Source of the DNA: a bacterium
GTDB lineage: Bacteria > Myxococcota_A > Bradymonadia > UBA7976 > UBA1532
Assembly (NCBI GenBank): GCA_030426085.1
Contig: JAUHYW010000062.1
Span: 1 to 64,000 of the forward strand
Direction: 5' to 3'
Length of the DNA: 64,000 nt
In this document: in pieces, positions 1 to 64,000 of the stretch
Position numbering within the stretch: position 1 is the stretch's first letter
Layout of the letters: each line of letters begins with the position of its first letter
The notes under the pieces: generated by a model
The model's database searches: none
What the model saw: only the letters and a program-made list of their open reading frames with translations
Told to the model about the DNA's origin: nothing
Translations under genes and position numbers: made by a program

Positions 1-1
1 G

Positions 2-1492
2 CCCGCCGGGCGCGCCGCGGCCGCGCGCCCGGCGCCGACGACCTTCGAGCGGCGCATGGGCCGGCTGCCGGCCGTGCGCGCCGCGGCCCCCGCCGAGCAC
101 CGGTGGATGCTCGATCCGGTCGGCCGCCGGTGGCTGGTCCCGATCGCGGCGATCGGCGCCTCGTCGGTGGGCGCCCCACCCATCACCCCGCCCCCTGCGA
201 TCGGCGGGGTCGATGATCCGGGCCGCGCTCTCGACGCCGAAGCCCGGCGGGGCGGGCGGACCGCGCGCGGCGTATCCCGCGGACCCGACGCGACCCGGGC
301 GTTCGTCGAGCGCATCCTGACCGCGGCCGACCCCCGGGCGCCGAGCCCGGCGGTCGTCGCCGGCGCGCTGGCCCGCTTGGCGCCCGCGGCCCGGCGGGTC
401 TGGATCGAGAGCGGGTTCGACCTCGACCGCCTGCCCCCTGCCGAGCGGGCGGCCATCGGCGCGGTGATCGCTCCGGTCGCGCCCGGCGCCCCGCCCGTCG
501 AGCGGGCCACGTCGGCGGCGCGCCGCGGGGCGTCGACCCCGGCCCTGGCCGACACCACCCGGGCGATGGCCCGGGCCCTGGCCCGCCCCGGCGCCCTCGG
601 CGCGGCGGTGTCCGGGCTGGCGCAGCGCATCGAGACCCGCCCGTCGATGACCCGCAGCCCGGCCCGGGCCGAGCGGCGGTCGGTCGTCGAAGGCGCCCGC
701 CCTCCCGGTGCGGCGCCGGCCGGGTCAGGCGACCGCGTCGCCCGCCCCTCGGCGCCCGATGATCGCCCGGCCCCGCGCCGCTTCTCGGCCTCGTCGATGG
801 ATCCGGCGGCCCTCGTGGCCGGCGGCCCGACCGCCGCCGAGGCCCGGGTGCCGCCCCGGCTGGCCCGGATGTGGGCCGCGGCGGCGGGGGTCGATCCGAC
901 GACGCTGGACCTCGCCGAGCCGGCGACGATGGACCTCGGCGGCGCCTCGGCCCCGACCTATGTCGCGCCGGGGGCCGTCGTCGAGCCGGCGTCGGCCGAC
1001 TCCGCGCCGTCCGATGCGGGCGGCTCCGCTTCGCCCTCGTCCCGGTCGCTGCCCGGCAGCCGCACCGTCGACTCGGCGCTGCGGGCGTTCGACCGGGCCC
1101 GCAGCAACCACCGCTCCCGGGCGTCGTCCCTCGGCCGCCCGCCGGCCCCGACCGACGTGGGCCAGCTCCTGACCGCGCTGGGCAGCGGCGAGCCGCGGGG
1201 GCAGCTCTTCGGCGATCGGGGTCCGGTGTCGGTGACCCCGCCGAGCGGCGCGGGGCGCGTCTTCATCGAGACCGGCAAGCAGGCGGCCGGCGCCGAGCCG
1301 CTGCGGTCGGCCGGCGAGGCCCCCGGTCGCAAGGCCGAGACCAACGAGCAGGCCCGGCACCGCAACGCCGATCAGATCGAGGGCGACATGAGCCCCGAGG
1401 AGCTCGAGCGCCTCGCCGATCAGGTCATCGAGCAGCTCCGCCGCGAGATGCTGTTCGACTCGGCGCGCTTCGGAGCGGACGAATGGGATTGA
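2..1492 (+). CDS. Injection-system cluster protein of unknown function, N-terminus outside window
   Basis: The reading frame is open from the left edge, so the true start lies upstream; about 496 residues are visible. Most of it is Pro/Ala/Arg-rich and low in complexity, as expected of a disordered or extended protein. The last ~40 residues differ: they form an amphipathic helix (SPEELERLADQVIEQLRREM) and end in an acidic tail. The gene ends 34 bp before the LysM adaptor and therefore belongs to the contractile-injection operon. Its place just ahead of the LysM baseplate protein suggests a structural or assembly role such as a tape-measure or adaptor protein. I recognise no family with certainty, so the function is inferred from position only. 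Confidence 0.6.
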   Translation, partial: PAGRAAAARPAPTTFERRMGRLPAVRAAAPAEHRWMLDPVGRRWLVPIAAIGASSVGAPPITPPPAIGGVDDPGRALDAEARRGGRTARGVSRGPDATRAFVERILTAADPRAPSPAVVAGALARLAPAARRVWIESGFDLDRLPPAERAAIGAVIAPVAPGAPPVERATSAARRGASTPALADTTRAMARALARPGALGAAVSGLAQRIETRPSMTRSPARAERRSVVEGARPPGAAPAGSGDRVARPSAPDDRPAPRRFSASSMDPAALVAGGPTAAEARVPPRLARMWAAAAGVDPTTLDLAEPATMDLGGASAPTYVAPGAVVEPASADSAPSDAGGSASPSSRSLPGSRTVDSALRAFDRARSNHRSRASSLGRPPAPTDVGQLLTALGSGEPRGQLFGDRGPVSVTPPSGAGRVFIETGKQAAGAEPLRSAGEAPGRKAETNEQARHRNADQIEGDMSPEELERLADQVIEQLRREMLFDSARFGADEWD

Positions 1493-1526
1493 CCGCAGGG
1501 CCCCCGTCATCGGGAGGTGACATCAG

Positions 1527-2183
1527 ATGATCGCCCAACTCAGCAAGCTGACCATCACCGTCTACGGCGCCGACGCCGGGGCGATGCAGGGCAACCCGGG
1601 CCCGATCCAGGCGCTGTTCAACCCCAAGGAGTACGCGATCTCGAAGAGCGTGCCCTGGAACCCGCAGGCCAGCGCCGGGCTCGACGCGCCGGAGATGCAG
1701 TTCACCACCGGTCAGGGCGAGTCCCTCGACCTCGAGCTGTTCTTCGACACCTACGAGCAGGGCACCCCGGTGACGGTGCACACCAAGCGGCTGCACCGGC
1801 TGGCGATGATCGACGCCGAGCTGCACCGCCCGCCGATGGTGCTCGTCACCTGGTCGGCCTCGCTGGTCTTCCAGGGGGTCATCGAGTCGATCGCCCACCG
1901 GTACACGATGTTCCTCGAGAGCGGCATCCCGGTGCGGGCGACGGTGACCCTCAAGCTGCGCGAGGCCCGCTCGGCGACCCAGCAGGCCCAGGAGCGGCCG
2001 CCGCAGAGCCCGGACCACGCCAAGCTGCGCGCGGTGCGCCGGGGCGAGACGCTGCAGAGCATCGCCGCCGAGGAGTACGACGATCCGAGCGAGTGGCGGC
2101 GCATCGCCGACGCCAACGGGATCGACGACCCCCTGCGCCTGACCCCCGGGCTGCGGCTGCTCGTGCCGCCCATCCTGCGCTGA
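1527..2183 (+). CDS. LysM-containing baseplate/tube adaptor (Pvc7/Afp7-like)
   Basis: 218 residues. Residues 1-150 look like the conserved contractile-injection tube/adaptor fold, including the GPIQALFNPKEYAISKS segment usual in this family. Residues ~167-215 are a LysM module (RRGETLQSIAAEEY, then a conserved Leu-Val-Pro-Pro end). In eCIS and in phages with gp53-like proteins, this component joins the inner tube to the spike and baseplate hub. A clear ribosome site (GGGAGGTGAC) precedes the ATG, and the spike gene follows after 18 bp, the order found in PVC/Afp clusters. The length fits the family. The family call is secure; the exact interface is inferred from homologous machines. Confidence 0.88.
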   Translation: MIAQLSKLTITVYGADAGAMQGNPGPIQALFNPKEYAISKSVPWNPQASAGLDAPEMQFTTGQGESLDLELFFDTYEQGTPVTVHTKRLHRLAMIDAELHRPPMVLVTWSASLVFQGVIESIAHRYTMFLESGIPVRATVTLKLREARSATQQAQERPPQSPDHAKLRAVRRGETLQSIAAEEYDDPSEWRRIADANGIDDPLRLTPGLRLLVPPILR

Positions 2184-2201
2184 GGTACGACGGAGGAGAC
2201 C

Positions 2202-3290
2202 ATGGCCGAGCGCAGTCGCGAAGTCCCGGAGATCAAGATCAGCCAGCTCGACGACGACCAGCAGCGTGACCTGCAGGTGGTCAAGGTCGACCTGCGGCGG
2301 CAGGCGCCGGCGAGCCTGGAGGTGCGGTTCAACAACGAGTCGGGGGAGTACGGCAAGGTCGACGGCCCGCTGGCCTCGGGCGGCCCGATCACCGTCAAGG
2401 CCGGCTTCCTCGGGGGCGAGCCCAAGCCGATCTTCCACGGCGAGATCCTCAGCGGGGTCGTCTCGGGCGGGGGCAGCGACACCCGCACCTTCACCGCCCG
2501 CTCGTTCGACCTGATGTACCGCATGACCGGCGAGCGCAAGACGCGGACCTTCCTCGAGCAGAAGTTCCTCGACGTCTTCTCGACCATCGCCGGCGACCAC
2601 GGCCTGAGCCCCGACACCTCGGAGGGCCAGCCGAGCACCGACATCACCTCGCTCAAGCGGGACTACATCATCCAGCACAACCAGACCGACCTGGACTTCC
2701 TGCGGGGGCTGGCCGGCTGGTTCGACTTCGACCTGTGCATCGACCACACCCAGGATTCGTCGAAGACCCTGCGCTTCAGGGCGCCGCAGGTGGGGGCCGA
2801 CGCGGTGGTGACCGCGGCCTACAACGCGCCGCCCACCGGGGGCCTGCTGCTGCGGCGGTTCGACATCAGCCAGACGCTCAGCCGGGTGGTCGAGAAGGTG
2901 ATCGTGCGGGGCTGGAACCCGGGGGACAAGGCCGAGATCGTGGGCGAGGCGAGCGGGTCGCTGTACGACGACATGGGCGACACCCCGTCGACCTCGATGG
3001 TCTCGGGGCAGTCGCGGCAGGTGACCGACTACAAGCCGTTCACCATCGAAGAGGCCAACTTCGTCGCCAAGTGCAAGCTCAACGAGTACGCCCGCACCTT
3101 CCTGCGGGCCGAGATGGAGGTCACCGGGGATGCCCGCTTGCAGCCCGGCTTCATCATCGAGGTGACCGAGGTCGGCGACAAGTTCGACGGGAAGTACTTC
3201 ATCGAGGAGGCGACCCACGTCTTCCGCTCGAAGGTCAGCGACGCGAGCGGCTACATCACCCGGCTGGTCGCATCGCGCTGCGGCTGGTGA
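2202..3290 (+). CDS. VgrG-like central spike protein (phage late-control D / Pvc8-like)
   Basis: 362 residues, ATG preceded by GGAGGAGACC. The N-terminal ~200 residues match the late-control-D/VgrG hub fold, with the typical stretch around LKRDYIIQHNQTDLDFLRGL where the chain folds back under the baseplate. The C-terminal part (LQPGFIIEVTEVGDKFDGKY) is the OB-like segment leading to the needle, and is short compared with T6SS VgrG proteins. The trimer should form the puncturing hub at the end of the inner tube. No effector domain is fused to it. It lies directly between the LysM adaptor and the zinc-ribbon gene, as in eCIS operons. Confidence 0.87.
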   Translation: MAERSREVPEIKISQLDDDQQRDLQVVKVDLRRQAPASLEVRFNNESGEYGKVDGPLASGGPITVKAGFLGGEPKPIFHGEILSGVVSGGGSDTRTFTARSFDLMYRMTGERKTRTFLEQKFLDVFSTIAGDHGLSPDTSEGQPSTDITSLKRDYIIQHNQTDLDFLRGLAGWFDFDLCIDHTQDSSKTLRFRAPQVGADAVVTAAYNAPPTGGLLLRRFDISQTLSRVVEKVIVRGWNPGDKAEIVGEASGSLYDDMGDTPSTSMVSGQSRQVTDYKPFTIEEANFVAKCKLNEYARTFLRAEMEVTGDARLQPGFIIEVTEVGDKFDGKYFIEEATHVFRSKVSDASGYITRLVASRCGW

Positions 3291-3333
3291 GGTGTTAGAC
3301 TGCGCGCCGTTCGGAGGGGAGGCTCGGCAGGGG

Positions 3334-3936
3334 ATGGACGAGGCCCGCTACATCGACTGGTACGAGGTCGTGCAGGCCGTGGCCAACGGCCGCAGCGAGG
3401 GGCAGAGCTGCCCCGAGTGCGGTGACGGTCGGCTGCAGAGCAGCACCGACGGGGTGACCGTCCGGGTGCGCTGCGCGGCGTGCGGCGAGGGCTTCGAAGG
3501 CAAGCTCGCCGCCGGCCGGGACGACGGGCTCTACGCCGAGGCCGCCGCCATGCAGGCCCGGGCCGAGCGACGTCGGGGGCGGGCCATCGAGCAGGTGACC
3601 CCTCGGGCGGCGCTCATCGCCGGCGGCGTCTGCGCGCCGGCCGACGACGCCGAGGTCGCCACGCTGACCGGCGCGACCGGGTCGGCGACCCCCGCCCCGA
3701 CCGAGCCGGCCGCCGAGGCGCAGGAGCCCTGGGCGTGGACCCTGCCCACCGGCAGCGACGACGTGCAGGGCCTCGCCGACTGGATGGACGTGGTCGAATC
3801 GATCCACAACGGACGCCGGGTGGGCCTGCGCTGCCCCTACTGCAGCGAGCCGCTCGACCAGATCACCCACCAGCCGCCGTTCATCCGGGTGCGGTGCGCG
3901 GTGTGCGGTGAAGGCTTCGAAGGGCGAATCTCGTGA
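3334..3936 (+). CDS. Twin zinc-ribbon protein in the baseplate operon
   Basis: 200 residues from the ATG at 3334, chosen because TCGGAGGGGAGG lies just upstream; an in-frame GTG at 3292 has no such site. The protein is a diverged internal duplication. Residues ~8-58 and ~149-200 each carry a helix (DWYEVVQAVANGR / DWMDVVESIHNGR) followed by a ribbon with two Cys pairs (Cys26/29 with Cys47/50, and Cys167/170 with Cys188/191), both closing with CGEGFEG. A Pro/Ala-rich linker joins them. No catalytic motif is visible. The stop overlaps the gp25 start by 4 bp, so the two are translationally coupled. It sits where PVC-type clusters would carry the metal-binding PAAR tip, but it is not a PAAR protein; its role is unknown. 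Confidence 0.72.
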   Translation: MDEARYIDWYEVVQAVANGRSEGQSCPECGDGRLQSSTDGVTVRVRCAACGEGFEGKLAAGRDDGLYAEAAAMQARAERRRGRAIEQVTPRAALIAGGVCAPADDAEVATLTGATGSATPAPTEPAAEAQEPWAWTLPTGSDDVQGLADWMDVVESIHNGRRVGLRCPYCSEPLDQITHQPPFIRVRCAVCGEGFEGRIS

Positions 3937-4334
3937 GCAGGAGCTTCCTCGGGCGGGGCATCGCCTATCCCTTGCGGGTGGATGGAGCCGGCGGGCTGGC
4001 GATGTCGGCCTACGAAGAGAACATCGAGGAGAGCATCCGCATCATCCTGGGCACCGCGCCGGGTGAGCGGATCTACCGGCCCGAGTTCGGCAGCCGGATC
4101 CACGACGAGATCTTCAGCCCCAACAACCACCACACCCGCAGCCTGGTCAGCTTCTACGCCCGGGAGTCGCTGGTGAAGTGGGAGCCCCGCATCCGCGAGA
4201 TCGAGGTCGAGGCCAAGCAGGACCCCGACGCGCCGAACACCGTGGTGCTCGAGATCACCTACCTCGTGCGGGCGACGAACAACCACTTCAACCTCGTCTA
4301 CCCGTTCTTCCTGCGCCGTGAGGAGGATCTATGA
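3933..4334 (+). CDS. gp25-like baseplate wedge protein
   Basis: 133 residues, GTG start overlapping the preceding stop by four bases (GTGA). The T4 gp25/GPW lysozyme-like fold is recognisable from GTAPGERIYRPEFGSRIHDEIF and the acidic, Tyr-rich C-terminus. Despite the name, this family is structural: it links the sheath-proximal baseplate to the wedges. The length is normal for eCIS and T6SS gp25 proteins. Its stop overlaps the baseplate J start (ATGA), which points to stoichiometric co-translation. Confidence 0.92.
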   Translation: MSRSFLGRGIAYPLRVDGAGGLAMSAYEENIEESIRIILGTAPGERIYRPEFGSRIHDEIFSPNNHHTRSLVSFYARESLVKWEPRIREIEVEAKQDPDAPNTVVLEITYLVRATNNHFNLVYPFFLRREEDL

Positions 4335-7300
4335 TCCCGGTCCCCAACCTCGATGACCGCACGCACAAGGAGATCGTCGAGGAGGCGCTGCGCCTGATCC
4401 CGCAGTATTGCCCCGAGTGGACCAACTTCAACCCCTCGGACCCGGGGGTGACCCTCATCGAGCTGTTCGCGTGGATGACCGAGATGGTCATCTATCGGCT
4501 CAACAAGGTCACCGACAAGAACTTCATCGCGTTCCTCAACCTGATGGGTGTGCGGCTCCAGCCGCCCCAGCCGGCGTACGCGTTGTTGCAGTTCAGGCTG
4601 GTGGCCAACGGCCCGCCGACCTGGGTCCCGGCGTGCACCCCGGTCTCGACGATTCAGGCTGGGCGGGACGAGCCGGTCATCTTCGAGACCGAGGTGGACA
4701 CCCTCGTCACCGACAACCAGATCATGCGCTGCTTCACCCAGGTCAGCGACGAGTACGCCGACCAGACGCCGTTCATCGACGGGCGGCGGGTGGAGGGCTT
4801 CGAGGTCTTCGGCGGGGTGAACCACATCGAGCGCAGCCTGTACATCGGCGACCCCCGCTTCGAGCAGGTCGGCGAGGAGACGGTGCTGGTTGTGCGGCTG
4901 ACCTCGGCCGGCACGATGGACGTCGTCGAGCTGCTCGAGTGGGAGTACTGGAACGGCCGCCGGTGGCGGGAACTGACCCGTTCGCTGGCCGACTACGGCG
5001 AGGGCTCGATCGCGTTCGAGGCGATCGACGCGGTCGAAGAGAGCGAGATCGACGGCATCACCAGCCGCTGGATCCGGGGCCGGCTGGTCGAGGCGCCGCC
5101 CGACCCCCACGAGACGGTGCTCGACGCGGTCTTCGCCCGGGTCGAGGTGACCGGGGAGGGGCTCAAGCCGGCCTCGGCGCTGGTCAACGTCGACAGCGCG
5201 GTCTTCCTCACCGTCGACATGCAGCGCTCGTGGGCTCCGCTCGGCCGCGAGCCGCAGCTCGAGAATACGCTCTACCTGCTGCCCCAGACCCTGCCCGACC
5301 AGCCGGGCTCGGTCATCCGGCTCGACGTGCGGCTGGCCGAGGCCCGGCTGCACGACCCGCCCCAGCCCAGCGAGGAGCTGGCGCTGGTGTGGGAGTACTG
5401 GGACGGCAAGAACTGGCAGCAGCTCGGCGGCTCGACCCCCGACGGCTCGACGAGCGCCAAGGACTTCGACTTCGTCGACAACACGGAGGCGTTCACCCAG
5501 AGCGGCGAGGTGCGGTTCCAGCGGCCGGGCAACCTGTCGACCACCGAGATCCAGGGCGAGACCGGCCCCTGGCTGCGGGTGCGCATCGAGGCCGGCGACT
5601 ACGGGGTGCCGGGGCAGTACGAGCTGGACGGGGAGCGCTGGATCTGGCGCGACGAGCGCCCGCTGCGGCCGCCCTGGGTCCAGAGCATGACCTTCCGCTA
5701 CGCCGAGCAGGAGACCCCGGTCGAGCACGTCGTCTCGTACAACGACTTCGCCTACGTCGACCACTCGCTCTCGGCGCGCACGCCGCTGAAGGTGTTCCAG
5801 GCCTTCGAGCCGTCCACCGAGGACAGCCCGGCGCTGTACCTGGGGCTGGAGAAGGCGTTCCCCAACGACCCCATCCGGGTCTGGTTCCAGATGGCGCAGA
5901 ACACCGCGCCCACCGCCGACCGGCGCCACCGGGAGTACCTCCAGGCCTATTACGACGAGCAGGACCGCCGGCTGGCCTCGGAGCAGACCGTGGTCTGGGA
6001 GTACTGGACCGGCACCACCTGGGCCGACCTGTCGCCCCGGGACGGCACCCGGGCGTTCACCGAGAGCGGCTTCCTGGAGTTCGTCGGGCCCGAGGATCAC
6101 ACCCGGGTGCGGCGCTTCGGCGAGGCGCTGTACTGGCTGCGGGCCCGGCTGGAGATGGGGGGCTATCACGAGATCCCGCGCATCACCCACATCCTGCTCA
6201 ACGCGGTGCAGTCGGCCAACCAGACGACCATCCGCGACGAGGTGCTCGGCACCAGCGACGGCACGCCCAACCAGACGTTCGCCTTCGCCCAGGGGCCGCT
6301 GCTCGAGGGGCAGTCGCTCGTCGTGCGCGAGCGGGACGAGCCGGAGGGTGAGGAGCGGGCCGAGATCCTGGCCCGGCTGGGGGACGACGCGATCCGCCAG
6401 GGCCGCAAGGGCGGCTGGTGGGTCCGGTGGAGCGAGGTCGACAGCTTCTACGACTCGGGGTCGCGCAGCCGGCATTACGTCGTCGACCGGGTGCTGGGTC
6501 AGGTGAAGTTCGGCGACGGCCGCCACGGCATGATCCCGCCGGCGGGCACCGCCAACATCACCGCCGAGCACTACCGCATCGGCGGCGGGGCGCAGGGCAA
6601 CGTGACCGCCAACGCGATCACCGCCATGCGGCGCTCGATCGCGCACATCGACGGGGTGCACAACCCGTTCCCCGCGGCGGGCGGCAGCGACCAGGAGACG
6701 GTCGACGAGGCCAAGGTGCGGGGGCCGCACCTCATCAAGAGCCGCAACCGGGCGGTGACCGCCGAGGACTACGAGTGGCTGACCCGGCAGGCGAGCAACG
6801 GCATCGCCCGGGCCAAGTGCCTCAACACCATCGGCCGGGAGGGCGAGGTGACGGTGGTCGTCGTGCCCAAGCTCGACGACCGGCGGCTCGACCTGACCAT
6901 GAAGCTGGTGCCCTCGACCGAGCTGCTGCGGCGGGTGAAGCACTTCCTCGACGAGCGGCGGCTGCTGACCACCCGGCTGCACGTCGTGCGCCCGCGCTAT
7001 GTCGAGATCAGCATCGAGGTCGAGGTCATACGCACCACCTCGGGGCGCAGCGAGGCGCTGCGGCGGTCGGTCGAGGAGCGGCTGCGCAGCTTCCTGCACC
7101 CGCTGGTCGGGGGGCGGGACGGCAACGGCTGGCCCTTCGGTCGCAACGTGCTCAAACTGGACCTGTACCACGTCATCGAAGGCATCGACGGGGTGGACGT
7201 GGTGCACCGCATCCGCCTGATCGACGAAGACCGCCGGGCGGGCATCGACCTGCTCGACCGCCGGGTGCAGGTGGACCAGATCAAGCTGCGCCCAGACGAG

Positions 7301-7369
7301 CTGGTGCACCTCGTCGACGTGGACGTGATCGAGAAGCCGCGCGAGCAGTTCGCGCGCGACAGCCGCTGA
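4331..7369 (+). CDS. Baseplate J-family wedge protein (Pvc11-like)
   Basis: 1012 residues. The N-terminus carries the diagnostic signature of the putative baseplate assembly family (YCPEWTNFNPSDPGVTLIEL, followed by FAWMTEMVIYRLN). The large central part contains repeated WEYWDGKNW/WEYWTGTTW-type beta modules. The C-terminal ~300 residues are the J-like region (RNRAVTAEDYEWLTRQA). In contractile tails this protein forms the triangular wedge ring, the homolog of T4 gp6. It is longer than the phage P2 J protein but typical of eCIS. It is coupled to gp25 by an ATGA overlap and followed 19 bp later by the tail-protein-I gene. Confidence 0.92.
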   Translation: MIPVPNLDDRTHKEIVEEALRLIPQYCPEWTNFNPSDPGVTLIELFAWMTEMVIYRLNKVTDKNFIAFLNLMGVRLQPPQPAYALLQFRLVANGPPTWVPACTPVSTIQAGRDEPVIFETEVDTLVTDNQIMRCFTQVSDEYADQTPFIDGRRVEGFEVFGGVNHIERSLYIGDPRFEQVGEETVLVVRLTSAGTMDVVELLEWEYWNGRRWRELTRSLADYGEGSIAFEAIDAVEESEIDGITSRWIRGRLVEAPPDPHETVLDAVFARVEVTGEGLKPASALVNVDSAVFLTVDMQRSWAPLGREPQLENTLYLLPQTLPDQPGSVIRLDVRLAEARLHDPPQPSEELALVWEYWDGKNWQQLGGSTPDGSTSAKDFDFVDNTEAFTQSGEVRFQRPGNLSTTEIQGETGPWLRVRIEAGDYGVPGQYELDGERWIWRDERPLRPPWVQSMTFRYAEQETPVEHVVSYNDFAYVDHSLSARTPLKVFQAFEPSTEDSPALYLGLEKAFPNDPIRVWFQMAQNTAPTADRRHREYLQAYYDEQDRRLASEQTVVWEYWTGTTWADLSPRDGTRAFTESGFLEFVGPEDHTRVRRFGEALYWLRARLEMGGYHEIPRITHILLNAVQSANQTTIRDEVLGTSDGTPNQTFAFAQGPLLEGQSLVVRERDEPEGEERAEILARLGDDAIRQGRKGGWWVRWSEVDSFYDSGSRSRHYVVDRVLGQVKFGDGRHGMIPPAGTANITAEHYRIGGGAQGNVTANAITAMRRSIAHIDGVHNPFPAAGGSDQETVDEAKVRGPHLIKSRNRAVTAEDYEWLTRQASNGIARAKCLNTIGREGEVTVVVVPKLDDRRLDLTMKLVPSTELLRRVKHFLDERRLLTTRLHVVRPRYVEISIEVEVIRTTSGRSEALRRSVEERLRSFLHPLVGGRDGNGWPFGRNVLKLDLYHVIEGIDGVDVVHRIRLIDEDRRAGIDLLDRRVQVDQIKLRPDELVHLVDVDVIEKPREQFARDSR

Positions 7370-7388
7370 ATCGAAAGGAGCCCGCTCG

Positions 7389-8303
7389 GTGCGTCAGCCC
7401 CGCGAGATCGTCAGCCGCACGGTGCGCCTGCCCGAAGTGAGCGGGATCACCATGCGCAACGCCCGGCTGATGCTGCGCAACGCCGGCATCGAGCCGTCTG
7501 CGGTCAAGCTGCGCTACGAGGAGGCCTACCGGCCGGAGGACGAGGTCATCCGCCAGCAGCCGCCCGCCGGCTCGCTGGTGCCGGTCGACGCCCCGGTCGA
7601 GCTGGTGGTCTCCCGGCGCAACCTGCTGCACAACCTGCCGCAGGTCTTCCAGAAGGCCGACCGGACCGGCGGGCACTTCCTGCGCGAGTTTTTGTGGGTC
7701 TTCGACCACATCTTCGCCGACGTGCAGCGCCACCTCGACCGGGTGCACACCTACTTCGACCCGCTCGAGAGCCCGGTGGAGTTCCTCTCGTGGCTGGCCG
7801 GCTGGGTGGCGCTGGGCATCGACCAGGACTGGCCCGAGCCCAAGCAGCGCAAGCTCATCCGCCAGGCGATCGACATGTACGGCTTCCGGGGCACCGTGCG
7901 GGGCCTCAAGCTGTTCTTGTCGATCTTCACCGGCGTCGAGCCCGAGGTGACCGAGAACGCCTGGCCCTACGAGGGTTTCCGGGTGGGCGAGACGGTGATC
8001 GGGATCGACTCGATCATCCTGCCGCCGGTCGATCTGGCCCACTGTTTCATGGTCGAGGTGCCGGCGGCCTACACCGACACCGGCGACGAAGAGATCCTGA
8101 AGATCCACGACATCATCCGGATGGAGAAGCCGGCGCACACCGCCTACTACCTCACCTTCGCTGCGGCGCCCGAGCGCCAGGAGTTCACCGGGTTCGTCAT
8201 CGGCGGCCACCGGGTGGGCACCGAAGACACCGGGCGGGTGGGTCGAGCGAGCGAGTCGTATGCGTCGCCGGCAGCGGACGATCCCCAGAGCGAGACGGAG
8301 TGA
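7389..8303 (+). CDS. PASTA-domain phage tail protein I-like baseplate protein
   Basis: 304 residues, GTG start with AAAGGAG upstream. Residues ~12-76 form a PASTA module (LPEVSGITMRNARLMLRNAG, a QQPPAGSLVPVDAPVELVVS end). Residues ~85-230 match the tail protein I / TIGR02242-type baseplate domain, with FLSWLAGWVALGIDQDWPE and the helix RQAIDMYGFRGTVRGLKLFL. The second domain completes the wedge with baseplate J, as Pvc12-type proteins do. PASTA modules normally bind muropeptides or act as spacers on cell-wall kinases and PBPs, so this fusion is unusual. The C-terminal ~25 residues are a Ser/Ala/Pro tail. The start is supported by the ribosome site and by PASTA beginning at once. Confidence 0.83.
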   Translation: MRQPREIVSRTVRLPEVSGITMRNARLMLRNAGIEPSAVKLRYEEAYRPEDEVIRQQPPAGSLVPVDAPVELVVSRRNLLHNLPQVFQKADRTGGHFLREFLWVFDHIFADVQRHLDRVHTYFDPLESPVEFLSWLAGWVALGIDQDWPEPKQRKLIRQAIDMYGFRGTVRGLKLFLSIFTGVEPEVTENAWPYEGFRVGETVIGIDSIILPPVDLAHCFMVEVPAAYTDTGDEEILKIHDIIRMEKPAHTAYYLTFAAAPERQEFTGFVIGGHRVGTEDTGRVGRASESYASPAADDPQSETE

Positions 8304-8306
8304 CCC

Positions 8307-9890
8307 ATGGCCGAGGCCCCCTTCAAGCGGATCAACTTCTTCAAGGGGTTTCTGACCACCGAGAAGGACTGGAACGACGCCGAGCGCTATCACGTCGAGA
8401 AGCGCAAGCTGCACAACCGGGCGTTCCACGCCCCGGGGGTCGTGCCGGGCTACGGTGACGAGCTGCGGGTCAGCAGCCGGGGTCGGGGCGACCTGTCGAT
8501 CGAGATCGGCAGCGGGTATGCCATCGACGCTCAGGGCCACGACATCGTGGTGCCCGAGAAGCAGATCCGCACGCTCAACCCGGGGGACTTCAAGCTGCCG
8601 GCGACCATCTACGTGGTGCTGCGCTACGTCGAAGAGTTCGACGACTTCATCGCCTATCGGGAGAACCTCGACTACCAGGGCCACCGGCGGATCAAAGAGA
8701 TCTCCAAGGTCGAGTTCAGCATCGTCGAGCCCGACATCGGCACCGAGGTCGAGCTGGCCCGCATCTCGCTCGAGAAGGGCGCCCGGCGGGTGGTCGACGC
8801 CCGCGACCCCTCGGCGCCCGACATCAACGAGATCGACCTGCGCTTCGTGCGCCGGGCGGGGGTGGCCGGGGTCCGGCTGAGCCCGATGATCCTGCATCGG
8901 CTGCTCGAGGCGATCCAGCTCGAGAAGCGGATCATGAAGTTCCTCGCCCGGGAGAAGAAGATCCTGGCCGCGCAGGACGCGCTGCACGCGCTCATCAGCC
9001 TGGAGATGATCCTGCACACCGCCTACGTGGACCACGCGAACATCTGGAACCTGCTCCAGATCATCGTGCGGCTGAAGTGGGACGTGGTGCTCGAGGTCGA
9101 GAAGCGGGTGCCCCGGCTGTCGGCGGCCAAGGAGTTCGCCGGCTTCAAGAAGAACGTCGACATCCTGCAGGGGCTCGTCATCGAGCGGCGGCGCACCGAC
9201 GAGGGGCTGGAGAACATCGTCACCTACCAGATGAAGGCCTGCCAGTCGATCGAGGGGCTGGTGGGGGTCATCCGGGACGAGGAGTCGATCGTCAAGCCGC
9301 TGCCCGGGCCCGACGACGGCAAGGGCGGGGGCAAGGGGCTCGACCTCAACCGCTACCTGCCCGGCGGCATCGCCTACGAAGAGATCAAGGTGCGCAGCCA
9401 GCCCTTCACCGAGACGATCATCGTCGACGGGGACGAGTGGGTGCTCGTCGACACGATCGACGTGCTCGACCCGGAGAGCGAGTCGGCCCACGGCTTCGTC
9501 ATCCGCGAGGCGAAGGACACCTACCGGACCCGGCAGAAGCTGCGCTACCCCGACGGCACGGTCATCGAGGACCGGGGCATCGCCCACGAGGGCGGCTACT
9601 GCGAGTTCAAGGTGACCAACGTCACCCCGCACCACGATCTGGTGCTCATCCGGCGCATGGACTACGTGCACGGCGAGTATCAGGCCGAGCTGCACATCGA
9701 CGGGGTGCGGCTGGACCGCATCCTCAACTGCGACGGTGAGGACCGCAAGCACCGCTGGCGCAACTGGCCCTACATCGTGCCGGCGCAGTACATCAACAGC
9801 GAGACGATCAACATCAAGCAGGTGATGCTGACCGCCGACCGGGACATCAACATGTTCCGCTACTGGTTCTACCAGCCCAGCGCCAAGTAG
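8307..9890 (+). CDS. Large eCIS-associated protein, putative baseplate or tail-fibre network component
   Basis: 527 residues, ATG 4 bp after the previous stop. The N-terminus (INFFKGFLTTEKDWNDAERY, then HVEKRKLHNRAFH) is a block I associate with proteins encoded just after the wedge genes of eCIS-type clusters. It is followed by a beta-rich region (~45-180). The middle (~200-330) is strongly helical with many Lys/Glu heptads. A short Gly/Lys linker (DDGKGGGKG) leads to a beta-rich C-terminal domain rich in Tyr/Trp (HRWRNWPYIVPAQYINSETI), plausible as a receptor-binding or fibre-anchoring module. There is no signal peptide or membrane segment. The role is inferred from position and shape, not from a recognised catalytic family. 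Confidence 0.65.
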   Translation: MAEAPFKRINFFKGFLTTEKDWNDAERYHVEKRKLHNRAFHAPGVVPGYGDELRVSSRGRGDLSIEIGSGYAIDAQGHDIVVPEKQIRTLNPGDFKLPATIYVVLRYVEEFDDFIAYRENLDYQGHRRIKEISKVEFSIVEPDIGTEVELARISLEKGARRVVDARDPSAPDINEIDLRFVRRAGVAGVRLSPMILHRLLEAIQLEKRIMKFLAREKKILAAQDALHALISLEMILHTAYVDHANIWNLLQIIVRLKWDVVLEVEKRVPRLSAAKEFAGFKKNVDILQGLVIERRRTDEGLENIVTYQMKACQSIEGLVGVIRDEESIVKPLPGPDDGKGGGKGLDLNRYLPGGIAYEEIKVRSQPFTETIIVDGDEWVLVDTIDVLDPESESAHGFVIREAKDTYRTRQKLRYPDGTVIEDRGIAHEGGYCEFKVTNVTPHHDLVLIRRMDYVHGEYQAELHIDGVRLDRILNCDGEDRKHRWRNWPYIVPAQYINSETINIKQVMLTADRDINMFRYWFYQPSAK

Positions 9891-10010
9891 GCCGTCGTCG
9901 GCCGGCGAGCGGGCGCCGCGGCGGCGCTCGACTTGCCATGACGGGCGCGGTGGGCCAACATCAGGATGTTCGCCGACCGGCGTGGTCGGCCGTCCCATGA
10001 TCGGAACACG

Positions 10011-10778
10011 ATGCGCGACCCCCTCGAATACCTCAAAGACCGCGTCGAAGGCCGGGTGTACCGCAAGGTCAACCGGGCGAAGCACGCGGTGCAGGGGGCG
10101 GCGGACAGCGCCAGCCGGGGCGTGGTGCATCGGGGCGAGAAGGCCTTCGACGATCGGGTGGGCGGCAAGAAGAAGGGTGGCGGCCAGGAGAAGGCCGCGA
10201 AGAAGAAGAAGAAGATGGGTTGGTGGCCATTCGGCGGCGATGAAGAAGAGGTCGCGACTCCGACCTGCGGGGGTTGCGGCAAGGAAGTCGACGACTCGTG
10301 GGATCTGTGCCCCTACTGCGGGACCCAGATCGGCGGGGGCGGCGGCGCGGCGGCGGCGGTGCCGCCCGGTCAGGCCCCGCTGCCCGCGGGCGCCGGCCCG
10401 ACCCCGATGCCCCAGCCGGCCGGCGGGGGCAGCCAGCGCACGGTGGCGATCGACCTCAGCGACGCGCTGCCCCAGAAGCGGGAGGTCGTCGGCTGGCTCG
10501 TCGTGATGAGCGGCACCCAGAAGGGCATCGACTTCCGGATCTACACCGGCCTCAACAACATCGGGGCAGCCGCGGACAACGACATCGTGGTCACCGACGA
10601 GTACCTCTCGTCGCGCCACTCGATGATCCGCTACGAGGACGGGCGCTACGAGCTGATCGACAACGGCTCGACCAACGGCAGCTTCGTCAACGAGAAGCGG
10701 ATCAACCGCGAAGAGCTCATCGACAACGACACGATCCGGCTCGGCCGGACCGAGCTGCGGTTCAAGGCTCTCTACTGA
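10011..10778 (+). CDS. Cytoplasmic FHA-domain protein with zinc ribbon
   Basis: 255 residues from ATG 10011 (MRDPLEYLKDRVEG). An in-frame ATG at 9966 is less likely because a 7-bp hairpin (9972-9990) lies between the two. Order: a basic amphipathic N-terminus, a Lys cluster (KAAKKKKKMGWW, ~60-72), a zinc ribbon (Cys86/89, Cys100/103), a Gly/Pro linker, and an FHA domain (~165-250) with the phosphothreonine-loop residues of SSRHSMIRYEDGRYELIDNG and STNGSFVN. FHA domains read phosphothreonine on kinase targets. It lies 120 bp after the baseplate operon and 38 bp before a second FHA gene, so it may connect phospho-signalling to the injection system, as Fha/TagH does for T6SS. That link is inference. 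Confidence 0.82.
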   Translation: MRDPLEYLKDRVEGRVYRKVNRAKHAVQGAADSASRGVVHRGEKAFDDRVGGKKKGGGQEKAAKKKKKMGWWPFGGDEEEVATPTCGGCGKEVDDSWDLCPYCGTQIGGGGGAAAAVPPGQAPLPAGAGPTPMPQPAGGGSQRTVAIDLSDALPQKREVVGWLVVMSGTQKGIDFRIYTGLNNIGAAADNDIVVTDEYLSSRHSMIRYEDGRYELIDNGSTNGSFVNEKRINREELIDNDTIRLGRTELRFKALY

Positions 10779-10816
10779 GCCGGGCCCCAGGCTCCACTCA
10801 CCTGCGGGAGACGAGC

Positions 10817-12316
10817 ATGATTCGTCCTGCCATTCGCCGGGGCGTCGTCCGCCTGGCGATGCTCGCCGCCGTCGTCGGCCTCGTCGGGCCGGCCACGGCT
10901 CAGGAACCCCAGGTCGGCAACCGCTACCTGCGGCTGGACGCGGTGGACACCAGCAAGGTGCCCGAGGGCGGCAACCTGGCGCTGTTCACCAGCTTCCTCG
11001 ACAAGCAGGGCAAGCCGGTGACGGTGCCGGCCGACGCCCGGTGGGCGGTCTCGTTCGACGGGGAGCCCTCCACCGGCGAGCAGGCGGTGGTGCGCCGGGG
11101 CAACAGCGACCACCCGGTGCACGTGGTGGTCGTCGTCGGCGCGCTCGCGGTCTTCGACGGGGAGGTCTTCCCCGCGATCCAGGACGCGGTCGCCTCGCTG
11201 CTGAGCAGCCTGCGGCAGAACGACACCTCGGCGGCGGTGGGCTACGGCGACGTCGTCGAGAACACCCCCAACCTGAGCCCCAAGCACGACGACAACGTCG
11301 ACTTCGTGCGCAAGCTCAAGCCCGACGACACCACCCCCCAGCTCTACGAGGGCGTCGAGACCGCGCTGCGGCTCTTCCCCGGCCCGTTCGACACCTACGG
11401 CCCCAACCGGGCGATGCTGGTCATCACCGACGGGGCCGACAAGGACGAGAACGACGTCGCCCGGATCAAGGACCGCATCAGCACGCTGCAGAACTCGGCC
11501 CGCGACCTCAACGTGCGGATCACGGTGGTCGGGGTCGACTACGGCGGCTTCGGCAACTTCGAGACGGTGCGCAAGCTGGGCGACGCCACCGGGGGGGCCT
11601 TCGTCAAGGCCAACACCCCGGCCGACATCCAGACGCTGGTGGCCAACTTCAAGGCCGAACTCCAGGGGCAGTACGTCGTCGAGCTGGCCCCCAAGGGGCT
11701 CGAGGCCAACAAGGACGTCGGGTTCAAGGTCGAGCTGGAGCACGGGGGGCAGACCTACCCCACCGACACCGTCGTCAAGACGACCCCCGAGGTGCCGAGC
11801 AACCTGATGCTCTACCTCGCGATCGGGGGCGGGGCGCTGCTCGGGTTCATCCTGCTGTTCGTGATCATCCGGGCCATCGTGCGCGCGATCCGCAACCGCG
11901 AGCCGGAGGGGCCGGTGATGGAGGGCCCGGGGCTGCGGCCGTGCAACCAGTGCGGCAACCAGATCCCGGAGGAGTGGAAGGTCTGCCAGTACTGCGAGGC
12001 GCTGCCCCACCACGGCCGGCTGACGGTGATCGGCGGCGAGGGGGTCGACGAGTGGCTCACCGGCCGGGTCTTCTTCATCAAGGAGAGCCAGTCGAGCATC
12101 GGCGCGTCGGACAACAACCACGTCGTGCTCAAGGTGCCCGGGGTGTCCCAGCGCCACGCCGGCATCCAGGTGCAGGACGGGCGGTTCGAGCTGGCCGACT
12201 TCGGCAGCAGCAACGGCACCTACATCGAGGGCAACCGGATCAGCAAGCAGTTCCTCAAGCACGGCGAGGAGCTGATGTTCGGGCCGGTCAAGATGGAGTT
12301 CAAGCTCAAGAAATAG
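10817..12316 (+). CDS. Secreted VWA domain - transmembrane - zinc ribbon - FHA protein
   Basis: 499 residues from ATG 10817, with CTGCGGGAGACGAGC upstream. A signal peptide (1-29, ending GPATAQ) is followed by a VWA-like domain (~95-300), one membrane helix (~330-355, LYLAIGGGALLGFILLFVII), a basic stop, a zinc ribbon (CNQCGNQIPEEWKVCQYC) and a C-terminal FHA domain (~415-498, SQRHAGIQVQDGRFELADFG, SSNGTYIEGNRI). The first MIDAS motif (Asp-x-Ser-x-Ser) is replaced by a hydrophobic VVVVVGALAVF run, so metal-dependent ligand binding is doubtful, although ITDGADKDE is kept. The topology puts VWA outside and FHA inside, a possible signal-crossing arrangement with the preceding FHA gene. Confidence 0.85.
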   Translation: MIRPAIRRGVVRLAMLAAVVGLVGPATAQEPQVGNRYLRLDAVDTSKVPEGGNLALFTSFLDKQGKPVTVPADARWAVSFDGEPSTGEQAVVRRGNSDHPVHVVVVVGALAVFDGEVFPAIQDAVASLLSSLRQNDTSAAVGYGDVVENTPNLSPKHDDNVDFVRKLKPDDTTPQLYEGVETALRLFPGPFDTYGPNRAMLVITDGADKDENDVARIKDRISTLQNSARDLNVRITVVGVDYGGFGNFETVRKLGDATGGAFVKANTPADIQTLVANFKAELQGQYVVELAPKGLEANKDVGFKVELEHGGQTYPTDTVVKTTPEVPSNLMLYLAIGGGALLGFILLFVIIRAIVRAIRNREPEGPVMEGPGLRPCNQCGNQIPEEWKVCQYCEALPHHGRLTVIGGEGVDEWLTGRVFFIKESQSSIGASDNNHVVLKVPGVSQRHAGIQVQDGRFELADFGSSNGTYIEGNRISKQFLKHGEELMFGPVKMEFKLKK

Positions 12317-12364
12317 CGCCTCGGGCGACGGGGATCGGGTGGATCGGACCCCCGGGCGCGAAAG

Positions 12365-12394
12365 TTGCGGCATCTCGGACGGCTCCCGTACCAT
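12365..12394 (+). promoter_or_regulatory. Predicted sigma70-like promoter for the PEGA gene operon
   Basis: TTGCGG (12365-12370), an 18-bp spacer, and TACCAT (12389-12394), about 90 bp upstream of the GTG start at 12482. The match to consensus is moderate. It lies in a 165-bp gap with no other coding content. Confidence 0.35.
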
Positions 12395-12481
12395 GAGGCC
12401 GCTTTTTCGGACGGTCGGAGCGAAGGCGCCGGTGCCGCTGCGCGCCGTGGGCCTCTCGCCGCGATCGGTGGAGGTCGCCCG

Positions 12482-13621
12482 GTGAACCGTGGCTGGCGTA
12501 TCGCAGGTCTCGTCTTCTGTCTGGCGCTCGCCGCGCCGACGCTCACCCTCGCCCAGTCGGCCGACTACGTCGCCGCCAAGCAGCGCGCCTCGGCCGCGTT
12601 CAGCGACGGGCGCTTCGAAGAGGCCGCCGAGTACTTCAAAGAGGCGTTCTCGATCGAGCCCCGGGGCAACCTGCTCTACAACATCGGGGTGTGCTACGAG
12701 AAAGCCAACCGCCCGGAAGAGGCGGTCAAGTTCTACCAACGCTACGTCTCGGCCCTGCCCAACTCGCCCAAGCGGCCGGCGGTGCAGCGCAAGATCGACG
12801 GGCTCAAGTCCCAGCTCCAGGGCCAGTACCAGGAGGTCAACGTCGCCACGTCGCCCCCCGGGGCGGTGGTCTTCGTCGACGACAAGGCCAAGGGCGCGCT
12901 CGGCCGGGCGCCGGTGAGCTTCAAGCTGCTGCCCGGCAGCTACGTGATCATCGCGGAGCTGCCGGGGCACGAGCCGGCCCGCCAGCGCATCGAGCTGACC
13001 GAGGCGGTGCCGGCGATGGTCGATCTGGTGCTCATCCCCAGCGACGAGGTGGGCACGGTCACTTTCATGGTCTCGGAGCGCAACGCCGACGTGATGGTGG
13101 ACGGCCGCCGGGTCGGGCGCAGCCCGATCACCGAGCCGCTGCGGCTGCGGGCCGGCGCCCACGACGTGCTCGTCATGAAGCCGGGCTTTCTGCCCTACAA
13201 GCAGAAGGTCGACGTGCCCGCCGGGGGCGCCAAGCGCATCGACGTGCAGCTCGCCGACGAGACCGGCGGGCTGGCCGACAGCGGCGGCGGCGGGGGCAGC
13301 ATCTGGCCCTGGGTGACGATGGGCGTCGGGGTCGCGGCGGTGGGCGCGGGCGTATTCACCGGGCTGTCGGCCCAGAACCTCTACGACCAGCTCGACGAGA
13401 AGCGGCAGGCGCGGGAGCTCATCGCGCCCCAGGACATCGACACCGGCAACAACCTGGTGCTCTACACCAACCTGGCGTTCGCCGTGGGCGGCGCGGCGAT
13501 CATCGGCGGGCTGACCTGGTGGCTGCTCGAAGACACCGGCCCCGACCGCTCCGGCGGGGTCCAGCTCGGCGGCGGCGCCAGCCAGGACGGGGCGATGATC
13601 CAGCTCATGGGGGCCTTCTGA
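12482..13621 (+). CDS. Secreted TPR and double PEGA-domain protein
   Basis: 379 residues from GTG 12482, chosen because a signal peptide (WRIAGLVFCLALAAPTLTLA) starts there and GGTGGAGGTC lies upstream; an open extension to 12365 adds only unlikely sequence. After the signal come TPR-like helices (AAEYFKEAFSIEPRGNLLYN, NRPEEAVKFYQRY), then two PEGA domains (~120-190 and ~195-260) with PPGAVVFVDD and ADVMVDGRRVGRSP cores. A Gly-rich linker and two membrane helices (IWPWVTMGVGVAAVGAGVF; LAFAVGGAAIIGGLTWWLL) finish the chain. PEGA modules are usually surface/periplasmic protein-binding units in Myxococcota. Its stop overlaps the next start (TGATG), so it is coupled to the lipoprotein and kinase that follow. 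Confidence 0.85.
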   Translation: MNRGWRIAGLVFCLALAAPTLTLAQSADYVAAKQRASAAFSDGRFEEAAEYFKEAFSIEPRGNLLYNIGVCYEKANRPEEAVKFYQRYVSALPNSPKRPAVQRKIDGLKSQLQGQYQEVNVATSPPGAVVFVDDKAKGALGRAPVSFKLLPGSYVIIAELPGHEPARQRIELTEAVPAMVDLVLIPSDEVGTVTFMVSERNADVMVDGRRVGRSPITEPLRLRAGAHDVLVMKPGFLPYKQKVDVPAGGAKRIDVQLADETGGLADSGGGGGSIWPWVTMGVGVAAVGAGVFTGLSAQNLYDQLDEKRQARELIAPQDIDTGNNLVLYTNLAFAVGGAAIIGGLTWWLLEDTGPDRSGGVQLGGGASQDGAMIQLMGAF

Positions 13622-16600
13622 TGAACACCCGCCCGCTCCGTCCACTGCTCGCGAGCCTGTGCCTGCCGGCCCTGATGCTCGGCGGCTGCACCCTGGACTT
13701 CGACGAGTTCGAGCCCTACACCGAGGAGCAGCCGCCGGTGGTGCCCGACGGCGGCGCCGACTTCGAGATGTACGTGCCGCCGGACATGGACCCCGAGCCG
13801 GACGTCATCATCGACATGCCGGTGGTCGACCAGGACATGGACGGGGTGCTCGACGAGGTCGACAACTGCCCCGTCGACGCCAACCCCGACCAGCTCGACA
13901 GCGACGGCGACGGGCTCGGCGACGTCTGTGATCCGGACGCCGACGGCGACGACGTGCTCGACGAGGTCGACAACTGCCTGGGGCTGGCCAACGCCGACCA
14001 GCTCGACCTCGACCGGGACGGCGAGGGCGACGCCTGCGACGCCGACGCCGACGGCGACGGGCTCGACGAGGCGGCCGAGGAGATGGCCGGCACCGACCCC
14101 CGGCGGGCGGACACCGACGGGGACGCCATCCTCGACGGCGACGACTCGTGCCCCCTGCGGCCCTCGCGGGTCGACTTCGACAACGACATGGACGGCTACG
14201 GCGACGTCTGCGACGAGGACGACGACGGCGACGGGGTGCGGGACTGGGCCGATGTGTGCCCCGGCACCCCCGACCCGGAGCAGAACCCCGAGGCCTGCGC
14301 CGGCGACCGCGACGGCGACGGGGTGCCCGACCAGGACGACACCTGCCCCTACCAGGCCAACCCCCCGGCGATGGAGGGCGGTCCCCAGGAGACCCCCTGC
14401 GAGCCGCGCTTCGCCAGCCTGACCTACAGCCGCTCGACGAACGTGCTCGCCCCCTACCGGGAGGGCGTGGTGGCCGGCACCTACGGCGGCGCGCTGGTGA
14501 TCGATCCGGTGGCCGGGCCGACCCGGCTGACCAACGCCGACGGGCTGGCGGGCAACCGCATCTACGGGCTCGACGTCGACCCCGAAGGCCGGCAGTGGTT
14601 CACCACCGACCGGGGCCTGACGGTCATCCGCCCCGACGGCTTCGTGTTCAGCATGCACGCCGACGACCACGACGGGGGCCCGATGGGGCGCCTGCGGGGG
14701 GTCGAGCGAGGCGCGGGCGCGCTCTGGGTCAGCAGCGACGCCGGGCTCAACCGGCTCGACGACACCGGCTGGAGCCTCTTCGAGGGGCTGCCGGCGGGCG
14801 AGGTGCACGGGCTGTACGTCGACGCGCTCGACCGGCTGTGGGTCGCCACCGACGGCGGGGTGGTGCGCATCAACGCCGGGGCGGTCGAGCTGACCCTCGA
14901 CGCGCTGCCCCTCATGGGCCCGTACACCGACGTCGTCGGCGACGGCGAGCGCGGGGTGTGGGTGGTCGGCGAGAGCGGCGCGGTCCGGATCCAGCCCGAC
15001 GACGCGGTGGCCCCCGAGGGGCCCTACACCGGGTTCTCGGTGCGGGACATCGCCGGGCGGGGCAACGACGAGTACCTGGCCACCGGCGGCGGCCTGCGGC
15101 GCATCGACCGCGACGGGCGGCTGCTGCCCACCGGCATCCCCCGCGACGGCACCACGCCGCCCCTGCCCTCCCCCGACCTGCGGGCGATCTCGCTGTCGGC
15201 GTTCGAGGACTTCTGGGTCGGCTCGGCCGCCGGCCTGCAACGCATCGACAGCTACTTCGCGACCTACGACAGCGCGCTGCTCGACGGCGACTGCGCGACG
15301 GTCACCCGCCGGGCGGGAGCGTACGTCTGGGTCGGGACCCGCCAGGGGGCGCTGCTCCTGCAAGCCGACGGCACGTTCCGGGCGCTGGAGAACCTGCCCG
15401 GCCTCGAGGTGAACGCCATCGCCCAGCTCGGGGATCAGGTCTGGATCGGAACCGACGGCGGCATCGGGGTGTACGGGCTCGACGGCACCCCGGTCGAGCA
15501 GTACCCCCGGGGCGAGGGCGAGCTGCCCGACGCCGAGGTCACCGCCCTCGAGGTGGGGGCCCGGGGCGAGGTCGGCGGCGAGATCTGGATCGGGACCGAC
15601 GGCGGCGGCCTGCTGCGCTACGCCGACGGCGAGTGGTCGGTCTTCACCGTCGAGAACGCGCCCAACGAGTTCCTCAGCGACGACATCATCGCGGTGGCCT
15701 ACGGCGACGGCCGGGTGTGGATCGCCTCGCCGCTGGGGCTGAGCGTCTACGACACCGTCGAGGGCGTCTTCGACCTGCCGGTCACCCGGCAGGGCGGGCG
15801 GCTGCCGGCGGTGCCGGTGTTCGACGTCGCAGTCGGCGGCGGCCGGGTCTTCGCGGCCACCGCGGCCGGGGTCGCGGTGCGCGACCCGGACGGGCTGTGG
15901 GTGACCCTGCGCCGGCAGGTGACCGGCATCCCCAACGAGGCGGGCACCGACGGGGCCCGGGCGCTGGCCTACGACGGCGAGAACTTGTGGATCCTGCTCG
16001 ACGTCAGCCGGCGCCTGGAGTACGGCAGCCTGCTGCGCCGCTCGCCCGATCCGGCGATCCGGGACGGGTTCGAGCTGTACCCCCCCGGCGACGCCGGGCT
16101 GCCGGAGACCCCGGCCACCAGCGGGGTCGACCTGACCTGGGCCGAGGGCGAGCTGAGCGTGTCGTACTGCGGCAACGCCGAGGCGCCGGGCGGCTTCGGA
16201 CTGCTGGGCGGGCGGGGTCTGATCGTGGAGGACGCCTCGACCGAGGGCCTGCGCGGCGAGGGTGATCAGGCGGCGCTGACCGGGGGCCCGGGGGGCCAGC
16301 CGCTGGTGGTCGGCCAGACCGCCGAGGGCCCGGTGGCCGATCTGATCGACGTCGAGCGGGCGATGCCGTTGACCCTGCCCGAGCTGGAGGTGCCCCCGAC
16401 CGCGTGTGGGGTGCCGGTGCAGGACGGGGACAACCTGTGGTGCGTGTTCGACGGGGTCGGCTTCGGCCGGCGCTTCGGCAACGAGCAGTGGAACCTGGGG
16501 CGGCGGGACGCGATCCCGGCGCTGGGCGAGGGCGACCTGCGGGACATCGTGGTGCAGAACGACACGGTGGCCTGGCTGGCGAGCGCCCAGGGCGTGGTGC

Positions 16601-17145
16601 ACGTCAACGGGGGCGCGGTGCGGGCCCTCAACACCGCCTTCACCGGCGGGGGGCTGCCGTCCGACGACGTGCGGGCGGTCATCCTCGCCGGCGATCGGCT
16701 GGTCGCCGGCACGTCGGCGGGGGTGGGCATCCTCGACACGGCGGCCAACGCCTGGACCCCCATCGGCGCGAGCAGCCTGCCCAACGTCTCGGTGCTGACG
16801 GTGGCGGCGACCTCGCCCCCGGCCGGCGAGGAGCCGACGCTGTACATCGGCACCGAGGACGGCCTGTTCCACCGGGCGCTCGACGGCAGCGTCATCGCCG
16901 ATTACGACACCTCGTCGGGGCTGCCGGTCAACCGCATCAACGACGTGATGGTGCACCCCGACGGGCGCATCATCGTGGCGACCCCGGCCGGGGTGGCGGT
17001 CAAGTCGGGCGAGGCGCCGTTCGTCAACTACGGCTTCGTCGACGGCCTGCCGGGGGTGGCGGCCTACGAGCTGGCCCTGGACAACGCGGGCCGCATCTGG
17101 GCCCGCAGCGAGGACGGCATCGGGCGGCTGGACGTGCAACCCTGA
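13621..17145 (+). CDS. Lipoprotein with thrombospondin type 3 calcium repeats and a beta-propeller
   Basis: 1174 residues, ATG overlapping the previous stop. The signal ends in a lipobox (ALMLGGC, Cys at ~21), so it is a likely lipid-anchored envelope protein. Residues ~75-260 hold a run of Asp-rich thrombospondin type 3 repeats (DSDGDGLGDVCDPDADGDD, then DRDGDGVPDQDDTCP) with paired Cys, a Ca2+-binding stalk. From ~265 to the end are many ~40-residue blades of the two-component-regulator propeller kind, with repeating GLDVDPEGRQWFTTDRGLTV, LWVATDGGVVRI and VWIGTDGGIGVYG. Such propellers are sensory or protein-binding platforms. No enzyme domain is visible. A Ser/Thr kinase is coupled directly behind, so it may be the extracytoplasmic partner of that pathway. 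Confidence 0.86.
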   Translation: MNTRPLRPLLASLCLPALMLGGCTLDFDEFEPYTEEQPPVVPDGGADFEMYVPPDMDPEPDVIIDMPVVDQDMDGVLDEVDNCPVDANPDQLDSDGDGLGDVCDPDADGDDVLDEVDNCLGLANADQLDLDRDGEGDACDADADGDGLDEAAEEMAGTDPRRADTDGDAILDGDDSCPLRPSRVDFDNDMDGYGDVCDEDDDGDGVRDWADVCPGTPDPEQNPEACAGDRDGDGVPDQDDTCPYQANPPAMEGGPQETPCEPRFASLTYSRSTNVLAPYREGVVAGTYGGALVIDPVAGPTRLTNADGLAGNRIYGLDVDPEGRQWFTTDRGLTVIRPDGFVFSMHADDHDGGPMGRLRGVERGAGALWVSSDAGLNRLDDTGWSLFEGLPAGEVHGLYVDALDRLWVATDGGVVRINAGAVELTLDALPLMGPYTDVVGDGERGVWVVGESGAVRIQPDDAVAPEGPYTGFSVRDIAGRGNDEYLATGGGLRRIDRDGRLLPTGIPRDGTTPPLPSPDLRAISLSAFEDFWVGSAAGLQRIDSYFATYDSALLDGDCATVTRRAGAYVWVGTRQGALLLQADGTFRALENLPGLEVNAIAQLGDQVWIGTDGGIGVYGLDGTPVEQYPRGEGELPDAEVTALEVGARGEVGGEIWIGTDGGGLLRYADGEWSVFTVENAPNEFLSDDIIAVAYGDGRVWIASPLGLSVYDTVEGVFDLPVTRQGGRLPAVPVFDVAVGGGRVFAATAAGVAVRDPDGLWVTLRRQVTGIPNEAGTDGARALAYDGENLWILLDVSRRLEYGSLLRRSPDPAIRDGFELYPPGDAGLPETPATSGVDLTWAEGELSVSYCGNAEAPGGFGLLGGRGLIVEDASTEGLRGEGDQAALTGGPGGQPLVVGQTAEGPVADLIDVERAMPLTLPELEVPPTACGVPVQDGDNLWCVFDGVGFGRRFGNEQWNLGRRDAIPALGEGDLRDIVVQNDTVAWLASAQGVVHVNGGAVRALNTAFTGGGLPSDDVRAVILAGDRLVAGTSAGVGILDTAANAWTPIGASSLPNVSVLTVAATSPPAGEEPTLYIGTEDGLFHRALDGSVIADYDTSSGLPVNRINDVMVHPDGRIIVATPAGVAVKSGEAPFVNYGFVDGLPGVAAYELALDNAGRIWARSEDGIGRLDVQP

Positions 17146-18692
17146 TGAGCGCCCCCCACGCCGGGCGCATCGGGCAACGGGTCGGGGCCTACGTGCTCGA
17201 GCGGCTCATCGGCCGCGGCGGCATGAGCGTCGTCTTCTTCGCCCGCCACGAGGGCACCGGCCGCGGGGCGGCGGTCAAGATCCTGCAGACCGGGCTGCCG
17301 GAGAACATCGTCGCCGGGCACCGGCTCGAGCAGGAAGCCCGGACCATCGCCCGCATCGATCACCCCCACGTCGTGCGCATCTACGACGCCGGCCGCACCG
17401 GCGACGGGCTGCCGTGGTTCGCCATGGAGTACCTGGAGGGCGAGCCGCTCGGCCGGGTCTTCACCCGCCACGGGCGGCTGCCGGTGCCCCGGATGCTCGA
17501 CATCGTGCGCCAGATGCTGGCCGGGCTGGCCAAGGCCCACGCGCTCGACATCGTGCACCGCGACCTCAAGCCGGACAACGTCTTCCTCGTGCGCCGGGAG
17601 GACGGGGCCGACTTCGTCAAGATGCTCGACTTCGGCATCGCCAAGCTCGTCGGCCCGCAGCCCAACGCGGTGGAGTCGGTGGCCGGGGTGGTGCTCGGCA
17701 CGCCGGAGTATCTCTCACCCGAGGTGGCGATGGACGTCGACGTCTCTCCGGCCAGCGACATCTATGCCCTGGGGGTGTTGATGTTCGAGGGGCTGACCGG
17801 GCGGCTGCCGTTCACCGGGCGCAGCCCGACGGTGATCGCCGAGCAGCACTGCTTCGACCCGCCGCCCCGCCCCCGCTCGATCGCGGACGACCTGCCGGTC
17901 GCGGTGGAGGAGATCATCCTGCGCTGTCTGGCCAAGGATCCCGGCGAGCGCTTCCGGGACGCGGCGGCCCTCGACGGGGCCCTGCGCCGGCTCCAGGCGA
18001 GCACCTCGCCCCTGCCGAGCGTCGACCGGGCGCCGAGCGACTCACCGCCCGAGGCCGGTGATCCGCTCGACGAGGTCGAGAGCCGCTTCCGGCGGGTGGC
18101 CGACAAGCGCCCGACGGCGGGGCGGGTCCTCGAGGCGCCCCTGACCGAGCTGGACCGACTGCGGCAGCGCATCGAGGCCCTCGACGCCGAGCGGGAGGAC
18201 GTCGGCCGCCAGCTCGAGGCGGTCGACGGCGAGCTGGCGGTGCACGAGCGCAAGCTGGTGGAGGCGCTGGCCGAGTGCGCCAGCCTCGACGACGAGATCC
18301 GACGGCTGCGGGAGACGCTGCGCGGGCTGGGGCCGCCCGACGGCGAGGACGACGCGGTGCAGCTCGTCTCGGGCCTCGACGCCCGCCGGCCGCCGGAGGG
18401 CGAGGCGCTCGCCCGGCTGCGCCGGCTCGACGAGCGGGCGGCCCGGATCGAGCAGCACGAGGAGCGGCGCAGCGCCCTGATCGATCGCATCGAGGACGTG
18501 GTCGGGCGCCGGGCCCGGCTCGACGCCCGCTGCGCGCGACTCGAGGCCGACCTGCTGCAAGGGCGGGCGGCCGAGACCGGGCGGCTCTCGCGGCTGGGCA
18601 GCCGGCTGGAGGCGGTGCGGGTCGAGCGGGAGATCCTGACCCAGCGGCGGGCCCGGATCCTGGGCCGCCTGCTGCGGCTGACCGCTCGCTGA
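17145..18692 (+). CDS. Hanks-type Ser/Thr protein kinase with long coiled-coil tail
   Basis: 515 residues, ATG overlapping the preceding stop (TGATG). The kinase domain (~15-270) is complete: Gly loop GRGGMSVVFF, Lys in AAVKIL, HRDLKPDNVFL, DFGIAKL and GTPEYLSPE. The pattern is that of the Pkn/PknB group. A Pro/Ser linker leads to ~200 residues of charged coiled coil (from ~305: LDRLRQRIEALDAEREDVGR and similar). No transmembrane helix is seen, so unlike PknB it is cytoplasmic, and the coiled coil may drive dimerisation or scaffolding. It is the last gene of the PEGA/lipoprotein/kinase unit and lies near two FHA proteins, the classic readers of such kinases. Confidence 0.92.
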   Translation: MSAPHAGRIGQRVGAYVLERLIGRGGMSVVFFARHEGTGRGAAVKILQTGLPENIVAGHRLEQEARTIARIDHPHVVRIYDAGRTGDGLPWFAMEYLEGEPLGRVFTRHGRLPVPRMLDIVRQMLAGLAKAHALDIVHRDLKPDNVFLVRREDGADFVKMLDFGIAKLVGPQPNAVESVAGVVLGTPEYLSPEVAMDVDVSPASDIYALGVLMFEGLTGRLPFTGRSPTVIAEQHCFDPPPRPRSIADDLPVAVEEIILRCLAKDPGERFRDAAALDGALRRLQASTSPLPSVDRAPSDSPPEAGDPLDEVESRFRRVADKRPTAGRVLEAPLTELDRLRQRIEALDAEREDVGRQLEAVDGELAVHERKLVEALAECASLDDEIRRLRETLRGLGPPDGEDDAVQLVSGLDARRPPEGEALARLRRLDERAARIEQHEERRSALIDRIEDVVGRRARLDARCARLEADLLQGRAAETGRLSRLGSRLEAVRVEREILTQRRARILGRLLRLTAR

Positions 18693-18742
18693 GCGCGCGC
18701 CCGCGGCCCGGCGCGATCCGAGACACCCATTCGAAAAAGAAA

Positions 18743-18768
18743 CGCCCGGCCTGGGGTGGGGCCGGGCG
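18743..18768 (-). terminator. GC hairpin, possible minus-strand terminator
   Basis: Arms CGCCCGGCC (18743-18751) and GGCCGGGCG (18760-18768) with an 8-nt loop. The A-rich run at 18733-18742 becomes a U-rich run on the minus strand after the hairpin. On the plus strand there is no U-tract. No minus-strand gene reads toward it, so it may only stop antisense transcripts. Confidence 0.3.
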
Positions 18769-18844
18769 ACGGGCCGCGCGTCGGGCGAGCCGGCGCGCGG
18801 GGACCGAGGGGCATCGGCCGCGAGGCCGAAGCGTGAACCGTTGG

Positions 18845-18900
18845 ATGGGTCACAGGAGCGACTGCGATCCGGTGGGTGGCCGCATCGCAGGGTCACCCAT
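18845..18900. repeat. Nested inverted repeats, candidate structured RNA
   Basis: Outer arms ATGGGT (18845-18850) and ACCCAT (18895-18900) enclose inner arms CTGCGAT (18862-18868) and ATCGCAG (18884-18890) with a 15-nt loop. I cannot match it to a known riboswitch class. Confidence 0.4.
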
Positions 18901-19005
18901 GACATCGTCCATCCGGCGCGCGATGTGAGCCCGGCCGAGCGGGCCCCGCGCCGCCTCGCCGACGCCATCCGCCGTAAACCCCTGCCTGTATTCATGTTTA
19001 TCGTC

Positions 19006-19040
19006 CACCGCCGCCTCGGGCGGGTCGGTGACTTTTTTCT
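19006..19040 (+). terminator. Rho-independent terminator
   Basis: Stem CACCG-CCGCC (19006-19015) pairs with GGCGG (19019-19023) and CGGTG (19026-19030) through a 3-nt TCG loop and a 2-nt bulge, then ACTTTTTTCTT follows. This is the clearest intrinsic terminator in the window. It would end either the kinase operon, 314 bp past its stop, or a separate small transcript. Confidence 0.6.
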
Positions 19041-19232
19041 TGAGTCGGGGCCGTTGCGGCCGATGTGAGGTTGAGGGGGCCTGCGCGACGACGGGGCGCG
19101 GCGGCGGGCCCCGGCGGGTGGCGCCTGCCGCGAGGTTCGGGCTACAGTGAGCCCACAATTCCGCAGAGCCGAGGGAATCGGGCGGGTCGCTGGATCCGCC
19201 GGGGATGGAGCCCCTCGGGGGGGAAGAGGACA

Positions 19233-22200
19233 ATGCGCATCATCGTGGCGGTGATCGTGGCGCTGTGGGCGGCGCCGGCGATGGCCGAAGTGGCCCTCGA
19301 CAGCCCCAACGGCACCCGCTTCCGGATCGACGAGACCGGCACGGGGGGCCTCGTGGGCCCCGCGGCCTTCTCCGGGTGGCCCCGGCTGTGCGTGCGCCTC
19401 GACGCGGGCGCCGCGGGGGACTGCGCGGCCGGCGCGGTCTACGACGCGAGCGGGGCGGCGGCCGCCTCGGAGGTCAACGGGCGGCAGATGGCCATGGCGG
19501 CCGATACGCTGGCCGGCCTGCAAGTGCGGCGCAAGGTCTTCGTGCCCAACGCCGGGGGCCAGACGGCCAACGGCTTCGTACGCTACCTCGACAGCCTGAC
19601 CAACCCCAGCGGGGCCCCGATCGTGGTGGCGGTGCGCGTCGGCACCGTGGCCGCGAACAACGGGCGCCTGGGCAACGCCGGGCTGACGGTGTGGCGCACG
19701 AGCACCGACGACGCCGAGCTGACCCCCGTCGACCGCTGGCTGGTGATCGACGACGACAACCCCGGCGGGGGCGCGGCGGCGGTCGGCGCGCTGATGCACG
19801 GGGCCGGGGCCCGGGCCACGCCGTCGGTGGTCGGGCTCGGGCACCCCACCGCGGGGGACGATCGGGCCCTGGCGTGGGATTTCCGGGCGGTGCGCATCGA
19901 GCCGGGCCAGACCCGCAGCTTCCTGACGGTGGTGGTGCACGAGGCGGCGCGGGGGGCGGCGATCGACGAGGTCGACAACCTGCTGCGGGTGCGCGAGGCG
20001 GACGTGCTCTTCGGGCTGACCGCCGCCGAGCGCACCTCGATCGTGAACTTCGACGTGACCCCGGGCAACGGCGCGGCCCTGGCCGACGCAGGCGGGCCGT
20101 ACAACGCCGACGAGGGGGAGCAGATCCAGCTCTCGGCGGCGGGCTCGTTCGACCCCGAGGGGCTGGCGCTGACCTATGAGTGGGACTTCGACGGCGACGG
20201 GGAGTACGACGACGCCGAGGGCATCAACGCGTTCCACACCATCCCCGACGACGGGGTGGTCCAGATCGGGCTGCGGGTCACCGACGCGGCGGGCAAGGTC
20301 GACGTCGACACCGGCCGCATCGTGGTGGTCAACGTGCCCCCCCGGGTGGACGGGGTGAACACCGACAGCCCGATCGACGAGGGCGGCCGGCTCAACGTCG
20401 AGGTCCAGGTGACCGAGCCCGGCGCCGACGTGCTGACCTACGACTTCGACTGGGACGGGGACGGGGTCTACGAGGAGCTGGGCATCGCCGACAACCGCTA
20501 CGCGCATCTCTACCCCGACGACGGGGTCTTCGACGCCCGGGTGCGGGTGACCGACGACGACGGCGACTTTCACGAGCGCACGTTCCGCATCACGGTGCAG
20601 AACGCGCCGCCCCGCATCTTCAACGTCGCCGTGCCGCCCCGGGTCGCCGAGGGGGCCGACTTCCAGGTGCTGGTGACCGCCCGCGACCCGGGCGACGACG
20701 TCGTGACCTATCGCTACGACCTCGACGACGACGACGTCGACGACATCGTCGACGAGAACCGCAGCCAGATCACGACCCGGTTCCCCGACGACGGGCTGTT
20801 CCCGATCACGGTGACGGTGTGCGACGACCAGGGCGCGTGCAGCGAGCCCCGGGAGCAGACGGTCAACGTGGGCAACGTCAACCCCAGCATCGTGCAGGTG
20901 ACCTCCGACGGCCCGGTGGCCGAGGGGTCGCCGGTGACGGTGACCATCGAGGCCACCGACCCCGGCGGCGAGGGCGACCCGCTGCGCTACTCGTTCGATT
21001 GGGACAACGACGGCGAGTTCGCCGACGACGTGCTCGACGCCCCCGAGGCGACCCAGCAGCACGTCTTCGACCAGCAGGGGCGCTACTTCGTCGGGGTGCA
21101 GGTGCGCGACGACGACGGCGGGCTGGCGGTGGGCAACATCGAGATCGTTGTGCAGAACGTCGCCCCCACCGCCGAGCTGCAGGGGCCGGCGGCCGGGGAC
21201 GAAGGCGCCGGGCTGCCCTTCGACTGCCTCGCCGTCGATCCGGGCCGCGACGGGCTGAGCTACGACTGGGATCTGAACGACGACGGGGCCTATGAGGTGC
21301 CCGGCGGCGGGCCGCAGCAGGAGGCCCGCTTCGGCCAGGAGGGCCGCTACACCGTGCGCTGCCGGGTCACCGACGGCGACGGCGGGCTGGCGACCGCCTC
21401 GGCCGAGGTCGTGATCAACAACGTGCGCCCGACCCTCGAGATCGAGGCCGACAGCCCCCAGAACGAGGGGGCCGAGGTGGTCGTGCGGGCGGTGGCCGTC
21501 GACCCCGGCGACGACAGCCTGATCTACACCTTCGACTTCGACGGAGACGGGCTGGCCGAGATCGTCGACGCCGAGGGCGACGGGGCCGAGATCGGGCGCC
21601 ACGTCTACCCCGACCAGGGGCTGTATACGGTGCGGGTGGACGTCTTCGACGGCACCGACGCCATCGACGCCCAGCTCGTGATCGACGTCGTCAACGTCGA
21701 CCCGATCGTGCGGCTGTCGACCAACTCGCCGGTGGACGAGGGCGGCGAGCTGCGGCTGACCGCCGAGGTGAGCGACCCCGGGGCCGACACCGTCGAGCTG
21801 GCGTGGGACACCGACGGGGACGGGGTGCCCGACATCGAGGGCCCGGCCGACGGCGCGCTCATCGAGCAGGTCGTCAACCCGACCGACGACGCCGAGTTCG
21901 AGGTGACCCTGGTGGCCACCGACGAGGACGGCGGGCGGACCGAGGTCAGCGCGGCGGTCGAGGTGGTCAACGTCGCGCCGAGCTTCCCCCAGTTCCAGCT
22001 CCCGCCGGCCCAGGAGGGCGAGGCGTACCGGGGCACCGTGCCGGCGCTCGACCCCGCCGGAGCCGCCGACCCGCTGACGTTCAGCCTGGTCAACCCGCCG
22101 GCTCAGATCGCGATCGACCCCGGCACCGGCCGCATCCTGTGGACCCCGACCTACGACGACTACCTCAACCAGCCGCTGACCGTGACCGTGCGGGTGAGCG

Positions 22201-23795
22201 ACGGGGACGGGGGCACCGCCGAGATCGAGGTCGAGCTGTCGGTGATCGCCCGCGACGAGGACGGCGACCAGCTCCCCGACAGCTACGAGGAGCTGACCTG
22301 CGACCCCGAGGTGCCCGACCTGTGCCTCGACCCGACCGACCCCACCGACGCCCGGGAGGACCCCGACGGCGACGGGCGGGACAACCTGACCGAGTGGCGG
22401 GAGGGCACCGACCCCTACTTCTACGAGGGCCCCGAGGCACCGCTGCTGCAAGCGCCCCAGGACGGCCTGCGCATCCCGACCCTGACCCCGGCCCTGGTCG
22501 TCGGCTGGGTCGAGAACCCCATCGGCGGCCCGGTGGACATCGAGTTCGCGATCTACGCCGACGCCGAGCTGACCGCCGAGGTGATCATCTCCGACCCGGT
22601 GCCGCAGTCGGAGGACGAGGGCACCCCGACGAGCTGGGTGCCGCCGGAGGGGCTGCTGTTCGAGGACCAGTGGTATTGGTGGCAGGCGCGCTCGGTGGCC
22701 GGGGAGGCCGCGTCGGAGTGGGCCGTGCCGTTCCGCTTCCGCACCAACTCCAGCAACGAGCCGCCCACCGCCCCGATCCAGGTGCAGCCGACCGACGGGG
22801 CGGTGGTCGACACCCGCACCCCGACCTTCCGGGCGATGCCGTCGACCGACATCGACGAGGACCCGCTGCGCTACATCTTCAACATCTACGACGTGCGCAA
22901 CTTCCAGGGCACCGGCCGGGTCGGGCCCGACGGGGTGACGTTCGAGCTCAACGACGCGCTCTCGGAGAACGCGATCATCGAGTGGGAGGTCGTCGCGGTG
23001 GACGACGCCGGCGGGGTGACCTCGAGCGGCCGGTGGAGCCTGCGGGTGGACAGCGAGAACGCCGCCCCGACGGCCCCCGAGTTCATCAGCCCGGCCCCGA
23101 TGGGCAACGCGGTGCCGGTCGTCGAGGAGCTGCGCCCCACGCTCGAGGTCGGGGGCAGCACCGACGAGGACGGCGAGCCGATCACCTACACCGTCGGGGT
23201 CCGCGAGGTGGACGGCGCGATCCTGGCCCAGAGCGACCCGCTGCCCGCGGTCGACGGGCAGGCCCGGTGGACCGCCGACGTCGAGCTCGAGGAGAACGGG
23301 GACTACCTCGCCTTCGCCCTGGCCACCGACGCCCGGGGCACCGAGTCGCCGATCACCGAGCTGCCGATCTTCGTCTCGGCGGAGGACGAGGCCCCGCCGA
23401 CGCCCGAGCCGCAGAGCCCGGCCGACGGGGTCAGCGTATCGGTCGACGACGCGGTCATGATCTGGACCGCGGTGCAGGACCCCGAGCGGCTCGAGCCGGT
23501 GATCTACATCCTCGAGTACTGCGACTCGGCCGGGGTGTGCGACGATGTGCGCCGGGAGCGCACCAACTACGGCCTCACCGAGATCGCCGTGCCCGGCGAG
23601 CAGTACACCTGGAGCGTGCGGGCCGAAGACGCGGCGGGCAACCGCTCGGCGCCCAGCGCCCGGCGGGTGTTCGCGATCAACCGTCAGGCGGAGAGCGTCT
23701 CCGGCTGCGGCTGCGAGGCCGCCGGCGACCGCCCGGCCCCGTGGACCCTCGCCCTCATCGCCCTCGGGCTGCTCGGCCTGCGCCGTCGGCGGTGA
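19233..23795 (+). CDS. Large secreted PKD-repeat surface protein with MYXO-CTERM anchor
   Basis: 1520 residues from ATG 19233, preceded by GGGAAGAGGAC and followed at once by a signal peptide (MRIIVAVIVALWAAPAMA). A unique N-terminal domain (~20-280) precedes seven PKD-like repeats (~284-919), each with an Asp-rich YDFDWDGDG-type turn. Next are a putative-Ig/cadherin-like domain (~918-1006, GTGRILWTPTYDDY), an EF/thrombospondin-like Asp turn, and three or more Fn3-like repeats. The last 31 residues (SGCGCEAAGD, hydrophobic helix, RRRR) are a MYXO-CTERM sorting signal, recognised in Myxococcota by a membrane protease that anchors the protein at the surface. A likely adhesin or matrix protein. 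It stands alone between a terminator and a new promoter. Confidence 0.88.
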   Translation: MRIIVAVIVALWAAPAMAEVALDSPNGTRFRIDETGTGGLVGPAAFSGWPRLCVRLDAGAAGDCAAGAVYDASGAAAASEVNGRQMAMAADTLAGLQVRRKVFVPNAGGQTANGFVRYLDSLTNPSGAPIVVAVRVGTVAANNGRLGNAGLTVWRTSTDDAELTPVDRWLVIDDDNPGGGAAAVGALMHGAGARATPSVVGLGHPTAGDDRALAWDFRAVRIEPGQTRSFLTVVVHEAARGAAIDEVDNLLRVREADVLFGLTAAERTSIVNFDVTPGNGAALADAGGPYNADEGEQIQLSAAGSFDPEGLALTYEWDFDGDGEYDDAEGINAFHTIPDDGVVQIGLRVTDAAGKVDVDTGRIVVVNVPPRVDGVNTDSPIDEGGRLNVEVQVTEPGADVLTYDFDWDGDGVYEELGIADNRYAHLYPDDGVFDARVRVTDDDGDFHERTFRITVQNAPPRIFNVAVPPRVAEGADFQVLVTARDPGDDVVTYRYDLDDDDVDDIVDENRSQITTRFPDDGLFPITVTVCDDQGACSEPREQTVNVGNVNPSIVQVTSDGPVAEGSPVTVTIEATDPGGEGDPLRYSFDWDNDGEFADDVLDAPEATQQHVFDQQGRYFVGVQVRDDDGGLAVGNIEIVVQNVAPTAELQGPAAGDEGAGLPFDCLAVDPGRDGLSYDWDLNDDGAYEVPGGGPQQEARFGQEGRYTVRCRVTDGDGGLATASAEVVINNVRPTLEIEADSPQNEGAEVVVRAVAVDPGDDSLIYTFDFDGDGLAEIVDAEGDGAEIGRHVYPDQGLYTVRVDVFDGTDAIDAQLVIDVVNVDPIVRLSTNSPVDEGGELRLTAEVSDPGADTVELAWDTDGDGVPDIEGPADGALIEQVVNPTDDAEFEVTLVATDEDGGRTEVSAAVEVVNVAPSFPQFQLPPAQEGEAYRGTVPALDPAGAADPLTFSLVNPPAQIAIDPGTGRILWTPTYDDYLNQPLTVTVRVSDGDGGTAEIEVELSVIARDEDGDQLPDSYEELTCDPEVPDLCLDPTDPTDAREDPDGDGRDNLTEWREGTDPYFYEGPEAPLLQAPQDGLRIPTLTPALVVGWVENPIGGPVDIEFAIYADAELTAEVIISDPVPQSEDEGTPTSWVPPEGLLFEDQWYWWQARSVAGEAASEWAVPFRFRTNSSNEPPTAPIQVQPTDGAVVDTRTPTFRAMPSTDIDEDPLRYIFNIYDVRNFQGTGRVGPDGVTFELNDALSENAIIEWEVVAVDDAGGVTSSGRWSLRVDSENAAPTAPEFISPAPMGNAVPVVEELRPTLEVGGSTDEDGEPITYTVGVREVDGAILAQSDPLPAVDGQARWTADVELEENGDYLAFALATDARGTESPITELPIFVSAEDEAPPTPEPQSPADGVSVSVDDAVMIWTAVQDPERLEPVIYILEYCDSAGVCDDVRRERTNYGLTEIAVPGEQYTWSVRAEDAAGNRSAPSARRVFAINRQAESVSGCGCEAAGDRPAPWTLALIALGLLGLRRRR

Positions 23796-23810
23796 GCGGC
23801 GCCCGGCGGC

Positions 23811-23839
23811 GTGACGCCGGCCGCCGAACCGGGTAGACT
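23811..23839 (+). promoter_or_regulatory. Predicted promoter for the membrane-fusion/ABC operon
   Basis: GTGACG (23811-23816), 17-bp spacer, TAGACT (23834-23839), both 4/6 to consensus. The start would lie about 20 nt before the GTG at 23866. Confidence 0.5.
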
Positions 23840-23865
23840 GCGCCGGCTCACCGCTTCGAGGTCCC

Positions 23866-25071
23866 GTGCGCACCCAACTCATCGGCATCGCCCTCATCGC
23901 GCTGCTCGTCGCCCTCGCCGGCTGTGGCGACCGGGGCGGGCCCGGCGCGGGCAAGGGCAAGGGCGGCCCGCCGGGCGAGGGCGGCAAGGAGGGCGAGGCC
24001 CCGCCGGCCCCGGTCGAGGTCGCCACCGTCACCACCGGCCCGATCAGCGACGGGCTCGAGGCCACCGCCACCGTGCAGGCCCGCAACCGGGCCGAGATCC
24101 GGGCCCGGGCCAGCGGCGCGGTCAGCAGCATCGACGTCGAGGAGGGCGAGCGGGTCACCGCCGGCCAGCGGCTGGCCCGCATCGACCAGCCGGCCTACCA
24201 GAGCCTCATCGGGCAGGCCCGGGCTCAGGTCGAGAAGGCCCGGCGGGACGTGCTCGCCGCCCAGCAGCTCCGCAAGCAGGGGGTGCTGCCCCAGCAGCAG
24301 CTCGAGGACGCCGAGTTCGCGCTGCGCCAGGCCCGGCTCGAGCTGCGCCGGCTGGAGGACGAGCGGGGCCTCGGCGCGGTGACCTCGCCCATCGAGGGGG
24401 TCGTCGTCAGCCGGGCGGTCGAGCCCGGGGAGGCGATCTCGGCCGGGGCGGCGCTCTTCGAAGTGGCCGACCTCGCCGCGCTCGAGATCGAGCTGTACGT
24501 GCCCGAGCGGCACCTCGGCCGGCTCAAGGTGGGGCTGCCGGTGCGGGTGGACGCCGACGCGCTCGGCGGGGCCCGGCTCACCGGCGGGGTCGAGCGCATC
24601 GCGCCCACCGTCGACCCTCGCAGCGGCACGGTCAAGGTCACCGTGGCCCTCGGCGACGGCACCGTCGACGCCACGCCCGACACCCCGGCGGGCAAGCTGC
24701 GGCCGGGCATGTACGTCCGGGCCCGCATCGTGCTCGACACCCGCGAGGACGCGGTGCTCGTGCCCCGCCAGGCGGTCGTCTACGAGAACGACCGCCCCTT
24801 CGCGTTCCGGGTCGAGGACGGCGTCGCCCGCAAGCTGACCCTCGAGGTGGGGCACAGCGACCGGGACCAGCTCGAGATCCGCTCGCCGCTCGCCGCGGGC
24901 GACACCATCATCACCTTCGGCCAGCGGGGTCTTCAGGACGGGGCGAAGGTGCGGGTCGTCGGCGCGCCGAAGGCCGACGGCGGGCCGCCGGGCGACGGGG
25001 GCCCGAAGGCCGGCGGCCGGGCGGCGAAGCCGGCGAAGAAGAAGGCCGCCGACAGCGAGGAGAGCCCATGA
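23866..25071 (+). CDS. RND/ABC-type periplasmic membrane-fusion lipoprotein
   Basis: 401 residues, GTG start with a weak GAGG site. The N-terminus is a lipoprotein signal (LLVALAGC). After a Gly/Lys linker the order is that of the HlyD/AcrA adaptor family: barrel-sandwich half-motif (ARASGAVSSIDVEEGERVTA), short helical hairpin (~110-165, QLRKQGVLPQQQLEDAEFAL), second half-motif (VTSPIEGVVVSRAVEPGEAI), beta-barrel (VPERHLGRLKVGLPV) and membrane-proximal domain. It would bridge an inner-membrane pump to an outer-membrane channel. The Lys/Gly-rich C-terminal tail is unusual. The next gene overlaps by 4 bp but is a Dpp/Opp-type ATPase, not an RND or MacB pump, and no outer-membrane channel gene is present. 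Confidence 0.9.
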   Translation: MRTQLIGIALIALLVALAGCGDRGGPGAGKGKGGPPGEGGKEGEAPPAPVEVATVTTGPISDGLEATATVQARNRAEIRARASGAVSSIDVEEGERVTAGQRLARIDQPAYQSLIGQARAQVEKARRDVLAAQQLRKQGVLPQQQLEDAEFALRQARLELRRLEDERGLGAVTSPIEGVVVSRAVEPGEAISAGAALFEVADLAALEIELYVPERHLGRLKVGLPVRVDADALGGARLTGGVERIAPTVDPRSGTVKVTVALGDGTVDATPDTPAGKLRPGMYVRARIVLDTREDAVLVPRQAVVYENDRPFAFRVEDGVARKLTLEVGHSDRDQLEIRSPLAAGDTIITFGQRGLQDGAKVRVVGAPKADGGPPGDGGPKAGGRAAKPAKKKAADSEESP

Positions 25072-26081
25072 GCCGGCCACTCTTGAGGGTGCGCGGACTC
25101 AAGAAGCACTTCCCCATCAAGCGGGGGATCATCCCCAAGGTGGTGGGGCACGTCAAAGCGGTCGACGGCATCGACCTCGACGTGCACCCCGGCCAGGCGG
25201 TGGGCCTCGTGGGGGAGAGCGGCTGCGGCAAGACGACCGCCGGGCGGTGCATCCTCAAGCTCATCGAGCCGACCGCCGGCGAGATCGAGTTCGACGGCCA
25301 GCCGGTGCACACCCACGACCGGGCCGCGATGACCCCGCTGCGCAAGCGCATGCAGATCATCTTCCAGGACCCGTTCTCGAGCCTGAACCCCCGGCGCACG
25401 GTCTACGAGACCCTCGCCGAGCCGCTCAAGCTGCACGGCATCTGCGCCACGCTCGACGAGACCCGGGTCGAGGTGCGCCGGCTGCTCGCCCGGGTGGGGC
25501 TCGACCCGGACTACCTCGACCGCTACCCTCACGAGTTCTCCGGCGGGCAGCGGCAGCGCATCGGCATCGCCCGGGCCCTGGCCCCCCGGCCCGACTTCAT
25601 CGTGTGCGACGAAGCCGTCTCGGCGCTCGACGTCTCGGTGCAGGCCCAGATCCTCAACCTGCTCGCCGACCTGCGCCGCGACCTGGGGCTGTCGTACCTG
25701 TTCATCGCCCACGACCTCGCGGTGGTGAAGCACCTGTGCGACGTGGTGGCGGTGATGTACCTCGGGCGCATCGCCGAGATGGGGCCGACCAAGGCGCTGT
25801 TCGAGAGCCCGCAGCACCCCTACACCCGGGCGCTGCTCAGCGCGGTGCCCTCGCCCCACCCCGGCCGGCGCAAGCAGCGCATCGCGCTGCGCGGCGACGT
25901 GCCGACCCCGATCGATCCGCCGAGCGGGTGCCGGTTCCACACCCGCTGCCCCTACGCCACCGAAGAGTGCGCCCGGGTCACCCCGCCGCTCGACCCGGTC
26001 GGCGAGCGGCACATCGCCGCCTGCATCCGGCTCGACGCGATCCGGGAGGAAGACGCCGCCCGGGACCGGGCCGGCGCCTGA
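25068..26081 (+). CDS. Oligopeptide/dipeptide ABC transporter ATP-binding protein (DppF/OppF-like)
   Basis: 337 residues, start overlapping the membrane-fusion gene (ATGA). All ABC ATPase motifs are intact: Walker A GESGCGKTT, Q-loop QIIFQDPFSSLNP, signature FSGGQRQRIGIARAL, Walker B FIVCDEAVSALDV and switch His in FIAHDLAVVKHL. The C-terminal oligopeptide-family extension with its Cys-rich motif (CRFHTRCPYATEEC) places it in the OppF/DppF branch. The family normally works with a second ATPase, two permeases and a binding protein, none of which are in the window, so it must act with distant subunits. The pairing with a membrane-fusion lipoprotein is odd. Confidence 0.92.
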   Translation: MSRPLLRVRGLKKHFPIKRGIIPKVVGHVKAVDGIDLDVHPGQAVGLVGESGCGKTTAGRCILKLIEPTAGEIEFDGQPVHTHDRAAMTPLRKRMQIIFQDPFSSLNPRRTVYETLAEPLKLHGICATLDETRVEVRRLLARVGLDPDYLDRYPHEFSGGQRQRIGIARALAPRPDFIVCDEAVSALDVSVQAQILNLLADLRRDLGLSYLFIAHDLAVVKHLCDVVAVMYLGRIAEMGPTKALFESPQHPYTRALLSAVPSPHPGRRKQRIALRGDVPTPIDPPSGCRFHTRCPYATEECARVTPPLDPVGERHIAACIRLDAIREEDAARDRAGA

Positions 26082-26098
26082 TCCGCGCGCCCGGTCTC

Positions 26099-26127
26099 TC
26101 GACTTATTGTCGGCGGTGCCCTAACTT
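26099..26127 (+). promoter_or_regulatory. Predicted promoter for the REC-HDOD gene
   Basis: TCGACT (26099-26104), 17-bp spacer, TAACTT (26122-26127), in the 77-bp gap after the ABC gene and about 30 bp before the regulator start. Confidence 0.35.
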
Positions 26128-26158
26128 CGGCTGACCGGCCCAATCTGTGGGGGAGACC

Positions 26159-27415
26159 GTGGCCAGGCGCACCGTGCTCATCGCCGATCCCGACCCGGCC
26201 GCCGCCGAGCAGCTCGCCGACATGGTGCAGACGCTCGGGCTGCGGCCGGTGCGGGCCAAAGCCGCCAAGGAAGTCATCGCCCTGTGCCGCCACGGGGTCG
26301 ACTGCATGTTCATCGACATCAAGGCCCCGCCGCTCAAAGCGCCGTCGCTGCTGCCCGAGCTGCGCAAGCACAGCCAGATCCCGGTGGTGGTCGTCACCAC
26401 CGACGGCAGCAAGCAGGACGTCGTCTTCGCCATGCGCCACGGCTGCGTCGACTGGATCGACAAGCCGCTCGAAGAGGCCAAGGTGCGCAACGCGCTCAAG
26501 CGCATCGCCCGCGAGACCCGGCGGCAGGCGGCCGACGCTCAAGAGAAGACCGGCAACCAGACCCGGGGGCTCATCAAGGAGATCGTCGAGAAGATCCGGG
26601 ACGGCAACATCGCGCTGCCCGAGATGCCCAAGGTCGTCGACGAGCTGCGGGCGGTGCTCGCCGATCTGACCGTGGAGACCGAGGCGGTCATCAAGGTGCT
26701 CGAGAAGGACCCCTCGCTCGCCGCCCGCATGATCGCGACGGCCAACACCGCCGCCTACGGGGGCCGGGGGCGCATCACCGACCTCAACAGCGCGGTGACC
26801 CGGCTGGGCAACCGCACCATCGACAACCTGGTGCAGACCGCCGCCTTGCAAGGCATGTTCACGTTCCGCTCGCCGGCCTTCAAGCAGGTGTTCCGCGACA
26901 TGTGGAAGGCGCAGTTCATGAGCGCCTGCCTGTGCCGGGACGTGGCCCGGGAGTGCGAGGTCGGCGACCCCGACGAGATGTACCTGCTCGGGCTGATGCA
27001 CAACATCGGCGAGCTGTTCCTGCTGCGGGTCTTCGGCGAGCTGTTCCAGCGGCACAACAACCAGGTCCTGTCGATGAACGACGTGCTCGGGGTCATCCGC
27101 GAGTGGCACTGCGTCTTCGGCGAGGGGCTGATGAAGAAGTGGGACATGGGCGACACGTTCATGACCATCGCCCGCCGGCACCACGACATGGAGGCCTACC
27201 GGGGCGACGACCTCGACCCGCAGGTGGTCAAGCTGATGCACGTCGTCAACCTCGGCGACCAGCTCACCGAGGTGGCCGGGGTGACCTACTACGCCAAGGC
27301 GCTGCCCGGGCCCTCGATCCAGGACAGCTACGACGCCATCGGCTGCCCGATGGACAAGCGGGATACGCTGCGCATCCGGGCCGAGGAGATGCGGGACGAG
27401 CTGCGCAACGCGTAG
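26159..27415 (+). CDS. Response regulator with HDOD output domain
   Basis: 418 residues from GTG 26159, preferred because GGGGGAGACC precedes it; GTG 26147 would add four residues. Residues 1-~120 are a receiver domain with the acidic pair (IADPDP), a plausible phospho-acceptor Asp in FIDIKAP, Thr in VVTTDG and Lys in WIDKPLE, so it should be phosphorylatable. Residues ~150-350 are an HDOD domain (LPEMPKVVDELRAVL, TANTAAYGGRGRITDLNSAV, MHNIGELFL). HDOD is an HD-like fold that usually lacks hydrolase residues and serves in signalling. No cognate histidine kinase is nearby. A long inverted repeat lies directly after the stop. Confidence 0.9.
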   Translation: MARRTVLIADPDPAAAEQLADMVQTLGLRPVRAKAAKEVIALCRHGVDCMFIDIKAPPLKAPSLLPELRKHSQIPVVVVTTDGSKQDVVFAMRHGCVDWIDKPLEEAKVRNALKRIARETRRQAADAQEKTGNQTRGLIKEIVEKIRDGNIALPEMPKVVDELRAVLADLTVETEAVIKVLEKDPSLAARMIATANTAAYGGRGRITDLNSAVTRLGNRTIDNLVQTAALQGMFTFRSPAFKQVFRDMWKAQFMSACLCRDVARECEVGDPDEMYLLGLMHNIGELFLLRVFGELFQRHNNQVLSMNDVLGVIREWHCVFGEGLMKKWDMGDTFMTIARRHHDMEAYRGDDLDPQVVKLMHVVNLGDQLTEVAGVTYYAKALPGPSIQDSYDAIGCPMDKRDTLRIRAEEMRDELRNA

Positions 27416-27420
27416 GGTCT

Positions 27421-27463
27421 GGCAAGAACAACTCGCGGCCGCAGCCCCGAGTCGATTCTTGCC
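27421..27463 (+). terminator. Long interrupted stem-loop after the REC-HDOD gene
   Basis: Outer arms GGCAAGAA (27421-27428) and TTCTTGCC (27456-27463), inner arms ACTCG (27431-27435) and CGAGT (27448-27452). It starts 5 bp after the stop codon. No U-tract follows, so it may stabilise the 3' end or cause partial termination before the next gene. Confidence 0.45.
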
Positions 27464-27534
27464 GACGCCGGGCGGGGCGACGTCCCCCGCCCGTGGGACA
27501 TCTCACCGACGCCCCGTCGACCCCCGAGGTGTCC

Positions 27535-28437
27535 ATGCTCGCCCGCTGCATTCCGATCGCGCTCGCCCTCACGTTCACCCTGCCCGCGACGGCCGCGGCC
27601 GACGCCGACGCCGACGCCTTCTGGTCCCACTGGTCCGACGGCCGGGCCGAGCTGAGCGGCTATCACCTGATCCAGCCGCGCTACGGCGAGCCGCGCGAGG
27701 GGCACGCGGTGCTGGTCTTCGTCACCGAGCCGTTCTCCCGGTCGAAGGCGGTCAAGGTCGACCGCTACGATCGAAGCAACCCGGACCACTTCACCGCGCT
27801 CAAGCTCAACCACGCGCGGTACTTCCAGACGGGCGTCTACCCCTACAGCCTGATGACCAGCGTCTTCGTCGACCCGGCGAAGGGCTTCGCCCCGGTCAAG
27901 GCCAGCTTCAGCGGGCAGGAGTGGTGCGGGCACGTCTACGAGGAGGCGATCGTCGGCAGCGGCGGGGTCGACGTGCAGATCCACAGCTACTTCGAAGGGG
28001 AGACCGACCGCCGCGCGGTGCCGGTCGCGATGCTGGAGGACGCGGTCTTCATCACCGCCCGAGGCCTGATGAGCGGGGGGCCCGGCGCGGCGCCGACCGG
28101 CCCGGCCGAGCTGCTGCCCTCGGCGCTGTTCCGCCGGCTGAAGCACCGCCCGGCGGCGCCGATGAAGACGACCTTCGCCTGGAGCGGGCCCACCACGGCG
28201 ACGGTGCCCGCCGGGCGGTTCGCGGTGCGCACGCTGAGCTGGGATCGGGCGGGCACGCAGTGCGCGCTGGACGTGGAGGTCGCCCCGCCGCACCGCATCA
28301 TCGGCTGGCGCTGCGCCGACGGCGAGAAGGCCGCGCTGACCGGCTCGATGCGCAGTCCCTACTGGCGGCAGAACGGCAACCGGGACGCGCAGCTCCGGGC
28401 GAAGCTGGGCATCCCGGTCTCGACCACCGGGCAGTAG
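27535..28437 (+). CDS. Secreted protein of unknown function
   Basis: 300 residues, ATG followed by a signal peptide (LARCIPIALALTFTLPATAA) and a short Asp-Ala repeat (DADADAF). The mature protein is a compact beta-rich domain with conserved-looking segments (SGYHLIQPRYGEPREGHAVL, KLNHARYFQTGVYPYSLMTS, QEWCGHVYEE) and a C-terminal lobe with two Cys. It ends in a Trp-containing basic segment. I do not recognise a named family or catalytic motif. It lies 119 bp after the REC-HDOD gene, past the stem-loop, and is convergent with the ribonuclease D gene. An envelope or periplasmic protein is all that can be supported. Confidence 0.72.
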   Translation: MLARCIPIALALTFTLPATAAADADADAFWSHWSDGRAELSGYHLIQPRYGEPREGHAVLVFVTEPFSRSKAVKVDRYDRSNPDHFTALKLNHARYFQTGVYPYSLMTSVFVDPAKGFAPVKASFSGQEWCGHVYEEAIVGSGGVDVQIHSYFEGETDRRAVPVAMLEDAVFITARGLMSGGPGAAPTGPAELLPSALFRRLKHRPAAPMKTTFAWSGPTTATVPAGRFAVRTLSWDRAGTQCALDVEVAPPHRIIGWRCADGEKAALTGSMRSPYWRQNGNRDAQLRAKLGIPVSTTGQ

Positions 28438-28443
28438 GCGTCT

Positions 28444-28457
28444 CCGCTCGGCAGCGG
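28444..28457. terminator. Short hairpin between convergent genes
   Basis: Arms CCGCT (28444-28448) and AGCGG (28453-28457) with a 4-nt loop, in the 22-bp gap between the secreted-protein gene and ribonuclease D. It may act in both directions; no U-tract is present. Confidence 0.25.
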
Positions 28458-28459
28458 GC

Positions 28460-29578
28460 TCAGCCGGCGAGGCCCACCGACTTGCAGAACGCCTGCCACG
28501 GCGCGCGCAGCATCGTGCGCCAGCCGCCGAACACGTTCTCGGCGGCGGCGAAGTCGGCGCCCTCGGCGATCGACGCCCGGAGTTGGCGGGCGAGCCAGCC
28601 GGGGAAGGCCAGCTCGGGCGCGATGCGGGTCGCCGCGCAGACATCGGCCCGGGCGCACTGCAAGAGCGCGTCGCGGTACATGTCGTCGAAGCTGGCGTAG
28701 GGGGTCGGCGCGCTGGCGGCGGGGGTGTCCTCGACGTCGGCGATCGCGGCCTGCATCGCCTCGACGAACGCCTTGCCCTCCTTGTCGGCGAAGCGCCGGG
28801 GCACGCCCTTGATGCCGCGCAGGGCGGTCTTGGTCTCGGGCAGCCGGCCGGCGATCGAGAAGAGCACCTTCTTGTTCGGCGCCCGGTCGGCGTCCTCGCC
28901 CTCGAGGCCGTTGTACCAGTCGACCATCCACTTCAGCGCCGCCCGCTGGCGGCCGCCGAGCTGCCACAGGTTGCGGTAGGCCCCGGTGGTCAGCGGGGGG
29001 GTCGGCTCGGACGGCGGGTCGAGCGCCTCGGCGGAGACGGTGTGCACCAGCGGCAGCCGGTCGAGCGCGGTGAGCGGCTCGGCGAGCTTCTCGTACAGCG
29101 CCGGCAGGTGCTCGACGTCGGCCGCGGCGTAGGCCAGATGCGCCTCGGAGAGCGGGCGCTTCGTCCAGTCGTCGGTCTGCAACCCCTTCTCCGGGGTGAT
29201 GCCGAGCAGCGTCGCCTCGAGGTAGGCCAGCGAGACCTGATGCTCGGGGCTCTGCAGGGCCCAGGCGACCTGGGTGTCGAAGAGCTTGGGCTTGTAGCGC
29301 AGCCCCAAAGCCTCCATCAGCAGCTCGACGTCCTGCCGGCCGGCGTGCATGACCCACTCGACCCGCTTGCGCCCGAGCACCTTCTTGAGCGGGCGCAGGT
29401 CGTCGAGCGCGATGGCGTCGATCAGGTAGACCTCGGTGTCCGCGGCGCAGATCTGGACCAGGCACAGCGAGGTGCCCGACCGGTTGGACTCGAACTCGGT
29501 GTCGACGAACACCCGGTCGTGCCCGTGCAGGTCGTCGGCCGCCGCCTCGAGGGCGTCGGCCGTCTCGATGAACTTCAT
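28460..29578 (-). CDS. rnd: Ribonuclease D-like 3'-5' exoribonuclease
   Basis: 372 residues. The DEDDy exonuclease motifs are present: VFVDTEFES (Exo I), MHAGRQDVELL (Exo II) and YAAADVEHL (Exo III, with the Tyr). The C-terminal part, including NLWQLGGRQRAALKWMVDWY, fits an HRDC-like nucleic-acid-binding region. RNase D trims tRNA 3' ends and other small RNAs in the cytoplasm. The start ATG overlaps the hemB stop by one base (TGATG on the minus strand), so it is the second gene of a hemB-rnd operon, a pairing with no obvious functional reason. The length is typical. Confidence 0.93.
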   Translation of the reverse strand: MKFIETADALEAAADDLHGHDRVFVDTEFESNRSGTSLCLVQICAADTEVYLIDAIALDDLRPLKKVLGRKRVEWVMHAGRQDVELLMEALGLRYKPKLFDTQVAWALQSPEHQVSLAYLEATLLGITPEKGLQTDDWTKRPLSEAHLAYAAADVEHLPALYEKLAEPLTALDRLPLVHTVSAEALDPPSEPTPPLTTGAYRNLWQLGGRQRAALKWMVDWYNGLEGEDADRAPNKKVLFSIAGRLPETKTALRGIKGVPRRFADKEGKAFVEAMQAAIADVEDTPAASAPTPYASFDDMYRDALLQCARADVCAATRIAPELAFPGWLARQLRASIAEGADFAAAENVFGGWRTMLRAPWQAFCKSVGLAG

Positions 29579-30564
29579 CAGTGGTTCTCTTTCAGCCAGC
29601 GCGCCGCGCGGCGCGCGAAATAGGTGAGGATGACGTCGGCCCCGGCCCGGCGGATGCCGAGCAGGCTCTCGAGCACCGCCTTCTTCTCGTCGAGCCAGCC
29701 GTTCTGGGCGGCGGCTGCGAGCATGGCGTACTCCCCGCTGACCTGGTAGGCGGCGACCGGCAGGGCGGTCGACTCGCGCACGAGGCGGATGACGTCGAGG
29801 AACGGACCGGCCGGCTTGACCATGAGCATGTCGGCGCCCTCGCTCTCGTCGAGGGCCACCTCGCGCAGCGCCTCGCGGGCGTTGGCCGGATCCATCTGGT
29901 AGGTCTTCTTGTCGCCGAAGCGGGGCGCCGAGTCGAGGGCGTCCCGGAACGGCCCGTAGAACGCCGAGGCGTACTTGGCGGTGTAGGCCATCAGCTGGAC
30001 CTCGGTGAACCCGGCCCCGTCGAGCCCGGCCCGGATGGCGCCGATGCGCCCGTCCATCATGTCGGACGGGGCGATGATGTCGGCCCCCGCCTCGGCCTGA
30101 CACAGCGCCTGCTGCACCAGCACCGCGACCGTCTCGTCGTTGAGGATGCGCCCCTCGGGGGAGACGATGCCGTCGTGCCCGTCCGACGAGTAGGGGTCGA
30201 GCGCCACGTCGGTGACCACCACCAGATCGGGCCACTCGGCTTTGAGCCGGCGGATGGCCCGGGGCACGAGGCCCTGGGGGTTGTGGCTCTCCTCGCCGGT
30301 GGACGACTTGAGCGCCTCCTCGACGGCGGGGAAGAGCACGACCGCGCCCACCCCGTCTCCCCGGGCCCCCTCGACCTCGCGCATCAGCGCGTCGAGGCCG
30401 AGCCGGGCGCAGCCGGGCATCGACCCGATGGGCTGCCGGCCTTTGCCGGCGTGGATGAACAGCGGGTAGATGAAGTGCTCCGGCCCCAGCCGGGTCTCGC
30501 GCATCATGTCGCGGGTCCACCGGTTGCGGCGGTTGCGACGCGGCCGTTCGATCAGGTCGAGCAT
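29578..30564 (-). CDS. hemB: Delta-aminolevulinic acid dehydratase (porphobilinogen synthase)
   Basis: 328 residues, normal length. It joins two aminolevulinate molecules into porphobilinogen in heme and corrin synthesis. Both active-site lysines are visible, in AYTAKYASAFYGPF and in the Schiff-base motif LMVKPAGPFLDVI. The metal loop reads DVALDPYSSDGHDG, i.e. the Asp-type rather than the Cys-rich zinc type, so a Mg2+/monovalent-cation enzyme is expected. The ATG is preceded by GAGGTGAGAG. A good promoter lies at 30612-30640, and the gene is divergent from a Fur-family regulator, which suggests metal- or heme-linked control. Confidence 0.97.
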   Translation of the reverse strand: MLDLIERPRRNRRNRWTRDMMRETRLGPEHFIYPLFIHAGKGRQPIGSMPGCARLGLDALMREVEGARGDGVGAVVLFPAVEEALKSSTGEESHNPQGLVPRAIRRLKAEWPDLVVVTDVALDPYSSDGHDGIVSPEGRILNDETVAVLVQQALCQAEAGADIIAPSDMMDGRIGAIRAGLDGAGFTEVQLMAYTAKYASAFYGPFRDALDSAPRFGDKKTYQMDPANAREALREVALDESEGADMLMVKPAGPFLDVIRLVRESTALPVAAYQVSGEYAMLAAAAQNGWLDEKKAVLESLLGIRRAGADVILTYFARRAARWLKENH

Positions 30565-30581
30565 CTCTCACCTCGGGAGGC

Positions 30582-30631
30582 GCGGTGCCACATCGGCGGC
30601 ACGGTGCCCCCCTTATGGACGGTGGCACCGC
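30582..30631. promoter_or_regulatory. Inverted repeat in the hemB-fur divergent region
   Basis: Perfect 9-bp arms GCGGTGCCA (30582-30590) and TGGCACCGC (30623-30631). One arm lies inside the spacer of the hemB promoter and the other just past its predicted start, an arrangement expected for a repressor site. An extra half-like ACGGTGCC lies at 30601-30608. Confidence 0.45.
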
Positions 30632-30640
30632 AGATGTAAA
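30612..30640 (-). promoter_or_regulatory. Predicted hemB promoter
   Basis: Read on the minus strand: TTTACA (30640-30635), 17-bp spacer, CATAAG (30617-30612). The -35 matches 5/6 and the -10 4/6. The predicted leader is about 40 nt. Confidence 0.6.
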
Positions 30641-30642
30641 GC

Positions 30643-30678
30643 CGGGGCCGCTTTACCACCCGGGGCCGCTGTGCTACC
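30643..30678 (+). repeat. Two 18-bp tandem repeats upstream of the Fur-family gene
   Basis: Units at 30643-30660 and 30661-30678 share CGGGGCCGCT and end in similar TACCACC/CTACC tails (14 of 18 positions equal). They end 30 bp before the start codon, a fit for a regulator-binding site or for autoregulation. Confidence 0.4.
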
Positions 30679-30708
30679 CCACTGACATCCACCGGAGGTC
30701 GCGCCCGC

Positions 30709-31215
30709 ATGCTCGAGGTCGAAGACGCGCTGAGCACCCTCAAGACCTGGCTGAGCGAGAACAACCTCAAATACACCCACCAGCGCAAGCTGATCACCGA
30801 GGTGTTCTTCGACCCGGCCCACCGCGAGACCCACCCCAGCGTCGAGGAGCTGTTCATGCGGGTCCGCGAGCGCGACTCGCGGGTGGGCTACGCGACGGTC
30901 TACCGCACGCTCAAGATCCTGACCGACTGCGGACTGGCCAACCCCAACCGCCTCGGCGACAATCAGACCCGGTACGAGCCGGAGGTCCCCGGCGAGCATC
31001 ACGACCATCTGGTGTGCTCCGAGTGCGGCGCGGTATTCGAGTTCGAAGAAGACGAGATCGAGCGCCTGCAACGGGAGGTCGCCCGCCGCTTCGGCTTCAC
31101 CCTCGACGACCACAAGATGGTGCTCTACGGCAGCCCGGGCGAGACCTGCGCCCTCGAACACTGTCAGCGGGGCGGGGCCGGCTCGCCGCACGCGACGACC
31201 ATCGAGCTGGATTGA
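30709..31215 (+). CDS. Fur-family metal/peroxide-responsive transcriptional regulator
   Basis: 168 residues, ATG with GGAGGTCGCG upstream. An N-terminal winged helix (KYTHQRKLITEVFF, VGYATVYRTLKILTDCGLA) is followed by the family's metal site HHDHLVCSECG (His97/98/100, Cys103/106) and a second Cys pair (Cys147, Cys152), the structural zinc site of Fur/PerR proteins. It may be Fur, PerR or Zur; the sequence alone does not decide. It is somewhat long at the C-terminus. It is divergent from hemB across a region with an inverted repeat and tandem repeats, so both genes may be its targets. The ppx/gppA gene follows 19 bp later. Confidence 0.93.
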   Translation: MLEVEDALSTLKTWLSENNLKYTHQRKLITEVFFDPAHRETHPSVEELFMRVRERDSRVGYATVYRTLKILTDCGLANPNRLGDNQTRYEPEVPGEHHDHLVCSECGAVFEFEEDEIERLQREVARRFGFTLDDHKMVLYGSPGETCALEHCQRGGAGSPHATTIELD

Positions 31216-31234
31216 GCCGCCTCGGGGGCCGGCC

Positions 31235-32188
31235 ATGAGCCGTCCGGTCGCCGCCATCGACGTGGGCAGCAACTCGGTGCAGCTCACCCTGGCCCGGGTC
31301 GAGGGCGACCGGGTGCTGATCATCGACCGGCTCAAGAACCCCGCCCGCCTCGGCGACGCCGTCGGCCCCGACGGCCGGCTCGACCCGACCGCCGTCGACC
31401 GCCTGCTCGACACCTTCCGCGCCTTCCGCCGCCGCATCGACGCCCACGACGCCCTCGTGCGGGCCACCGGCACCGCCGCGCTGCGCGCCGCCCGGGACGC
31501 CGACGCCTTCGTCGCCCGGGTGCGGGCCGAGACCGGCATCCACATCGAGCGCATCTCGGGGGGCGAGGAGGGCCGGCTGGTGCTCATCGGCGTGCTGCAC
31601 GGCCTGCCCCGGCTGCGGGCGGGGCGCCCGCTGTGCGTCGACGTGGGCGGGGGCAGCGCCGAGCTGATCACGGGGCGCGAGGGGCGGGTCGCCGCGGTCG
31701 CCAGCCTGCCCCTGGGCTCGCTGGTCGTCTGCCGCCGCTGGCTGGGGCCCGATCCGATCAGCCGGGGCACCGTGCGCCGGGCCCGGCGACAGCTCGCGCG
31801 CCGGCTGGCGGCCCGGGCGGAGGACGTGGCCCGGCTGGGCTTCACCGACGCGGTGGCCACCGGCGGCTCGATCCAGCGCATCGCCCGCATCGCCGCCGCG
31901 CTGGACGGCCGGCGCTCGATCTCGGTGCACGGCCACCGCCTCGACCGGGCCCGGCTGCGGGCGGTGATCGACCGCCTCGCCCGGGCGCCCGACGGCGAGG
32001 CCCGGCGGGCGATCCCGGGCATGGATCCCGAGCGGGCCGACACCCTGCTCGGGGGGGCGCTGGTCTTCGACGTGCTCGGCGAGCGGCTGGGCATCGACCG
32101 CTGGACGGTGTCGATGGAGGCCCTGCGCACCGGCCTGATCCTCGACACCGCCGCCCGGGGGGACGCGGGCGACGCCGACCCCGGCTGA
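31235..32188 (+). CDS. Exopolyphosphatase / guanosine pentaphosphate phosphohydrolase family protein
   Basis: 317 residues, the short single-lobe-pair form of the Ppx/GppA family (ASKHA fold). Visible motifs are the phosphate-1 loop AAIDVGSNSVQLTLARV, RATGTAALRAARD, the catalytic ISGGEEGRLVLIGV, phosphate-2 CVDVGGGSAELITG, and an adenosine-type end (FTDAVATGGSIQRIA). It would hydrolyse polyphosphate or pppGpp in the cytoplasm. The C-terminal HD-like domain of the long Ppx proteins is missing, as is common in many bacteria. It lies 19 bp after the Fur-family gene and likely shares its transcript. Confidence 0.92.
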   Translation: MSRPVAAIDVGSNSVQLTLARVEGDRVLIIDRLKNPARLGDAVGPDGRLDPTAVDRLLDTFRAFRRRIDAHDALVRATGTAALRAARDADAFVARVRAETGIHIERISGGEEGRLVLIGVLHGLPRLRAGRPLCVDVGGGSAELITGREGRVAAVASLPLGSLVVCRRWLGPDPISRGTVRRARRQLARRLAARAEDVARLGFTDAVATGGSIQRIARIAAALDGRRSISVHGHRLDRARLRAVIDRLARAPDGEARRAIPGMDPERADTLLGGALVFDVLGERLGIDRWTVSMEALRTGLILDTAARGDAGDADPG

Positions 32189-32279
32189 GGCGGCGACGTC
32201 ACATCCGGCGGTCGATCGCGTAGGATCGGGCGAGAGGCGAAGGCGAGACGCGAGACGACATGCCTTGGGAGGGGGATTC

Positions 32280-34661
32280 ATGGGCCCGATCGCGCGCTAC
32301 ACCCGCTGGCTGCACACCGGCTGGCCGGCCGGCACGGTGGAGAAGCTGCCCGAGACCGACGAGGACGGCCGGACCAACGTGCCCGGGGTCCGGGTCGTCG
32401 GCGACCTCACCGGCATCCCGCTGCTCAAGTTCTCGGCCGACTCGGGGGCGAAGGCGGTCCAGCAGATCGTCGCCGAGGCCGACTTCCAGAAGGCCCGCGA
32501 GGGCCGGGCCGACGACGTCTACGACATCGCGATCGTGGGCAGCGGGGTCTCGGGCAGCGCGGCGGCGATCGAGGCGAAGAAGAGCGGGCTGAAGTTCGTG
32601 CTCTACGAGGCGGCGGAGTCGTTCTCGACGATCAAGAACTTCCCCAAGGGCAAGCCGATCTACACCTACCCCACCGACATGGTGCCGGCGGGCGACTTGC
32701 AGTTCCACCACGAGGTCAAGGAGCCGCTCGTCGCCGACCTCGACCGCCAGGTCGAAGAGGCGGGCATCACCCCGACGAAGGCCCGCATCGCCCAGGTCGA
32801 GCGCAAGGGCGGGCTCTTCCACCTGGTGCACGGGGCGAAGCGCGGCGCCGAGCCCGAGATCACCCAGGCCCTGCGGGTGATCGTGGGCATCGGCCGCTCG
32901 GGCAACTTCCGCAAGCTGGGGGTGCCCGGCGAGACGCTGGACAAGGTCTACAACCGGCTGCACGACCCCCAGGAGTTCGCCCACCGGGACGTGCTCGTCG
33001 TCGGCGGCGGCGACTCGGCGATGGAGGCGGCCATCGCCCTGTGCGCCTGCGGGGCCGACGTCACCCTGAGCTACCGCAAGCCCGAGTTCAGCCGCCCCAA
33101 GCCGGAGAACATCGCCAAGCTGCGCGAGCTGGCGGCCAACCCGGGGGCCGAGACCGAGGTCGAGCAGCCCACCAGCGAGCGGGTCACCACCGGCATCAGC
33201 ACCCAGATGCTGCCCAAGCCGCGCACCGGCGGCACCCTGCGCATCGAGATGGCCAGCAACGTCAAGGCCATCGAAGAGGACGCGGTCGTGCTGAAGCTGC
33301 ACGACGGCAGCGAAGAGCGCATCGCCAACGACGTGGTGTTTCCGATGATCGGGCGGGAGCCGCCGCTCGACTTCTTCCGCCGCTCGGGCATCCGCATCAC
33401 CGGCGAGTGGAGCCCGGCGCAGTGGCTGGGGCTGATCGCGTTCTTCTCGTTCTGCGTCTTCGTCTACCACTGGAAGAGCTATTACTGGTTCCCGACGGAG
33501 AGCCTGAACCCGGCCAACTGGATCGAAGGCATCCGGGGCTGGTTCGGGGACGCGGCCCAGGCCAAGGACAGCCTGATCTACACCGTGCTCGCCTCGGCGA
33601 AGGGGCCGAGCTTCTACTACACCCTGCTCTACAGCTCGGCGATCCTGTTCTTCGGGCTGCGCCGCATCCAGCGGCGCAAGACGCCCTACGTCAAATTGCA
33701 GACGTGGACCCTGATCGCGATGCAGTGGCTGCCGCTGTTCATCCTGCCCGAGATCATCCTGCCGTGGATGGGGCGCAACGGCCTCTTCACCGACGGCGCC
33801 GCGCTGACCCCGATCGCCGACGCGCTCTTCGAACGCTACGACACGGTCGGCGAGGAGCGGGCCTACTGGCGGGCCTACGGCTTCATCCTGGCGTGGCCCC
33901 TGATGGTCTACAACTGGTTCACCGACCAGCCCATCTGGGGCTGGCTGATCCTGGGCGGGGTGCAGACCTTCGTGATCATCCCGCTGCTCATCCGACGGTG
34001 GGGCAAGGGGGCCTACTGCGGCTGGCTGTGCTCGTGCGGCGCGCTGGCCGAGACGATGGGCGACGCCCACCGGCACAAGATGCCCCACGGGCCGAAGTGG
34101 AACCGGCTGAACATGCTGGGGCAGGTGGTGCTGGCGACGGCGTTCGTCTTCCTCGGGCTGCGCATCGTGGGCTGGATCTGGCCCGAGGGCTACGTGGGGC
34201 AGCACTTCAACGACTGGCTCAGCGGCGGCTCGGCGCTGAGCTACAAGTGGGCGGTCGACATCGCGCTGGCGGGCTTTCTGGGCGTCGGCTTCTACTTCCA
34301 CTTCTCGGGCCGGGTCTGGTGCCGCTTCGCCTGCCCGCTCGCCGCGCTGATGCACATCTACGCCCGGTTCTCGAAGTTCCGGATCTTCCCCGACAAGAAG
34401 AAGTGCATCTCGTGCAACGTGTGCACATCGGTCTGCCACCAGGGCATCGACATCATGAACTTCGCCAACAAGGGGCTGCCGATGGAGGATCCCGAGTGCG
34501 TGCGCTGCTCGGCCTGCGTGCAGAGCTGCCCCACCGGGGTGCTGAAGTTCGGCCGCTTCGGCAAGGACGGGGTGATCGTCTTCGACCGGATCCCGGCCTC
34601 GCTGGTGCAGCTCTCCGAGCAGATCGACCGCGAGCGCAACCGGCTGCGCACCGACGCCTGA
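32280..34661 (+). CDS. FAD/NAD(P)-reductase fused to a NapH/FixG-like membrane polyferredoxin
   Basis: 793 residues from ATG 32280 (TTGGGAGGGGG upstream; a TTG at 32265 is in frame but sits inside that site). Residues ~80-370 are a two-dinucleotide-fold flavoprotein: FAD loop [13 protein letters not shown] (~83) and NAD(P) loop [14 protein letters not shown] (~240). It resembles thioredoxin-reductase relatives, but no CxxC redox pair is seen. Residues ~385-700 hold about six membrane helices with the NapH/NosR-type Cys motifs CGWLCSCG (~579) and [10 protein letters not shown] (~680). Two [4Fe-4S] motifs follow ([11 protein letters not shown] ~708; [12 protein letters not shown] ~739). It could pass electrons from NAD(P)H through FAD and Fe-S centres across or into the membrane. 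The acceptor is unknown. Confidence 0.9.
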
Positions 34662-34679
34662 AGCCCTGCTGCCGCCCGG

Positions 34680-34709
34680 CTGGCACGGCTCCTCCCATTA
34701 CGCTATAAG
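34680..34709 (+). promoter_or_regulatory. Predicted panB promoter
   Basis: CTGGCA (34680-34685), 18-bp spacer, TATAAG (34704-34709), in the 178-bp gap before panB. This is the best -10 in an otherwise very GC-rich gap. The leader would be about 125 nt. Confidence 0.5.
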
Positions 34710-34839
34710 GCCGCAGCCCCGCTCGCAGGCGGCGCGCCCACCCGACCGTCGGGGGGTGCAGCCGCGCGTCGACGCCGGGCCCGCCCATACCCCCAACCCC
34801 AACGCCTGGAGCGCGCGACGCCCGGGACGAGAGGGACCG

Positions 34840-35643
34840 ATGAAGAAGAAGCGCATCAGCACCCGACAGCTCCGCAAGTGGGCCGAAGACGGCCGCAAGA
34901 TCTCGATGGTGACGTGCTACGACGCCACCTTCGCCCGGCTGGTCGAGGAGGCCGGGGCCGACGCCGTCCTGATCGGCGACTCGCTGGGCATGGTCATCCA
35001 GGGCCACGAGACGACCCTGCCGGTGACCCTCGACGAGATCATCTACCACTGCCGGGCGGTGGCCCGGGGCTGCCGCCGGCCGCACCTGGTGGGCGACCTG
35101 CCCTTCGGCACCTACCAGGGCAACGTCGACGCGGCGGTGATGAACGCCGCCCGCCTGATGAAAGAGGGCGGGGTCCAGGCGGTGAAGCTCGAGGGCGGGG
35201 CCCACTGCGCGCCGACGATCGAGCGCATGACCACCGCCGGCATCCCGGTGATGGGGCACCTGGGGCTCACTCCGCAGTCGGTGCACCAGCTCGGCGGCTA
35301 CCGCATCCAGGGGCGCACCGTCGACGCGGCGGAGAAGCTGCTGGCCGACGCCTGCGCGCTCGAGGCCGCCGGGTGCTACGCGGTGGTGCTCGAGGGCATC
35401 CCGGCCCCGCTCGCCGAGCGGGTGAGCGCGGCGCTGGCCATCCCCACCATCGGCATCGGCGCCGGCCCCCACTGCGACGGGCAGGTGCTGGTGCTCTACG
35501 ACCTGCTCGGGCTCGACGGGGCGTTCAACCCCAAGTTCCTCAAGAAATACGCCGACCTGAACCGGGTCGTGGTCGACGCGGTGCGGGCCTACGCCGAAGA
35601 GGTGAAGACCGGCGCCTTCCCCGACGACGCCCACAGCCACTGA
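34840..35643 (+). CDS. panB: 3-methyl-2-oxobutanoate hydroxymethyltransferase
   Basis: 267 residues from ATG 34840, with GAGAGGGA upstream; an open extension to 34756 has no site. The enzyme makes ketopantoate from ketoisovalerate, the first step of pantothenate synthesis. Conserved motifs are [20 protein letters not shown], the metal/substrate Asp in [52 protein letters not shown] and [20 protein letters not shown]. The length is typical. panC follows 25 bp downstream in the same operon; panD is absent from the window. Confidence 0.97.
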
Positions 35644-35668
35644 GCCGGCCCGCCGAGGAGACACCCCG

Positions 35669-36529
35669 ATGGAGATCCTGCGCAGCCGGGAGGCGGTCCG
35701 CCGGTGGACCGCCGCCCACCACGCCGCCGGGCGCACCGTGGCCCTGGTGCCGACGATGGGCTTCCTGCACCGGGCCCACACCGACCTGATGCGGGCCGCG
35801 GCCGACCACGCCGATGTGGTGATCGCGTCGATCTTCGTCAACCCGACCCAGTTCGGGCCCGACGAGGACTTCGACCGCTACCCCCGCGACGAGTCGGGTG
35901 ATCTGGAGAAGGCGAAAGCGGCCGGCTGCGCGGCGGCCTTCCTGCCGTCGGTCGCCGAGATGTACCCCCCCAACCCCTCGACCCGGGTGACGGTGGCCAC
36001 CCTGTCGACCCACCTGTGCGGGGCGAGTCGGCCGGTCTTCTTCGACGGCATCTGCACCATCGTGGCCAAGCTGTTCCACATCGTCGGCTGCGACGTGGCG
36101 GTCTTCGGCGAGAAGGACTTCCAGCAGCTCGCCATCATCCGGCGCATGGTGCGCGATCTGGACTTCCCGGTGCGCATCGTGGGCCACCCCCTGGTGCGCG
36201 AGCCGGACGGGCTGACGATGAGCAGCCGCAACGCCTACCTCTCGCCCGCCCAGCGGCGGGACGCGCTGACGCTGTCGAAGGCGCTGGCCGAGGCCGACGC
36301 CCGGTTCCGGGCCGGCGAGCGGGACGCCGATACGCTGCGGGCGCTGCTGCGGGGGCGGCTGGAGGCGGTGGGCTCGATCGCGGTCGATTACGCCGAGCTG
36401 GTGGACGCCGAGACGCTCCAGCCGGTGCTGGGGGCGATCGATCGGCCGACGCTGGCCGCGGTGGCGGTCGATCTGGGCGGGACCCGGCTGATCGACAACA
36501 CCGTGCTGGGGCGCGACCGGCCGGGCTGA
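35669..36529 (+). CDS. panC: Pantothenate synthetase (pantoate-beta-alanine ligase)
   Basis: 286 residues, ATG with CCGAGGAGACACC upstream. It condenses pantoate with beta-alanine using ATP. The nucleotidyltransferase HIGH-type motif reads TMGFLHRAHTDLM, the KMSKS-type loop reads GLTMSSRNAYLSPAQR, and FVNPTQFGPDEDFDRYPR and FGEKDFQQLAIIRRMV are canonical. One feature is unusual: the usual R-P-G-H-F-x-G-V loop reads SRPVFFDGICTIV, without the His. It is the last gene of panBC and is followed 6 bp later by the convergent SIS gene. Confidence 0.96.
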   Translation: MEILRSREAVRRWTAAHHAAGRTVALVPTMGFLHRAHTDLMRAAADHADVVIASIFVNPTQFGPDEDFDRYPRDESGDLEKAKAAGCAAAFLPSVAEMYPPNPSTRVTVATLSTHLCGASRPVFFDGICTIVAKLFHIVGCDVAVFGEKDFQQLAIIRRMVRDLDFPVRIVGHPLVREPDGLTMSSRNAYLSPAQRRDALTLSKALAEADARFRAGERDADTLRALLRGRLEAVGSIAVDYAELVDAETLQPVLGAIDRPTLAAVAVDLGGTRLIDNTVLGRDRPG

Positions 36530-36534
36530 GGCGC

Positions 36535-37503
36535 TCAGCCCGGCCCCATCCGGTAGAGCGCCGCGCCCCACGGCGGCACCGCGTCCTTGCCCGGCCGGGT
36601 GTCGGCCGCCCTCATCGCCTGCCCCGCCGCCTGCACCGCCCGGGCGTAGAGCGCCACCGCCCCCGCCACCCCGGGTCGAGTCTCGACGATCGAGCGGGTC
36701 TGCGCCGCCGGCAGCGCGGCGATGAACGGGTCGAGCCCCCGCTGCCCGACCAGCCCGAAGACCACCAGCCGGGTCGCCGGCCTCACCGCCATGAACTGCC
36801 CGTGGGCGAACTCCCGAGGGTCGTCGGAGCGGGCCGGGGCCAGGCCGCTCTCCCGCATCAGGTGGGCGAAGGCGTCGGCCGCGGGCCGGGCGGGGCCGGC
36901 GCCGAGGGCGACGACGTCCGCCGGGCGGCGGGCGAAGGCGGCGGCGAAGGCGTCGGGGGCGCCGTCGGCGGCGAAGAGCGGGGCCGGGTCGTCGACCCCG
37001 TACATCCGGGCGGCGAGCACGGCCATCGGCAGCGGGGCGTGGCGGGCGGCGAGGCCCTCCTTCACCGCGGGGCCCTCGACGACGACCGCGACGTGCCCCG
37101 CGGCCCGCACCCGGGCGACCAGCGGGGCGTCGGCCCGGGTGGTGACGGCGTGCACCGGCACCCCGGCCCGAAGCCCCGCCTCGGCGGCCCCCAGGATGTC
37201 GGGGTGCTTGCCCGAGGCGCTCAGGATCAGGATCGGGGTGTCCGGCGGCGACTCGCGCAGGCCCGCCGGGCTCGGGGCCCGGGCCGGGTGCCCCGCCCGG
37301 CGGTGCAGCGCGGCCCACAGCCGGGCCACCGGGCGGCTGCCCCCGGCCCCGACCACGGTCAGCGGCCCGGCGAGGGCCCGCCCCAGCCGCTGCGCGGGGC
37401 GGGGGTCGACGGCGAGCCCGGCGGCGGCGCGGCGGGCGGTCTCGAGCAGCGGGCGGTCGAGCGGGTCGGGGGTCGCGGGGGCCATGCCGGGAGCATGGCG
37501 CAT
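36535..37503 (-). CDS. SIS-domain (sugar isomerase-type) protein
   Basis: 322 residues; the start may be ATG 37503 or ATG 37485, as neither has a clear ribosome site. The first half carries a SIS-type phosphosugar-binding fold: LTVVGAGGSRPVARLWAALH, then PILILSASGKHPDILGAAEA (the Ser-rich phosphate loop) and GVPVHAVTTRADAPLVARV. The second half has a diverged second lobe with REFAHGQFMAVRPATRLVVF, similar in position to the C-terminal SIS of glucosamine-6-phosphate isomerase-type proteins. No glutaminase domain is present. The substrate cannot be stated. The gene is convergent with panC and divergent from the large kinase gene, so it is not in an operon. Confidence 0.75.
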   Translation of the reverse strand: MRHAPGMAPATPDPLDRPLLETARRAAAGLAVDPRPAQRLGRALAGPLTVVGAGGSRPVARLWAALHRRAGHPARAPSPAGLRESPPDTPILILSASGKHPDILGAAEAGLRAGVPVHAVTTRADAPLVARVRAAGHVAVVVEGPAVKEGLAARHAPLPMAVLAARMYGVDDPAPLFAADGAPDAFAAAFARRPADVVALGAGPARPAADAFAHLMRESGLAPARSDDPREFAHGQFMAVRPATRLVVFGLVGQRGLDPFIAALPAAQTRSIVETRPGVAGAVALYARAVQAAGQAMRAADTRPGKDAVPPWGAALYRMGPG

Positions 37504-37651
37504 CGCCGGCGTGCTGACAAACCGCGCGGCCCGCAGCCCGCGGCGGTGTCCGCTCTCGAGGCGCTGGAGACACCCCGGGGCGCGCTTTCGGGCGCGCTAT
37601 ATGGTAAATCCTTCTCTTGTCTCCACCTCGGCTCGCGAGCCTCCCCCGCGC

Positions 37652-40600
37652 ATGGACATCCTGCCGCCCGGAAGCCTCATCGGAAAGTACCCCGTCACCC
37701 GGCTGATGAGCGCGGGGGGCATGGGCCTGATCTACGAGGCGGTGCACCCGGTGCTCGGCAGCCGGGTGGTCATCAAGACCATCCGCTCCGAGCTGGCCCA
37801 CGATCCGATGATCATCGAGCGCTTCTTCAAGGAGGCCCTGGCCACCAGCCGCATCCGCGATGAGCGGCTGCCCCAGATCTTCGACCAGGATCGGCTCGAC
37901 GACAACTCGCCCTACATCGTGATGGAGTACCTCGAGGGCGAGGATCTGGCGGCCCGCCTCGCCCGGGGGCCGCTGGACTTCGAGTACGCCGCCCGGGTGG
38001 TGCTCGAGATCCTGGAGGTGCTGCACCGGGTGCATCAGCTCGGCATCGTGCACCGCGACCTCAAGCCGCAGAACATCTTCCTCGCCCGCTCCGATCTGCT
38101 CGGCGAGGTGCCCAAGCTGCTCGACTTCGGGGTGGCCCACTTCGTCGGCGAGCAGGCCACCGCGCCGGGCGAGATGATGGGCACCCCGCTGTACATGTCG
38201 CTGGAGCAGGCCGACGCCGGGGGCCGCATCGGGCCGTGGACCGACGTCTTCGCCGCGGGGGTGGTGCTCTACGAGTGCCTCGCCGGGGCCGGGCAGCGGC
38301 CGTGGGGCTCGCCCAACGTGATGGGCTACCTCGCCCGGCTGAAGTCCCGGGCCACCCCCCGCCCGCTGACCGAGCTGGCCCCGATGACGCCGGCCGGGCT
38401 CGCCGAGGCGGTGCACACCGCGCTGGCCATCGAGCCCGGCGACCGCTACCCCGACGCCGACCGCTTCGCCCGGGCCATCGAGCCGTTCGCCCAGCCGCGC
38501 ACCGCGATGTTCAGCCGCTCGCCGGCGGTGGCCTTCGAGGCGACGATCGACGCCTCGGCCCTGACCGGGGCCGCCTTCGGCGTGGGCACGACCCCCGCCC
38601 GCACCGACGACACCATCGTCGAGCCGTCGGCCCGCAGCCGGGCCTCGCGGACGCCGGCCCGCATGCGCACGATGACCACCGCCGCGCTGCAGAAGCTGCA
38701 CCGGCGGCTGGCCCTGCTGGGCCCCGAGCGGGCCTCGCCGCTGCGGGTGGACCGGCTCAAGGCCGGCGAGCGGCGCCACGTCACCCTGCTGGCGCTCACG
38801 ATCCACATCCAGAGCTCGCTGCCCGAGAGCGAGCCCGAGGACTTCGATGCGGTGGCCGATCAGGTCTTCGAGGTCTTCCAGCGGGTGCTGGTGCGGGCCG
38901 ACGCCCACGTCGAGCCGCCGGTGGGCTGGTCGCTCATCGCCGCCTTCGGCCACGAAGAGACCCGGGAGGACGACGCCGAGCGGGCGGTGGCCGCCGCCCG
39001 GGCGCTCATCTCGCAGCAGCGGGCGGTGGACGAGGCGCTGGGGGAGTACGGCTACGGCCTGAGCCTGCGGGTCGGGCTGCACTCGGGCTTCGTGACCCGC
39101 ACCGCCCGCGGCGGGCGGGACGTGGTCACCGGGGACACCGCCGAGGTCGCCCGCCACCTGGTGCTCGCCGCCCCGATCAACGGCATCTGCATCAGCCGCG
39201 AGACCTGCGCCATCGTCGCCGCGCAGTACCACTGGCGCCCGATGGGCCCGGTGGAGGTCAAGGGGCGCCCCCGGCCGGTGCAGGCCTACGAGATCATCCG
39301 GGACGGGCTGTCGACGGACGCCCGCACCCGCCCCGGCGCCGCCCGGGCGTTCGTGGGCCGGGCCGACGTCATCGAAGCCCTCGAGATGGAGTACCTGCTC
39401 GCCTCGGTGCAGTCGGGCGAGGTGCGGCTGGTGCAGCTCGTCGGCCCCCCCGGCGCGGGCAAGTCGCGGGTGCTCGACGAGCTGGTGCGGCGGGTGACCG
39501 AGGACCCCGCCCGCCAGACCCGGGTGGTGCGGGTGCAGCCGGTGGGCCTGCAACCCTACGGCCTGTGGGCCGCGCTGCTGCGCCAGATCCTGTTCGACAA
39601 CGACGTCGGGCGCCCGGTGACCCAGGACGTGCTCGCCCGGCTCAACCAGCTCGCCGGCGCGCTGGACGAGGCCTCGGCCGCCGAGCTGCGCCGACAGACC
39701 GACGTGGCCCACCTGATCCTGGGCCGGGGCGAGATCGAGGCCCCCGAGCAGTCCGACCCCGAGGTCTTCGGGGGCCGCATCCGCTCGCTGCTGGCGCTGA
39801 CCCTGACCGCCGCCGGCCGGCGCACCGCCCGCATCTTCGGGCGGCCGCTGGTGCTCGTCTTCGACGACCTGCACCGGGCCGACTCGGCCAGCCTGGAGCT
39901 GCTCAAGGCCATCCCGGGCATGATCCGGGACGATCAGCCGCCGCTGTTCCTGCTCGGGGGGCGGGCGACGGCGGTCCGCCCCGCGGAGTGGGTCCAGACC
40001 CGCGAGCTGCCGCTCGGCCCGCTCGCCGAGGCCGAGGTCGACCAGCTCATCGACGACCTGGCCGGGGTGCACCCGGTCTCGGACGCGGTGCGGGAGCTGG
40101 TCCGGGGTCGGGCCGGCGGCAACCCGCTCTTCATCGAAGAGCTGGTGCAGATGCTGCGCACCCGGCGGCAGCTCGACGCCGACGAGGCGGCCCTGGCCGA
40201 TCTGGCCCCGCCGGGCTCGCTCTACGGGCTGCTGCTCTCCCGGCTCGAGCGGCTGCCCGGCGAGCTGCGCAGCGCGGTGCAGTGGCTGTCGATCGCCGGC
40301 CCCGAGGTGCGGGCGGCGGTGTGGCAGGCGGTGGCCGGCGGGCTGTCGAGCCAGCGCGACGTGCGGCTCTCGCCCCGGGAGGAGCTCGACGCGCTGTGCG
40401 ACCAGGGCGTGCTCGTCGTCGGCGAGGACGAGGGGGTCTACCGTTTCCGGCAGCAGCTCCTGCGGGACGCGGTGTACGGCACGGTGCTGGCCCACAACCG
40501 GCGGCTGCTGCATCTGCGCTACGCCGAGGCGATCGAGGGGCTCGCCGAGCGGCCCGACGCCGAGGCGCTCAACCGGCTGCTGTACCACTACAGCCACACC

Positions 40601-41752
40601 GACCGGGACGCGAAGACCGTCGACTGCGCCCGCCAGGTGGGCCGGCGGCGGCTGGCGCTGGCGGCCCACGCCGAGGCGCTGTCGGCGCTTCAGCTCGCGG
40701 TCATGCTCCAGGATCGGCTCGACCCGCCCGACCCGGCGGCGGCGGCGACGACGCTGCTCGATCTGAGCAAGGCGCTGTTCTACCAGGGGCGCCTCGAAGA
40801 CAGCGCCGGGCGCGCCGCCGAGGCGCTGGCGCTGGTGCCGCCCGAGGCCGACACCCTCGCCGCCCGGGCCCACGCGTCGGTGGCCCGGGCCCGGCAGTAC
40901 ACCGGGGCCTGGGAGGCCGCGCTGACCCACCTCGAGCAGGCCGAAGAGCTCTACGCCCGCGGGGGGCGCCCGGCGGACGCCGCCCGGACCCGCTGCATGC
41001 GGGCGTTCGTCATCCGCTCGATGGGCGGCTCGCTGGAGGACGCGCTGGACCTCGCCCGCTCCGGCTGGGCGGTGCTCACCGAGCGCAACCCCTCCCCGGC
41101 CTCGGTGGTGCGGGCGGGGCACGACCTGGGCAACATCCTGCGCGACCTCGGTCGCCACCGGGAGGCGCTGGCGGTCTTCGACCACGCGATCGAGATCGGG
41201 GAGCAGGCCGGCGGCGGCGGGCCCTACGCCCGGCTGCCGTGGGTCCAGGCGTGCCGCTCGGGGCGGGCGATCGACCTCGCCGCGCTCGGCCGGCTCGGCG
41301 AGGCCATCGAAGAGCAGCGGCAGGTCTACGCCCACGCGGTCCAGATCCGCCACCGGGTGGCCCAGGCGGTCTCGAGCTTCCACCTCGCCCGCCACCTGGC
41401 CGACAAGGGCGACGCCGAGGCCGCCCGGGAGATGGCCGAGACCTCGCTGGAGGTCTGCGGCGAGATCGGCATGCCCGGGCGGGCGATGAAGGCCCGGCTG
41501 CTGCTCGCCCGGCTCGCCGACGACCCCGACACCGAGTACAAGCACCTCTCGGCGGCCGAATTCCTCGCCCGCGACCGGGGCGACGGCCCGTGGTTCGACC
41601 GGACCATCGAGCCGCTCGTGCGCCTGCTGCGCCGGCAGGGGGACGCCGCCCGGGCCACCGCCCTGATCACCGAGGCCCGCCGGCGGGCGGCGGTCTCGGG
41701 GGACGACGCGCTGGCGGCGAAGGCGGCGGCCCTGGCCCTGGAAGAACCGTGA
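37652..41752 (+). CDS. Ser/Thr kinase - cyclase-like - AAA ATPase - TPR multidomain regulator
   Basis: 1366 residues from ATG 37652. A Hanks kinase domain (~10-280) has GLIYEAVHPVLGSRVVIKTI, HRDLKPQNIFL and DFGVAHF, with activation-loop end MSLEQ. Next (~372-548) is a class III cyclase-like fold (RVGLHSGFV, VVTGDTAEVARHL), but the first metal-Asp motif reads LLALTIHIQ, so it should not make cyclic nucleotide. Then a predicted STAND/AAA_16-type ATPase: FVGRADVIEALE, Walker A GPPGAGKS (~598), Walker B LVFDDLHRADSAS. The C-terminal ~400 residues are TPR-like repeats. This architecture is common in Myxococcota and likely integrates a protein signal; the ligand is unknown. An AT-rich TATATGGTAAAT at 37598-37609 may be its promoter core. 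Confidence 0.93.
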   Translation: MDILPPGSLIGKYPVTRLMSAGGMGLIYEAVHPVLGSRVVIKTIRSELAHDPMIIERFFKEALATSRIRDERLPQIFDQDRLDDNSPYIVMEYLEGEDLAARLARGPLDFEYAARVVLEILEVLHRVHQLGIVHRDLKPQNIFLARSDLLGEVPKLLDFGVAHFVGEQATAPGEMMGTPLYMSLEQADAGGRIGPWTDVFAAGVVLYECLAGAGQRPWGSPNVMGYLARLKSRATPRPLTELAPMTPAGLAEAVHTALAIEPGDRYPDADRFARAIEPFAQPRTAMFSRSPAVAFEATIDASALTGAAFGVGTTPARTDDTIVEPSARSRASRTPARMRTMTTAALQKLHRRLALLGPERASPLRVDRLKAGERRHVTLLALTIHIQSSLPESEPEDFDAVADQVFEVFQRVLVRADAHVEPPVGWSLIAAFGHEETREDDAERAVAAARALISQQRAVDEALGEYGYGLSLRVGLHSGFVTRTARGGRDVVTGDTAEVARHLVLAAPINGICISRETCAIVAAQYHWRPMGPVEVKGRPRPVQAYEIIRDGLSTDARTRPGAARAFVGRADVIEALEMEYLLASVQSGEVRLVQLVGPPGAGKSRVLDELVRRVTEDPARQTRVVRVQPVGLQPYGLWAALLRQILFDNDVGRPVTQDVLARLNQLAGALDEASAAELRRQTDVAHLILGRGEIEAPEQSDPEVFGGRIRSLLALTLTAAGRRTARIFGRPLVLVFDDLHRADSASLELLKAIPGMIRDDQPPLFLLGGRATAVRPAEWVQTRELPLGPLAEAEVDQLIDDLAGVHPVSDAVRELVRGRAGGNPLFIEELVQMLRTRRQLDADEAALADLAPPGSLYGLLLSRLERLPGELRSAVQWLSIAGPEVRAAVWQAVAGGLSSQRDVRLSPREELDALCDQGVLVVGEDEGVYRFRQQLLRDAVYGTVLAHNRRLLHLRYAEAIEGLAERPDAEALNRLLYHYSHTDRDAKTVDCARQVGRRRLALAAHAEALSALQLAVMLQDRLDPPDPAAAATTLLDLSKALFYQGRLEDSAGRAAEALALVPPEADTLAARAHASVARARQYTGAWEAALTHLEQAEELYARGGRPADAARTRCMRAFVIRSMGGSLEDALDLARSGWAVLTERNPSPASVVRAGHDLGNILRDLGRHREALAVFDHAIEIGEQAGGGGPYARLPWVQACRSGRAIDLAALGRLGEAIEEQRQVYAHAVQIRHRVAQAVSSFHLARHLADKGDAEAAREMAETSLEVCGEIGMPGRAMKARLLLARLADDPDTEYKHLSAAEFLARDRGDGPWFDRTIEPLVRLLRRQGDAARATALITEARRRAAVSGDDALAAKAAALALEEP

Positions 41753-41811
41753 CCGCCGGGTCCTGACAGCCCCCCGTCGGCCCCCGCCCCGATCCCCGGA
41801 CATCGTCGAAC

Positions 41812-41847
41812 TGCCGTATTCCAACCGGACCGGCGGTGCCGTATTCT
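41812..41847 (+). promoter_or_regulatory. Direct repeat and predicted promoter of the TrpD-like gene
   Basis: TGCCGTATTC occurs twice (41812-41821 and 41837-41846), 25 bp apart. The second copy overlaps a -10-like TATTCT (41842-41847), which lies 17 bp after TTCCAA (41819-41824). The spacing suits an activator or repressor bound on one face of the helix. Confidence 0.4.
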
Positions 41848-41871
41848 CGGCCCACCAGCCCAGGAGGACCC

Positions 41872-43002
41872 ATGGCCGCCCCCGGATTCGACCCCCAGGC
41901 GATGCGCGCGTTCGGCGCCCTGATCGCCCGCATGATGCGCGGCGAGGCGCTGACCCGCGAGGCGTCCCGCGACGCCTACCGCCAGATCTATCGCCACGAG
42001 CAGCCCGAGCTGCAGCAAGGGGCGTTCATCGCGGCCCACAAGGCCAAGGGCGAGACCGTCGACGAGCTGGTCGGGCTGACCGAGGCCCACTGCGAGGAGT
42101 GGACCCGCTGCTTCGCCCGCACGGTGAAGGCCGACCGGCCGCACGTCGGCATCGTCGGCGTGGGCATGGACAGCCTCAAGACGTTCAACATCTCGTCCAC
42201 CTCGGCGGTCGTCGCCGCCGCCTGCGGGGTGCCGGTGCACAAGGTCGGCGCCCCGGGCATGACCAGCATCACCGGCTGCGCCGACGCCTTCATGCTGTGG
42301 GGGGTCGACGGGCAGGGGCCGCTCGACAAGCAGATCTCGGCGGTCGAGCAGGTGGGGCTGGGCTTCACCACCCCGGTCACCCCGCACCTCAAGCACATGG
42401 GCATCGGGCGGGTGCTCAGCCAGCTCCGCATCCCGACCTCGATGCACCTCGCCGGGCCGCTCGACCAGCACAGCGGCGAGCGGCACAAGATCGTGGGCGT
42501 GCCCCGGCCGGACTACGTCGACCTCATCGGGCAGGTGCTCGCCGGGCTCGACTTCTACGAGCGGGCGCTGGTGCCCTGCGGCGGGGTCGACGCGCTGCCC
42601 GGGCGCTACATCGACGAGTTCAGCAGCCTCGGCCCCACCGAGATCGCCGAGCTGAAGCCCGACGGCAGCGTCGAGCGCTACACCCTGCGCCCGGAGGACG
42701 TCGGCCTCGCGGTCGGCGACCCGAAGGCGGTCGAGAGCGCCGACACCCGGGAGGCCAACGCCCGCCTGGGCGCGCTCATCATCGCCGGCCGGGGCAACGA
42801 CGCCCAGACCGACCTGTGCGCCTACAACGCCGCCGCGGCGCTGGTCGTGCTCGGCGAGGAGCCCGACTGGAAGCCGGCGATCGAGCGATCCCGCGAGGCG
42901 ATGAAGAGCGGCGCGGCGCTGGCGAAGCTGCGGGCGCTCATCGAGCACCAGAACCGCGATCCGGCCGCCGGGCTGGCGACGCTCGACGCGCTGCTGGCCT
43001 GA
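41872..43002 (+). CDS. Divergent anthranilate phosphoribosyltransferase (TrpD)-family protein
   Basis: 376 residues from ATG 41872, with CCAGGAGGACCC upstream. The TrpD/glycosyltransferase-3 fold is clear: N-terminal helices (ALIARMMRGEALTREASRDA, QQGAFIAAHKAKGET), a PRPP-site-like GVGMDSLKTFNISSTSAV, and IDEFSSLGPTEIAEL, which keeps the metal-binding Asp-Glu. Two key blocks are changed: the G-T-G-G-D loop reads GVGMD, and K-H-G-N-R reads KVGAPGMTS, where anthranilate and PRPP are normally contacted. No trp genes are nearby. A new acceptor, or loss of the classic activity, is likely. It is followed 4 bp later by the diiron-protein gene, so it shares that operon rather than a tryptophan pathway. 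Confidence 0.85.
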   Translation: MAAPGFDPQAMRAFGALIARMMRGEALTREASRDAYRQIYRHEQPELQQGAFIAAHKAKGETVDELVGLTEAHCEEWTRCFARTVKADRPHVGIVGVGMDSLKTFNISSTSAVVAAACGVPVHKVGAPGMTSITGCADAFMLWGVDGQGPLDKQISAVEQVGLGFTTPVTPHLKHMGIGRVLSQLRIPTSMHLAGPLDQHSGERHKIVGVPRPDYVDLIGQVLAGLDFYERALVPCGGVDALPGRYIDEFSSLGPTEIAELKPDGSVERYTLRPEDVGLAVGDPKAVESADTREANARLGALIIAGRGNDAQTDLCAYNAAAALVVLGEEPDWKPAIERSREAMKSGAALAKLRALIEHQNRDPAAGLATLDALLA

Positions 43003-43006
43003 GCCG

Positions 43007-43852
43007 ATGACGGGGCGATCCACCGGCGCGGTGACCCTCGAGTGGGCCCGGGTCGCCGACGACGAGGTGATCGTGGCGTCCGCCGAGAAGGCGTGGCTGC
43101 ACCGGCCCGATCCGATCGCGGCCCACGACGTCTTCGCCGCGCCGATGACCGGGCCCGGGCGGCTCGAGACCACCGAGAGGCTGCTCGAGGGGGCCATCGG
43201 CGCCGGCCTGCGCGCCGCCCGGCTCGCCGCCGGCCCGATCGAGCCGCCGCCGCTGACCCCCGAGCGCTGGGTCTGGCGGCTGTGCGGCCTGTACCACATG
43301 ACCACCCGCACCCCGGCCCTGCTCGCCGAGGCCGAGGCGAAGTTCCGGGCCGCCGGGCGCCCGGCCCTGGCCGCCTGGGCCGCCGACCGCCGGCGGGAGG
43401 AGACCGGCCACGACCGACTCGCCCTGCGCGATCTGGCGGCCCTGGGCTTCGACGGCCCGGCGCTGGTGGCCCGGGTGCACCCGCCCAACGCGAAGGCGAT
43501 GGTGGCCCTCTTCGCGGCGGCGGTGCGCGACGCGGCGGTGCCCCTGGGCGCGCTGGCCTACGCCCACACCGTCGAGCGGCTGGCGCTGCGCTTCGGCCGG
43601 GCCTACATCGATCGGGTGCGGGCGGCGCTGCCGAAGGGGGTCGACGCGACCCGCTGCCTGCGGGTGCACAGCGCGGTGGGCAGCGACGCGGCGCACGTCC
43701 GGGACAACGTCGTGGTGGTCGCCGGGCTGCCCGCCGCCGAGCGGATCGCGTGCGCGCTTGCGTGTCGGCGGATCGCGCGCGTATCATCGACCCCGCCCGC
43801 AGGCGGGTACCGTACTCAGGCTGATCTGGAGTCGATGTTCGGCCGCGGGTGA
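43007..43852 (+). CDS. Heme-oxygenase-like diiron protein (HDO superfamily candidate)
   Basis: 281 residues, ATG 4 bp after the TrpD-like stop. It is all-helical with a spaced set of possible iron ligands: Glu132 and His135 (RREETGHDRL), Glu190 (HTVERLAL), and His221, Asp227, His230 (HSAVGSDAAHV), with an early acidic residue from the 105-110 helix. This E/E-xx-H ... E ... H-x5-D-xx-H order is that of heme-oxygenase-like diiron oxidases and relatives (PF14518-like), which oxidise amino-acid or fatty substrates. No signal peptide. The last ~25 residues are a basic, Pro-rich tail. It sits between the TrpD-like gene and an NHLP peptide, a context that suggests a modifying enzyme. The substrate is unknown. 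Confidence 0.72.
   Translation: MTGRSTGAVTLEWARVADDEVIVASAEKAWLHRPDPIAAHDVFAAPMTGPGRLETTERLLEGAIGAGLRAARLAAGPIEPPPLTPERWVWRLCGLYHMTTRTPALLAEAEAKFRAAGRPALAAWAADRRREETGHDRLALRDLAALGFDGPALVARVHPPNAKAMVALFAAAVRDAAVPLGALAYAHTVERLALRFGRAYIDRVRAALPKGVDATRCLRVHSAVGSDAAHVRDNVVVVAGLPAAERIACALACRRIARVSSTPPAGGYRTQADLESMFGRG
43758..43787 (+). promoter_or_regulatory. Predicted promoter for the NHLP peptide gene
   Basis: TTGCGT (43758-43763), 18-bp spacer, TATCAT (43782-43787, 5/6 to consensus), lying inside the 3' end of the diiron-protein gene. It would give the peptide its own transcript with a ~90-nt leader. Confidence 0.45.
43792..43807 (+). other. GC-rich hairpin in the NHLP leader
   Basis: Arms CCCGCC (43792-43797) and GGCGGG (43802-43807) with a CGCA tetraloop. 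It starts at the predicted transcription start and could protect the 5' end of the RNA or pause the polymerase. Confidence 0.35.
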
Positions 43853-43881
43853 ACCAGACGGGTAGACCGAAGGAGGGAGAC

Positions 43882-44136
43882 ATGGGTGCCAAGGTCGATG
43901 CGTGGCGCGAGATCACGAAGCGAAGCTGGGAAGACGGCGACTTCAAGCAGAAGCTGCTCGCCAACCCCGACGCCGTGCTCGAGGAGTACGGCATCAACCG
44001 CCGCCCGGGGGTGAACTACCGGATCGTCGTCGACGAGCCCGGCGTGCGCACCCTGGTGCTCCAGCAGCCCGAAGGCAGCGTGGCGGTCGAGGAGGTCGGC
44101 GTCGAGCCGCTCTCCGACGAGAACCCCGGCTTCTGA
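43882..44136 (+). CDS. NHLP (nitrile hydratase-like leader) family small peptide
   Basis: 84 residues from ATG 43882, with a near-perfect ribosome site (GAAGGAGGGAGAC), stronger than any neighbour's. The body matches the NHLP leader domain derived from nitrile hydratase alpha: ITKRSWEDGDFKQKLLANPD, AVLEEYGINRRPGVNYRIVV and an end TLVLQQP. In other bacteria such leaders guide enzymes to a core peptide. Here the ~20-residue remainder (EGSVAVEEVGVEPLSDENPG plus Phe) has no Cys, no Thr, only two Ser and no Gly-Gly cut site, so a thioether- or azole-type product is unlikely; an acid- or Asn-directed change, or a non-RiPP carrier role, is possible. It is encoded right after the diiron enzyme. Confidence 0.78.
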   Translation: MGAKVDAWREITKRSWEDGDFKQKLLANPDAVLEEYGINRRPGVNYRIVVDEPGVRTLVLQQPEGSVAVEEVGVEPLSDENPGF

Positions 44137-44139
44137 GCC

Positions 44140-44157
44140 CCGGGCCGGCGCGCCCGG
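44140..44157. terminator. Bidirectional hairpin between NHLP and S53 genes
   Basis: Arms CCGGGC (44140-44145) and GCCCGG (44152-44157) with a 6-nt loop in the 48-bp convergent gap. No U-tract. A weak terminator at most. Confidence 0.3.
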
Positions 44158-44184
44158 CCCGGCCCGAAAGCCTGCGCCTGCCCG

Positions 44185-46236
44185 TCAGGCCCCCGCCTCG
44201 GCGGCCCCGTCTCCGGTCGCCGCCTCCGTCTCTTTCTCGGCGGCCGCCGCGACCGCCGCCCGCCCCCGCGTCACGACCGCCCGGCACAGGCTGCGCCCCC
44301 GGGGCACGCCGAGCCCGGTGGCCGGATCCCACCCGTTGGCCGCCTGAAACCCGGGCAGCTCCACCGACACCTGCACCGTCGCCGCCGGGTTGAACGGGTC
44401 GGCCTGGGCCACCGAGCGCAGGGTGACGTCGGTCCGCCCGGCGACGATGTCCCGGAAGGGCCGGCCGGTGCGGGGCCCGCCGGCCTCGTCGGCCACCGCG
44501 TAGAGCATCGGGTTGGCGCAGCCCAGCCGCCGCAGCCCCGCTGCCCGCCGGGCCTGATTGAGCCGGGCGAGCAGCGCGGCCCAGATCGGGGCGGCCACGC
44601 TCGTGCCCCCGGCGAAGTCGACGTACTTGATCGCCCCGCCGGCGTTCTGATCCCGGATCACCGCCCGGTAGCCCCGGGCGGTCGGCGGCCGGCCGGGGCT
44701 CCGCTGCACCGAGTCGGTCACCGCGGCCAGCGAGACGTCGGGCACCCCCCGGCCGAAGGGCAGCACCGGCGGGGCGTGCGGCCCGCGGAAGTAGGCCAGC
44801 CGCCGGTTGGGCCAGCTCGACTCGTTGGGGAGCTGGAAGCTCTGGTAGTCGGGGATGGGCACCTCGGTGCTGAACCCGCCGCCGCCCGCCATGCGGGAGA
44901 CCCGCGACAGGCCGCCCCGCTCGAAGCCGGGGGGCAGGGGCCCGCTCCAGGCCAGCTCGGTCAGCGGGTCGCGCTCGGCGATCATCGTGCCGCCCACCGC
45001 CAGCACCCGCTCCTCGCAGGCGGGGAACACCGCGCTGGGCCACGGCGCGGCGGGCACCCCGTTGACCCCGATCACGCTGGTGCGGGGCACGCCGTCGTAG
45101 CACCCCCAGTTGCCCGCCGCGGCGACCACCGAGATGCCGAGCAGCGCGCACAGGTCGAGCAGGCCGGTGATGATGCGCGAGCCGTACGAGGCGTAGTAGT
45201 CCCGCTCGGGGGTCAGCCAGGCGGTGACCGCGATCGTGGGGCTGTACTCGGCGTCGTGGATGATGCCCATCAGCCACGCCGACCACTTGTCGGCGATGAG
45301 CGTGCGATCCATCACGTAGCACACGATCTCGGCGCCGGGGGCCATCGCGCCGGCCCACTGCACGCCCATCGCGGCCTCTTTGGCCTCCATCATGCTGGCC
45401 GCGCGGGTCGGCGCCGGGCCGATGTGCACCACCTTGGGCTCGCTGCGCTCGATGCCGTGGGCCTCCCAGAACGCGCGGCAGACGGCCATGTCGGGGGCCG
45501 CGTCGAGCAGGAGCAGCGCGATGGTCTCGCCCCGCCCGTCGAGCGGCGCATCGACCAGCGGCCGACCCTCGACGTCGGTGATCGGATCCTCACCCTCGAT
45601 CAGCCCGCTGGCGAAGCCCTCGACCCGCCCCCCGCGCAGGGCGCTGGGGAAGTCGTAGATCCGGGCGATGTCCTCCGGGGCCAGCCCGTTGTCCCAGCCG
45701 GGCCCGTCGGCGTCGGGGGCCGCCGGGCCATCGTCGCCCAGGGCCTCGGCGGCGTTCTGCATCACGAACCCGCTGCCGTCGAGCAGCCCGAGCAGCTTCT
45801 CGGCGTCGCGCAGCACCTGGATGCCCTGCACATAGCCGGCGAGGTGCGGCGGCAGCGGCCAGTCCACCAGCCGCGGGCGGCGGGCGTGGGGCTTGGTCAG
45901 CCAGCGCCGCGCCCGATCGCCGAACGCCGCGCCGAAGGCGGCCCGCGAGCAGCGCAGGAAGATCGCGAGCACCGGGGTCTGCTGCAGCGGGATGGGCTCG
46001 ATGCCCCGCTCGATCAGCCACGCCTTGACCGCCTCCCGACCCTGAGCGGTGGCGTCGGCCGCGGCCGCGCCGTGGGCGGTGTGGGCCACCAGCTCGAAGA
46101 GCGCCTCCCGGGTGAGGTGGGGCTCGATCGAGTCCGGCGACGACAGCCCGTCGGCCCTCGCGCTCAGCTCGGCGGCGTGGTCCGGGGTCCAGTAGAGCGT
46201 CATGAAGACGTCGGCGATCTCGCTGACTGCGCTCAT
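44185..46236 (-). CDS. S53 sedolisin-like protein, probably catalytically impaired
   Basis: 683 residues, ATG with GGGGAGGACGACC upstream. The S53 fold is recognisable: prodomain-like N-terminus, GGTSVAAP with the nucleophile Ser546, and the calcium-site region FRDIVAGR with GWDPATGLG. The other catalytic parts are altered. The Glu-x3-Asp pair reads E287-A-A-M-G291, losing the Asp. The oxyanion G-D-S-G loop reads GNWG, with Asn376 for Asp. There is no signal peptide, although most sedolisins are secreted. It may be a pseudoprotease, or use different residues. It follows fmt by 47 bp on the same strand and is convergent with the NHLP gene, so a role with that peptide is only a suggestion. Confidence 0.82.
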   Translation of the reverse strand: MSAVSEIADVFMTLYWTPDHAAELSARADGLSSPDSIEPHLTREALFELVAHTAHGAAAADATAQGREAVKAWLIERGIEPIPLQQTPVLAIFLRCSRAAFGAAFGDRARRWLTKPHARRPRLVDWPLPPHLAGYVQGIQVLRDAEKLLGLLDGSGFVMQNAAEALGDDGPAAPDADGPGWDNGLAPEDIARIYDFPSALRGGRVEGFASGLIEGEDPITDVEGRPLVDAPLDGRGETIALLLLDAAPDMAVCRAFWEAHGIERSEPKVVHIGPAPTRAASMMEAKEAAMGVQWAGAMAPGAEIVCYVMDRTLIADKWSAWLMGIIHDAEYSPTIAVTAWLTPERDYYASYGSRIITGLLDLCALLGISVVAAAGNWGCYDGVPRTSVIGVNGVPAAPWPSAVFPACEERVLAVGGTMIAERDPLTELAWSGPLPPGFERGGLSRVSRMAGGGGFSTEVPIPDYQSFQLPNESSWPNRRLAYFRGPHAPPVLPFGRGVPDVSLAAVTDSVQRSPGRPPTARGYRAVIRDQNAGGAIKYVDFAGGTSVAAPIWAALLARLNQARRAAGLRRLGCANPMLYAVADEAGGPRTGRPFRDIVAGRTDVTLRSVAQADPFNPAATVQVSVELPGFQAANGWDPATGLGVPRGRSLCRAVVTRGRAAVAAAAEKETEAATGDGAAEAGA

Positions 46237-46283
46237 CGGTCGTCCTCCCCGGGTCGTCGGCGCGGCCGACAGGATACCCCAGG

Positions 46284-47258
46284 TCAGGCCCGATCCGACC
46301 CTTCGGGCGCCTCACCCAGCCGATCGCCGATGGCCGGCGGGTCGCCGTTGAGCAGATCGGCCCCCGAGATCGCCCGCCGCCCGGGGCGCTGGACCCGCAG
46401 CAGCGTCACCGCGCCCGCGCCGCAGGCCACCCGGGGCCCGTCGGGGTCGTGCCCGATGACGGTGCCCGGCGGCCCCTCGCCCTCGGCCAGCCGGGTGCGG
46501 TGGATCTTGAACGGCCCCTCCGCCCGGCGCACGTAGGCCCCCGGCCAGGGGGACAGCCCGCGCACCCGGTCGTGCACCGCCTGCGCCGGGGCCGACCAGT
46601 CGATCCGCCCGTCGGCCTTGCTCAGCATCGGGGCCATCGTGGCCTGCGCGTGATCCTGGGGCTCGAAGCGCAGCGTGCCGGCGCACAGCCGCTCGATGGC
46701 CTCGGTCAGCGCCGCCCCGCCCAGGGCCGAGAGCCGGTCGTGCAGCTCGCCGGCGGTCTCGTCGGGGCCGATGGGCAGCGCCCGCATCAGCCCGACGTCC
46801 CCGGTGTCCATGCCGGCGTCCATCTGCATGATGGCCACCCCGGTCTGCGGGTGCCCCCGCACCACCGCCCACTGGATGGGGGCCGCGCCCCGCAGCTTCG
46901 GCAGCAGGCTGGCGTGCACGTTGATGCAGCCGAAGCGGGGCAGGTCGAGGTAGCGCTGGGGCAGGATCTTGCCATAGGCGGTCACGACCATCAGATCGGG
47001 CTTCAGGTCGGCCAGCGCGCGGTAGCTGGCGTTGCGCAGCCGGGGCCACTGGAAGACCGGCACCCCGTGGGCGTCGGCGCAGGCGGCCACCGGGGTGCGC
47101 TGCAGCTTGCGCCCCCGCCCCTTGGGGCGGTCGGGCTGGCTGACGACGCCGACGACGTCGCAGCCGACATCGAGCAGGGCCTCGAGGCAGGGCACGGCGA
47201 AGTCGGGGGTGCCCATGAACACCACCCGCAGATCGGCGGGGCGCAGCGGCGCGGTCAC
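46284..47258 (-). CDS. fmt: Methionyl-tRNA formyltransferase
   Basis: 324 residues, GTG start (47258) overlapping the def stop by 4 bp. It formylates initiator Met-tRNA with 10-formyl-THF. Motifs: FMGTPDFAVPCLEALL, VTAYGKILPQRYLDLP, the catalytic NVHASLLPKLRGAAPIQWAV, and MDAGMDTGDV. The C-terminal OB-like domain (SPWPGAYVRRAEGPFKIHRT) is present, and the length is normal. With def it forms the usual formyl-Met pair, here preceded by a signalling gene and followed by the S53 gene. Confidence 0.97.
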   Translation of the reverse strand: MTAPLRPADLRVVFMGTPDFAVPCLEALLDVGCDVVGVVSQPDRPKGRGRKLQRTPVAACADAHGVPVFQWPRLRNASYRALADLKPDLMVVTAYGKILPQRYLDLPRFGCINVHASLLPKLRGAAPIQWAVVRGHPQTGVAIMQMDAGMDTGDVGLMRALPIGPDETAGELHDRLSALGGAALTEAIERLCAGTLRFEPQDHAQATMAPMLSKADGRIDWSAPAQAVHDRVRGLSPWPGAYVRRAEGPFKIHRTRLAEGEGPPGTVIGHDPDGPRVACGAGAVTLLRVQRPGRRAISGADLLNGDPPAIGDRLGEAPEGSDRA

Positions 47259-47806
47259 CGGCCCCCCTCGGGCGCCGCCTCGCGGGCGGGGCGGGACGCC
47301 TCGGCGGCGGCGGCGCGGGCCTTGTCGTAGTCCGACAGCGCCGCCAGCCGCTCCAGCTTGCCCAGCCGGTCGACGTACAGCCGCCCGTCGAGGTGGTCCA
47401 GCTCGTGCTGGATGCAGACCGCCGCCAGCCCCCCGGCCCGGACCCGGATCTCGCGGCCCTCGGCGTCGAGCGCCTCGACCACGACGGTCTGGGCCCGCTC
47501 GACGTCGGCGGTGATGCCCGGCAGCGAGAGGCAGCCCTCGTTCCACACCACCTCACCGTCCCGCTCGACGATGCGGGCGTTGATCAGGGCCAGCGGCTCG
47601 GGCTCGGCGTCGGTGCCGCAGTCGAGCACGACCACCTGCAACGGGATGCCGAGCTGGGTCGCCGCCAGCCCGCAGCCGCTCTGGTCGTACATCGTCTCGA
47701 ACATGTCGGCGACGAGGGTCTTGATCGGGTCGTCGACGGCCTCGACCGGCTCGGCGCTCTGCAGCAGCCGGCGGTCGGGCCAGGTCAGCACGGTGCGTAC
47801 GGTCAT
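47255..47806 (-). CDS. def: Peptide deformylase
   Basis: 183 residues. It removes the N-formyl group from nascent proteins using Fe2+/Zn2+. The three family motifs are intact: GCGLAATQLG, EGCLSLPG (metal Cys) and CIQHELDHLDG (two metal His and the catalytic Glu). The C-terminal ~25 residues are an Ala/Arg/Glu-rich tail. It lies 19 bp after the regulator gene and is coupled to fmt, so all three should be co-transcribed from the promoter near 49600. Confidence 0.97.
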   Translation of the reverse strand: MTVRTVLTWPDRRLLQSAEPVEAVDDPIKTLVADMFETMYDQSGCGLAATQLGIPLQVVVLDCGTDAEPEPLALINARIVERDGEVVWNEGCLSLPGITADVERAQTVVVEALDAEGREIRVRAGGLAAVCIQHELDHLDGRLYVDRLGKLERLAALSDYDKARAAAAEASRPAREAAPEGGR

Positions 47807-47825
47807 CGGGATCCCAGTGCCCCGC

Positions 47826-49577
47826 TCAGCGCAGGGCGTCTTCGTATCGGGTGCGCAGCCGGGGGTCGGACAGCATCGCGTACGCGTCCTCGACCACCGC
47901 GGCGATCTCGCTGACTTGATGCCACAAGGGCCCGTCCCGCCGCACCCGGTGGGGGTCGAAGCGCCGCCGCAGGGCCTCGAACGCCGCCCGGACCTCGGCC
48001 ACGGTGGCCCCCGGCTCGACCCCGAGCACCTGGAAGTAGTCCCCGGTGAGCGCCTCGGTGAGCTTGGCCTGCACCAGATCGGCGAAGCCCGGCATCTGGT
48101 CGGCGGTGCGCGGGGCCCCGGCCCGGGCCACCGCCTCGGGGTCCAGCGCCGGCAGCAGCCCCGCCCGCCGGCCGCCGGGGGCCTCGATCACGTCCAGGAT
48201 CGCCAGCCCGTACAGGATCGCGAGCGCGTCGACCTCGCCCACCCGGGCCACCCGGGCGATCTCGACCACGCTGCGCCGGCCGTCGCACGCCCCGTGCACC
48301 GCCGCCTCGTCGGGGCGCAGGCCGAGCCCCGGCGGCAGGTTGGCCCCGGTCTGGGGCCGGGGGATCGCCGAGGCGGTGCCGAACGCCCGGTACAGCCGCA
48401 GCCGCCCGTACTTGCGGCGCACCCCGTCCAGGATCAGGCGCGCCGGGTGGGCCCCGATGTCCACCGGGTCGAGCGGGCGGGGGCCGCCGGCGAGCACCAC
48501 CGTCTCGCCCCGCTCGAGCGCAAACAGCGACAGCACCCGCTCGAGCACGTGATCGCGCAGCGCCCGGTAGACCTCGTCGGACTCGATGAAGCCGGCTTCG
48601 ATCAGGATCTCCTCCGGCGAGGCGCCCACCTGATCGGCCCGGGCCCGGGCCCGCATCAGCGCCGCCCGGCTGACGAAGCCCTCGGCGGCGAGGTGGGCCG
48701 CGAGGTCTTCGCTGGGCTTGCTGCTGTCGGCGTAGACCGGGCGCCCGGCCTCGAAGAAGACCCGCCGCAGCACCCCCGAGGCGGCCAGCTCGACCCGCCC
48801 CGACAGCTCGGCCCGCCACGCGGCGGCGAGCAGCTCGCCGATGCCCCGCCGGGCCAGATCCATCGGTCGGCCGGTGTCGAGCAGCGCCTCGTGCTCGGCC
48901 TGAGCGTCGGGGCGGGGGCTCTCGGGGCGTTCGAAGCGCCGCTCGGCGGGCCGGCGCAGGGCGGGCGGCGCCGCCGGCGGGCGAGGCGGCGGCGAAGGGG
49001 GTCGGGCCCGGTCGGGCGGGCGCCAGCCGAAGGCGTCCCGGGGGCCGCCGTCGGCCTCGGCCGCGGGCGGCGCCGGCGGCGGACCGTCCCCGTCGGCGCT
49101 GGAGCCCTCCGGCTCGGCGAGCAGCGCGTCGAGCTCGGCCCACTCGGCGTCCGACACCGGCCCCGGCGGGTCGCTGGCCCCGGCCTCGGTCGCCGGCAGA
49201 TCTTCGCCCGGGCCGATGTAGGTGATGACCTTGGCCAGCAGCTCGCCGACGCCCTCCGGCTTGGCGAAGAAGTGGTCGGCCCCGGCGGCGATGGCCTCGC
49301 CGACGCTGTCGATGGCCTCCTTGCCGGTGCCCAGGAACAGGATCGGGACCAGCGAGCCGAGCGGCATGCGCCGGATCTCGCGGCACAGGCGGCGGCCGCC
49401 GTCGTGGGCCAGGGTCAGGCTGGCGATGACCAGATCGGGCCGCCCGTCGGCGAAGGCGGCCAGCGCCGAGTCGGGGTCGGTGGCCACGGTGGGGTCGTAG
49501 CCCCGGGCCCGCAGCCGACGCAGCAGCGCCTGGGCGATGGCGTGCTCGTCTTCGGCGATGAGGATGCGCTTCTGCAC
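47826..49577 (-). CDS. Pseudo-receiver - DUF4388 - J-like regulator
   Basis: 583 residues from GTG 49577, the first Val of a receiver domain (QKRILIAEDEHAIAQAL). The predicted -10 lies so close that the RNA would begin at or beside this codon (leaderless); no ribosome site is seen. The receiver has the acidic pair and Lys106 (FFAKPEG), but the phospho-acceptor position reads IASLTL (Ser53), so it should not be phosphorylated at Asp. After a Pro-rich linker comes a DUF4388/PATAN-like domain (~235-370, LSGRVELAASGVLRRVFFEA). The C-terminus is a J-domain-like fold (DYFQVLGVEPGATVAEVRAA) whose H-P-D reads FDPHR. It is common for such proteins to regulate motility or development in Myxococcota. 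Here it heads the def-fmt operon. Confidence 0.84.
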   Translation of the reverse strand: MQKRILIAEDEHAIAQALLRRLRARGYDPTVATDPDSALAAFADGRPDLVIASLTLAHDGGRRLCREIRRMPLGSLVPILFLGTGKEAIDSVGEAIAAGADHFFAKPEGVGELLAKVITYIGPGEDLPATEAGASDPPGPVSDAEWAELDALLAEPEGSSADGDGPPPAPPAAEADGGPRDAFGWRPPDRARPPSPPPRPPAAPPALRRPAERRFERPESPRPDAQAEHEALLDTGRPMDLARRGIGELLAAAWRAELSGRVELAASGVLRRVFFEAGRPVYADSSKPSEDLAAHLAAEGFVSRAALMRARARADQVGASPEEILIEAGFIESDEVYRALRDHVLERVLSLFALERGETVVLAGGPRPLDPVDIGAHPARLILDGVRRKYGRLRLYRAFGTASAIPRPQTGANLPPGLGLRPDEAAVHGACDGRRSVVEIARVARVGEVDALAILYGLAILDVIEAPGGRRAGLLPALDPEAVARAGAPRTADQMPGFADLVQAKLTEALTGDYFQVLGVEPGATVAEVRAAFEALRRRFDPHRVRRDGPLWHQVSEIAAVVEDAYAMLSDPRLRTRYEDALR

Positions 49578-49579
49578 CG

Positions 49580-49596
49580 CGGCATCGTAGATGCCG
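49580..49596. promoter_or_regulatory. Palindrome over the regulator gene -10 element
   Basis: Arms CGGCATC and GATGCCG separated by GTA. The -10 (atcgta on the plus strand, 49584-49589) lies inside it, so a protein bound here would block the promoter. Confidence 0.45.
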
Positions 49597-49612
49597 ATCC
49601 CCTCGTATTCAA
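49584..49612 (-). promoter_or_regulatory. Predicted promoter, leaderless start for the pseudo-receiver gene
   Basis: On the minus strand: TTGAAT (49612-49607), 17-bp spacer, TACGAT (49589-49584). The usual 6-7-nt offset puts the start at the GTG (49577). Confidence 0.5.
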
Positions 49613-49672
49613 TCGTGAACGGGCCCCCCGGGGCGGCGGGCGGCCCGGGGAAAAACCGCAAAAAAAGTCTCC

Positions 49673-49685
49673 GGTGTGGCACACC
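49673..49685. promoter_or_regulatory. Perfect 13-bp palindrome in the divergent region
   Basis: GGTGTG and CACACC around one G, 28 bp before the DUF3604 start. A poly-A stretch (49650-49667) lies beside it. A candidate operator, or on the minus strand a hairpin followed by Us. Confidence 0.35.
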
Positions 49686-49712
49686 ACCTCAAACCCCGCT
49701 CCAGGAGGGCCC

Positions 49713-51566
49713 GTGCGCCGCGTCATCCCCCCGCTCGCCCTGCTGCTCGCCGCCGGCTGCGGCGACGACGACGACCCCCGCCCGCCGCTGCCCGAGGTCG
49801 AGGTGGTCTACACCGAGACCCGGGCCGCCTGCGCCGCCCGCGACCCGCTGCGCGCGGCGTACTTCGGCGACCTGCACGTGCACACCGGCTTCTCGTTCGA
49901 CGCGGCGGCCTACGGCAACCCGCTGACCCCGATCGACGCCTACCGCTTCGCCCGGGGCGAGCCGGCGGCGCTCGTCGGCGGGCGCACCGCGCAGCTCGAC
50001 CGGCCGCTGGACTTCGTCGCGGTCACCGACCACGGCGACCTGCTCGGTGAGGTGGGTGTGTGCACGACCCCCGGCTCGCCGAGCTACGACGCCCCCCGCT
50101 GCGTCGGCTACCGCGACCCCGATGGCGGCGGGGCCTACGACTTCGGGCTGTTCATGGCGTCGCTGGCCCCCACCCGCGACCCCGCGATCTGCGGACCCGA
50201 CGGCGGCTGGTGCCGCGACGCCGCCGCCGAGCGCTGGGCCGAGATGATCGCCGCCGCCGAGGCCACCGACGACAAGACCGCCGACTGCCGCTTCTCGGCG
50301 CTGGTGGGCTACGAGTACACCAACACCCGGGGCATCTCGAACCTGCACCGCAACGTGATCTTCCGCACCGCCGACGTGATCCCGACCCCCATCGGGCTGT
50401 TCGAGGCCCCCCGCCCGGTCGACCTGTGGCGGGGGCTGGCCGCGCAGTGCCTCGACGCCGACGGCGGGTGCGACGTGGTGTCGCTGCCCCACAACAGCAA
50501 CCTCAGCAACGGCCGGCTCTTCGTGCCCGACTACCCCGACGCCGAGGGCGAGGCCGACGAGCGGGCGATCGCGACGCTGCGGGCCCGGCTCGAGCCGGTG
50601 GTCGAGATCTTCCAGCACAAGGGCGACAGTGAGTGCCGCAACGGCTTCGACGGCGTGCCCCACGACCCGCTGTGCGACTTCGAGAAGCTGCGCCCGCCCA
50701 CCGACCAGGTCTGCGACACCCCCGGCGCGGGCGGCATGCGGCTGCTCGGCTGCGTGCACCGGCTCGACTTCGTGCGCAACGTCTGGCTCGAGGGGCTCGC
50801 CGAGCGGCGGCGGCTGGGGGTCGACCCCTACCGGCTGGGGGTCATCGGCAGCACCGACACCCACAACGGCACCCCGGGGCACGTCGAGCCGTCGATGTTC
50901 CCGGGGCACGTCGGCATCGCCGACGACACCGACGCCGAGCGGGTCGGCGAGGGCAACGCGACCCACGACGGCGTGATCAACAACCCCGGCGGGCTGGCCG
51001 GGGTGTGGGCGGTGGAGAACAGCCGGGACGCGATCTTCGAGGCCATCCGCCGCCGGGAGACCTTCGCCACGAGCGGCCCCCGGATGCGGATCCGGCTGTT
51101 CGCCGGGGACTTCGCCGACGGCCTGTGCGCCGACCCCGACCGGCTGCGCCGGGCCTACGCCGACGGGGTGCCGATGGGCGGCGAGATCACATCGGAGGCC
51201 GCGCCGGCGCTCTTCGTCGAGGCCGAGGCCGACCCCGGCGGGGCCCGGACCCCGCTGGCGGCGGCGCAGATCGTCAAGGGCTGGATCGACGCCGACGGGG
51301 TCCATCGGCAGCGGGTGATCACCGTGGCCGGCGACCCCGAGGCGGGCCCGGGCGAGGGCCCCGAGCGGCTGTGCGCGGTGTGGCGGGACCCCGAGCCGGT
51401 GGACGGCCCGGTGTTCTACTATGCCCGGGCGATCGAGCAGCCCACCCCCCGGTGGAGCGTGGCCGCCTGCGCCCGCCTCGAGCCCGCCGAGCGCCCCGCG
51501 GTGTGCGGGACCGGCCCCCAGGCCGTGCGCCAGCGGGTATGGAGCTCGCCCATCTGGATCGAGTGA
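49713..51566 (+). CDS. DUF3604 PHP-like lipoprotein
   Basis: 617 residues, GTG with CCAGGAGGG upstream. The signal carries a lipobox (ALLLAAGC), so it is likely lipid-anchored. The PHP-type metal residues are visible: DLHVHTGFSFDA, AVTDHGDLLG, SLPHNSNLSNG and GSTDTHNGTPGH. DUF3604 proteins have a metal-dependent hydrolase-like fold but no agreed substrate. Several Cys pairs suggest an oxidising compartment. The length is normal for the family. It is monocistronic or first in a short unit, divergent from the pseudo-receiver gene. Enzyme class is likely; substrate unknown. Confidence 0.9.
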   Translation: MRRVIPPLALLLAAGCGDDDDPRPPLPEVEVVYTETRAACAARDPLRAAYFGDLHVHTGFSFDAAAYGNPLTPIDAYRFARGEPAALVGGRTAQLDRPLDFVAVTDHGDLLGEVGVCTTPGSPSYDAPRCVGYRDPDGGGAYDFGLFMASLAPTRDPAICGPDGGWCRDAAAERWAEMIAAAEATDDKTADCRFSALVGYEYTNTRGISNLHRNVIFRTADVIPTPIGLFEAPRPVDLWRGLAAQCLDADGGCDVVSLPHNSNLSNGRLFVPDYPDAEGEADERAIATLRARLEPVVEIFQHKGDSECRNGFDGVPHDPLCDFEKLRPPTDQVCDTPGAGGMRLLGCVHRLDFVRNVWLEGLAERRRLGVDPYRLGVIGSTDTHNGTPGHVEPSMFPGHVGIADDTDAERVGEGNATHDGVINNPGGLAGVWAVENSRDAIFEAIRRRETFATSGPRMRIRLFAGDFADGLCADPDRLRRAYADGVPMGGEITSEAAPALFVEAEADPGGARTPLAAAQIVKGWIDADGVHRQRVITVAGDPEAGPGEGPERLCAVWRDPEPVDGPVFYYARAIEQPTPRWSVAACARLEPAERPAVCGTGPQAVRQRVWSSPIWIE

Positions 51567-51585
51567 GGTGATCGCACGCCGGCCG

Positions 51586-51614
51586 TAAACCGATCGCCGC
51601 CCGCCGGCCTCTGA
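51586..51614 (+). promoter_or_regulatory. Possible ECF-type promoter
   Basis: TAAACC (51586-51591), 18-bp spacer, TCTGA (51610-51614), upstream of the sigma-factor gene. It resembles the AAC/TCTGA pattern of RpoE-like promoters, so autoregulation is possible. The match is weak. Confidence 0.25.
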
Positions 51615-51639
51615 CCCCCCGAACCCACTGGAGCACCGC

Positions 51640-52182
51640 GTGACCGACGCCGCCCTCACCGCCGAGACGACCCGGGAGCAGCGCTTCGACGCCTTCGTCG
51701 CCGAGCACCGCGACCGGGCGGTGGCCCTCGCCTGGCGCCTGCTGGGCGGTGATCGGGCCGCCGCCGAGGACGTCGCTCAGCAGGCCTTCGTGCGGGCGTG
51801 GCGGGGGCTCGACGGCTTCCGGGGCGACGCGAAGCTCTCCACCTGGTTCCACCGCATCCTCGTGCGTCAGGTGCGCAGCCACCAGCGGTGGCACGGGGTG
51901 CGCCACAAGCTGGGCCTGCTCAGCCGGGACGGCGAGGTGCCGGCCCGGGCGGTGGAGCCGCCGACCCCCGACGGCGGCATGCAGGCCCGCATCGCCCGGG
52001 CGATGGAGACGCTCTCGCCGGGTCAGCGCGAGGCCTTCACCTGCATCCACCTGCAAGGGCTGACCGTCGAGGAGACCGCCGAGGTGCTCGGCCGGGCGCC
52101 GGGCACGGTCAAGAGCCACCTGCACCGGGCGCTCAAGAAGCTGCGCAGCGAGCTGCAAGACCTGCGAGAGGAGGCGGCGTGA
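51640..52182 (+). CDS. ECF-family RNA polymerase sigma factor
   Basis: 180 residues, GTG start with CTGGAGCACC. Region 2 (FVAEHRDRAVALAWRLLGGD, DVAQQAFVRAWRGLDGFRGD, KLSTWFHRILVRQVRSH) and region 4 (METLSPGQREAFTCIHLQGL, TAEVLGRAPGTVKSHLHRAL) are complete, with no region 1.1 or 3. It would direct RNA polymerase at stress promoters. The stop overlaps the next gene, a membrane protein of anti-sigma type, and a Spy-like protein follows, an arrangement like metal- or envelope-stress ECF systems. Confidence 0.95.
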   Translation: MTDAALTAETTREQRFDAFVAEHRDRAVALAWRLLGGDRAAAEDVAQQAFVRAWRGLDGFRGDAKLSTWFHRILVRQVRSHQRWHGVRHKLGLLSRDGEVPARAVEPPTPDGGMQARIARAMETLSPGQREAFTCIHLQGLTVEETAEVLGRAPGTVKSHLHRALKKLRSELQDLREEAA

Positions 52183-52718
52183 TGCCGAACGACGACGACC
52201 GGGCGCTGGTCGCCCACATCCGCGAGCACTACGCTCCGCCGCCGATGACCGCCGTCGAGCGCAGCCGCTTCGACGCCCGCCTGCGGGCCCGCATCGAGGC
52301 CCGCCGCCGGATGCGGTGGGGCCTCGGCGGGCTGGCCCTGGCCGGGGCCGCGGCGGCGGCGCTGCTCTTCGCCGCCGGCCCCCGCCCGCCGACCCCGACC
52401 CCGGCCCCCGAGATGGCGGCGCTGCCGGCGACGCCCGACAGCGAGGCGCTCGCGCTCGACTGGCTGGTCGAGGCCCCGGCCGACGACTGGCTCGGCGGCT
52501 CGACGGTGCTGCCGGCCGACCCCCTGGCGGTGCCCGCCCTGGACGACGGGGTGCTGGCCGCGGACGAGACGAACGACGAGACGAACGACGAGGCGGCCGA
52601 CGCCGTCGCCGAGGCCGAGGAGGCCCTCGACGGCCCGGCCTGGATGCCCGACGAGTACGTGCTGCTCGCGGGCCTCATCGAGATCGAACCCTATGGCGCC
52701 GAAGGAGACTGGCCATGA
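52182..52718 (+). CDS. Single-pass membrane protein, likely anti-sigma factor
   Basis: 178 residues, ATG overlapping the sigma stop (TGATG). A short cytoplasmic N-terminus with basic helices (SRFDARLRARIEARRRM) precedes one membrane helix (~45-65, GLGGLALAGAAAAALLFAAG). A long acidic, Pro-rich outer domain holds small repeats (ETNDETNDEAADAVAEAEEA). The classical zinc-binding anti-sigma His/Cys motif is not present, so it is a non-ZAS form. It should hold the sigma factor at the membrane and release it on a signal. Its stop overlaps the Spy-like gene by 4 bp. Confidence 0.75.
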   Translation: MPNDDDRALVAHIREHYAPPPMTAVERSRFDARLRARIEARRRMRWGLGGLALAGAAAAALLFAAGPRPPTPTPAPEMAALPATPDSEALALDWLVEAPADDWLGGSTVLPADPLAVPALDDGVLAADETNDETNDEAADAVAEAEEALDGPAWMPDEYVLLAGLIEIEPYGAEGDWP

Positions 52719-53263
52719 ACCGCCGCACCCCGACCCTCGCCCTGGCGCTGTGCGCCGTCCTGCTGACCGGCCTGTTCGCCGGCACCGCCCTCGCCCGCAA
52801 GGGCCCCGGTCACCACGGGCCCGACGGCCCCCGGGCCGAGTTCAACCTGCGCATGCTCGAGCGGGCCGCGAGCCACCTCGGGCTCGACGACGCCACCCTC
52901 GGCCGCATCAAGGACCGGGTCTATCAGGCCGAGAAGAAGGGCATCGACCTCAAGGCGAAGCTCGAGCTGGCCAAGCTGGAGCTGCGCCGGGTGCTCGACG
53001 CCGACGCCCCGCCCCGGGACGACGCGATGAAGCGCATCGCCGACGTCGGCCGGCTCGAGACCGAGCTGCGCCAGCACCAGATCGGGCTGATGCTCGACGT
53101 CAAGGCCATGCTGACCCCCGAGCAGCGCCGCAAGCTCGAGCAGATGCGGGGCGAGCGGCGGGCCCGGGGCAAGCGCGGCAAGCGGGGCAAGCGCGGCAAG
53201 CATCAGCGGGGCGGCCCGGACGCGCCCGATCCCCCCGCCCCGCCGGCCCCGCCCGGCGAGTGA
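52715..53263 (+). CDS. Periplasmic Spy/CpxP-like protein (LTXXQ type)
   Basis: 182 residues, start overlapping the previous gene (ATGA). A signal peptide (LALALCAVLLTGLFAGTALA) is followed by His-rich KGPGHHGPDGP, then four amphipathic helices of the Spy fold, with the family motif near MLTPEQRRKLEQM. The C-terminus is a striking basic repeat (GKRGKRGKRGK) then a Pro-rich tail. Spy/CpxP/CnrX-type proteins act as chaperones or metal sensors and restrain anti-sigma factors. With the sigma and anti-sigma genes it forms a three-gene sensing unit. Confidence 0.85.
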   Translation: MNRRTPTLALALCAVLLTGLFAGTALARKGPGHHGPDGPRAEFNLRMLERAASHLGLDDATLGRIKDRVYQAEKKGIDLKAKLELAKLELRRVLDADAPPRDDAMKRIADVGRLETELRQHQIGLMLDVKAMLTPEQRRKLEQMRGERRARGKRGKRGKRGKHQRGGPDAPDPPAPPAPPGE

Positions 53264-53275
53264 ATCCGCCTCCGA

Positions 53276-53304
53276 TTGACCCGACCCGCGGATTGGGGCA
53301 GCCT
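53276..53304 (+). promoter_or_regulatory. Possible promoter of the lipoprotein methyltransferase gene
   Basis: TTGACC (53276-53281, 5/6), 17-bp spacer, CAGCCT (53299-53304, weak). The start would fall close to the ATG at 53311, so the message could be leaderless. Confidence 0.3.
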
Positions 53305-53310
53305 GCCGCC

Positions 53311-54042
53311 ATGCGATCCATCATCCCGACCCTCTGCGCCGCGGCGCTCGTCGGCTGCGGCGGCGCCCCCGAGCCGGCGCCCGACGCCCCGGCCTCGGCG
53401 CCCGCCGCCCACCCGCACCACGAGCAGCCCATGCACCACGGGGAGCACGGCCACCATCATCACCACCACGGCTTCGAGGACCCCGCCCGCTGGGCCGAGA
53501 AGTGGGACACCGATGAGCGCGACGCCTGGCAGAAGCCGGAGGCGGTCCTGGCGCTCATCGCCCCGAAGCCGGCCGATCTGATCGCCGACATCGGCGCCGG
53601 CACCGGCTACTTCGCGGTCCGGCTGGCCGCCGCGGCGCCCGAGGGCGAGGTCTACGCCATCGACCTCGGCCCGGAGATGGTGCAGTACCTGGGCGAGCGG
53701 GCGGCGAAGCTCGCGTTGGGCAACCTGCGCCCGCTGCTGGCCACCGCCGACGACCCGAAGATCCCCCAGCCAGTCGACCTGGTCATGCTGACCAACACCT
53801 ACCACCACATCGGCGAGCGGGTGCCCTACTTCACCCGGCTGGCGGCGCACCTGAAGCCCGCGGGGCGGGTGGCGATCGTGGACTACAAGCTCCAGTTCGA
53901 CGGCCCCGGCCCCCCCGAGGGCATGCGGCTGGCGCCGGACGCGGTGGTCGCCGAGATGACGGCCGCCGGCTACCGGGTGACCCTGCGCGATGAAGACACC
54001 CTGCCCCGGCAGTACGTCCTGATCTTCGACCGCGAGCCCTGA
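53311..54042 (+). CDS. His-rich lipoprotein with class I methyltransferase fold
   Basis: 243 residues. The N-terminus is a lipoprotein signal (IIPTLCAAALVGC). A ~30-residue Ala/Pro/His segment holds six His in a row (HGEHGHHHHHHGFED), a likely metal-binding tail. A Rossmann methyltransferase domain follows: SAM loop DLIADIGAGTGYFAVRLAAA, YAIDLGPEMV, ADDPKIPQPVDLVMLTNTYH and GRVAIVDYKL, then a Tyr/Arg end. Methyltransferases outside the cytoplasm are unusual because SAM is cytoplasmic, so the signal may be functional only in part, or the domain may be a binding module. The nearby Spy-type metal genes give the His tail a context. Confidence 0.83.
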   Translation: MRSIIPTLCAAALVGCGGAPEPAPDAPASAPAAHPHHEQPMHHGEHGHHHHHHGFEDPARWAEKWDTDERDAWQKPEAVLALIAPKPADLIADIGAGTGYFAVRLAAAAPEGEVYAIDLGPEMVQYLGERAAKLALGNLRPLLATADDPKIPQPVDLVMLTNTYHHIGERVPYFTRLAAHLKPAGRVAIVDYKLQFDGPGPPEGMRLAPDAVVAEMTAAGYRVTLRDEDTLPRQYVLIFDREP

Positions 54043-54046
54043 ACCG

Positions 54047-55219
54047 GTGGCCCGGGTCGCGGCGCTCAGCGGGTCGTTCCGGCCCGGCTTCGGCTACCAG
54101 GAGAACGTCTGGGCCGCGCACCTCGCCCGGCAGGGGCACGCGGTGCGGGTCTTCGCCCCCGGCGCGCCCGCCGAGCGCCGAGCCGCGGGCTTCACCATCC
54201 AGCGGGTGCCGACCCGGGGGCTGCCCCGGCGCCACCTGTTCCACACCACGGCCCTGGCCCCGGCGGTGCGCGCCTTCGGGCCCGATCTGATCCTGTGGTT
54301 CGGCCCGCCGCAGCGCTTCGGGGTCGACGTCGCCCGCGACCGGCGGCTGGCGGACGTGCCGCTGGTCGCCTTCATGGGCCAGAACCGGCAGATGCACACC
54401 TTCGACTGGCGCGAGCGGGGCGCCCCGTGGCGCGGGCGGGCGCTGGCGGCGGCCTACCGGCTGCTCCGGGGACCGGCGGTGGCCCTCGCCGCCCGCCGGG
54501 CCGACCGGCTGGTGTGCAATACGCCGGAGACCGCCGACATCGTGCTCGACCTGCTGCCGCCCGCCGACCGCCGCGCCGCCGCGCCGAAGCTGCGCCCGAC
54601 GCCGCTGGGCTTCGACCCGGCGGTCTTCGGCTTCGACCCCGCCGAGCGGGCCCGGCAGCGCGGGGCCCGCTCCGGGCGGGTCGTGGCCGCGGTCTCGTCC
54701 CGCTTCGCCCCCGAGAAGCGCCCCGCGCTGGAGCAGATCCGGGCCGCGCTGGAGGCGGCGATGGATCGCGCGCCCGCGCTCGACGCGCTCTGGATCGGCT
54801 TCGACGACGGCCCGGTGAGCCGACGCCTCGCCGCAGCCCTCGACCGCAGCCGCCACCGGGCGCGCGTCGAGCGGCGGCCGTTCGGGCCGCGGGCGGCGCT
54901 GGCGGCGGCGTTCCACGGGGCCGATCTGGCGGTCTTCGCCCGGCCGTCGATCTCGGCCCAGGAGGCCCTGGGCACCGGGCTGTTCGGGGTGCTGGCCGAC
55001 GGCGGCTCGATGGACTGGCTGCTGACCGGGCCGGCCGACGGGCGCTTCTTCGCCGCCGGCTCGACCGCGGCCCTGGCCGACGCGCTGGTCGAGGGCGCCG
55101 CCCGCCTCGCCGCCGAGGGCCCCGAGGCCCGGGTCGCCCGCGCCGCGCGGGCCCGGCGGCTGGGCTACGACCGCATCATCGCCGGGGTGCTGGCCGACGT
55201 GCCTCGCTTCACAGGTTGA
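54047..55219 (+). CDS. GT4-like glycosyltransferase
   Basis: 390 residues, GTG start 4 bp after the previous stop. The two Rossmann lobes of the GT-B fold are visible. The N-lobe starts SGSFRPGFGYQENVWAAHLA and RQGHAVRVFAPG. The C-lobe has VAAVSSRFAPEKRPALEQIR, DALWIGFDDGPVSRRL and the sugar-nucleotide-site-like RPSISAQEALGTGLFGVLAD. No membrane helix is present. The donor and acceptor cannot be read from sequence; a cell-envelope or exopolysaccharide role is the common case. Its end overlaps the convergent EamA gene by 11 bp. Confidence 0.85.
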   Translation: MARVAALSGSFRPGFGYQENVWAAHLARQGHAVRVFAPGAPAERRAAGFTIQRVPTRGLPRRHLFHTTALAPAVRAFGPDLILWFGPPQRFGVDVARDRRLADVPLVAFMGQNRQMHTFDWRERGAPWRGRALAAAYRLLRGPAVALAARRADRLVCNTPETADIVLDLLPPADRRAAAPKLRPTPLGFDPAVFGFDPAERARQRGARSGRVVAAVSSRFAPEKRPALEQIRAALEAAMDRAPALDALWIGFDDGPVSRRLAAALDRSRHRARVERRPFGPRAALAAAFHGADLAVFARPSISAQEALGTGLFGVLADGGSMDWLLTGPADGRFFAAGSTAALADALVEGAARLAAEGPEARVARAARARRLGYDRIIAGVLADVPRFTG

Positions 55220-56105
55220 TCAGGATCACCGCGGCCATCGTCAGCCCGATCGCGGCCCAGCCCCGGCGGTCGGGGCGCTCGCCGAAGAGACCGATGCCGG
55301 CGAGCTGCACCACCAGCAGCGTCGCGGCCCCGAAGACGGGGAAGACGACCGCCGCCGGCAGGCTCTGGAGCGCGTCGACGAGGCTGCCGATGCTGTAGAG
55401 GTTGGGCACGCCCACCGCGACGCCGACCCCGACCTCGGCCCACCCGAAGCGGCGGCGGCGGGCGGCGACGACGACCCACGCGATCACCCCCGCCACCCCG
55501 AAGCCCAGCATCAGGAAGGTCGGCTTGTCGGCGGCGTGCCCGTGGTGCTGGAAGACCTTGCTGCTGAACTCCGAGAGGCCCACGCAGACGAGCACCAGCA
55601 GCAGCGCCGGGCGCACCGCGTCCCGCCAGCGGTCGCCGCCGGTGGGCCAGTTGGTCAGCACGATCGCGAGCAGCGCCAGCCCGATGCCGGCCCACTGCAC
55701 CGACCGGGGGTGCTCGCCCCAGACCCCGATGGCCAGGATCATCGGCACCAGCACCCCCAGCTTGGCCATCGCGGTCGCCAGCCCGACCCCGTGGGCCCGG
55801 ATCGCGAGCTGGAACGTGATCAGGCCGGCGAAGAGCATGACCCCGGTCACCGCGCCCCAGCCGGTGGCCCAGCTCGGCCCGAAGGCGGGCGGCACCGTCG
55901 CCCCGGCCCCCAGCGCCTCGAAGATCGCGCCGGCGGACCCCGGGGCCGGCGCCCGCAGCCGGCCGCCCATGAGCAGCGCGCCCCCGGCGGCGGCCATGTA
56001 GTTGATCGCGGTGACCGCGTAGCGGTCGAGGTCGCGGGACTCGCTGAGCTTGAGCACCAGCGAGAGCGTCGCGCTGGCCAGGACGGCGAGCAGGAGGGCG
56101 GTCAT
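55209..56105 (-). CDS. EamA/DMT-family transporter
   Basis: 298 residues with about ten hydrophobic helices in two repeated halves, the pattern of EamA drug/metabolite transporters (LLLAVLASATLSLVLKLSES; MLFAGLITFQLAIRAHGVGL; MILAIGVWGEHPRSVQWAGI; LLVVQLAGIGLFGERPDRRG). The family exports or exchanges amino acids, nucleotides or other small metabolites across the inner membrane. The substrate is unknown. The N-terminus starts right inside the first helix. It lies 58 bp after the unknown envelope gene on the same strand. Confidence 0.88.
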   Translation of the reverse strand: MTALLLAVLASATLSLVLKLSESRDLDRYAVTAINYMAAAGGALLMGGRLRAPAPGSAGAIFEALGAGATVPPAFGPSWATGWGAVTGVMLFAGLITFQLAIRAHGVGLATAMAKLGVLVPMILAIGVWGEHPRSVQWAGIGLALLAIVLTNWPTGGDRWRDAVRPALLLVLVCVGLSEFSSKVFQHHGHAADKPTFLMLGFGVAGVIAWVVVAARRRRFGWAEVGVGVAVGVPNLYSIGSLVDALQSLPAAVVFPVFGAATLLVVQLAGIGLFGERPDRRGWAAIGLTMAAVILINL

Positions 56106-56163
56106 CGGGGGGTGGTCTCGAGGCGGTCCGAGAGGGCGGGGCGTCGGCGGGGCGGGCGCAGAA

Positions 56164-57009
56164 TCAGAAGTCCAGGCTCACCCCGAAGATGCTCCCCTGC
56201 CCGCTGTGCACGAAGTACGGCGTGGGCGGGGCCGCCTCGGCGGGGGCCGGGCCGCGCACGTCGTCGGCCTTGACGATGCCGTCGCGGCCGGCGGTGGCCT
56301 CGATGTCCTTGCGGAGCTGCTCGTTGTAGTCGTAGACCGTCGAGCCGGCCCACACCGCGCCGATGAGCGTGGTCACCACGTAGGTGCTGCCGATGATGAT
56401 CAGCCCGGTGTTGAAGCCGTCGAAGTCCTCGCCCCGGGTGCCCGGCTCGTAGTCCGACTTGGTCGCGAAGTAGGCCCGCTGCGGCATCTGGTCGTCGCGG
56501 GGGTCGATGTCGGTGTTGTCGATGCGCTCCTCGCCCCGGGCCTCGGCCTCGGCCTCCAGCGCGGGGTCGAAGGCGATGTCGCCGTAGCCGCACTCGTCGA
56601 TGCCGACCCGGCCGAAGCGCTCGTGGATGCACACCGGGGTGGCGCTCTCGTCGAAGAGCCCGGCCATGTACAGCCCGCCGATGGCGTAGCCCGCCGCCGA
56701 GAGCAGGAACGGCACCGTCGACTGGGCCCCCTTGTCGGCGTAGATCAACCCCCAGCCGGCGCCGGGCAGCAGGCTCAGCCCGATCGCGGCGCCCATCGAC
56801 TGGGCGCTGGCGTTGTACTCCTTGTCCTGGAGGAACTGCAGCGTCTCCTCGTCCTTGAGGTCGGCGTCGAGCGCGTCGATGCCCGCCTGGGCGATCAGGA
56901 TCCCCGGGGCGGGGGCGGCGGTCGGATCGGTCGGCGGGTCCGGCTCGGCGGCGAGCGCCGGGCCCGCGGCGAGGGAGAGCGCGGTGAGCGCGGCGGCAAT
57001 GCGACGCAT
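56164..57009 (-). CDS. Envelope protein of unknown function with two hydrophobic segments
   Basis: 281 residues, ATG with GAGGAGCATC upstream. A signal peptide (RIAAALTALSLAAGPALAAE) is followed by an Asp/Ala-rich linker and then two membrane-prone segments, one with a Gly-rich turn (GLSLLPGAGWGLIYADKGAQ, FLLSAAGYAIGGLYMAGL), the other near ~208-228 (GLIIIGSTYVVTTLIGAVWA). A Cys-containing acidic stretch joins them. The last residues (GSIFGVSLDF) end in Phe, as many outer-membrane proteins do. I do not recognise the family. It lies downstream of TamA, past a strong inverted repeat, and could be an outer-membrane or periplasmic partner. Confidence 0.7.
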   Translation of the reverse strand: MRRIAAALTALSLAAGPALAAEPDPPTDPTAAPAPGILIAQAGIDALDADLKDEETLQFLQDKEYNASAQSMGAAIGLSLLPGAGWGLIYADKGAQSTVPFLLSAAGYAIGGLYMAGLFDESATPVCIHERFGRVGIDECGYGDIAFDPALEAEAEARGEERIDNTDIDPRDDQMPQRAYFATKSDYEPGTRGEDFDGFNTGLIIIGSTYVVTTLIGAVWAGSTVYDYNEQLRKDIEATAGRDGIVKADDVRGPAPAEAAPPTPYFVHSGQGSIFGVSLDF

Positions 57010-57032
57010 GATGCTCCTCGTGGGGGTGAGTG

Positions 57033-57057
57033 CCGACGCAGTTTAACCCTGCGTCGG
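57033..57057 (-). terminator. Perfect 9-bp inverted repeat between tamA and the envelope gene
   Basis: Arms CCGACGCAG (57033-57041) and CTGCGTCGG (57049-57057) with a 7-nt AT-rich loop (tttaacc). It lies 48 bp after the tamA stop on the minus strand and 24 bp before the next start codon. It may end the tam transcript, or the TTAAAC in the loop may be a -10 under a repressor site. Confidence 0.5.
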
Positions 57058-57104
57058 GGGCGCGTCTACCCCGCCGCGGGCGCGCCCGGATGCGGGAGAC
57101 CGGC

Positions 57105-60100
57105 TCACAGCGGATAGAAGATGTTGAGGTGCACCCGCAGGGTCTGGGCCTCGAACGGATCCTGCCGCAGCGGGTAGGCGAGGTCGAGCCGCAGGGGCAC
57201 CTGCCCGGTGACCAGCCACCGCAGCCCGAGGCCGACCGAGGGGTAGAACCGGCCGATGCCCATGCGCCCCCAGTCGGGGGCCACCGCGCCGACGTCGCTG
57301 AAGACCGCCCACCAGAAGTCATCGATGAGGAAGGTCGGGAACCGGGCCTCGACGCTGGCGAGGATCATCGCCTTGCCCCCGATGCGCTGCCGCTCGACGA
57401 GCTGGTCGTCGTCGGCGTCGACCCCCTCGGCGAGCACGTCGCTGCACAGCGGGTCGTCGTTCTGGTCCCGCCCCCGGCAGGCCTCGATGACCGCGTCGCC
57501 GTAGCCCCGCACCGGCAGGGCCACCCCGTCGCCGCCGGCCTTGAAGAAGAAGCCCGACTTGAGATCGGCCTCGCTCTGGTCGGTCTGCACCGCGCCCAGC
57601 CGCAGGGTCGGGGCCACGATGAGCTGCCGCTCGAAGAACGACTGCACGTACTGGCCGGTGATGGTCTCCTTGAACGAGGGCTCGAGCACGAAGTCCTCGA
57701 GCTGGTTGAAGGCGTTGAACACGATCTCGGCCGAGGCGAAGAGCACCCAGCCCCGGGTGGGGTGCAGCGGGCTGTCCCGGCGATCCCAGGTCAGCGTCGG
57801 CTCGAGGGTCACCGACTGGGTGGCGTCGCCGAAGAGCGGCACCTCGTCGTTGCGCTTGAGCCCCCGCCGCTGCTCGATGCGGTAGTCGGTCACCAGGGTC
57901 GCCCGCAGCCCGCGGCCCCAGTCGTCGGGGTAGCTGAGGTTGTAGAAGTCGTAGCCGATGGTCGGGCGGAAGTCGATCACCTGCTCGTAGGCGTCCCGCT
58001 GGCTGGTGCGGCCGGTCTTGTAGGTCGCCTCGACGGTCAGGTCGAGCCGGGTGCCGAAGAGCCGGCGATCCTTGAGGAACGGGCCGGCCTCGAAGACCGT
58101 CTCGTCGTACTCCCCGATGGCGAGCGGGTCGTCGAGCCGGTTGACGAAGTTGAGCCCGGCGCCCACCTCGAGGGCGAGCCCGAACAGGTTGCGGTCGCGG
58201 ATGCTGCCCCCCAGGCTGTAGAGGATGGGCAGCTCGTCCTCGATGGGGGTCGAGTCGATCTGAAGCCCGACGACGAGGTCGGCGAAGCGGTAGTCCCCCT
58301 CCTCGACGGTCACCATCACCGCCGCGTCCCGCCGGTCGGCCCGATCGCCGGGGCGGCGGGTGTCGCTGATGGTCTCCATCTGCACCGCGTCGAAGATGCC
58401 CAGCGAGCGCAGGTTGGCCTGGCTGCGGAAGAGCTGGTCGGTGCCCAGCGGCTGGCCGTCTTCGAACAGCAGCTCGGCGTCGATCACCGAGGTGTCGGTG
58501 ATCAGGTTGCCCTGCAACAGGATGCCGTCGACGTAGGTCTTGGGGCCCAGCGCGCTCTCGAAGGCGACGTCGCGCAGCTTCAGCCCGTAGAGGTTCTCCT
58601 CGGTGCAGTGGTCGGTCGGCCGGGCCCCGAGCGGGGGCGGCGCGCCGGGCGGCGGGGGGCAGACCGGGACCACCTCGGCGTCGATGAAGCCCTGCTGCCG
58701 CCACTGGCGCATCAGGAAGCCGCGCACCGCGTCCAGCTTGCGCCGGTTGAGCCCGGTGGTCTGCCAGTCGAGGGTGTCGTCGACGAAGCCCAGCTCTTCG
58801 AGCAGGTCGTAGGCCTCGTCCCGGGCCTGATCGCCGCCGCCGGCCAGGATCGGGCCCAGGCGCAGGGCGTCGACGGTGGCCCGGGCCCCCTCCTCGAGCT
58901 CGATGCGCAGCACCGCCAGCCGGGGGTCGGGGTCGGGCAGCACCTGATAGCAGATGTGATTGACCGGATCGTCGGTCCACACGTCGAAGATCCGGGTCAT
59001 CGCCGGGCCCATCGCCGGGCCCATCACCCCGCCGTCGCCCGCCGCCTGCTCGGCCCGCTCGGCGGCCCGGATCGCGTCCCGCTCGGCGGGGGTCACCCGG
59101 GCCGGATCACCACAGCGGAAGCGCAGCCCGGGCATGCCCCGGTCGTGGTACAGGTCGCGCACCGCGAGCAGGTCGTTGATGATCCGGGCGGTCTGCAGCA
59201 CGCCGGCCGAGGTGCCGAAGGCGTTGATCACCCCCTCGGGCGCGATGCCCCGGGTCTCCATCACTTCGAAGATCTCGGCGTCGCTCAGCAGGCGGTTGCC
59301 CACGATCTCGACCCGGCGGGCGTAGATCCGGCCGCCCTCGTCGACGGTGTAGGTCACCCGCACCCGGTCGGCCGAGGGCCGCTCCAGCTTCGCCTCGACC
59401 CGCACGTCGTGGCGGGCGATGCCCTGGTAGGCGGCCACGATCGCCGACCGCCCCGACTCGACCTCGGTGTCGTCCACCGCCCCGTTCTCGGCGAAGGTCA
59501 GGACCTCCTCCAGTTCGGCGTCGTCCAGGCTCTCGTTGCCTTCGAACCGCACCTCGAGCCGGGGCCCCTCGTAGACCCGCACCCGGGGGAAGACCCGGTC
59601 GTCCCGCTCGGCGAAGGTCGACTCCAGCCGCACCCGGGCGGTGACCCAGCCCTCCTCCCGGTAGCGGGCCTCGACCTCCTCCAGCTCGTCCTTGAGGTCG
59701 CGCCGGGCGTAGCGCCCGATGCCGAAGATGGCGAACAGATCGCGCAGCATGTCGATGCGCTCGCCGGTGGTCAGCGGCTGCACCACCCGCCAGTAGGGGA
59801 AGGCGGCGTTGCCCTTGACGAGCACCTGCCCGATCTCGGGCTGGCGGCCCTCGTCGACCTGCACCACCACCCGCACGAAGACGTCCCCCGGGCCGTGCCA
59901 CTCGGGCAGGATGCGGACCGCGGTGCCCACGAAGCCCATCTGCTCGTAGAGCGAGACCACCCGGGCCTCCCAGTCGGCGACCCGGACCGCGTCGGCCGGC
60001 TCGAGCGGCAGGCCGTCGCCGGTCGCCGCGCCCTCGGCCCTGGGCGGGAAGCTGCCCCCCCGGCGCAGCGGCAGCCGCTTGCGGATCTCGGTGCGGAAGA

Positions 60101-60716
60101 GCTGGGGGTACAGCCGGCTGGCCCAGCCGACGTACTCCACGTCGAGGTCGGTGATGATGACGTGCCCGGTGGCCACGAAGCGCACCCGCACCGCGCCGGG
60201 GCCGGGCGGCGGGCGGCGGTCGGCGTCCCGGGCGTCCTCCGCCTCGCGCACCGCCTCGGGGTCCTCGGGGTCCACCGCCGGCGCCGGGGGGGCGACGGCC
60301 GGCTCGACCCGCACCGTCAGCGCCCGGAAGAAGCCGGTGCGCTGCAAGCGGACCCAGGCGTCGCTCACCGCCCGGGGGTCGAGCGGCCGGCCGACGTCGA
60401 GCCCGGCCACCCGCGCCAGCACCGCCCGCCGCTCGGGGTCGGTGCACACGTCGGTGGCGCACTCGATGTCCACCGCGTACAGCGGCCGCCCGGCGAAGGG
60501 CAGCGCCGCGTCGCAGGCCATGCGCCGGCGGATGCCCACCAGATCGGCCCCTCCGCCGCTGCGGGAGAACGGCCCCCGCTCGCCCACCGCCCGCCGCCGC
60601 TCGTCCGCCGCGCAGGGGTCGGCCGGGGCCTCGGCCGGGGCCTCGGACGGGGCCTCCTGAGCCGACGCCGGCCCGGCGAGGGCGATCAGGAGCAGCGCGA
60701 GCGCCGGGCGGCCCAT
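57105..60716 (-). CDS. tamA: Omp85-family outer-membrane protein (TamA/BamA-like)
   Basis: 1203 residues, ATG overlapping the tamB stop (TGATG). A signal peptide (LALLLIALAGPASAQ) precedes a Pro/Ala linker and a long series of POTRA-like modules, e.g. VLVKGNAAFPYWRVVQPLTT, VRFEGNESLDDAELEEVLTF and VEIVGNRLLSDAEIFEVMET. The C-terminal ~400 residues are the 16-strand barrel, with the Omp85 lid motif region (GGDGVALPVRGYGDAVIE), RFYPSVGLGLRWL and the terminal FYPL. Omp85 proteins fold and export proteins at the outer membrane. It is larger than E. coli TamA (577 residues) and is joined to tamB, so Tam rather than Bam is the better call. Confidence 0.9.
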   Translation of the reverse strand: MGRPALALLLIALAGPASAQEAPSEAPAEAPADPCAADERRRAVGERGPFSRSGGGADLVGIRRRMACDAALPFAGRPLYAVDIECATDVCTDPERRAVLARVAGLDVGRPLDPRAVSDAWVRLQRTGFFRALTVRVEPAVAPPAPAVDPEDPEAVREAEDARDADRRPPPGPGAVRVRFVATGHVIITDLDVEYVGWASRLYPQLFRTEIRKRLPLRRGGSFPPRAEGAATGDGLPLEPADAVRVADWEARVVSLYEQMGFVGTAVRILPEWHGPGDVFVRVVVQVDEGRQPEIGQVLVKGNAAFPYWRVVQPLTTGERIDMLRDLFAIFGIGRYARRDLKDELEEVEARYREEGWVTARVRLESTFAERDDRVFPRVRVYEGPRLEVRFEGNESLDDAELEEVLTFAENGAVDDTEVESGRSAIVAAYQGIARHDVRVEAKLERPSADRVRVTYTVDEGGRIYARRVEIVGNRLLSDAEIFEVMETRGIAPEGVINAFGTSAGVLQTARIINDLLAVRDLYHDRGMPGLRFRCGDPARVTPAERDAIRAAERAEQAAGDGGVMGPAMGPAMTRIFDVWTDDPVNHICYQVLPDPDPRLAVLRIELEEGARATVDALRLGPILAGGGDQARDEAYDLLEELGFVDDTLDWQTTGLNRRKLDAVRGFLMRQWRQQGFIDAEVVPVCPPPPGAPPPLGARPTDHCTEENLYGLKLRDVAFESALGPKTYVDGILLQGNLITDTSVIDAELLFEDGQPLGTDQLFRSQANLRSLGIFDAVQMETISDTRRPGDRADRRDAAVMVTVEEGDYRFADLVVGLQIDSTPIEDELPILYSLGGSIRDRNLFGLALEVGAGLNFVNRLDDPLAIGEYDETVFEAGPFLKDRRLFGTRLDLTVEATYKTGRTSQRDAYEQVIDFRPTIGYDFYNLSYPDDWGRGLRATLVTDYRIEQRRGLKRNDEVPLFGDATQSVTLEPTLTWDRRDSPLHPTRGWVLFASAEIVFNAFNQLEDFVLEPSFKETITGQYVQSFFERQLIVAPTLRLGAVQTDQSEADLKSGFFFKAGGDGVALPVRGYGDAVIEACRGRDQNDDPLCSDVLAEGVDADDDQLVERQRIGGKAMILASVEARFPTFLIDDFWWAVFSDVGAVAPDWGRMGIGRFYPSVGLGLRWLVTGQVPLRLDLAYPLRQDPFEAQTLRVHLNIFYPL

Positions 60717-63700
60717 CAGTCCAGCTCGAATCGCAGCCGCAGCCGGCCGCTGGTCGAGTTGAGGTTGCCCGCGCTCTCGTTGGTCAGCTCGGCGGTGGCG
60801 GCGTTGTTGATGCGGTACTCCAGCCCGAACGTCTGGGGGATGCTGCCGTCCTCGTCGCCCACCAGGGTCCGGGAGTACAGCCGCAGCCGGCGGGAGAGCA
60901 GCTTGTCGGCGTCGATGAACAGGGTGCCGGTCGACGCCGGGGTCAGCGACAGGTCGACGTCGAGGGTGTCCTCCAGCGGCCGCTCGATGAGCCCGAGCAG
61001 CGGCCCGAGCAGCATCTCGGTGGCCGGCTGGGCCGTGGCGACGCCGCCCAGGCTGTCGGGCAGGCTGCCGGTGAGCACCAGCACCGCGATCTCGTAGCTC
61101 GACAGGCCGCTGTTCGACGACATCTGGATGTCGAGGTCGGCCGGCGACTGCCAGTCGGGCAGCCGATAGCTCGCCCGCAGGGTCACCTCTTCGAGGCGCA
61201 CGTCGCCCCCGCCCTGGTCGAAGGTCGTCGAGGTCCCCGACTCGTCGCTGCGCAGCCGGAACGTATGGGTCGCCTCCACGTCGGCGTCGAAGATGCTGTT
61301 CTGACCGAAGATCACGTCGCCCCGGGTCACTTCGAACGGCCGGCGGGCATAGATCAACTGCGAGTCGGCCAGGATGCTCATCTCGCCGTCGAGCTGGAGC
61401 TGGTCGTCGCCCGAGCGCTCGGTCAACAGCCCCTGGATGCGGGCGAAGTCGAAGCGCAGCTCGAGGTCGAGGGTCAGCACGGTGATCTGGTTGCGCACGT
61501 AGAAGTCGCCGTCGCAGGTCGCCCGCAGCCGGTCGAAGTAGAGCTGCTGCAACAGCGGCACCCGCTCGAAGACGCTGACGGTGCGGGTCGCCGCCGCCCC
61601 CCGCAGGTTGTCGGTGAAGCCGCGGTTGATCTCGCTGGCGCTGGTGATGTCGGCGATGAACTCCCCTCGCAGCGCCTTGACCGCGCCCGGCCCGATGATC
61701 AGCCGCATGCGGTCGGGGCCGACCTCCTCGACGTGCTGGCACAGCTCGACCCGCACCCCGTCCAGCTCGAAGGTGCCCCGCAGCGTGCGGGGCACGTTGA
61801 GCGCCAGGTCGTTGGCCGCGGCCCGCACGGTGATGCGGTCGGGCGCGAAGCGGCGGAACTCCACGCTCAGCCGGTCGAGCTGCACCGCCGACTCGTCGCG
61901 CACGAGGTCCAGGCGGGGGGTCTCGGGGGGCAGGTCGAGCACGAACGCGCCGTAGGGTCGGGGGCGGTCGACGGCGACCCGCCGGCCGCGGCAGGCGCCG
62001 ATGGGCGAGGCGTCGTCGGCCATCGGCCGGATGCGGAAGTCGGCCCGGGGCAGCTCGATCTGGCTGCCGACCACCGACGAGCGGGGCACCAGCCGGGCGT
62101 CGCGCACCCGCACCGCGCCGGTCGGGCGGGGGTCGGTGGCGGGGCCGGTCAGGGTCAGCTCGGCGTCGGCCCGACCGTCCATGCGGGTGAAGACCGAGGC
62201 CGCCAGGGGCTGCACCAGCCGCAGGTCGGCCCCGACGGTCGCGGTGAGGTCGAGCATCGGCCGGGTCTCGCCGTCGACCGTCTCCAGGGTCACCCGCCCG
62301 CCCAGCTCCAGCTCGGCCCGGCTCTCCTCGTCGGGGTCGAAGCCCGCCGCCTCGCCCTGCACCACCGCCAGGGTCAACCCGCCGACGTCGAGGGCGGCCC
62401 CGTCGAAGGTCAGCTCCACCGGGAACGGCGCGGTCACCTCGAACGGCGAGCCGTTGACCCGATAGACCGCCCGCAGCCCGTCCAGGATGGCCGCGACCCG
62501 CTCCAGGCGGCCGTCGAAGACGTCCACCCGGGCCTCGACCCGCCCGGTCAGCGCGGTCTCGAGCGGCTGCTCGTCGAGCTGGGGCAGCAGGCGCTCGACG
62601 GCCAGCCCCTCGAAGGCCACCGTCGCCGTCGCCGACCGGCCGTCGTCCACCGTGGGCACCTCGAGGTCGATGTCGAAGCGCTCGAAGACCCGCCCCTTCA
62701 CCGTCAGGCTGCGCTCGCCGGCGCCCACCGCCAGGGTGCCGTCCCCCAGCTCGTAGACGTCGTAGCCCAGCCGGTGCACGTTCAGCGCGCCCTGCACCGA
62801 CGGGCTCTCCAGGGTGCCCTCGCCGGTCAGGGTCGCGCTCACCGCGCCCCGCAGGGGGTAGGGGTCGTCGGGGTGGCGGGCGGTCTCCGGGGGCGCGATC
62901 TTCTCCACCAGCGCCAGGGGGGCCCGGTCGAGCGTCACGTCGACCCGGTAGGCGCCGGTGCCCGGGGTGAAGGCGCCCGCGGCCCCCAGCAGGCGGACCT
63001 CCTTCGCCTCATCCCCCTCGCCCTCCATGCGGAACAGCTCGAGCTGGGCCACGTTCGCCGTGCGGCCGTCGTAGGCCCCCTCGACGAGCAGCCGCTCGAA
63101 GTCGAGCCCCTTCCACCCCGGGTGCAGGATGCGCCCCCGCACGTCGCCCCGGGGCCGGGCGGCGGTGCCCCCGAGGTGGCCCCGCACGTCCAGCCGGCCG
63201 CGCACGTCCCCCGCCACCGGGCCCAGGGGCAGCGACGCCACGTCGAGGGCCACCGCGGCGAAGAGCAGGTCGAGCGGGGTGCCCTCCCGGGCCACGCCCA
63301 CCCGGCCCTTCAGCTCGATGCGTGAGCGGGCGGTCTCCCGGTCGCGGGGCTTGATCTTCGTGTCGTCCAGGGTCAGCCAGCCGTCGGCGTACGCGGCCTG
63401 CGCCTCGAGGTCGACCGTCGGCAGCGGCGGGAAGCGCACCCCGCGCCCGGTCACCGAGGCCCGGACCCGGGGGTCGTCCAGCGCGCCCGACAGCCGCCAC
63501 CGCGCCTCGACCGCGCCGCTCAGGTCGAGCCCCAGCTCGGCCAGCGCCGGGCCCAGCTCGGCCACCGCCAGCCGCCCGTCGAGCGTCGCGCCCAGCCCAT
63601 CCAGATCGAGCCGCCCCCGGGCCTCGAGCGCGGTGCCGCCCGACCCCAGCTCGAGCCGATCGAGGGTGATGGCGGTGCCCGTCATGCGCCCGTCCAGCCG

Positions 63701-64000
63701 CAGGCGGGTCTTCGCCCCCAGCCCGAACATCGGCCGCTCCCGCCGCCGGAAGCGCAGGTCGGCGCTGAGCGTGATGACCCGGTCGTCGGCGTACAGGTCG
63801 CCGACGTGGGCGAAGATCGGGCCGCTGAGCCCGCCGGCCAGCAGCCGGGTCAGCCGCCGGTCGAAGGTCACCGGCAGCCGGGTCGGGTCGACGCCCGCGG
63901 GCCAGATCTCGGCCCACGCCCGGCCGGTGGGCAGGTCGACGGCGCCCTCGAGGGCCAGCCGCCCGCCGAAGGCGCCGACCTCCAGCGCCTCGATGCGCAC
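60716..64000 (-). CDS. tamB: TamB-like translocation and assembly protein (partial)
   Basis: The frame runs off the right edge; at least 1094 residues are visible and the N-terminus is missing. The chain is a long series of beta-strand AsmA/TamB repeats (for example LDGRLAVAELGPALAELGLD). The C-terminal ~330 residues match the conserved TamB/DUF490 domain: LADSQLIYARRPFEVTRGDV, IFGQNSIFDADVEATHTFRL, SSYEIAVLVLTGSLPDSLGG and a final beta strand ending RLRFELD. TamB spans the periplasm and delivers lipids or proteins to TamA at the outer membrane. The stop overlaps the tamA start, fixing tamB-tamA as one operon read from right to left. Confidence 0.9.
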   Translation of the reverse strand: MRIEALEVGAFGGRLALEGAVDLPTGRAWAEIWPAGVDPTRLPVTFDRRLTRLLAGGLSGPIFAHVGDLYADDRVITLSADLRFRRRERPMFGLGAKTRLRLDGRMTGTAITLDRLELGSGGTALEARGRLDLDGLGATLDGRLAVAELGPALAELGLDLSGAVEARWRLSGALDDPRVRASVTGRGVRFPPLPTVDLEAQAAYADGWLTLDDTKIKPRDRETARSRIELKGRVGVAREGTPLDLLFAAVALDVASLPLGPVAGDVRGRLDVRGHLGGTAARPRGDVRGRILHPGWKGLDFERLLVEGAYDGRTANVAQLELFRMEGEGDEAKEVRLLGAAGAFTPGTGAYRVDVTLDRAPLALVEKIAPPETARHPDDPYPLRGAVSATLTGEGTLESPSVQGALNVHRLGYDVYELGDGTLAVGAGERSLTVKGRVFERFDIDLEVPTVDDGRSATATVAFEGLAVERLLPQLDEQPLETALTGRVEARVDVFDGRLERVAAILDGLRAVYRVNGSPFEVTAPFPVELTFDGAALDVGGLTLAVVQGEAAGFDPDEESRAELELGGRVTLETVDGETRPMLDLTATVGADLRLVQPLAASVFTRMDGRADAELTLTGPATDPRPTGAVRVRDARLVPRSSVVGSQIELPRADFRIRPMADDASPIGACRGRRVAVDRPRPYGAFVLDLPPETPRLDLVRDESAVQLDRLSVEFRRFAPDRITVRAAANDLALNVPRTLRGTFELDGVRVELCQHVEEVGPDRMRLIIGPGAVKALRGEFIADITSASEINRGFTDNLRGAAATRTVSVFERVPLLQQLYFDRLRATCDGDFYVRNQITVLTLDLELRFDFARIQGLLTERSGDDQLQLDGEMSILADSQLIYARRPFEVTRGDVIFGQNSIFDADVEATHTFRLRSDESGTSTTFDQGGGDVRLEEVTLRASYRLPDWQSPADLDIQMSSNSGLSSYEIAVLVLTGSLPDSLGGVATAQPATEMLLGPLLGLIERPLEDTLDVDLSLTPASTGTLFIDADKLLSRRLRLYSRTLVGDEDGSIPQTFGLEYRINNAATAELTNESAGNLNSTSGRLRLRFELD

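Follow-up and report, generated by a model that had tools for sequence, protein, structure and literature searches.

The window, by which we mean the whole 64,000-nucleotide stretch analysed (contig C149 of a 10.1-Mb genome in 178 contigs), carries three open reading frames on the + strand, at the positions and with the spacing that the original prediction gave. They encode a TrpD-like phosphoribosyltransferase paralogue of 376 residues (41872..43002), a heme-oxygenase-like dimetal oxidase (HDO) of 281 residues (43007..43852) and a small protein of 84 residues (43882..44136), a putative precursor peptide. Gaps of 4 bp (TrpD-like/HDO) and 29 bp (HDO/peptide) separate the genes, and the TrpD-like and peptide genes have ATG starts with strong ribosome-binding sites (AGGAGG and AAGGAGGGAGAC, respectively). 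The predicted relationships of the two enzymes were borne out: the first matches PF00591 (E 1e-40) and PF02885 (E 1.6e-13) in Pfam and aligns with solved and canonical TrpDs, and the second exceeds the cut-off of PF14518 (E 2.4e-7), in agreement with its alignment and with Foldseek searches of its AlphaFold model. The assignment of the third protein to the NHLP peptides is reached only at a sub-threshold TIGR03793 score, alongside orthologue alignments.

Convergent to the peptide gene lies a gene for an S53/kumamolisin-like protein of 683 residues (44185..46236, - strand), recognized by a profile match to kumamolisin. Immediately upstream of the TrpD-like gene, a Ser/Thr kinase-cyclase-AAA-TPR protein (37652..41752, + strand; identified with Pfam) may be a regulator: its gene is also upstream of the TrpD-like gene in two related genomes (G104 and G242) and nearby in a third (G261), and is not found there in G209. 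The original prediction mentioned neither the S53-like gene nor the conserved C-terminus of the peptide, nor the flavoenzyme and AspH partners encoded elsewhere.

The trio is conserved, so that a lack of conservation, which would have counted against the original prediction, is not seen: four other genomes of the window's family (G209, G261, G161 and G242) have the identical TrpD-HDO-peptide order, with identities to the window of 80-92% in the nearest genome and 35-61% in the other three. A fifth family member, G104, has the TrpD-HDO pair and a 55-residue peptide that lacks the NHLP domain. Comparison with the closest relative, G209, gave dN/dS values of 0.17 for the TrpD-like gene, 0.30 for the HDO, 0.31 for the peptide and 0.43 for the S53-like gene, so all four are under purifying selection. 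Searching 284 Myxococcota genomes with the HDO returned eight strong matches, and a profile scan of one genome for each of ~85,000 species returned 18 loci. Besides the family members, these loci are in Polyangium (4 genomes), Nannocystis (3 genomes, N. exedens having two loci), Minicystis, Plesiocystis, a Myxococcaceae MAG and two Acidobacteria. When the search was widened to 277 acidobacterial genomes, the starting genome was the sole match. Several of the carrier genomes are incomplete MAGs, and Polyangium, Nannocystis and Minicystis are cultured myxobacteria.

The HDO keeps a putative 3His/3carboxylate ligand set, which is typical for these enzymes (PMC13108848). The candidate metal ligands E132-x2-H135, E190, H221 and D227-x2-H230 are invariant in 19/19 aligned HDOs; compared with 3dde, two extra residues separate H221 from D227. 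The AlphaFold model (pLDDT 93) matches UndA, TenA, CADD and PolF in Foldseek, and its similarity to UndA (4wwj) has a probability of 1.00 and a TM score of 0.53-0.57. Most characterised HDOs have fatty or amino acids as substrates (PMC13108848), and one, VarO, belongs to the biosynthesis of the thiovarsolin RiPPs (PMC6511847).

The TrpD-like protein retains the residues that we take, from established TrpD structures, to bind PRPP and Mg (G96-x-G-x-D100, N106-[IV]-[ST]-S109, K124 and D248-E249). The elements presumed on the same grounds to hold anthranilate are lost: all nine homologues have K[VP]GAP in place of the KHGNR motif, and the position of the VRxELG Arg is not Arg. Its TIGR01245 score of 188.4 bits is below the equivalog cut-off of 199.05 (the Polyangium homologue reaches 197.6), and the window's genome encodes a separate true TrpD on another contig (C109; 375.1 bits). 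We therefore rejected a role as the housekeeping TrpD. With the PRPP site kept, the anthranilate pocket lost and a separate TrpD present, the natural reading is that this protein is a PRPP transferase with a different acceptor, and ribosylation would be compatible with the retained PRPP site. The gene was found only in the window's family and Polyangium. It is absent from about half of the lineages, including Nannocystis, Minicystis, Sandaracinus and the Acidobacteria found, and its reaction is therefore probably an accessory step. If its acceptor were the tail, this would be, to our knowledge, the first TrpD-fold enzyme to act on a peptide.

The NHLP-like domain of the small protein spans residues 8-63 of 84. 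TIGR03793 matches the window peptide with an E-value of 6.9e-10 but a score of 38.6 bits, under the curated cut-off of 50.9; homologues from Polyangium (55.4 bits) and an acidobacterium (59.2 bits) pass it. No Cys and no GG cleavage motif occur in the 84 residues. The domain makes up the N-terminal part in the window's family, Polyangium and Acidobacteria, and homologues of 46-55 residues from Nannocystis, Minicystis, Sandaracinus and G104, which have no NCBIfam name, do without it. It is thus dispensable.

Conservation resides at the other end of the protein, in the tail PLSDENPGF (44107..44133, + strand), the proposed site of modification. In a C-terminal alignment of 19 small proteins from two phyla, position -6 is Asp and position -4 is N/D/E in 19/19, G at -2 and F at -1 (the GF-COOH end) occur in 18/19 each, and L at -8 and P at -9 in 16/19 each. 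The typical pattern, PL[ST]Dx[N/D]xGF, is kept even where the NHLP domain is missing; the exception is an HDO-linked peptide from Myxococcaceae (RYN_369), which ends in TDLNVIL, not GF. Among ten distinct lineages, identity is 54% over the last ten residues and 32% over the rest of the protein. The tail contains no Trp, and Tyr in some lineages only. A stringent DNA pattern covering the tail and its stop codon matched in 9/284 genomes, in six of them exactly at these loci; as a control, the reversed pattern gave 4 matches in the 284 genomes. The off-locus matches (in G208, G206 and G056) were discarded, as two end in TGG rather than a stop and the third, PLCDLDDGF, is no more than chance would yield. 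We also dropped an apparent link of F at -3 to the lack of the TrpD-like gene, which fails in the Acidobacteria (P at -3, TrpD-like absent). Judged from these alignments, it is the tail that defines the small protein, rather than the NHLP domain.

The homologous loci have up to six components: the small protein, the HDO, the TrpD paralogue, a CmlS/QhpG-type flavoenzyme, an AspH-family 2OG oxygenase and the kumamolisin-like (S53) protein. The trio is half of this larger, peptide-centred system, whose constant core is the peptide tail, the HDO and the flavoenzyme with AspH and/or the S53-like protein. Contig C173 of the window's genome carries the flavoenzyme and AspH genes as a divergent pair (9536-11284 and 11379-12101, respectively). 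The same divergent pair is present in G209, and occurs with the S53 gene attached in G261 and G161; in the fragmented assembly of G242, the flavoenzyme and S53 genes share one contig and AspH is on another. All six genes lie inside ~7 kb in each of four Polyangium genomes, and S53 and AspH are one fused protein in G178, a lineage separate from the window's family that we take to be Sandaracinus. The genes change places between the two loci: S53 adjoins the peptide gene in the window's genome and G209, and the flavoenzyme gene in G261, G161, G242, Polyangium and Sandaracinus. The small protein gene adjoins that of the HDO or the TrpD-like protein. As a natural unit, the trio itself is rejected, both the TrpD-like gene and the NHLP domain being clade-limited.

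Flavoenzyme and AspH orthologues were detected in the identical 7 of the 284 Myxococcota genomes, with flavoenzyme matches of E<=1e-168 in these carriers and a next best of ~1e-64. The HDO is in all seven and also in Plesiocystis, where it occurs without the other components; the TrpD-like and S53-like genes are each in six of the seven. The chance of two sets of seven coinciding among 284 genomes is 4e-14, a figure that treats the sets as unstructured and is optimistic given phylogeny: six of the seven carriers belong to one family, and the profiles are not independent. Within the 13 sampled genomes of that family, six have all or nearly all components and seven have none, a coincidence with a chance of 6e-4, again optimistic given phylogeny.

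The flavoenzyme has FasV and CmlS as its nearest solved structures, with QhpG among the fold matches, and carries a conserved KMG..WG segment and a GWIWYxP motif. The QhpG, LodB and GoxB models are among its best NCBIfam matches, and its scores lie below the NCBIfam cut-offs for both CmlS (186.7 vs 900) and QhpG (133.6 vs 240). Its C-terminus is predicted to form a domain of two strands and several helices, and we considered an RRE-like domain there, but profile searching against solved structures yielded no match. The AspH partner matches PF05118 in the Sandaracinus fusion (E 7e-9). Its His/Asn/Arg core is invariant, the invariant residues including H123, H171, R181 and H183, and the nearest solved relative of the group is the free L-proline cis-4-hydroxylase (4p7w). 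The S53-like family profile matches kumamolisin with an E-value of 4e-54; Pfam gave no match for the window gene. The catalytic Ser546 and Glu287 are kept, the triad Asp is replaced in 12/12 homologues, and an Asn stands at the oxyanion Asp position in the window gene and in G209. Activity as a plain peptidase is therefore doubtful.

On balance, we favour a model in which a RiPP-type maturation pathway chemically alters the tail and the cassette is the half of it that includes the peptide. An encoded putative precursor lies beside predicted modifying enzymes across genomes, the arrangement expected of a RiPP system. The 84-residue protein would be the substrate, its NHLP-like domain acting as the recognition leader and a short leader taking that place in other lineages. 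The last ~9 residues (PLSDENPGF) would be the chemically altered part. The HDO, using its dimetal site and O2, would oxidise the tail; the C-terminal Gly-Phe is the most plausible site. The flavoenzyme and AspH from the second locus would add further oxidations, the flavoenzyme perhaps after the HDO. AspH would naturally target position -6, an invariant Asp, and position -4 (N/D). These assignments, AspH to Asp(-6) or N/D(-4) and the HDO to the terminal Gly-Phe, are the ones we favour, each at somewhat less than even odds. The S53-like protein may bind or release the tail. In the lineages that have it, the TrpD-like enzyme would transfer phosphoribosyl from PRPP to the modified tail, a further and lineage-specific step to which we give somewhat less than an even chance.

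Classic signs of a RiPP are absent from the small protein, which has no leader motif and no hypervariable core, and the scan of neighbouring genes turned up no C39/ABC exporter, YcaO, LanB, radical SAM or ATP-grasp gene. The near-invariance of the tail across two phyla, under a changing leader, argues for a product of fixed role, unlike the cores of antibiotic RiPPs. By analogy, the best reading is a product more like the PQQ/mycofactocin type than a variable antibiotic. Mycofactocin derives from a C-terminal Val-Tyr that has been oxidatively decarboxylated (PMC7491314), and C-terminal oxidative decarboxylation also occurs in cyclopeptide alkaloids (PMC12871766). A fuller analogy with mycofactocin, in which a conserved cofactor- or signal-like molecule would be built from the C-terminal DxNxGF by the dimetal oxidase, flavoenzyme and 2OG oxygenase and phosphoribosylated by the TrpD-like enzyme, is speculative and, taken as a whole, rather unlikely.

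A recognition tag would likewise account for exact conservation at the extreme C-terminus. The tail could then be a docking tag or carrier end, with the small protein holding, delivering or scaffolding a small molecule and its encoded residues unaltered, much as in pearlin pathways, where products are built up on the C-terminus of a peptide with the help of flavin tailoring enzymes (PMC9850906). However, the neighbouring genes scanned include no peptide-aminoacyl-tRNA ligase (LanB-like), ATP-grasp or adenylating enzyme, and we regard such a carrier as unlikely. That the enzymes belong to an ordinary metabolite pathway, acting on a free small molecule with the small protein as a structural or regulatory subunit, would agree with the fatty and amino acid substrates of most characterised HDOs (PMC13108848) and with the kinship of AspH to the hydroxylase of free L-proline (4p7w). 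The small protein nevertheless stays beside the HDO or TrpD-like gene, and its N-terminal part varies while only the tail is kept, which is unusual for a structural subunit; we think this explanation quite improbable.

The TrpD-like protein is just below the TrpD equivalog cut-off (188 vs 199 bits) and clade-limited, as it might be if it were a degenerate TrpD among unrelated genes that are neighbours by chance. This is contradicted by the co-occurrence data, by a gene order conserved in several genera and rearranged yet linked elsewhere, and by the strong purifying selection on the TrpD-like gene (dN/dS 0.17) in a genome with its own housekeeping TrpD, and we consider it very improbable indeed. 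Maturation of the peptide tail is the reading that we retain. The "small peptide-modifying system" of the original prediction is accordingly the best supported of its suggestions, although not in the form of a trio, given the limited distribution of the TrpD-like gene. Most likely, scattered myxobacteria and a few acidobacteria have in common a set of enzymes that oxidises and decorates the conserved last residues of a small peptide.

If this is correct, the loci represent a RiPP-type family in which three types of oxygen-activating enzyme converge on one near-invariant tail, joined in some lineages by a repurposed anthranilate phosphoribosyltransferase. It would also mean that the TrpD fold can switch to another acceptor and keep its PRPP chemistry. 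Since cultured Polyangium, Nannocystis and Minicystis carry the system, it is amenable to testing. We found no description of the six-component set in the open-access literature, the scope of our search. The enzyme set, the tail and the recruitment of a TrpD were thus not found described, and the organising principle, a RiPP-type pathway, is already known.

Each component resembles a known system in part. The TrpD-like protein has the family and the PRPP/Mg-binding residues in common with TrpD, but its anthranilate-binding KHGNR and Arg are replaced, and it is a sub-equivalog paralogue of the housekeeping enzyme. The S53-like protein matches the kumamolisin/sedolisin profile over its full length, including the pro-domain region, the Ser, the Glu and the C-terminal TGLG region, whereas its homologues lack the triad Asp and the window gene and G209 have the oxyanion Asn. 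QhpG, which oxidises a peptidyl residue in building a quinone cofactor (PMC7876137), LodB, GoxB and BhaC1, which acts on a peptide C-terminus (PMC9850906), are likewise flavin enzymes with peptide or protein residues as their oxidation targets; compared with QhpG/LodB/GoxB, the flavoenzyme here falls under the curated cut-offs, scores higher with the CmlS halogenase model and would face a tail without Trp.

Among whole pathways, the thiovarsolin-type RiPPs likewise have an HDO, VarO, within a RiPP gene cluster (PMC6511847), although the YcaO/TfuA, ATP-grasp and amidinotransferase found there have no counterpart next to the genes here. NHLP/proteusin-type precursors (TIGR03793) share the nitrile-hydratase-alpha-like N-terminal domain and the placement of a small protein beside oxidative enzymes. 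The window peptide differs from them in its score below the cut-off, its lack of GG and Cys and its short homologues without the domain, and the core is conserved here, whereas theirs is variable and often Cys-rich. Mycofactocin (MftA-F) and PQQ differ in that no radical SAM or MftB-like chaperone is among the genes examined here and the enzymes are unrelated, and the core ends in GF instead of the VY of mycofactocin. They are alike in having a short, near-invariant C-terminal core on an otherwise variable small peptide together with oxidative enzymes, and the mycofactocin set includes a sugar-transferring enzyme comparable to the TrpD-like protein.

The gene upstream of the TrpD-like gene (window 37652-41752) encodes a possible Ser/Thr kinase-cyclase-AAA-TPR regulator, which may control the pathway. 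Its synteny with the TrpD-like gene is kept in two genomes of the same family (G104 and G242), and in a third (G261) it lies close to the locus; in the closest relative, G209, the gene is not at the corresponding place.

Nannocystis exedens DSM 71 carries the cluster twice in its single genome (L043 and L045): one copy includes the S53 gene without an adjacent AspH gene, while the other includes AspH without S53, and the two possibly complement each other. The HDO homologue of Plesiocystis pacifica (45%; L041, 8965-9801) adjoins two uncharacterised genes; neither a tail peptide nor a flavoenzyme or AspH can be recognised with it. In Acidobacteria 13_1_20CM_3_53_8 (L032, 7343-17436), the neighbours of the NHLP/DYDPGF peptide and HDO are an FAD-type oxidoreductase of a different kind and further genes, which may represent a separate tailoring set. 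The GF ending of the peptide has a sole exception among the 19 small proteins: the 49-residue HDO-linked peptide of Myxococcaceae RYN_369 (L033, 2018-2167) retains D-x-N, and its C-terminal end is VIL.

Elsewhere, the window encodes a large (1203 aa) Omp85/POTRA outer-membrane protein (57105-60716, minus strand). FHA, FHA-VWA, TPR-PEGA, thrombospondin-3/propeller and Ser/Thr kinase genes (10011-18692) lie immediately past a run at 1527-9890, whose products, a LysM-bearing tube protein, GPD hub, gp25 baseplate wedge, Baseplate_J protein and Tail_P2_I protein, resemble those of a contractile injection system.
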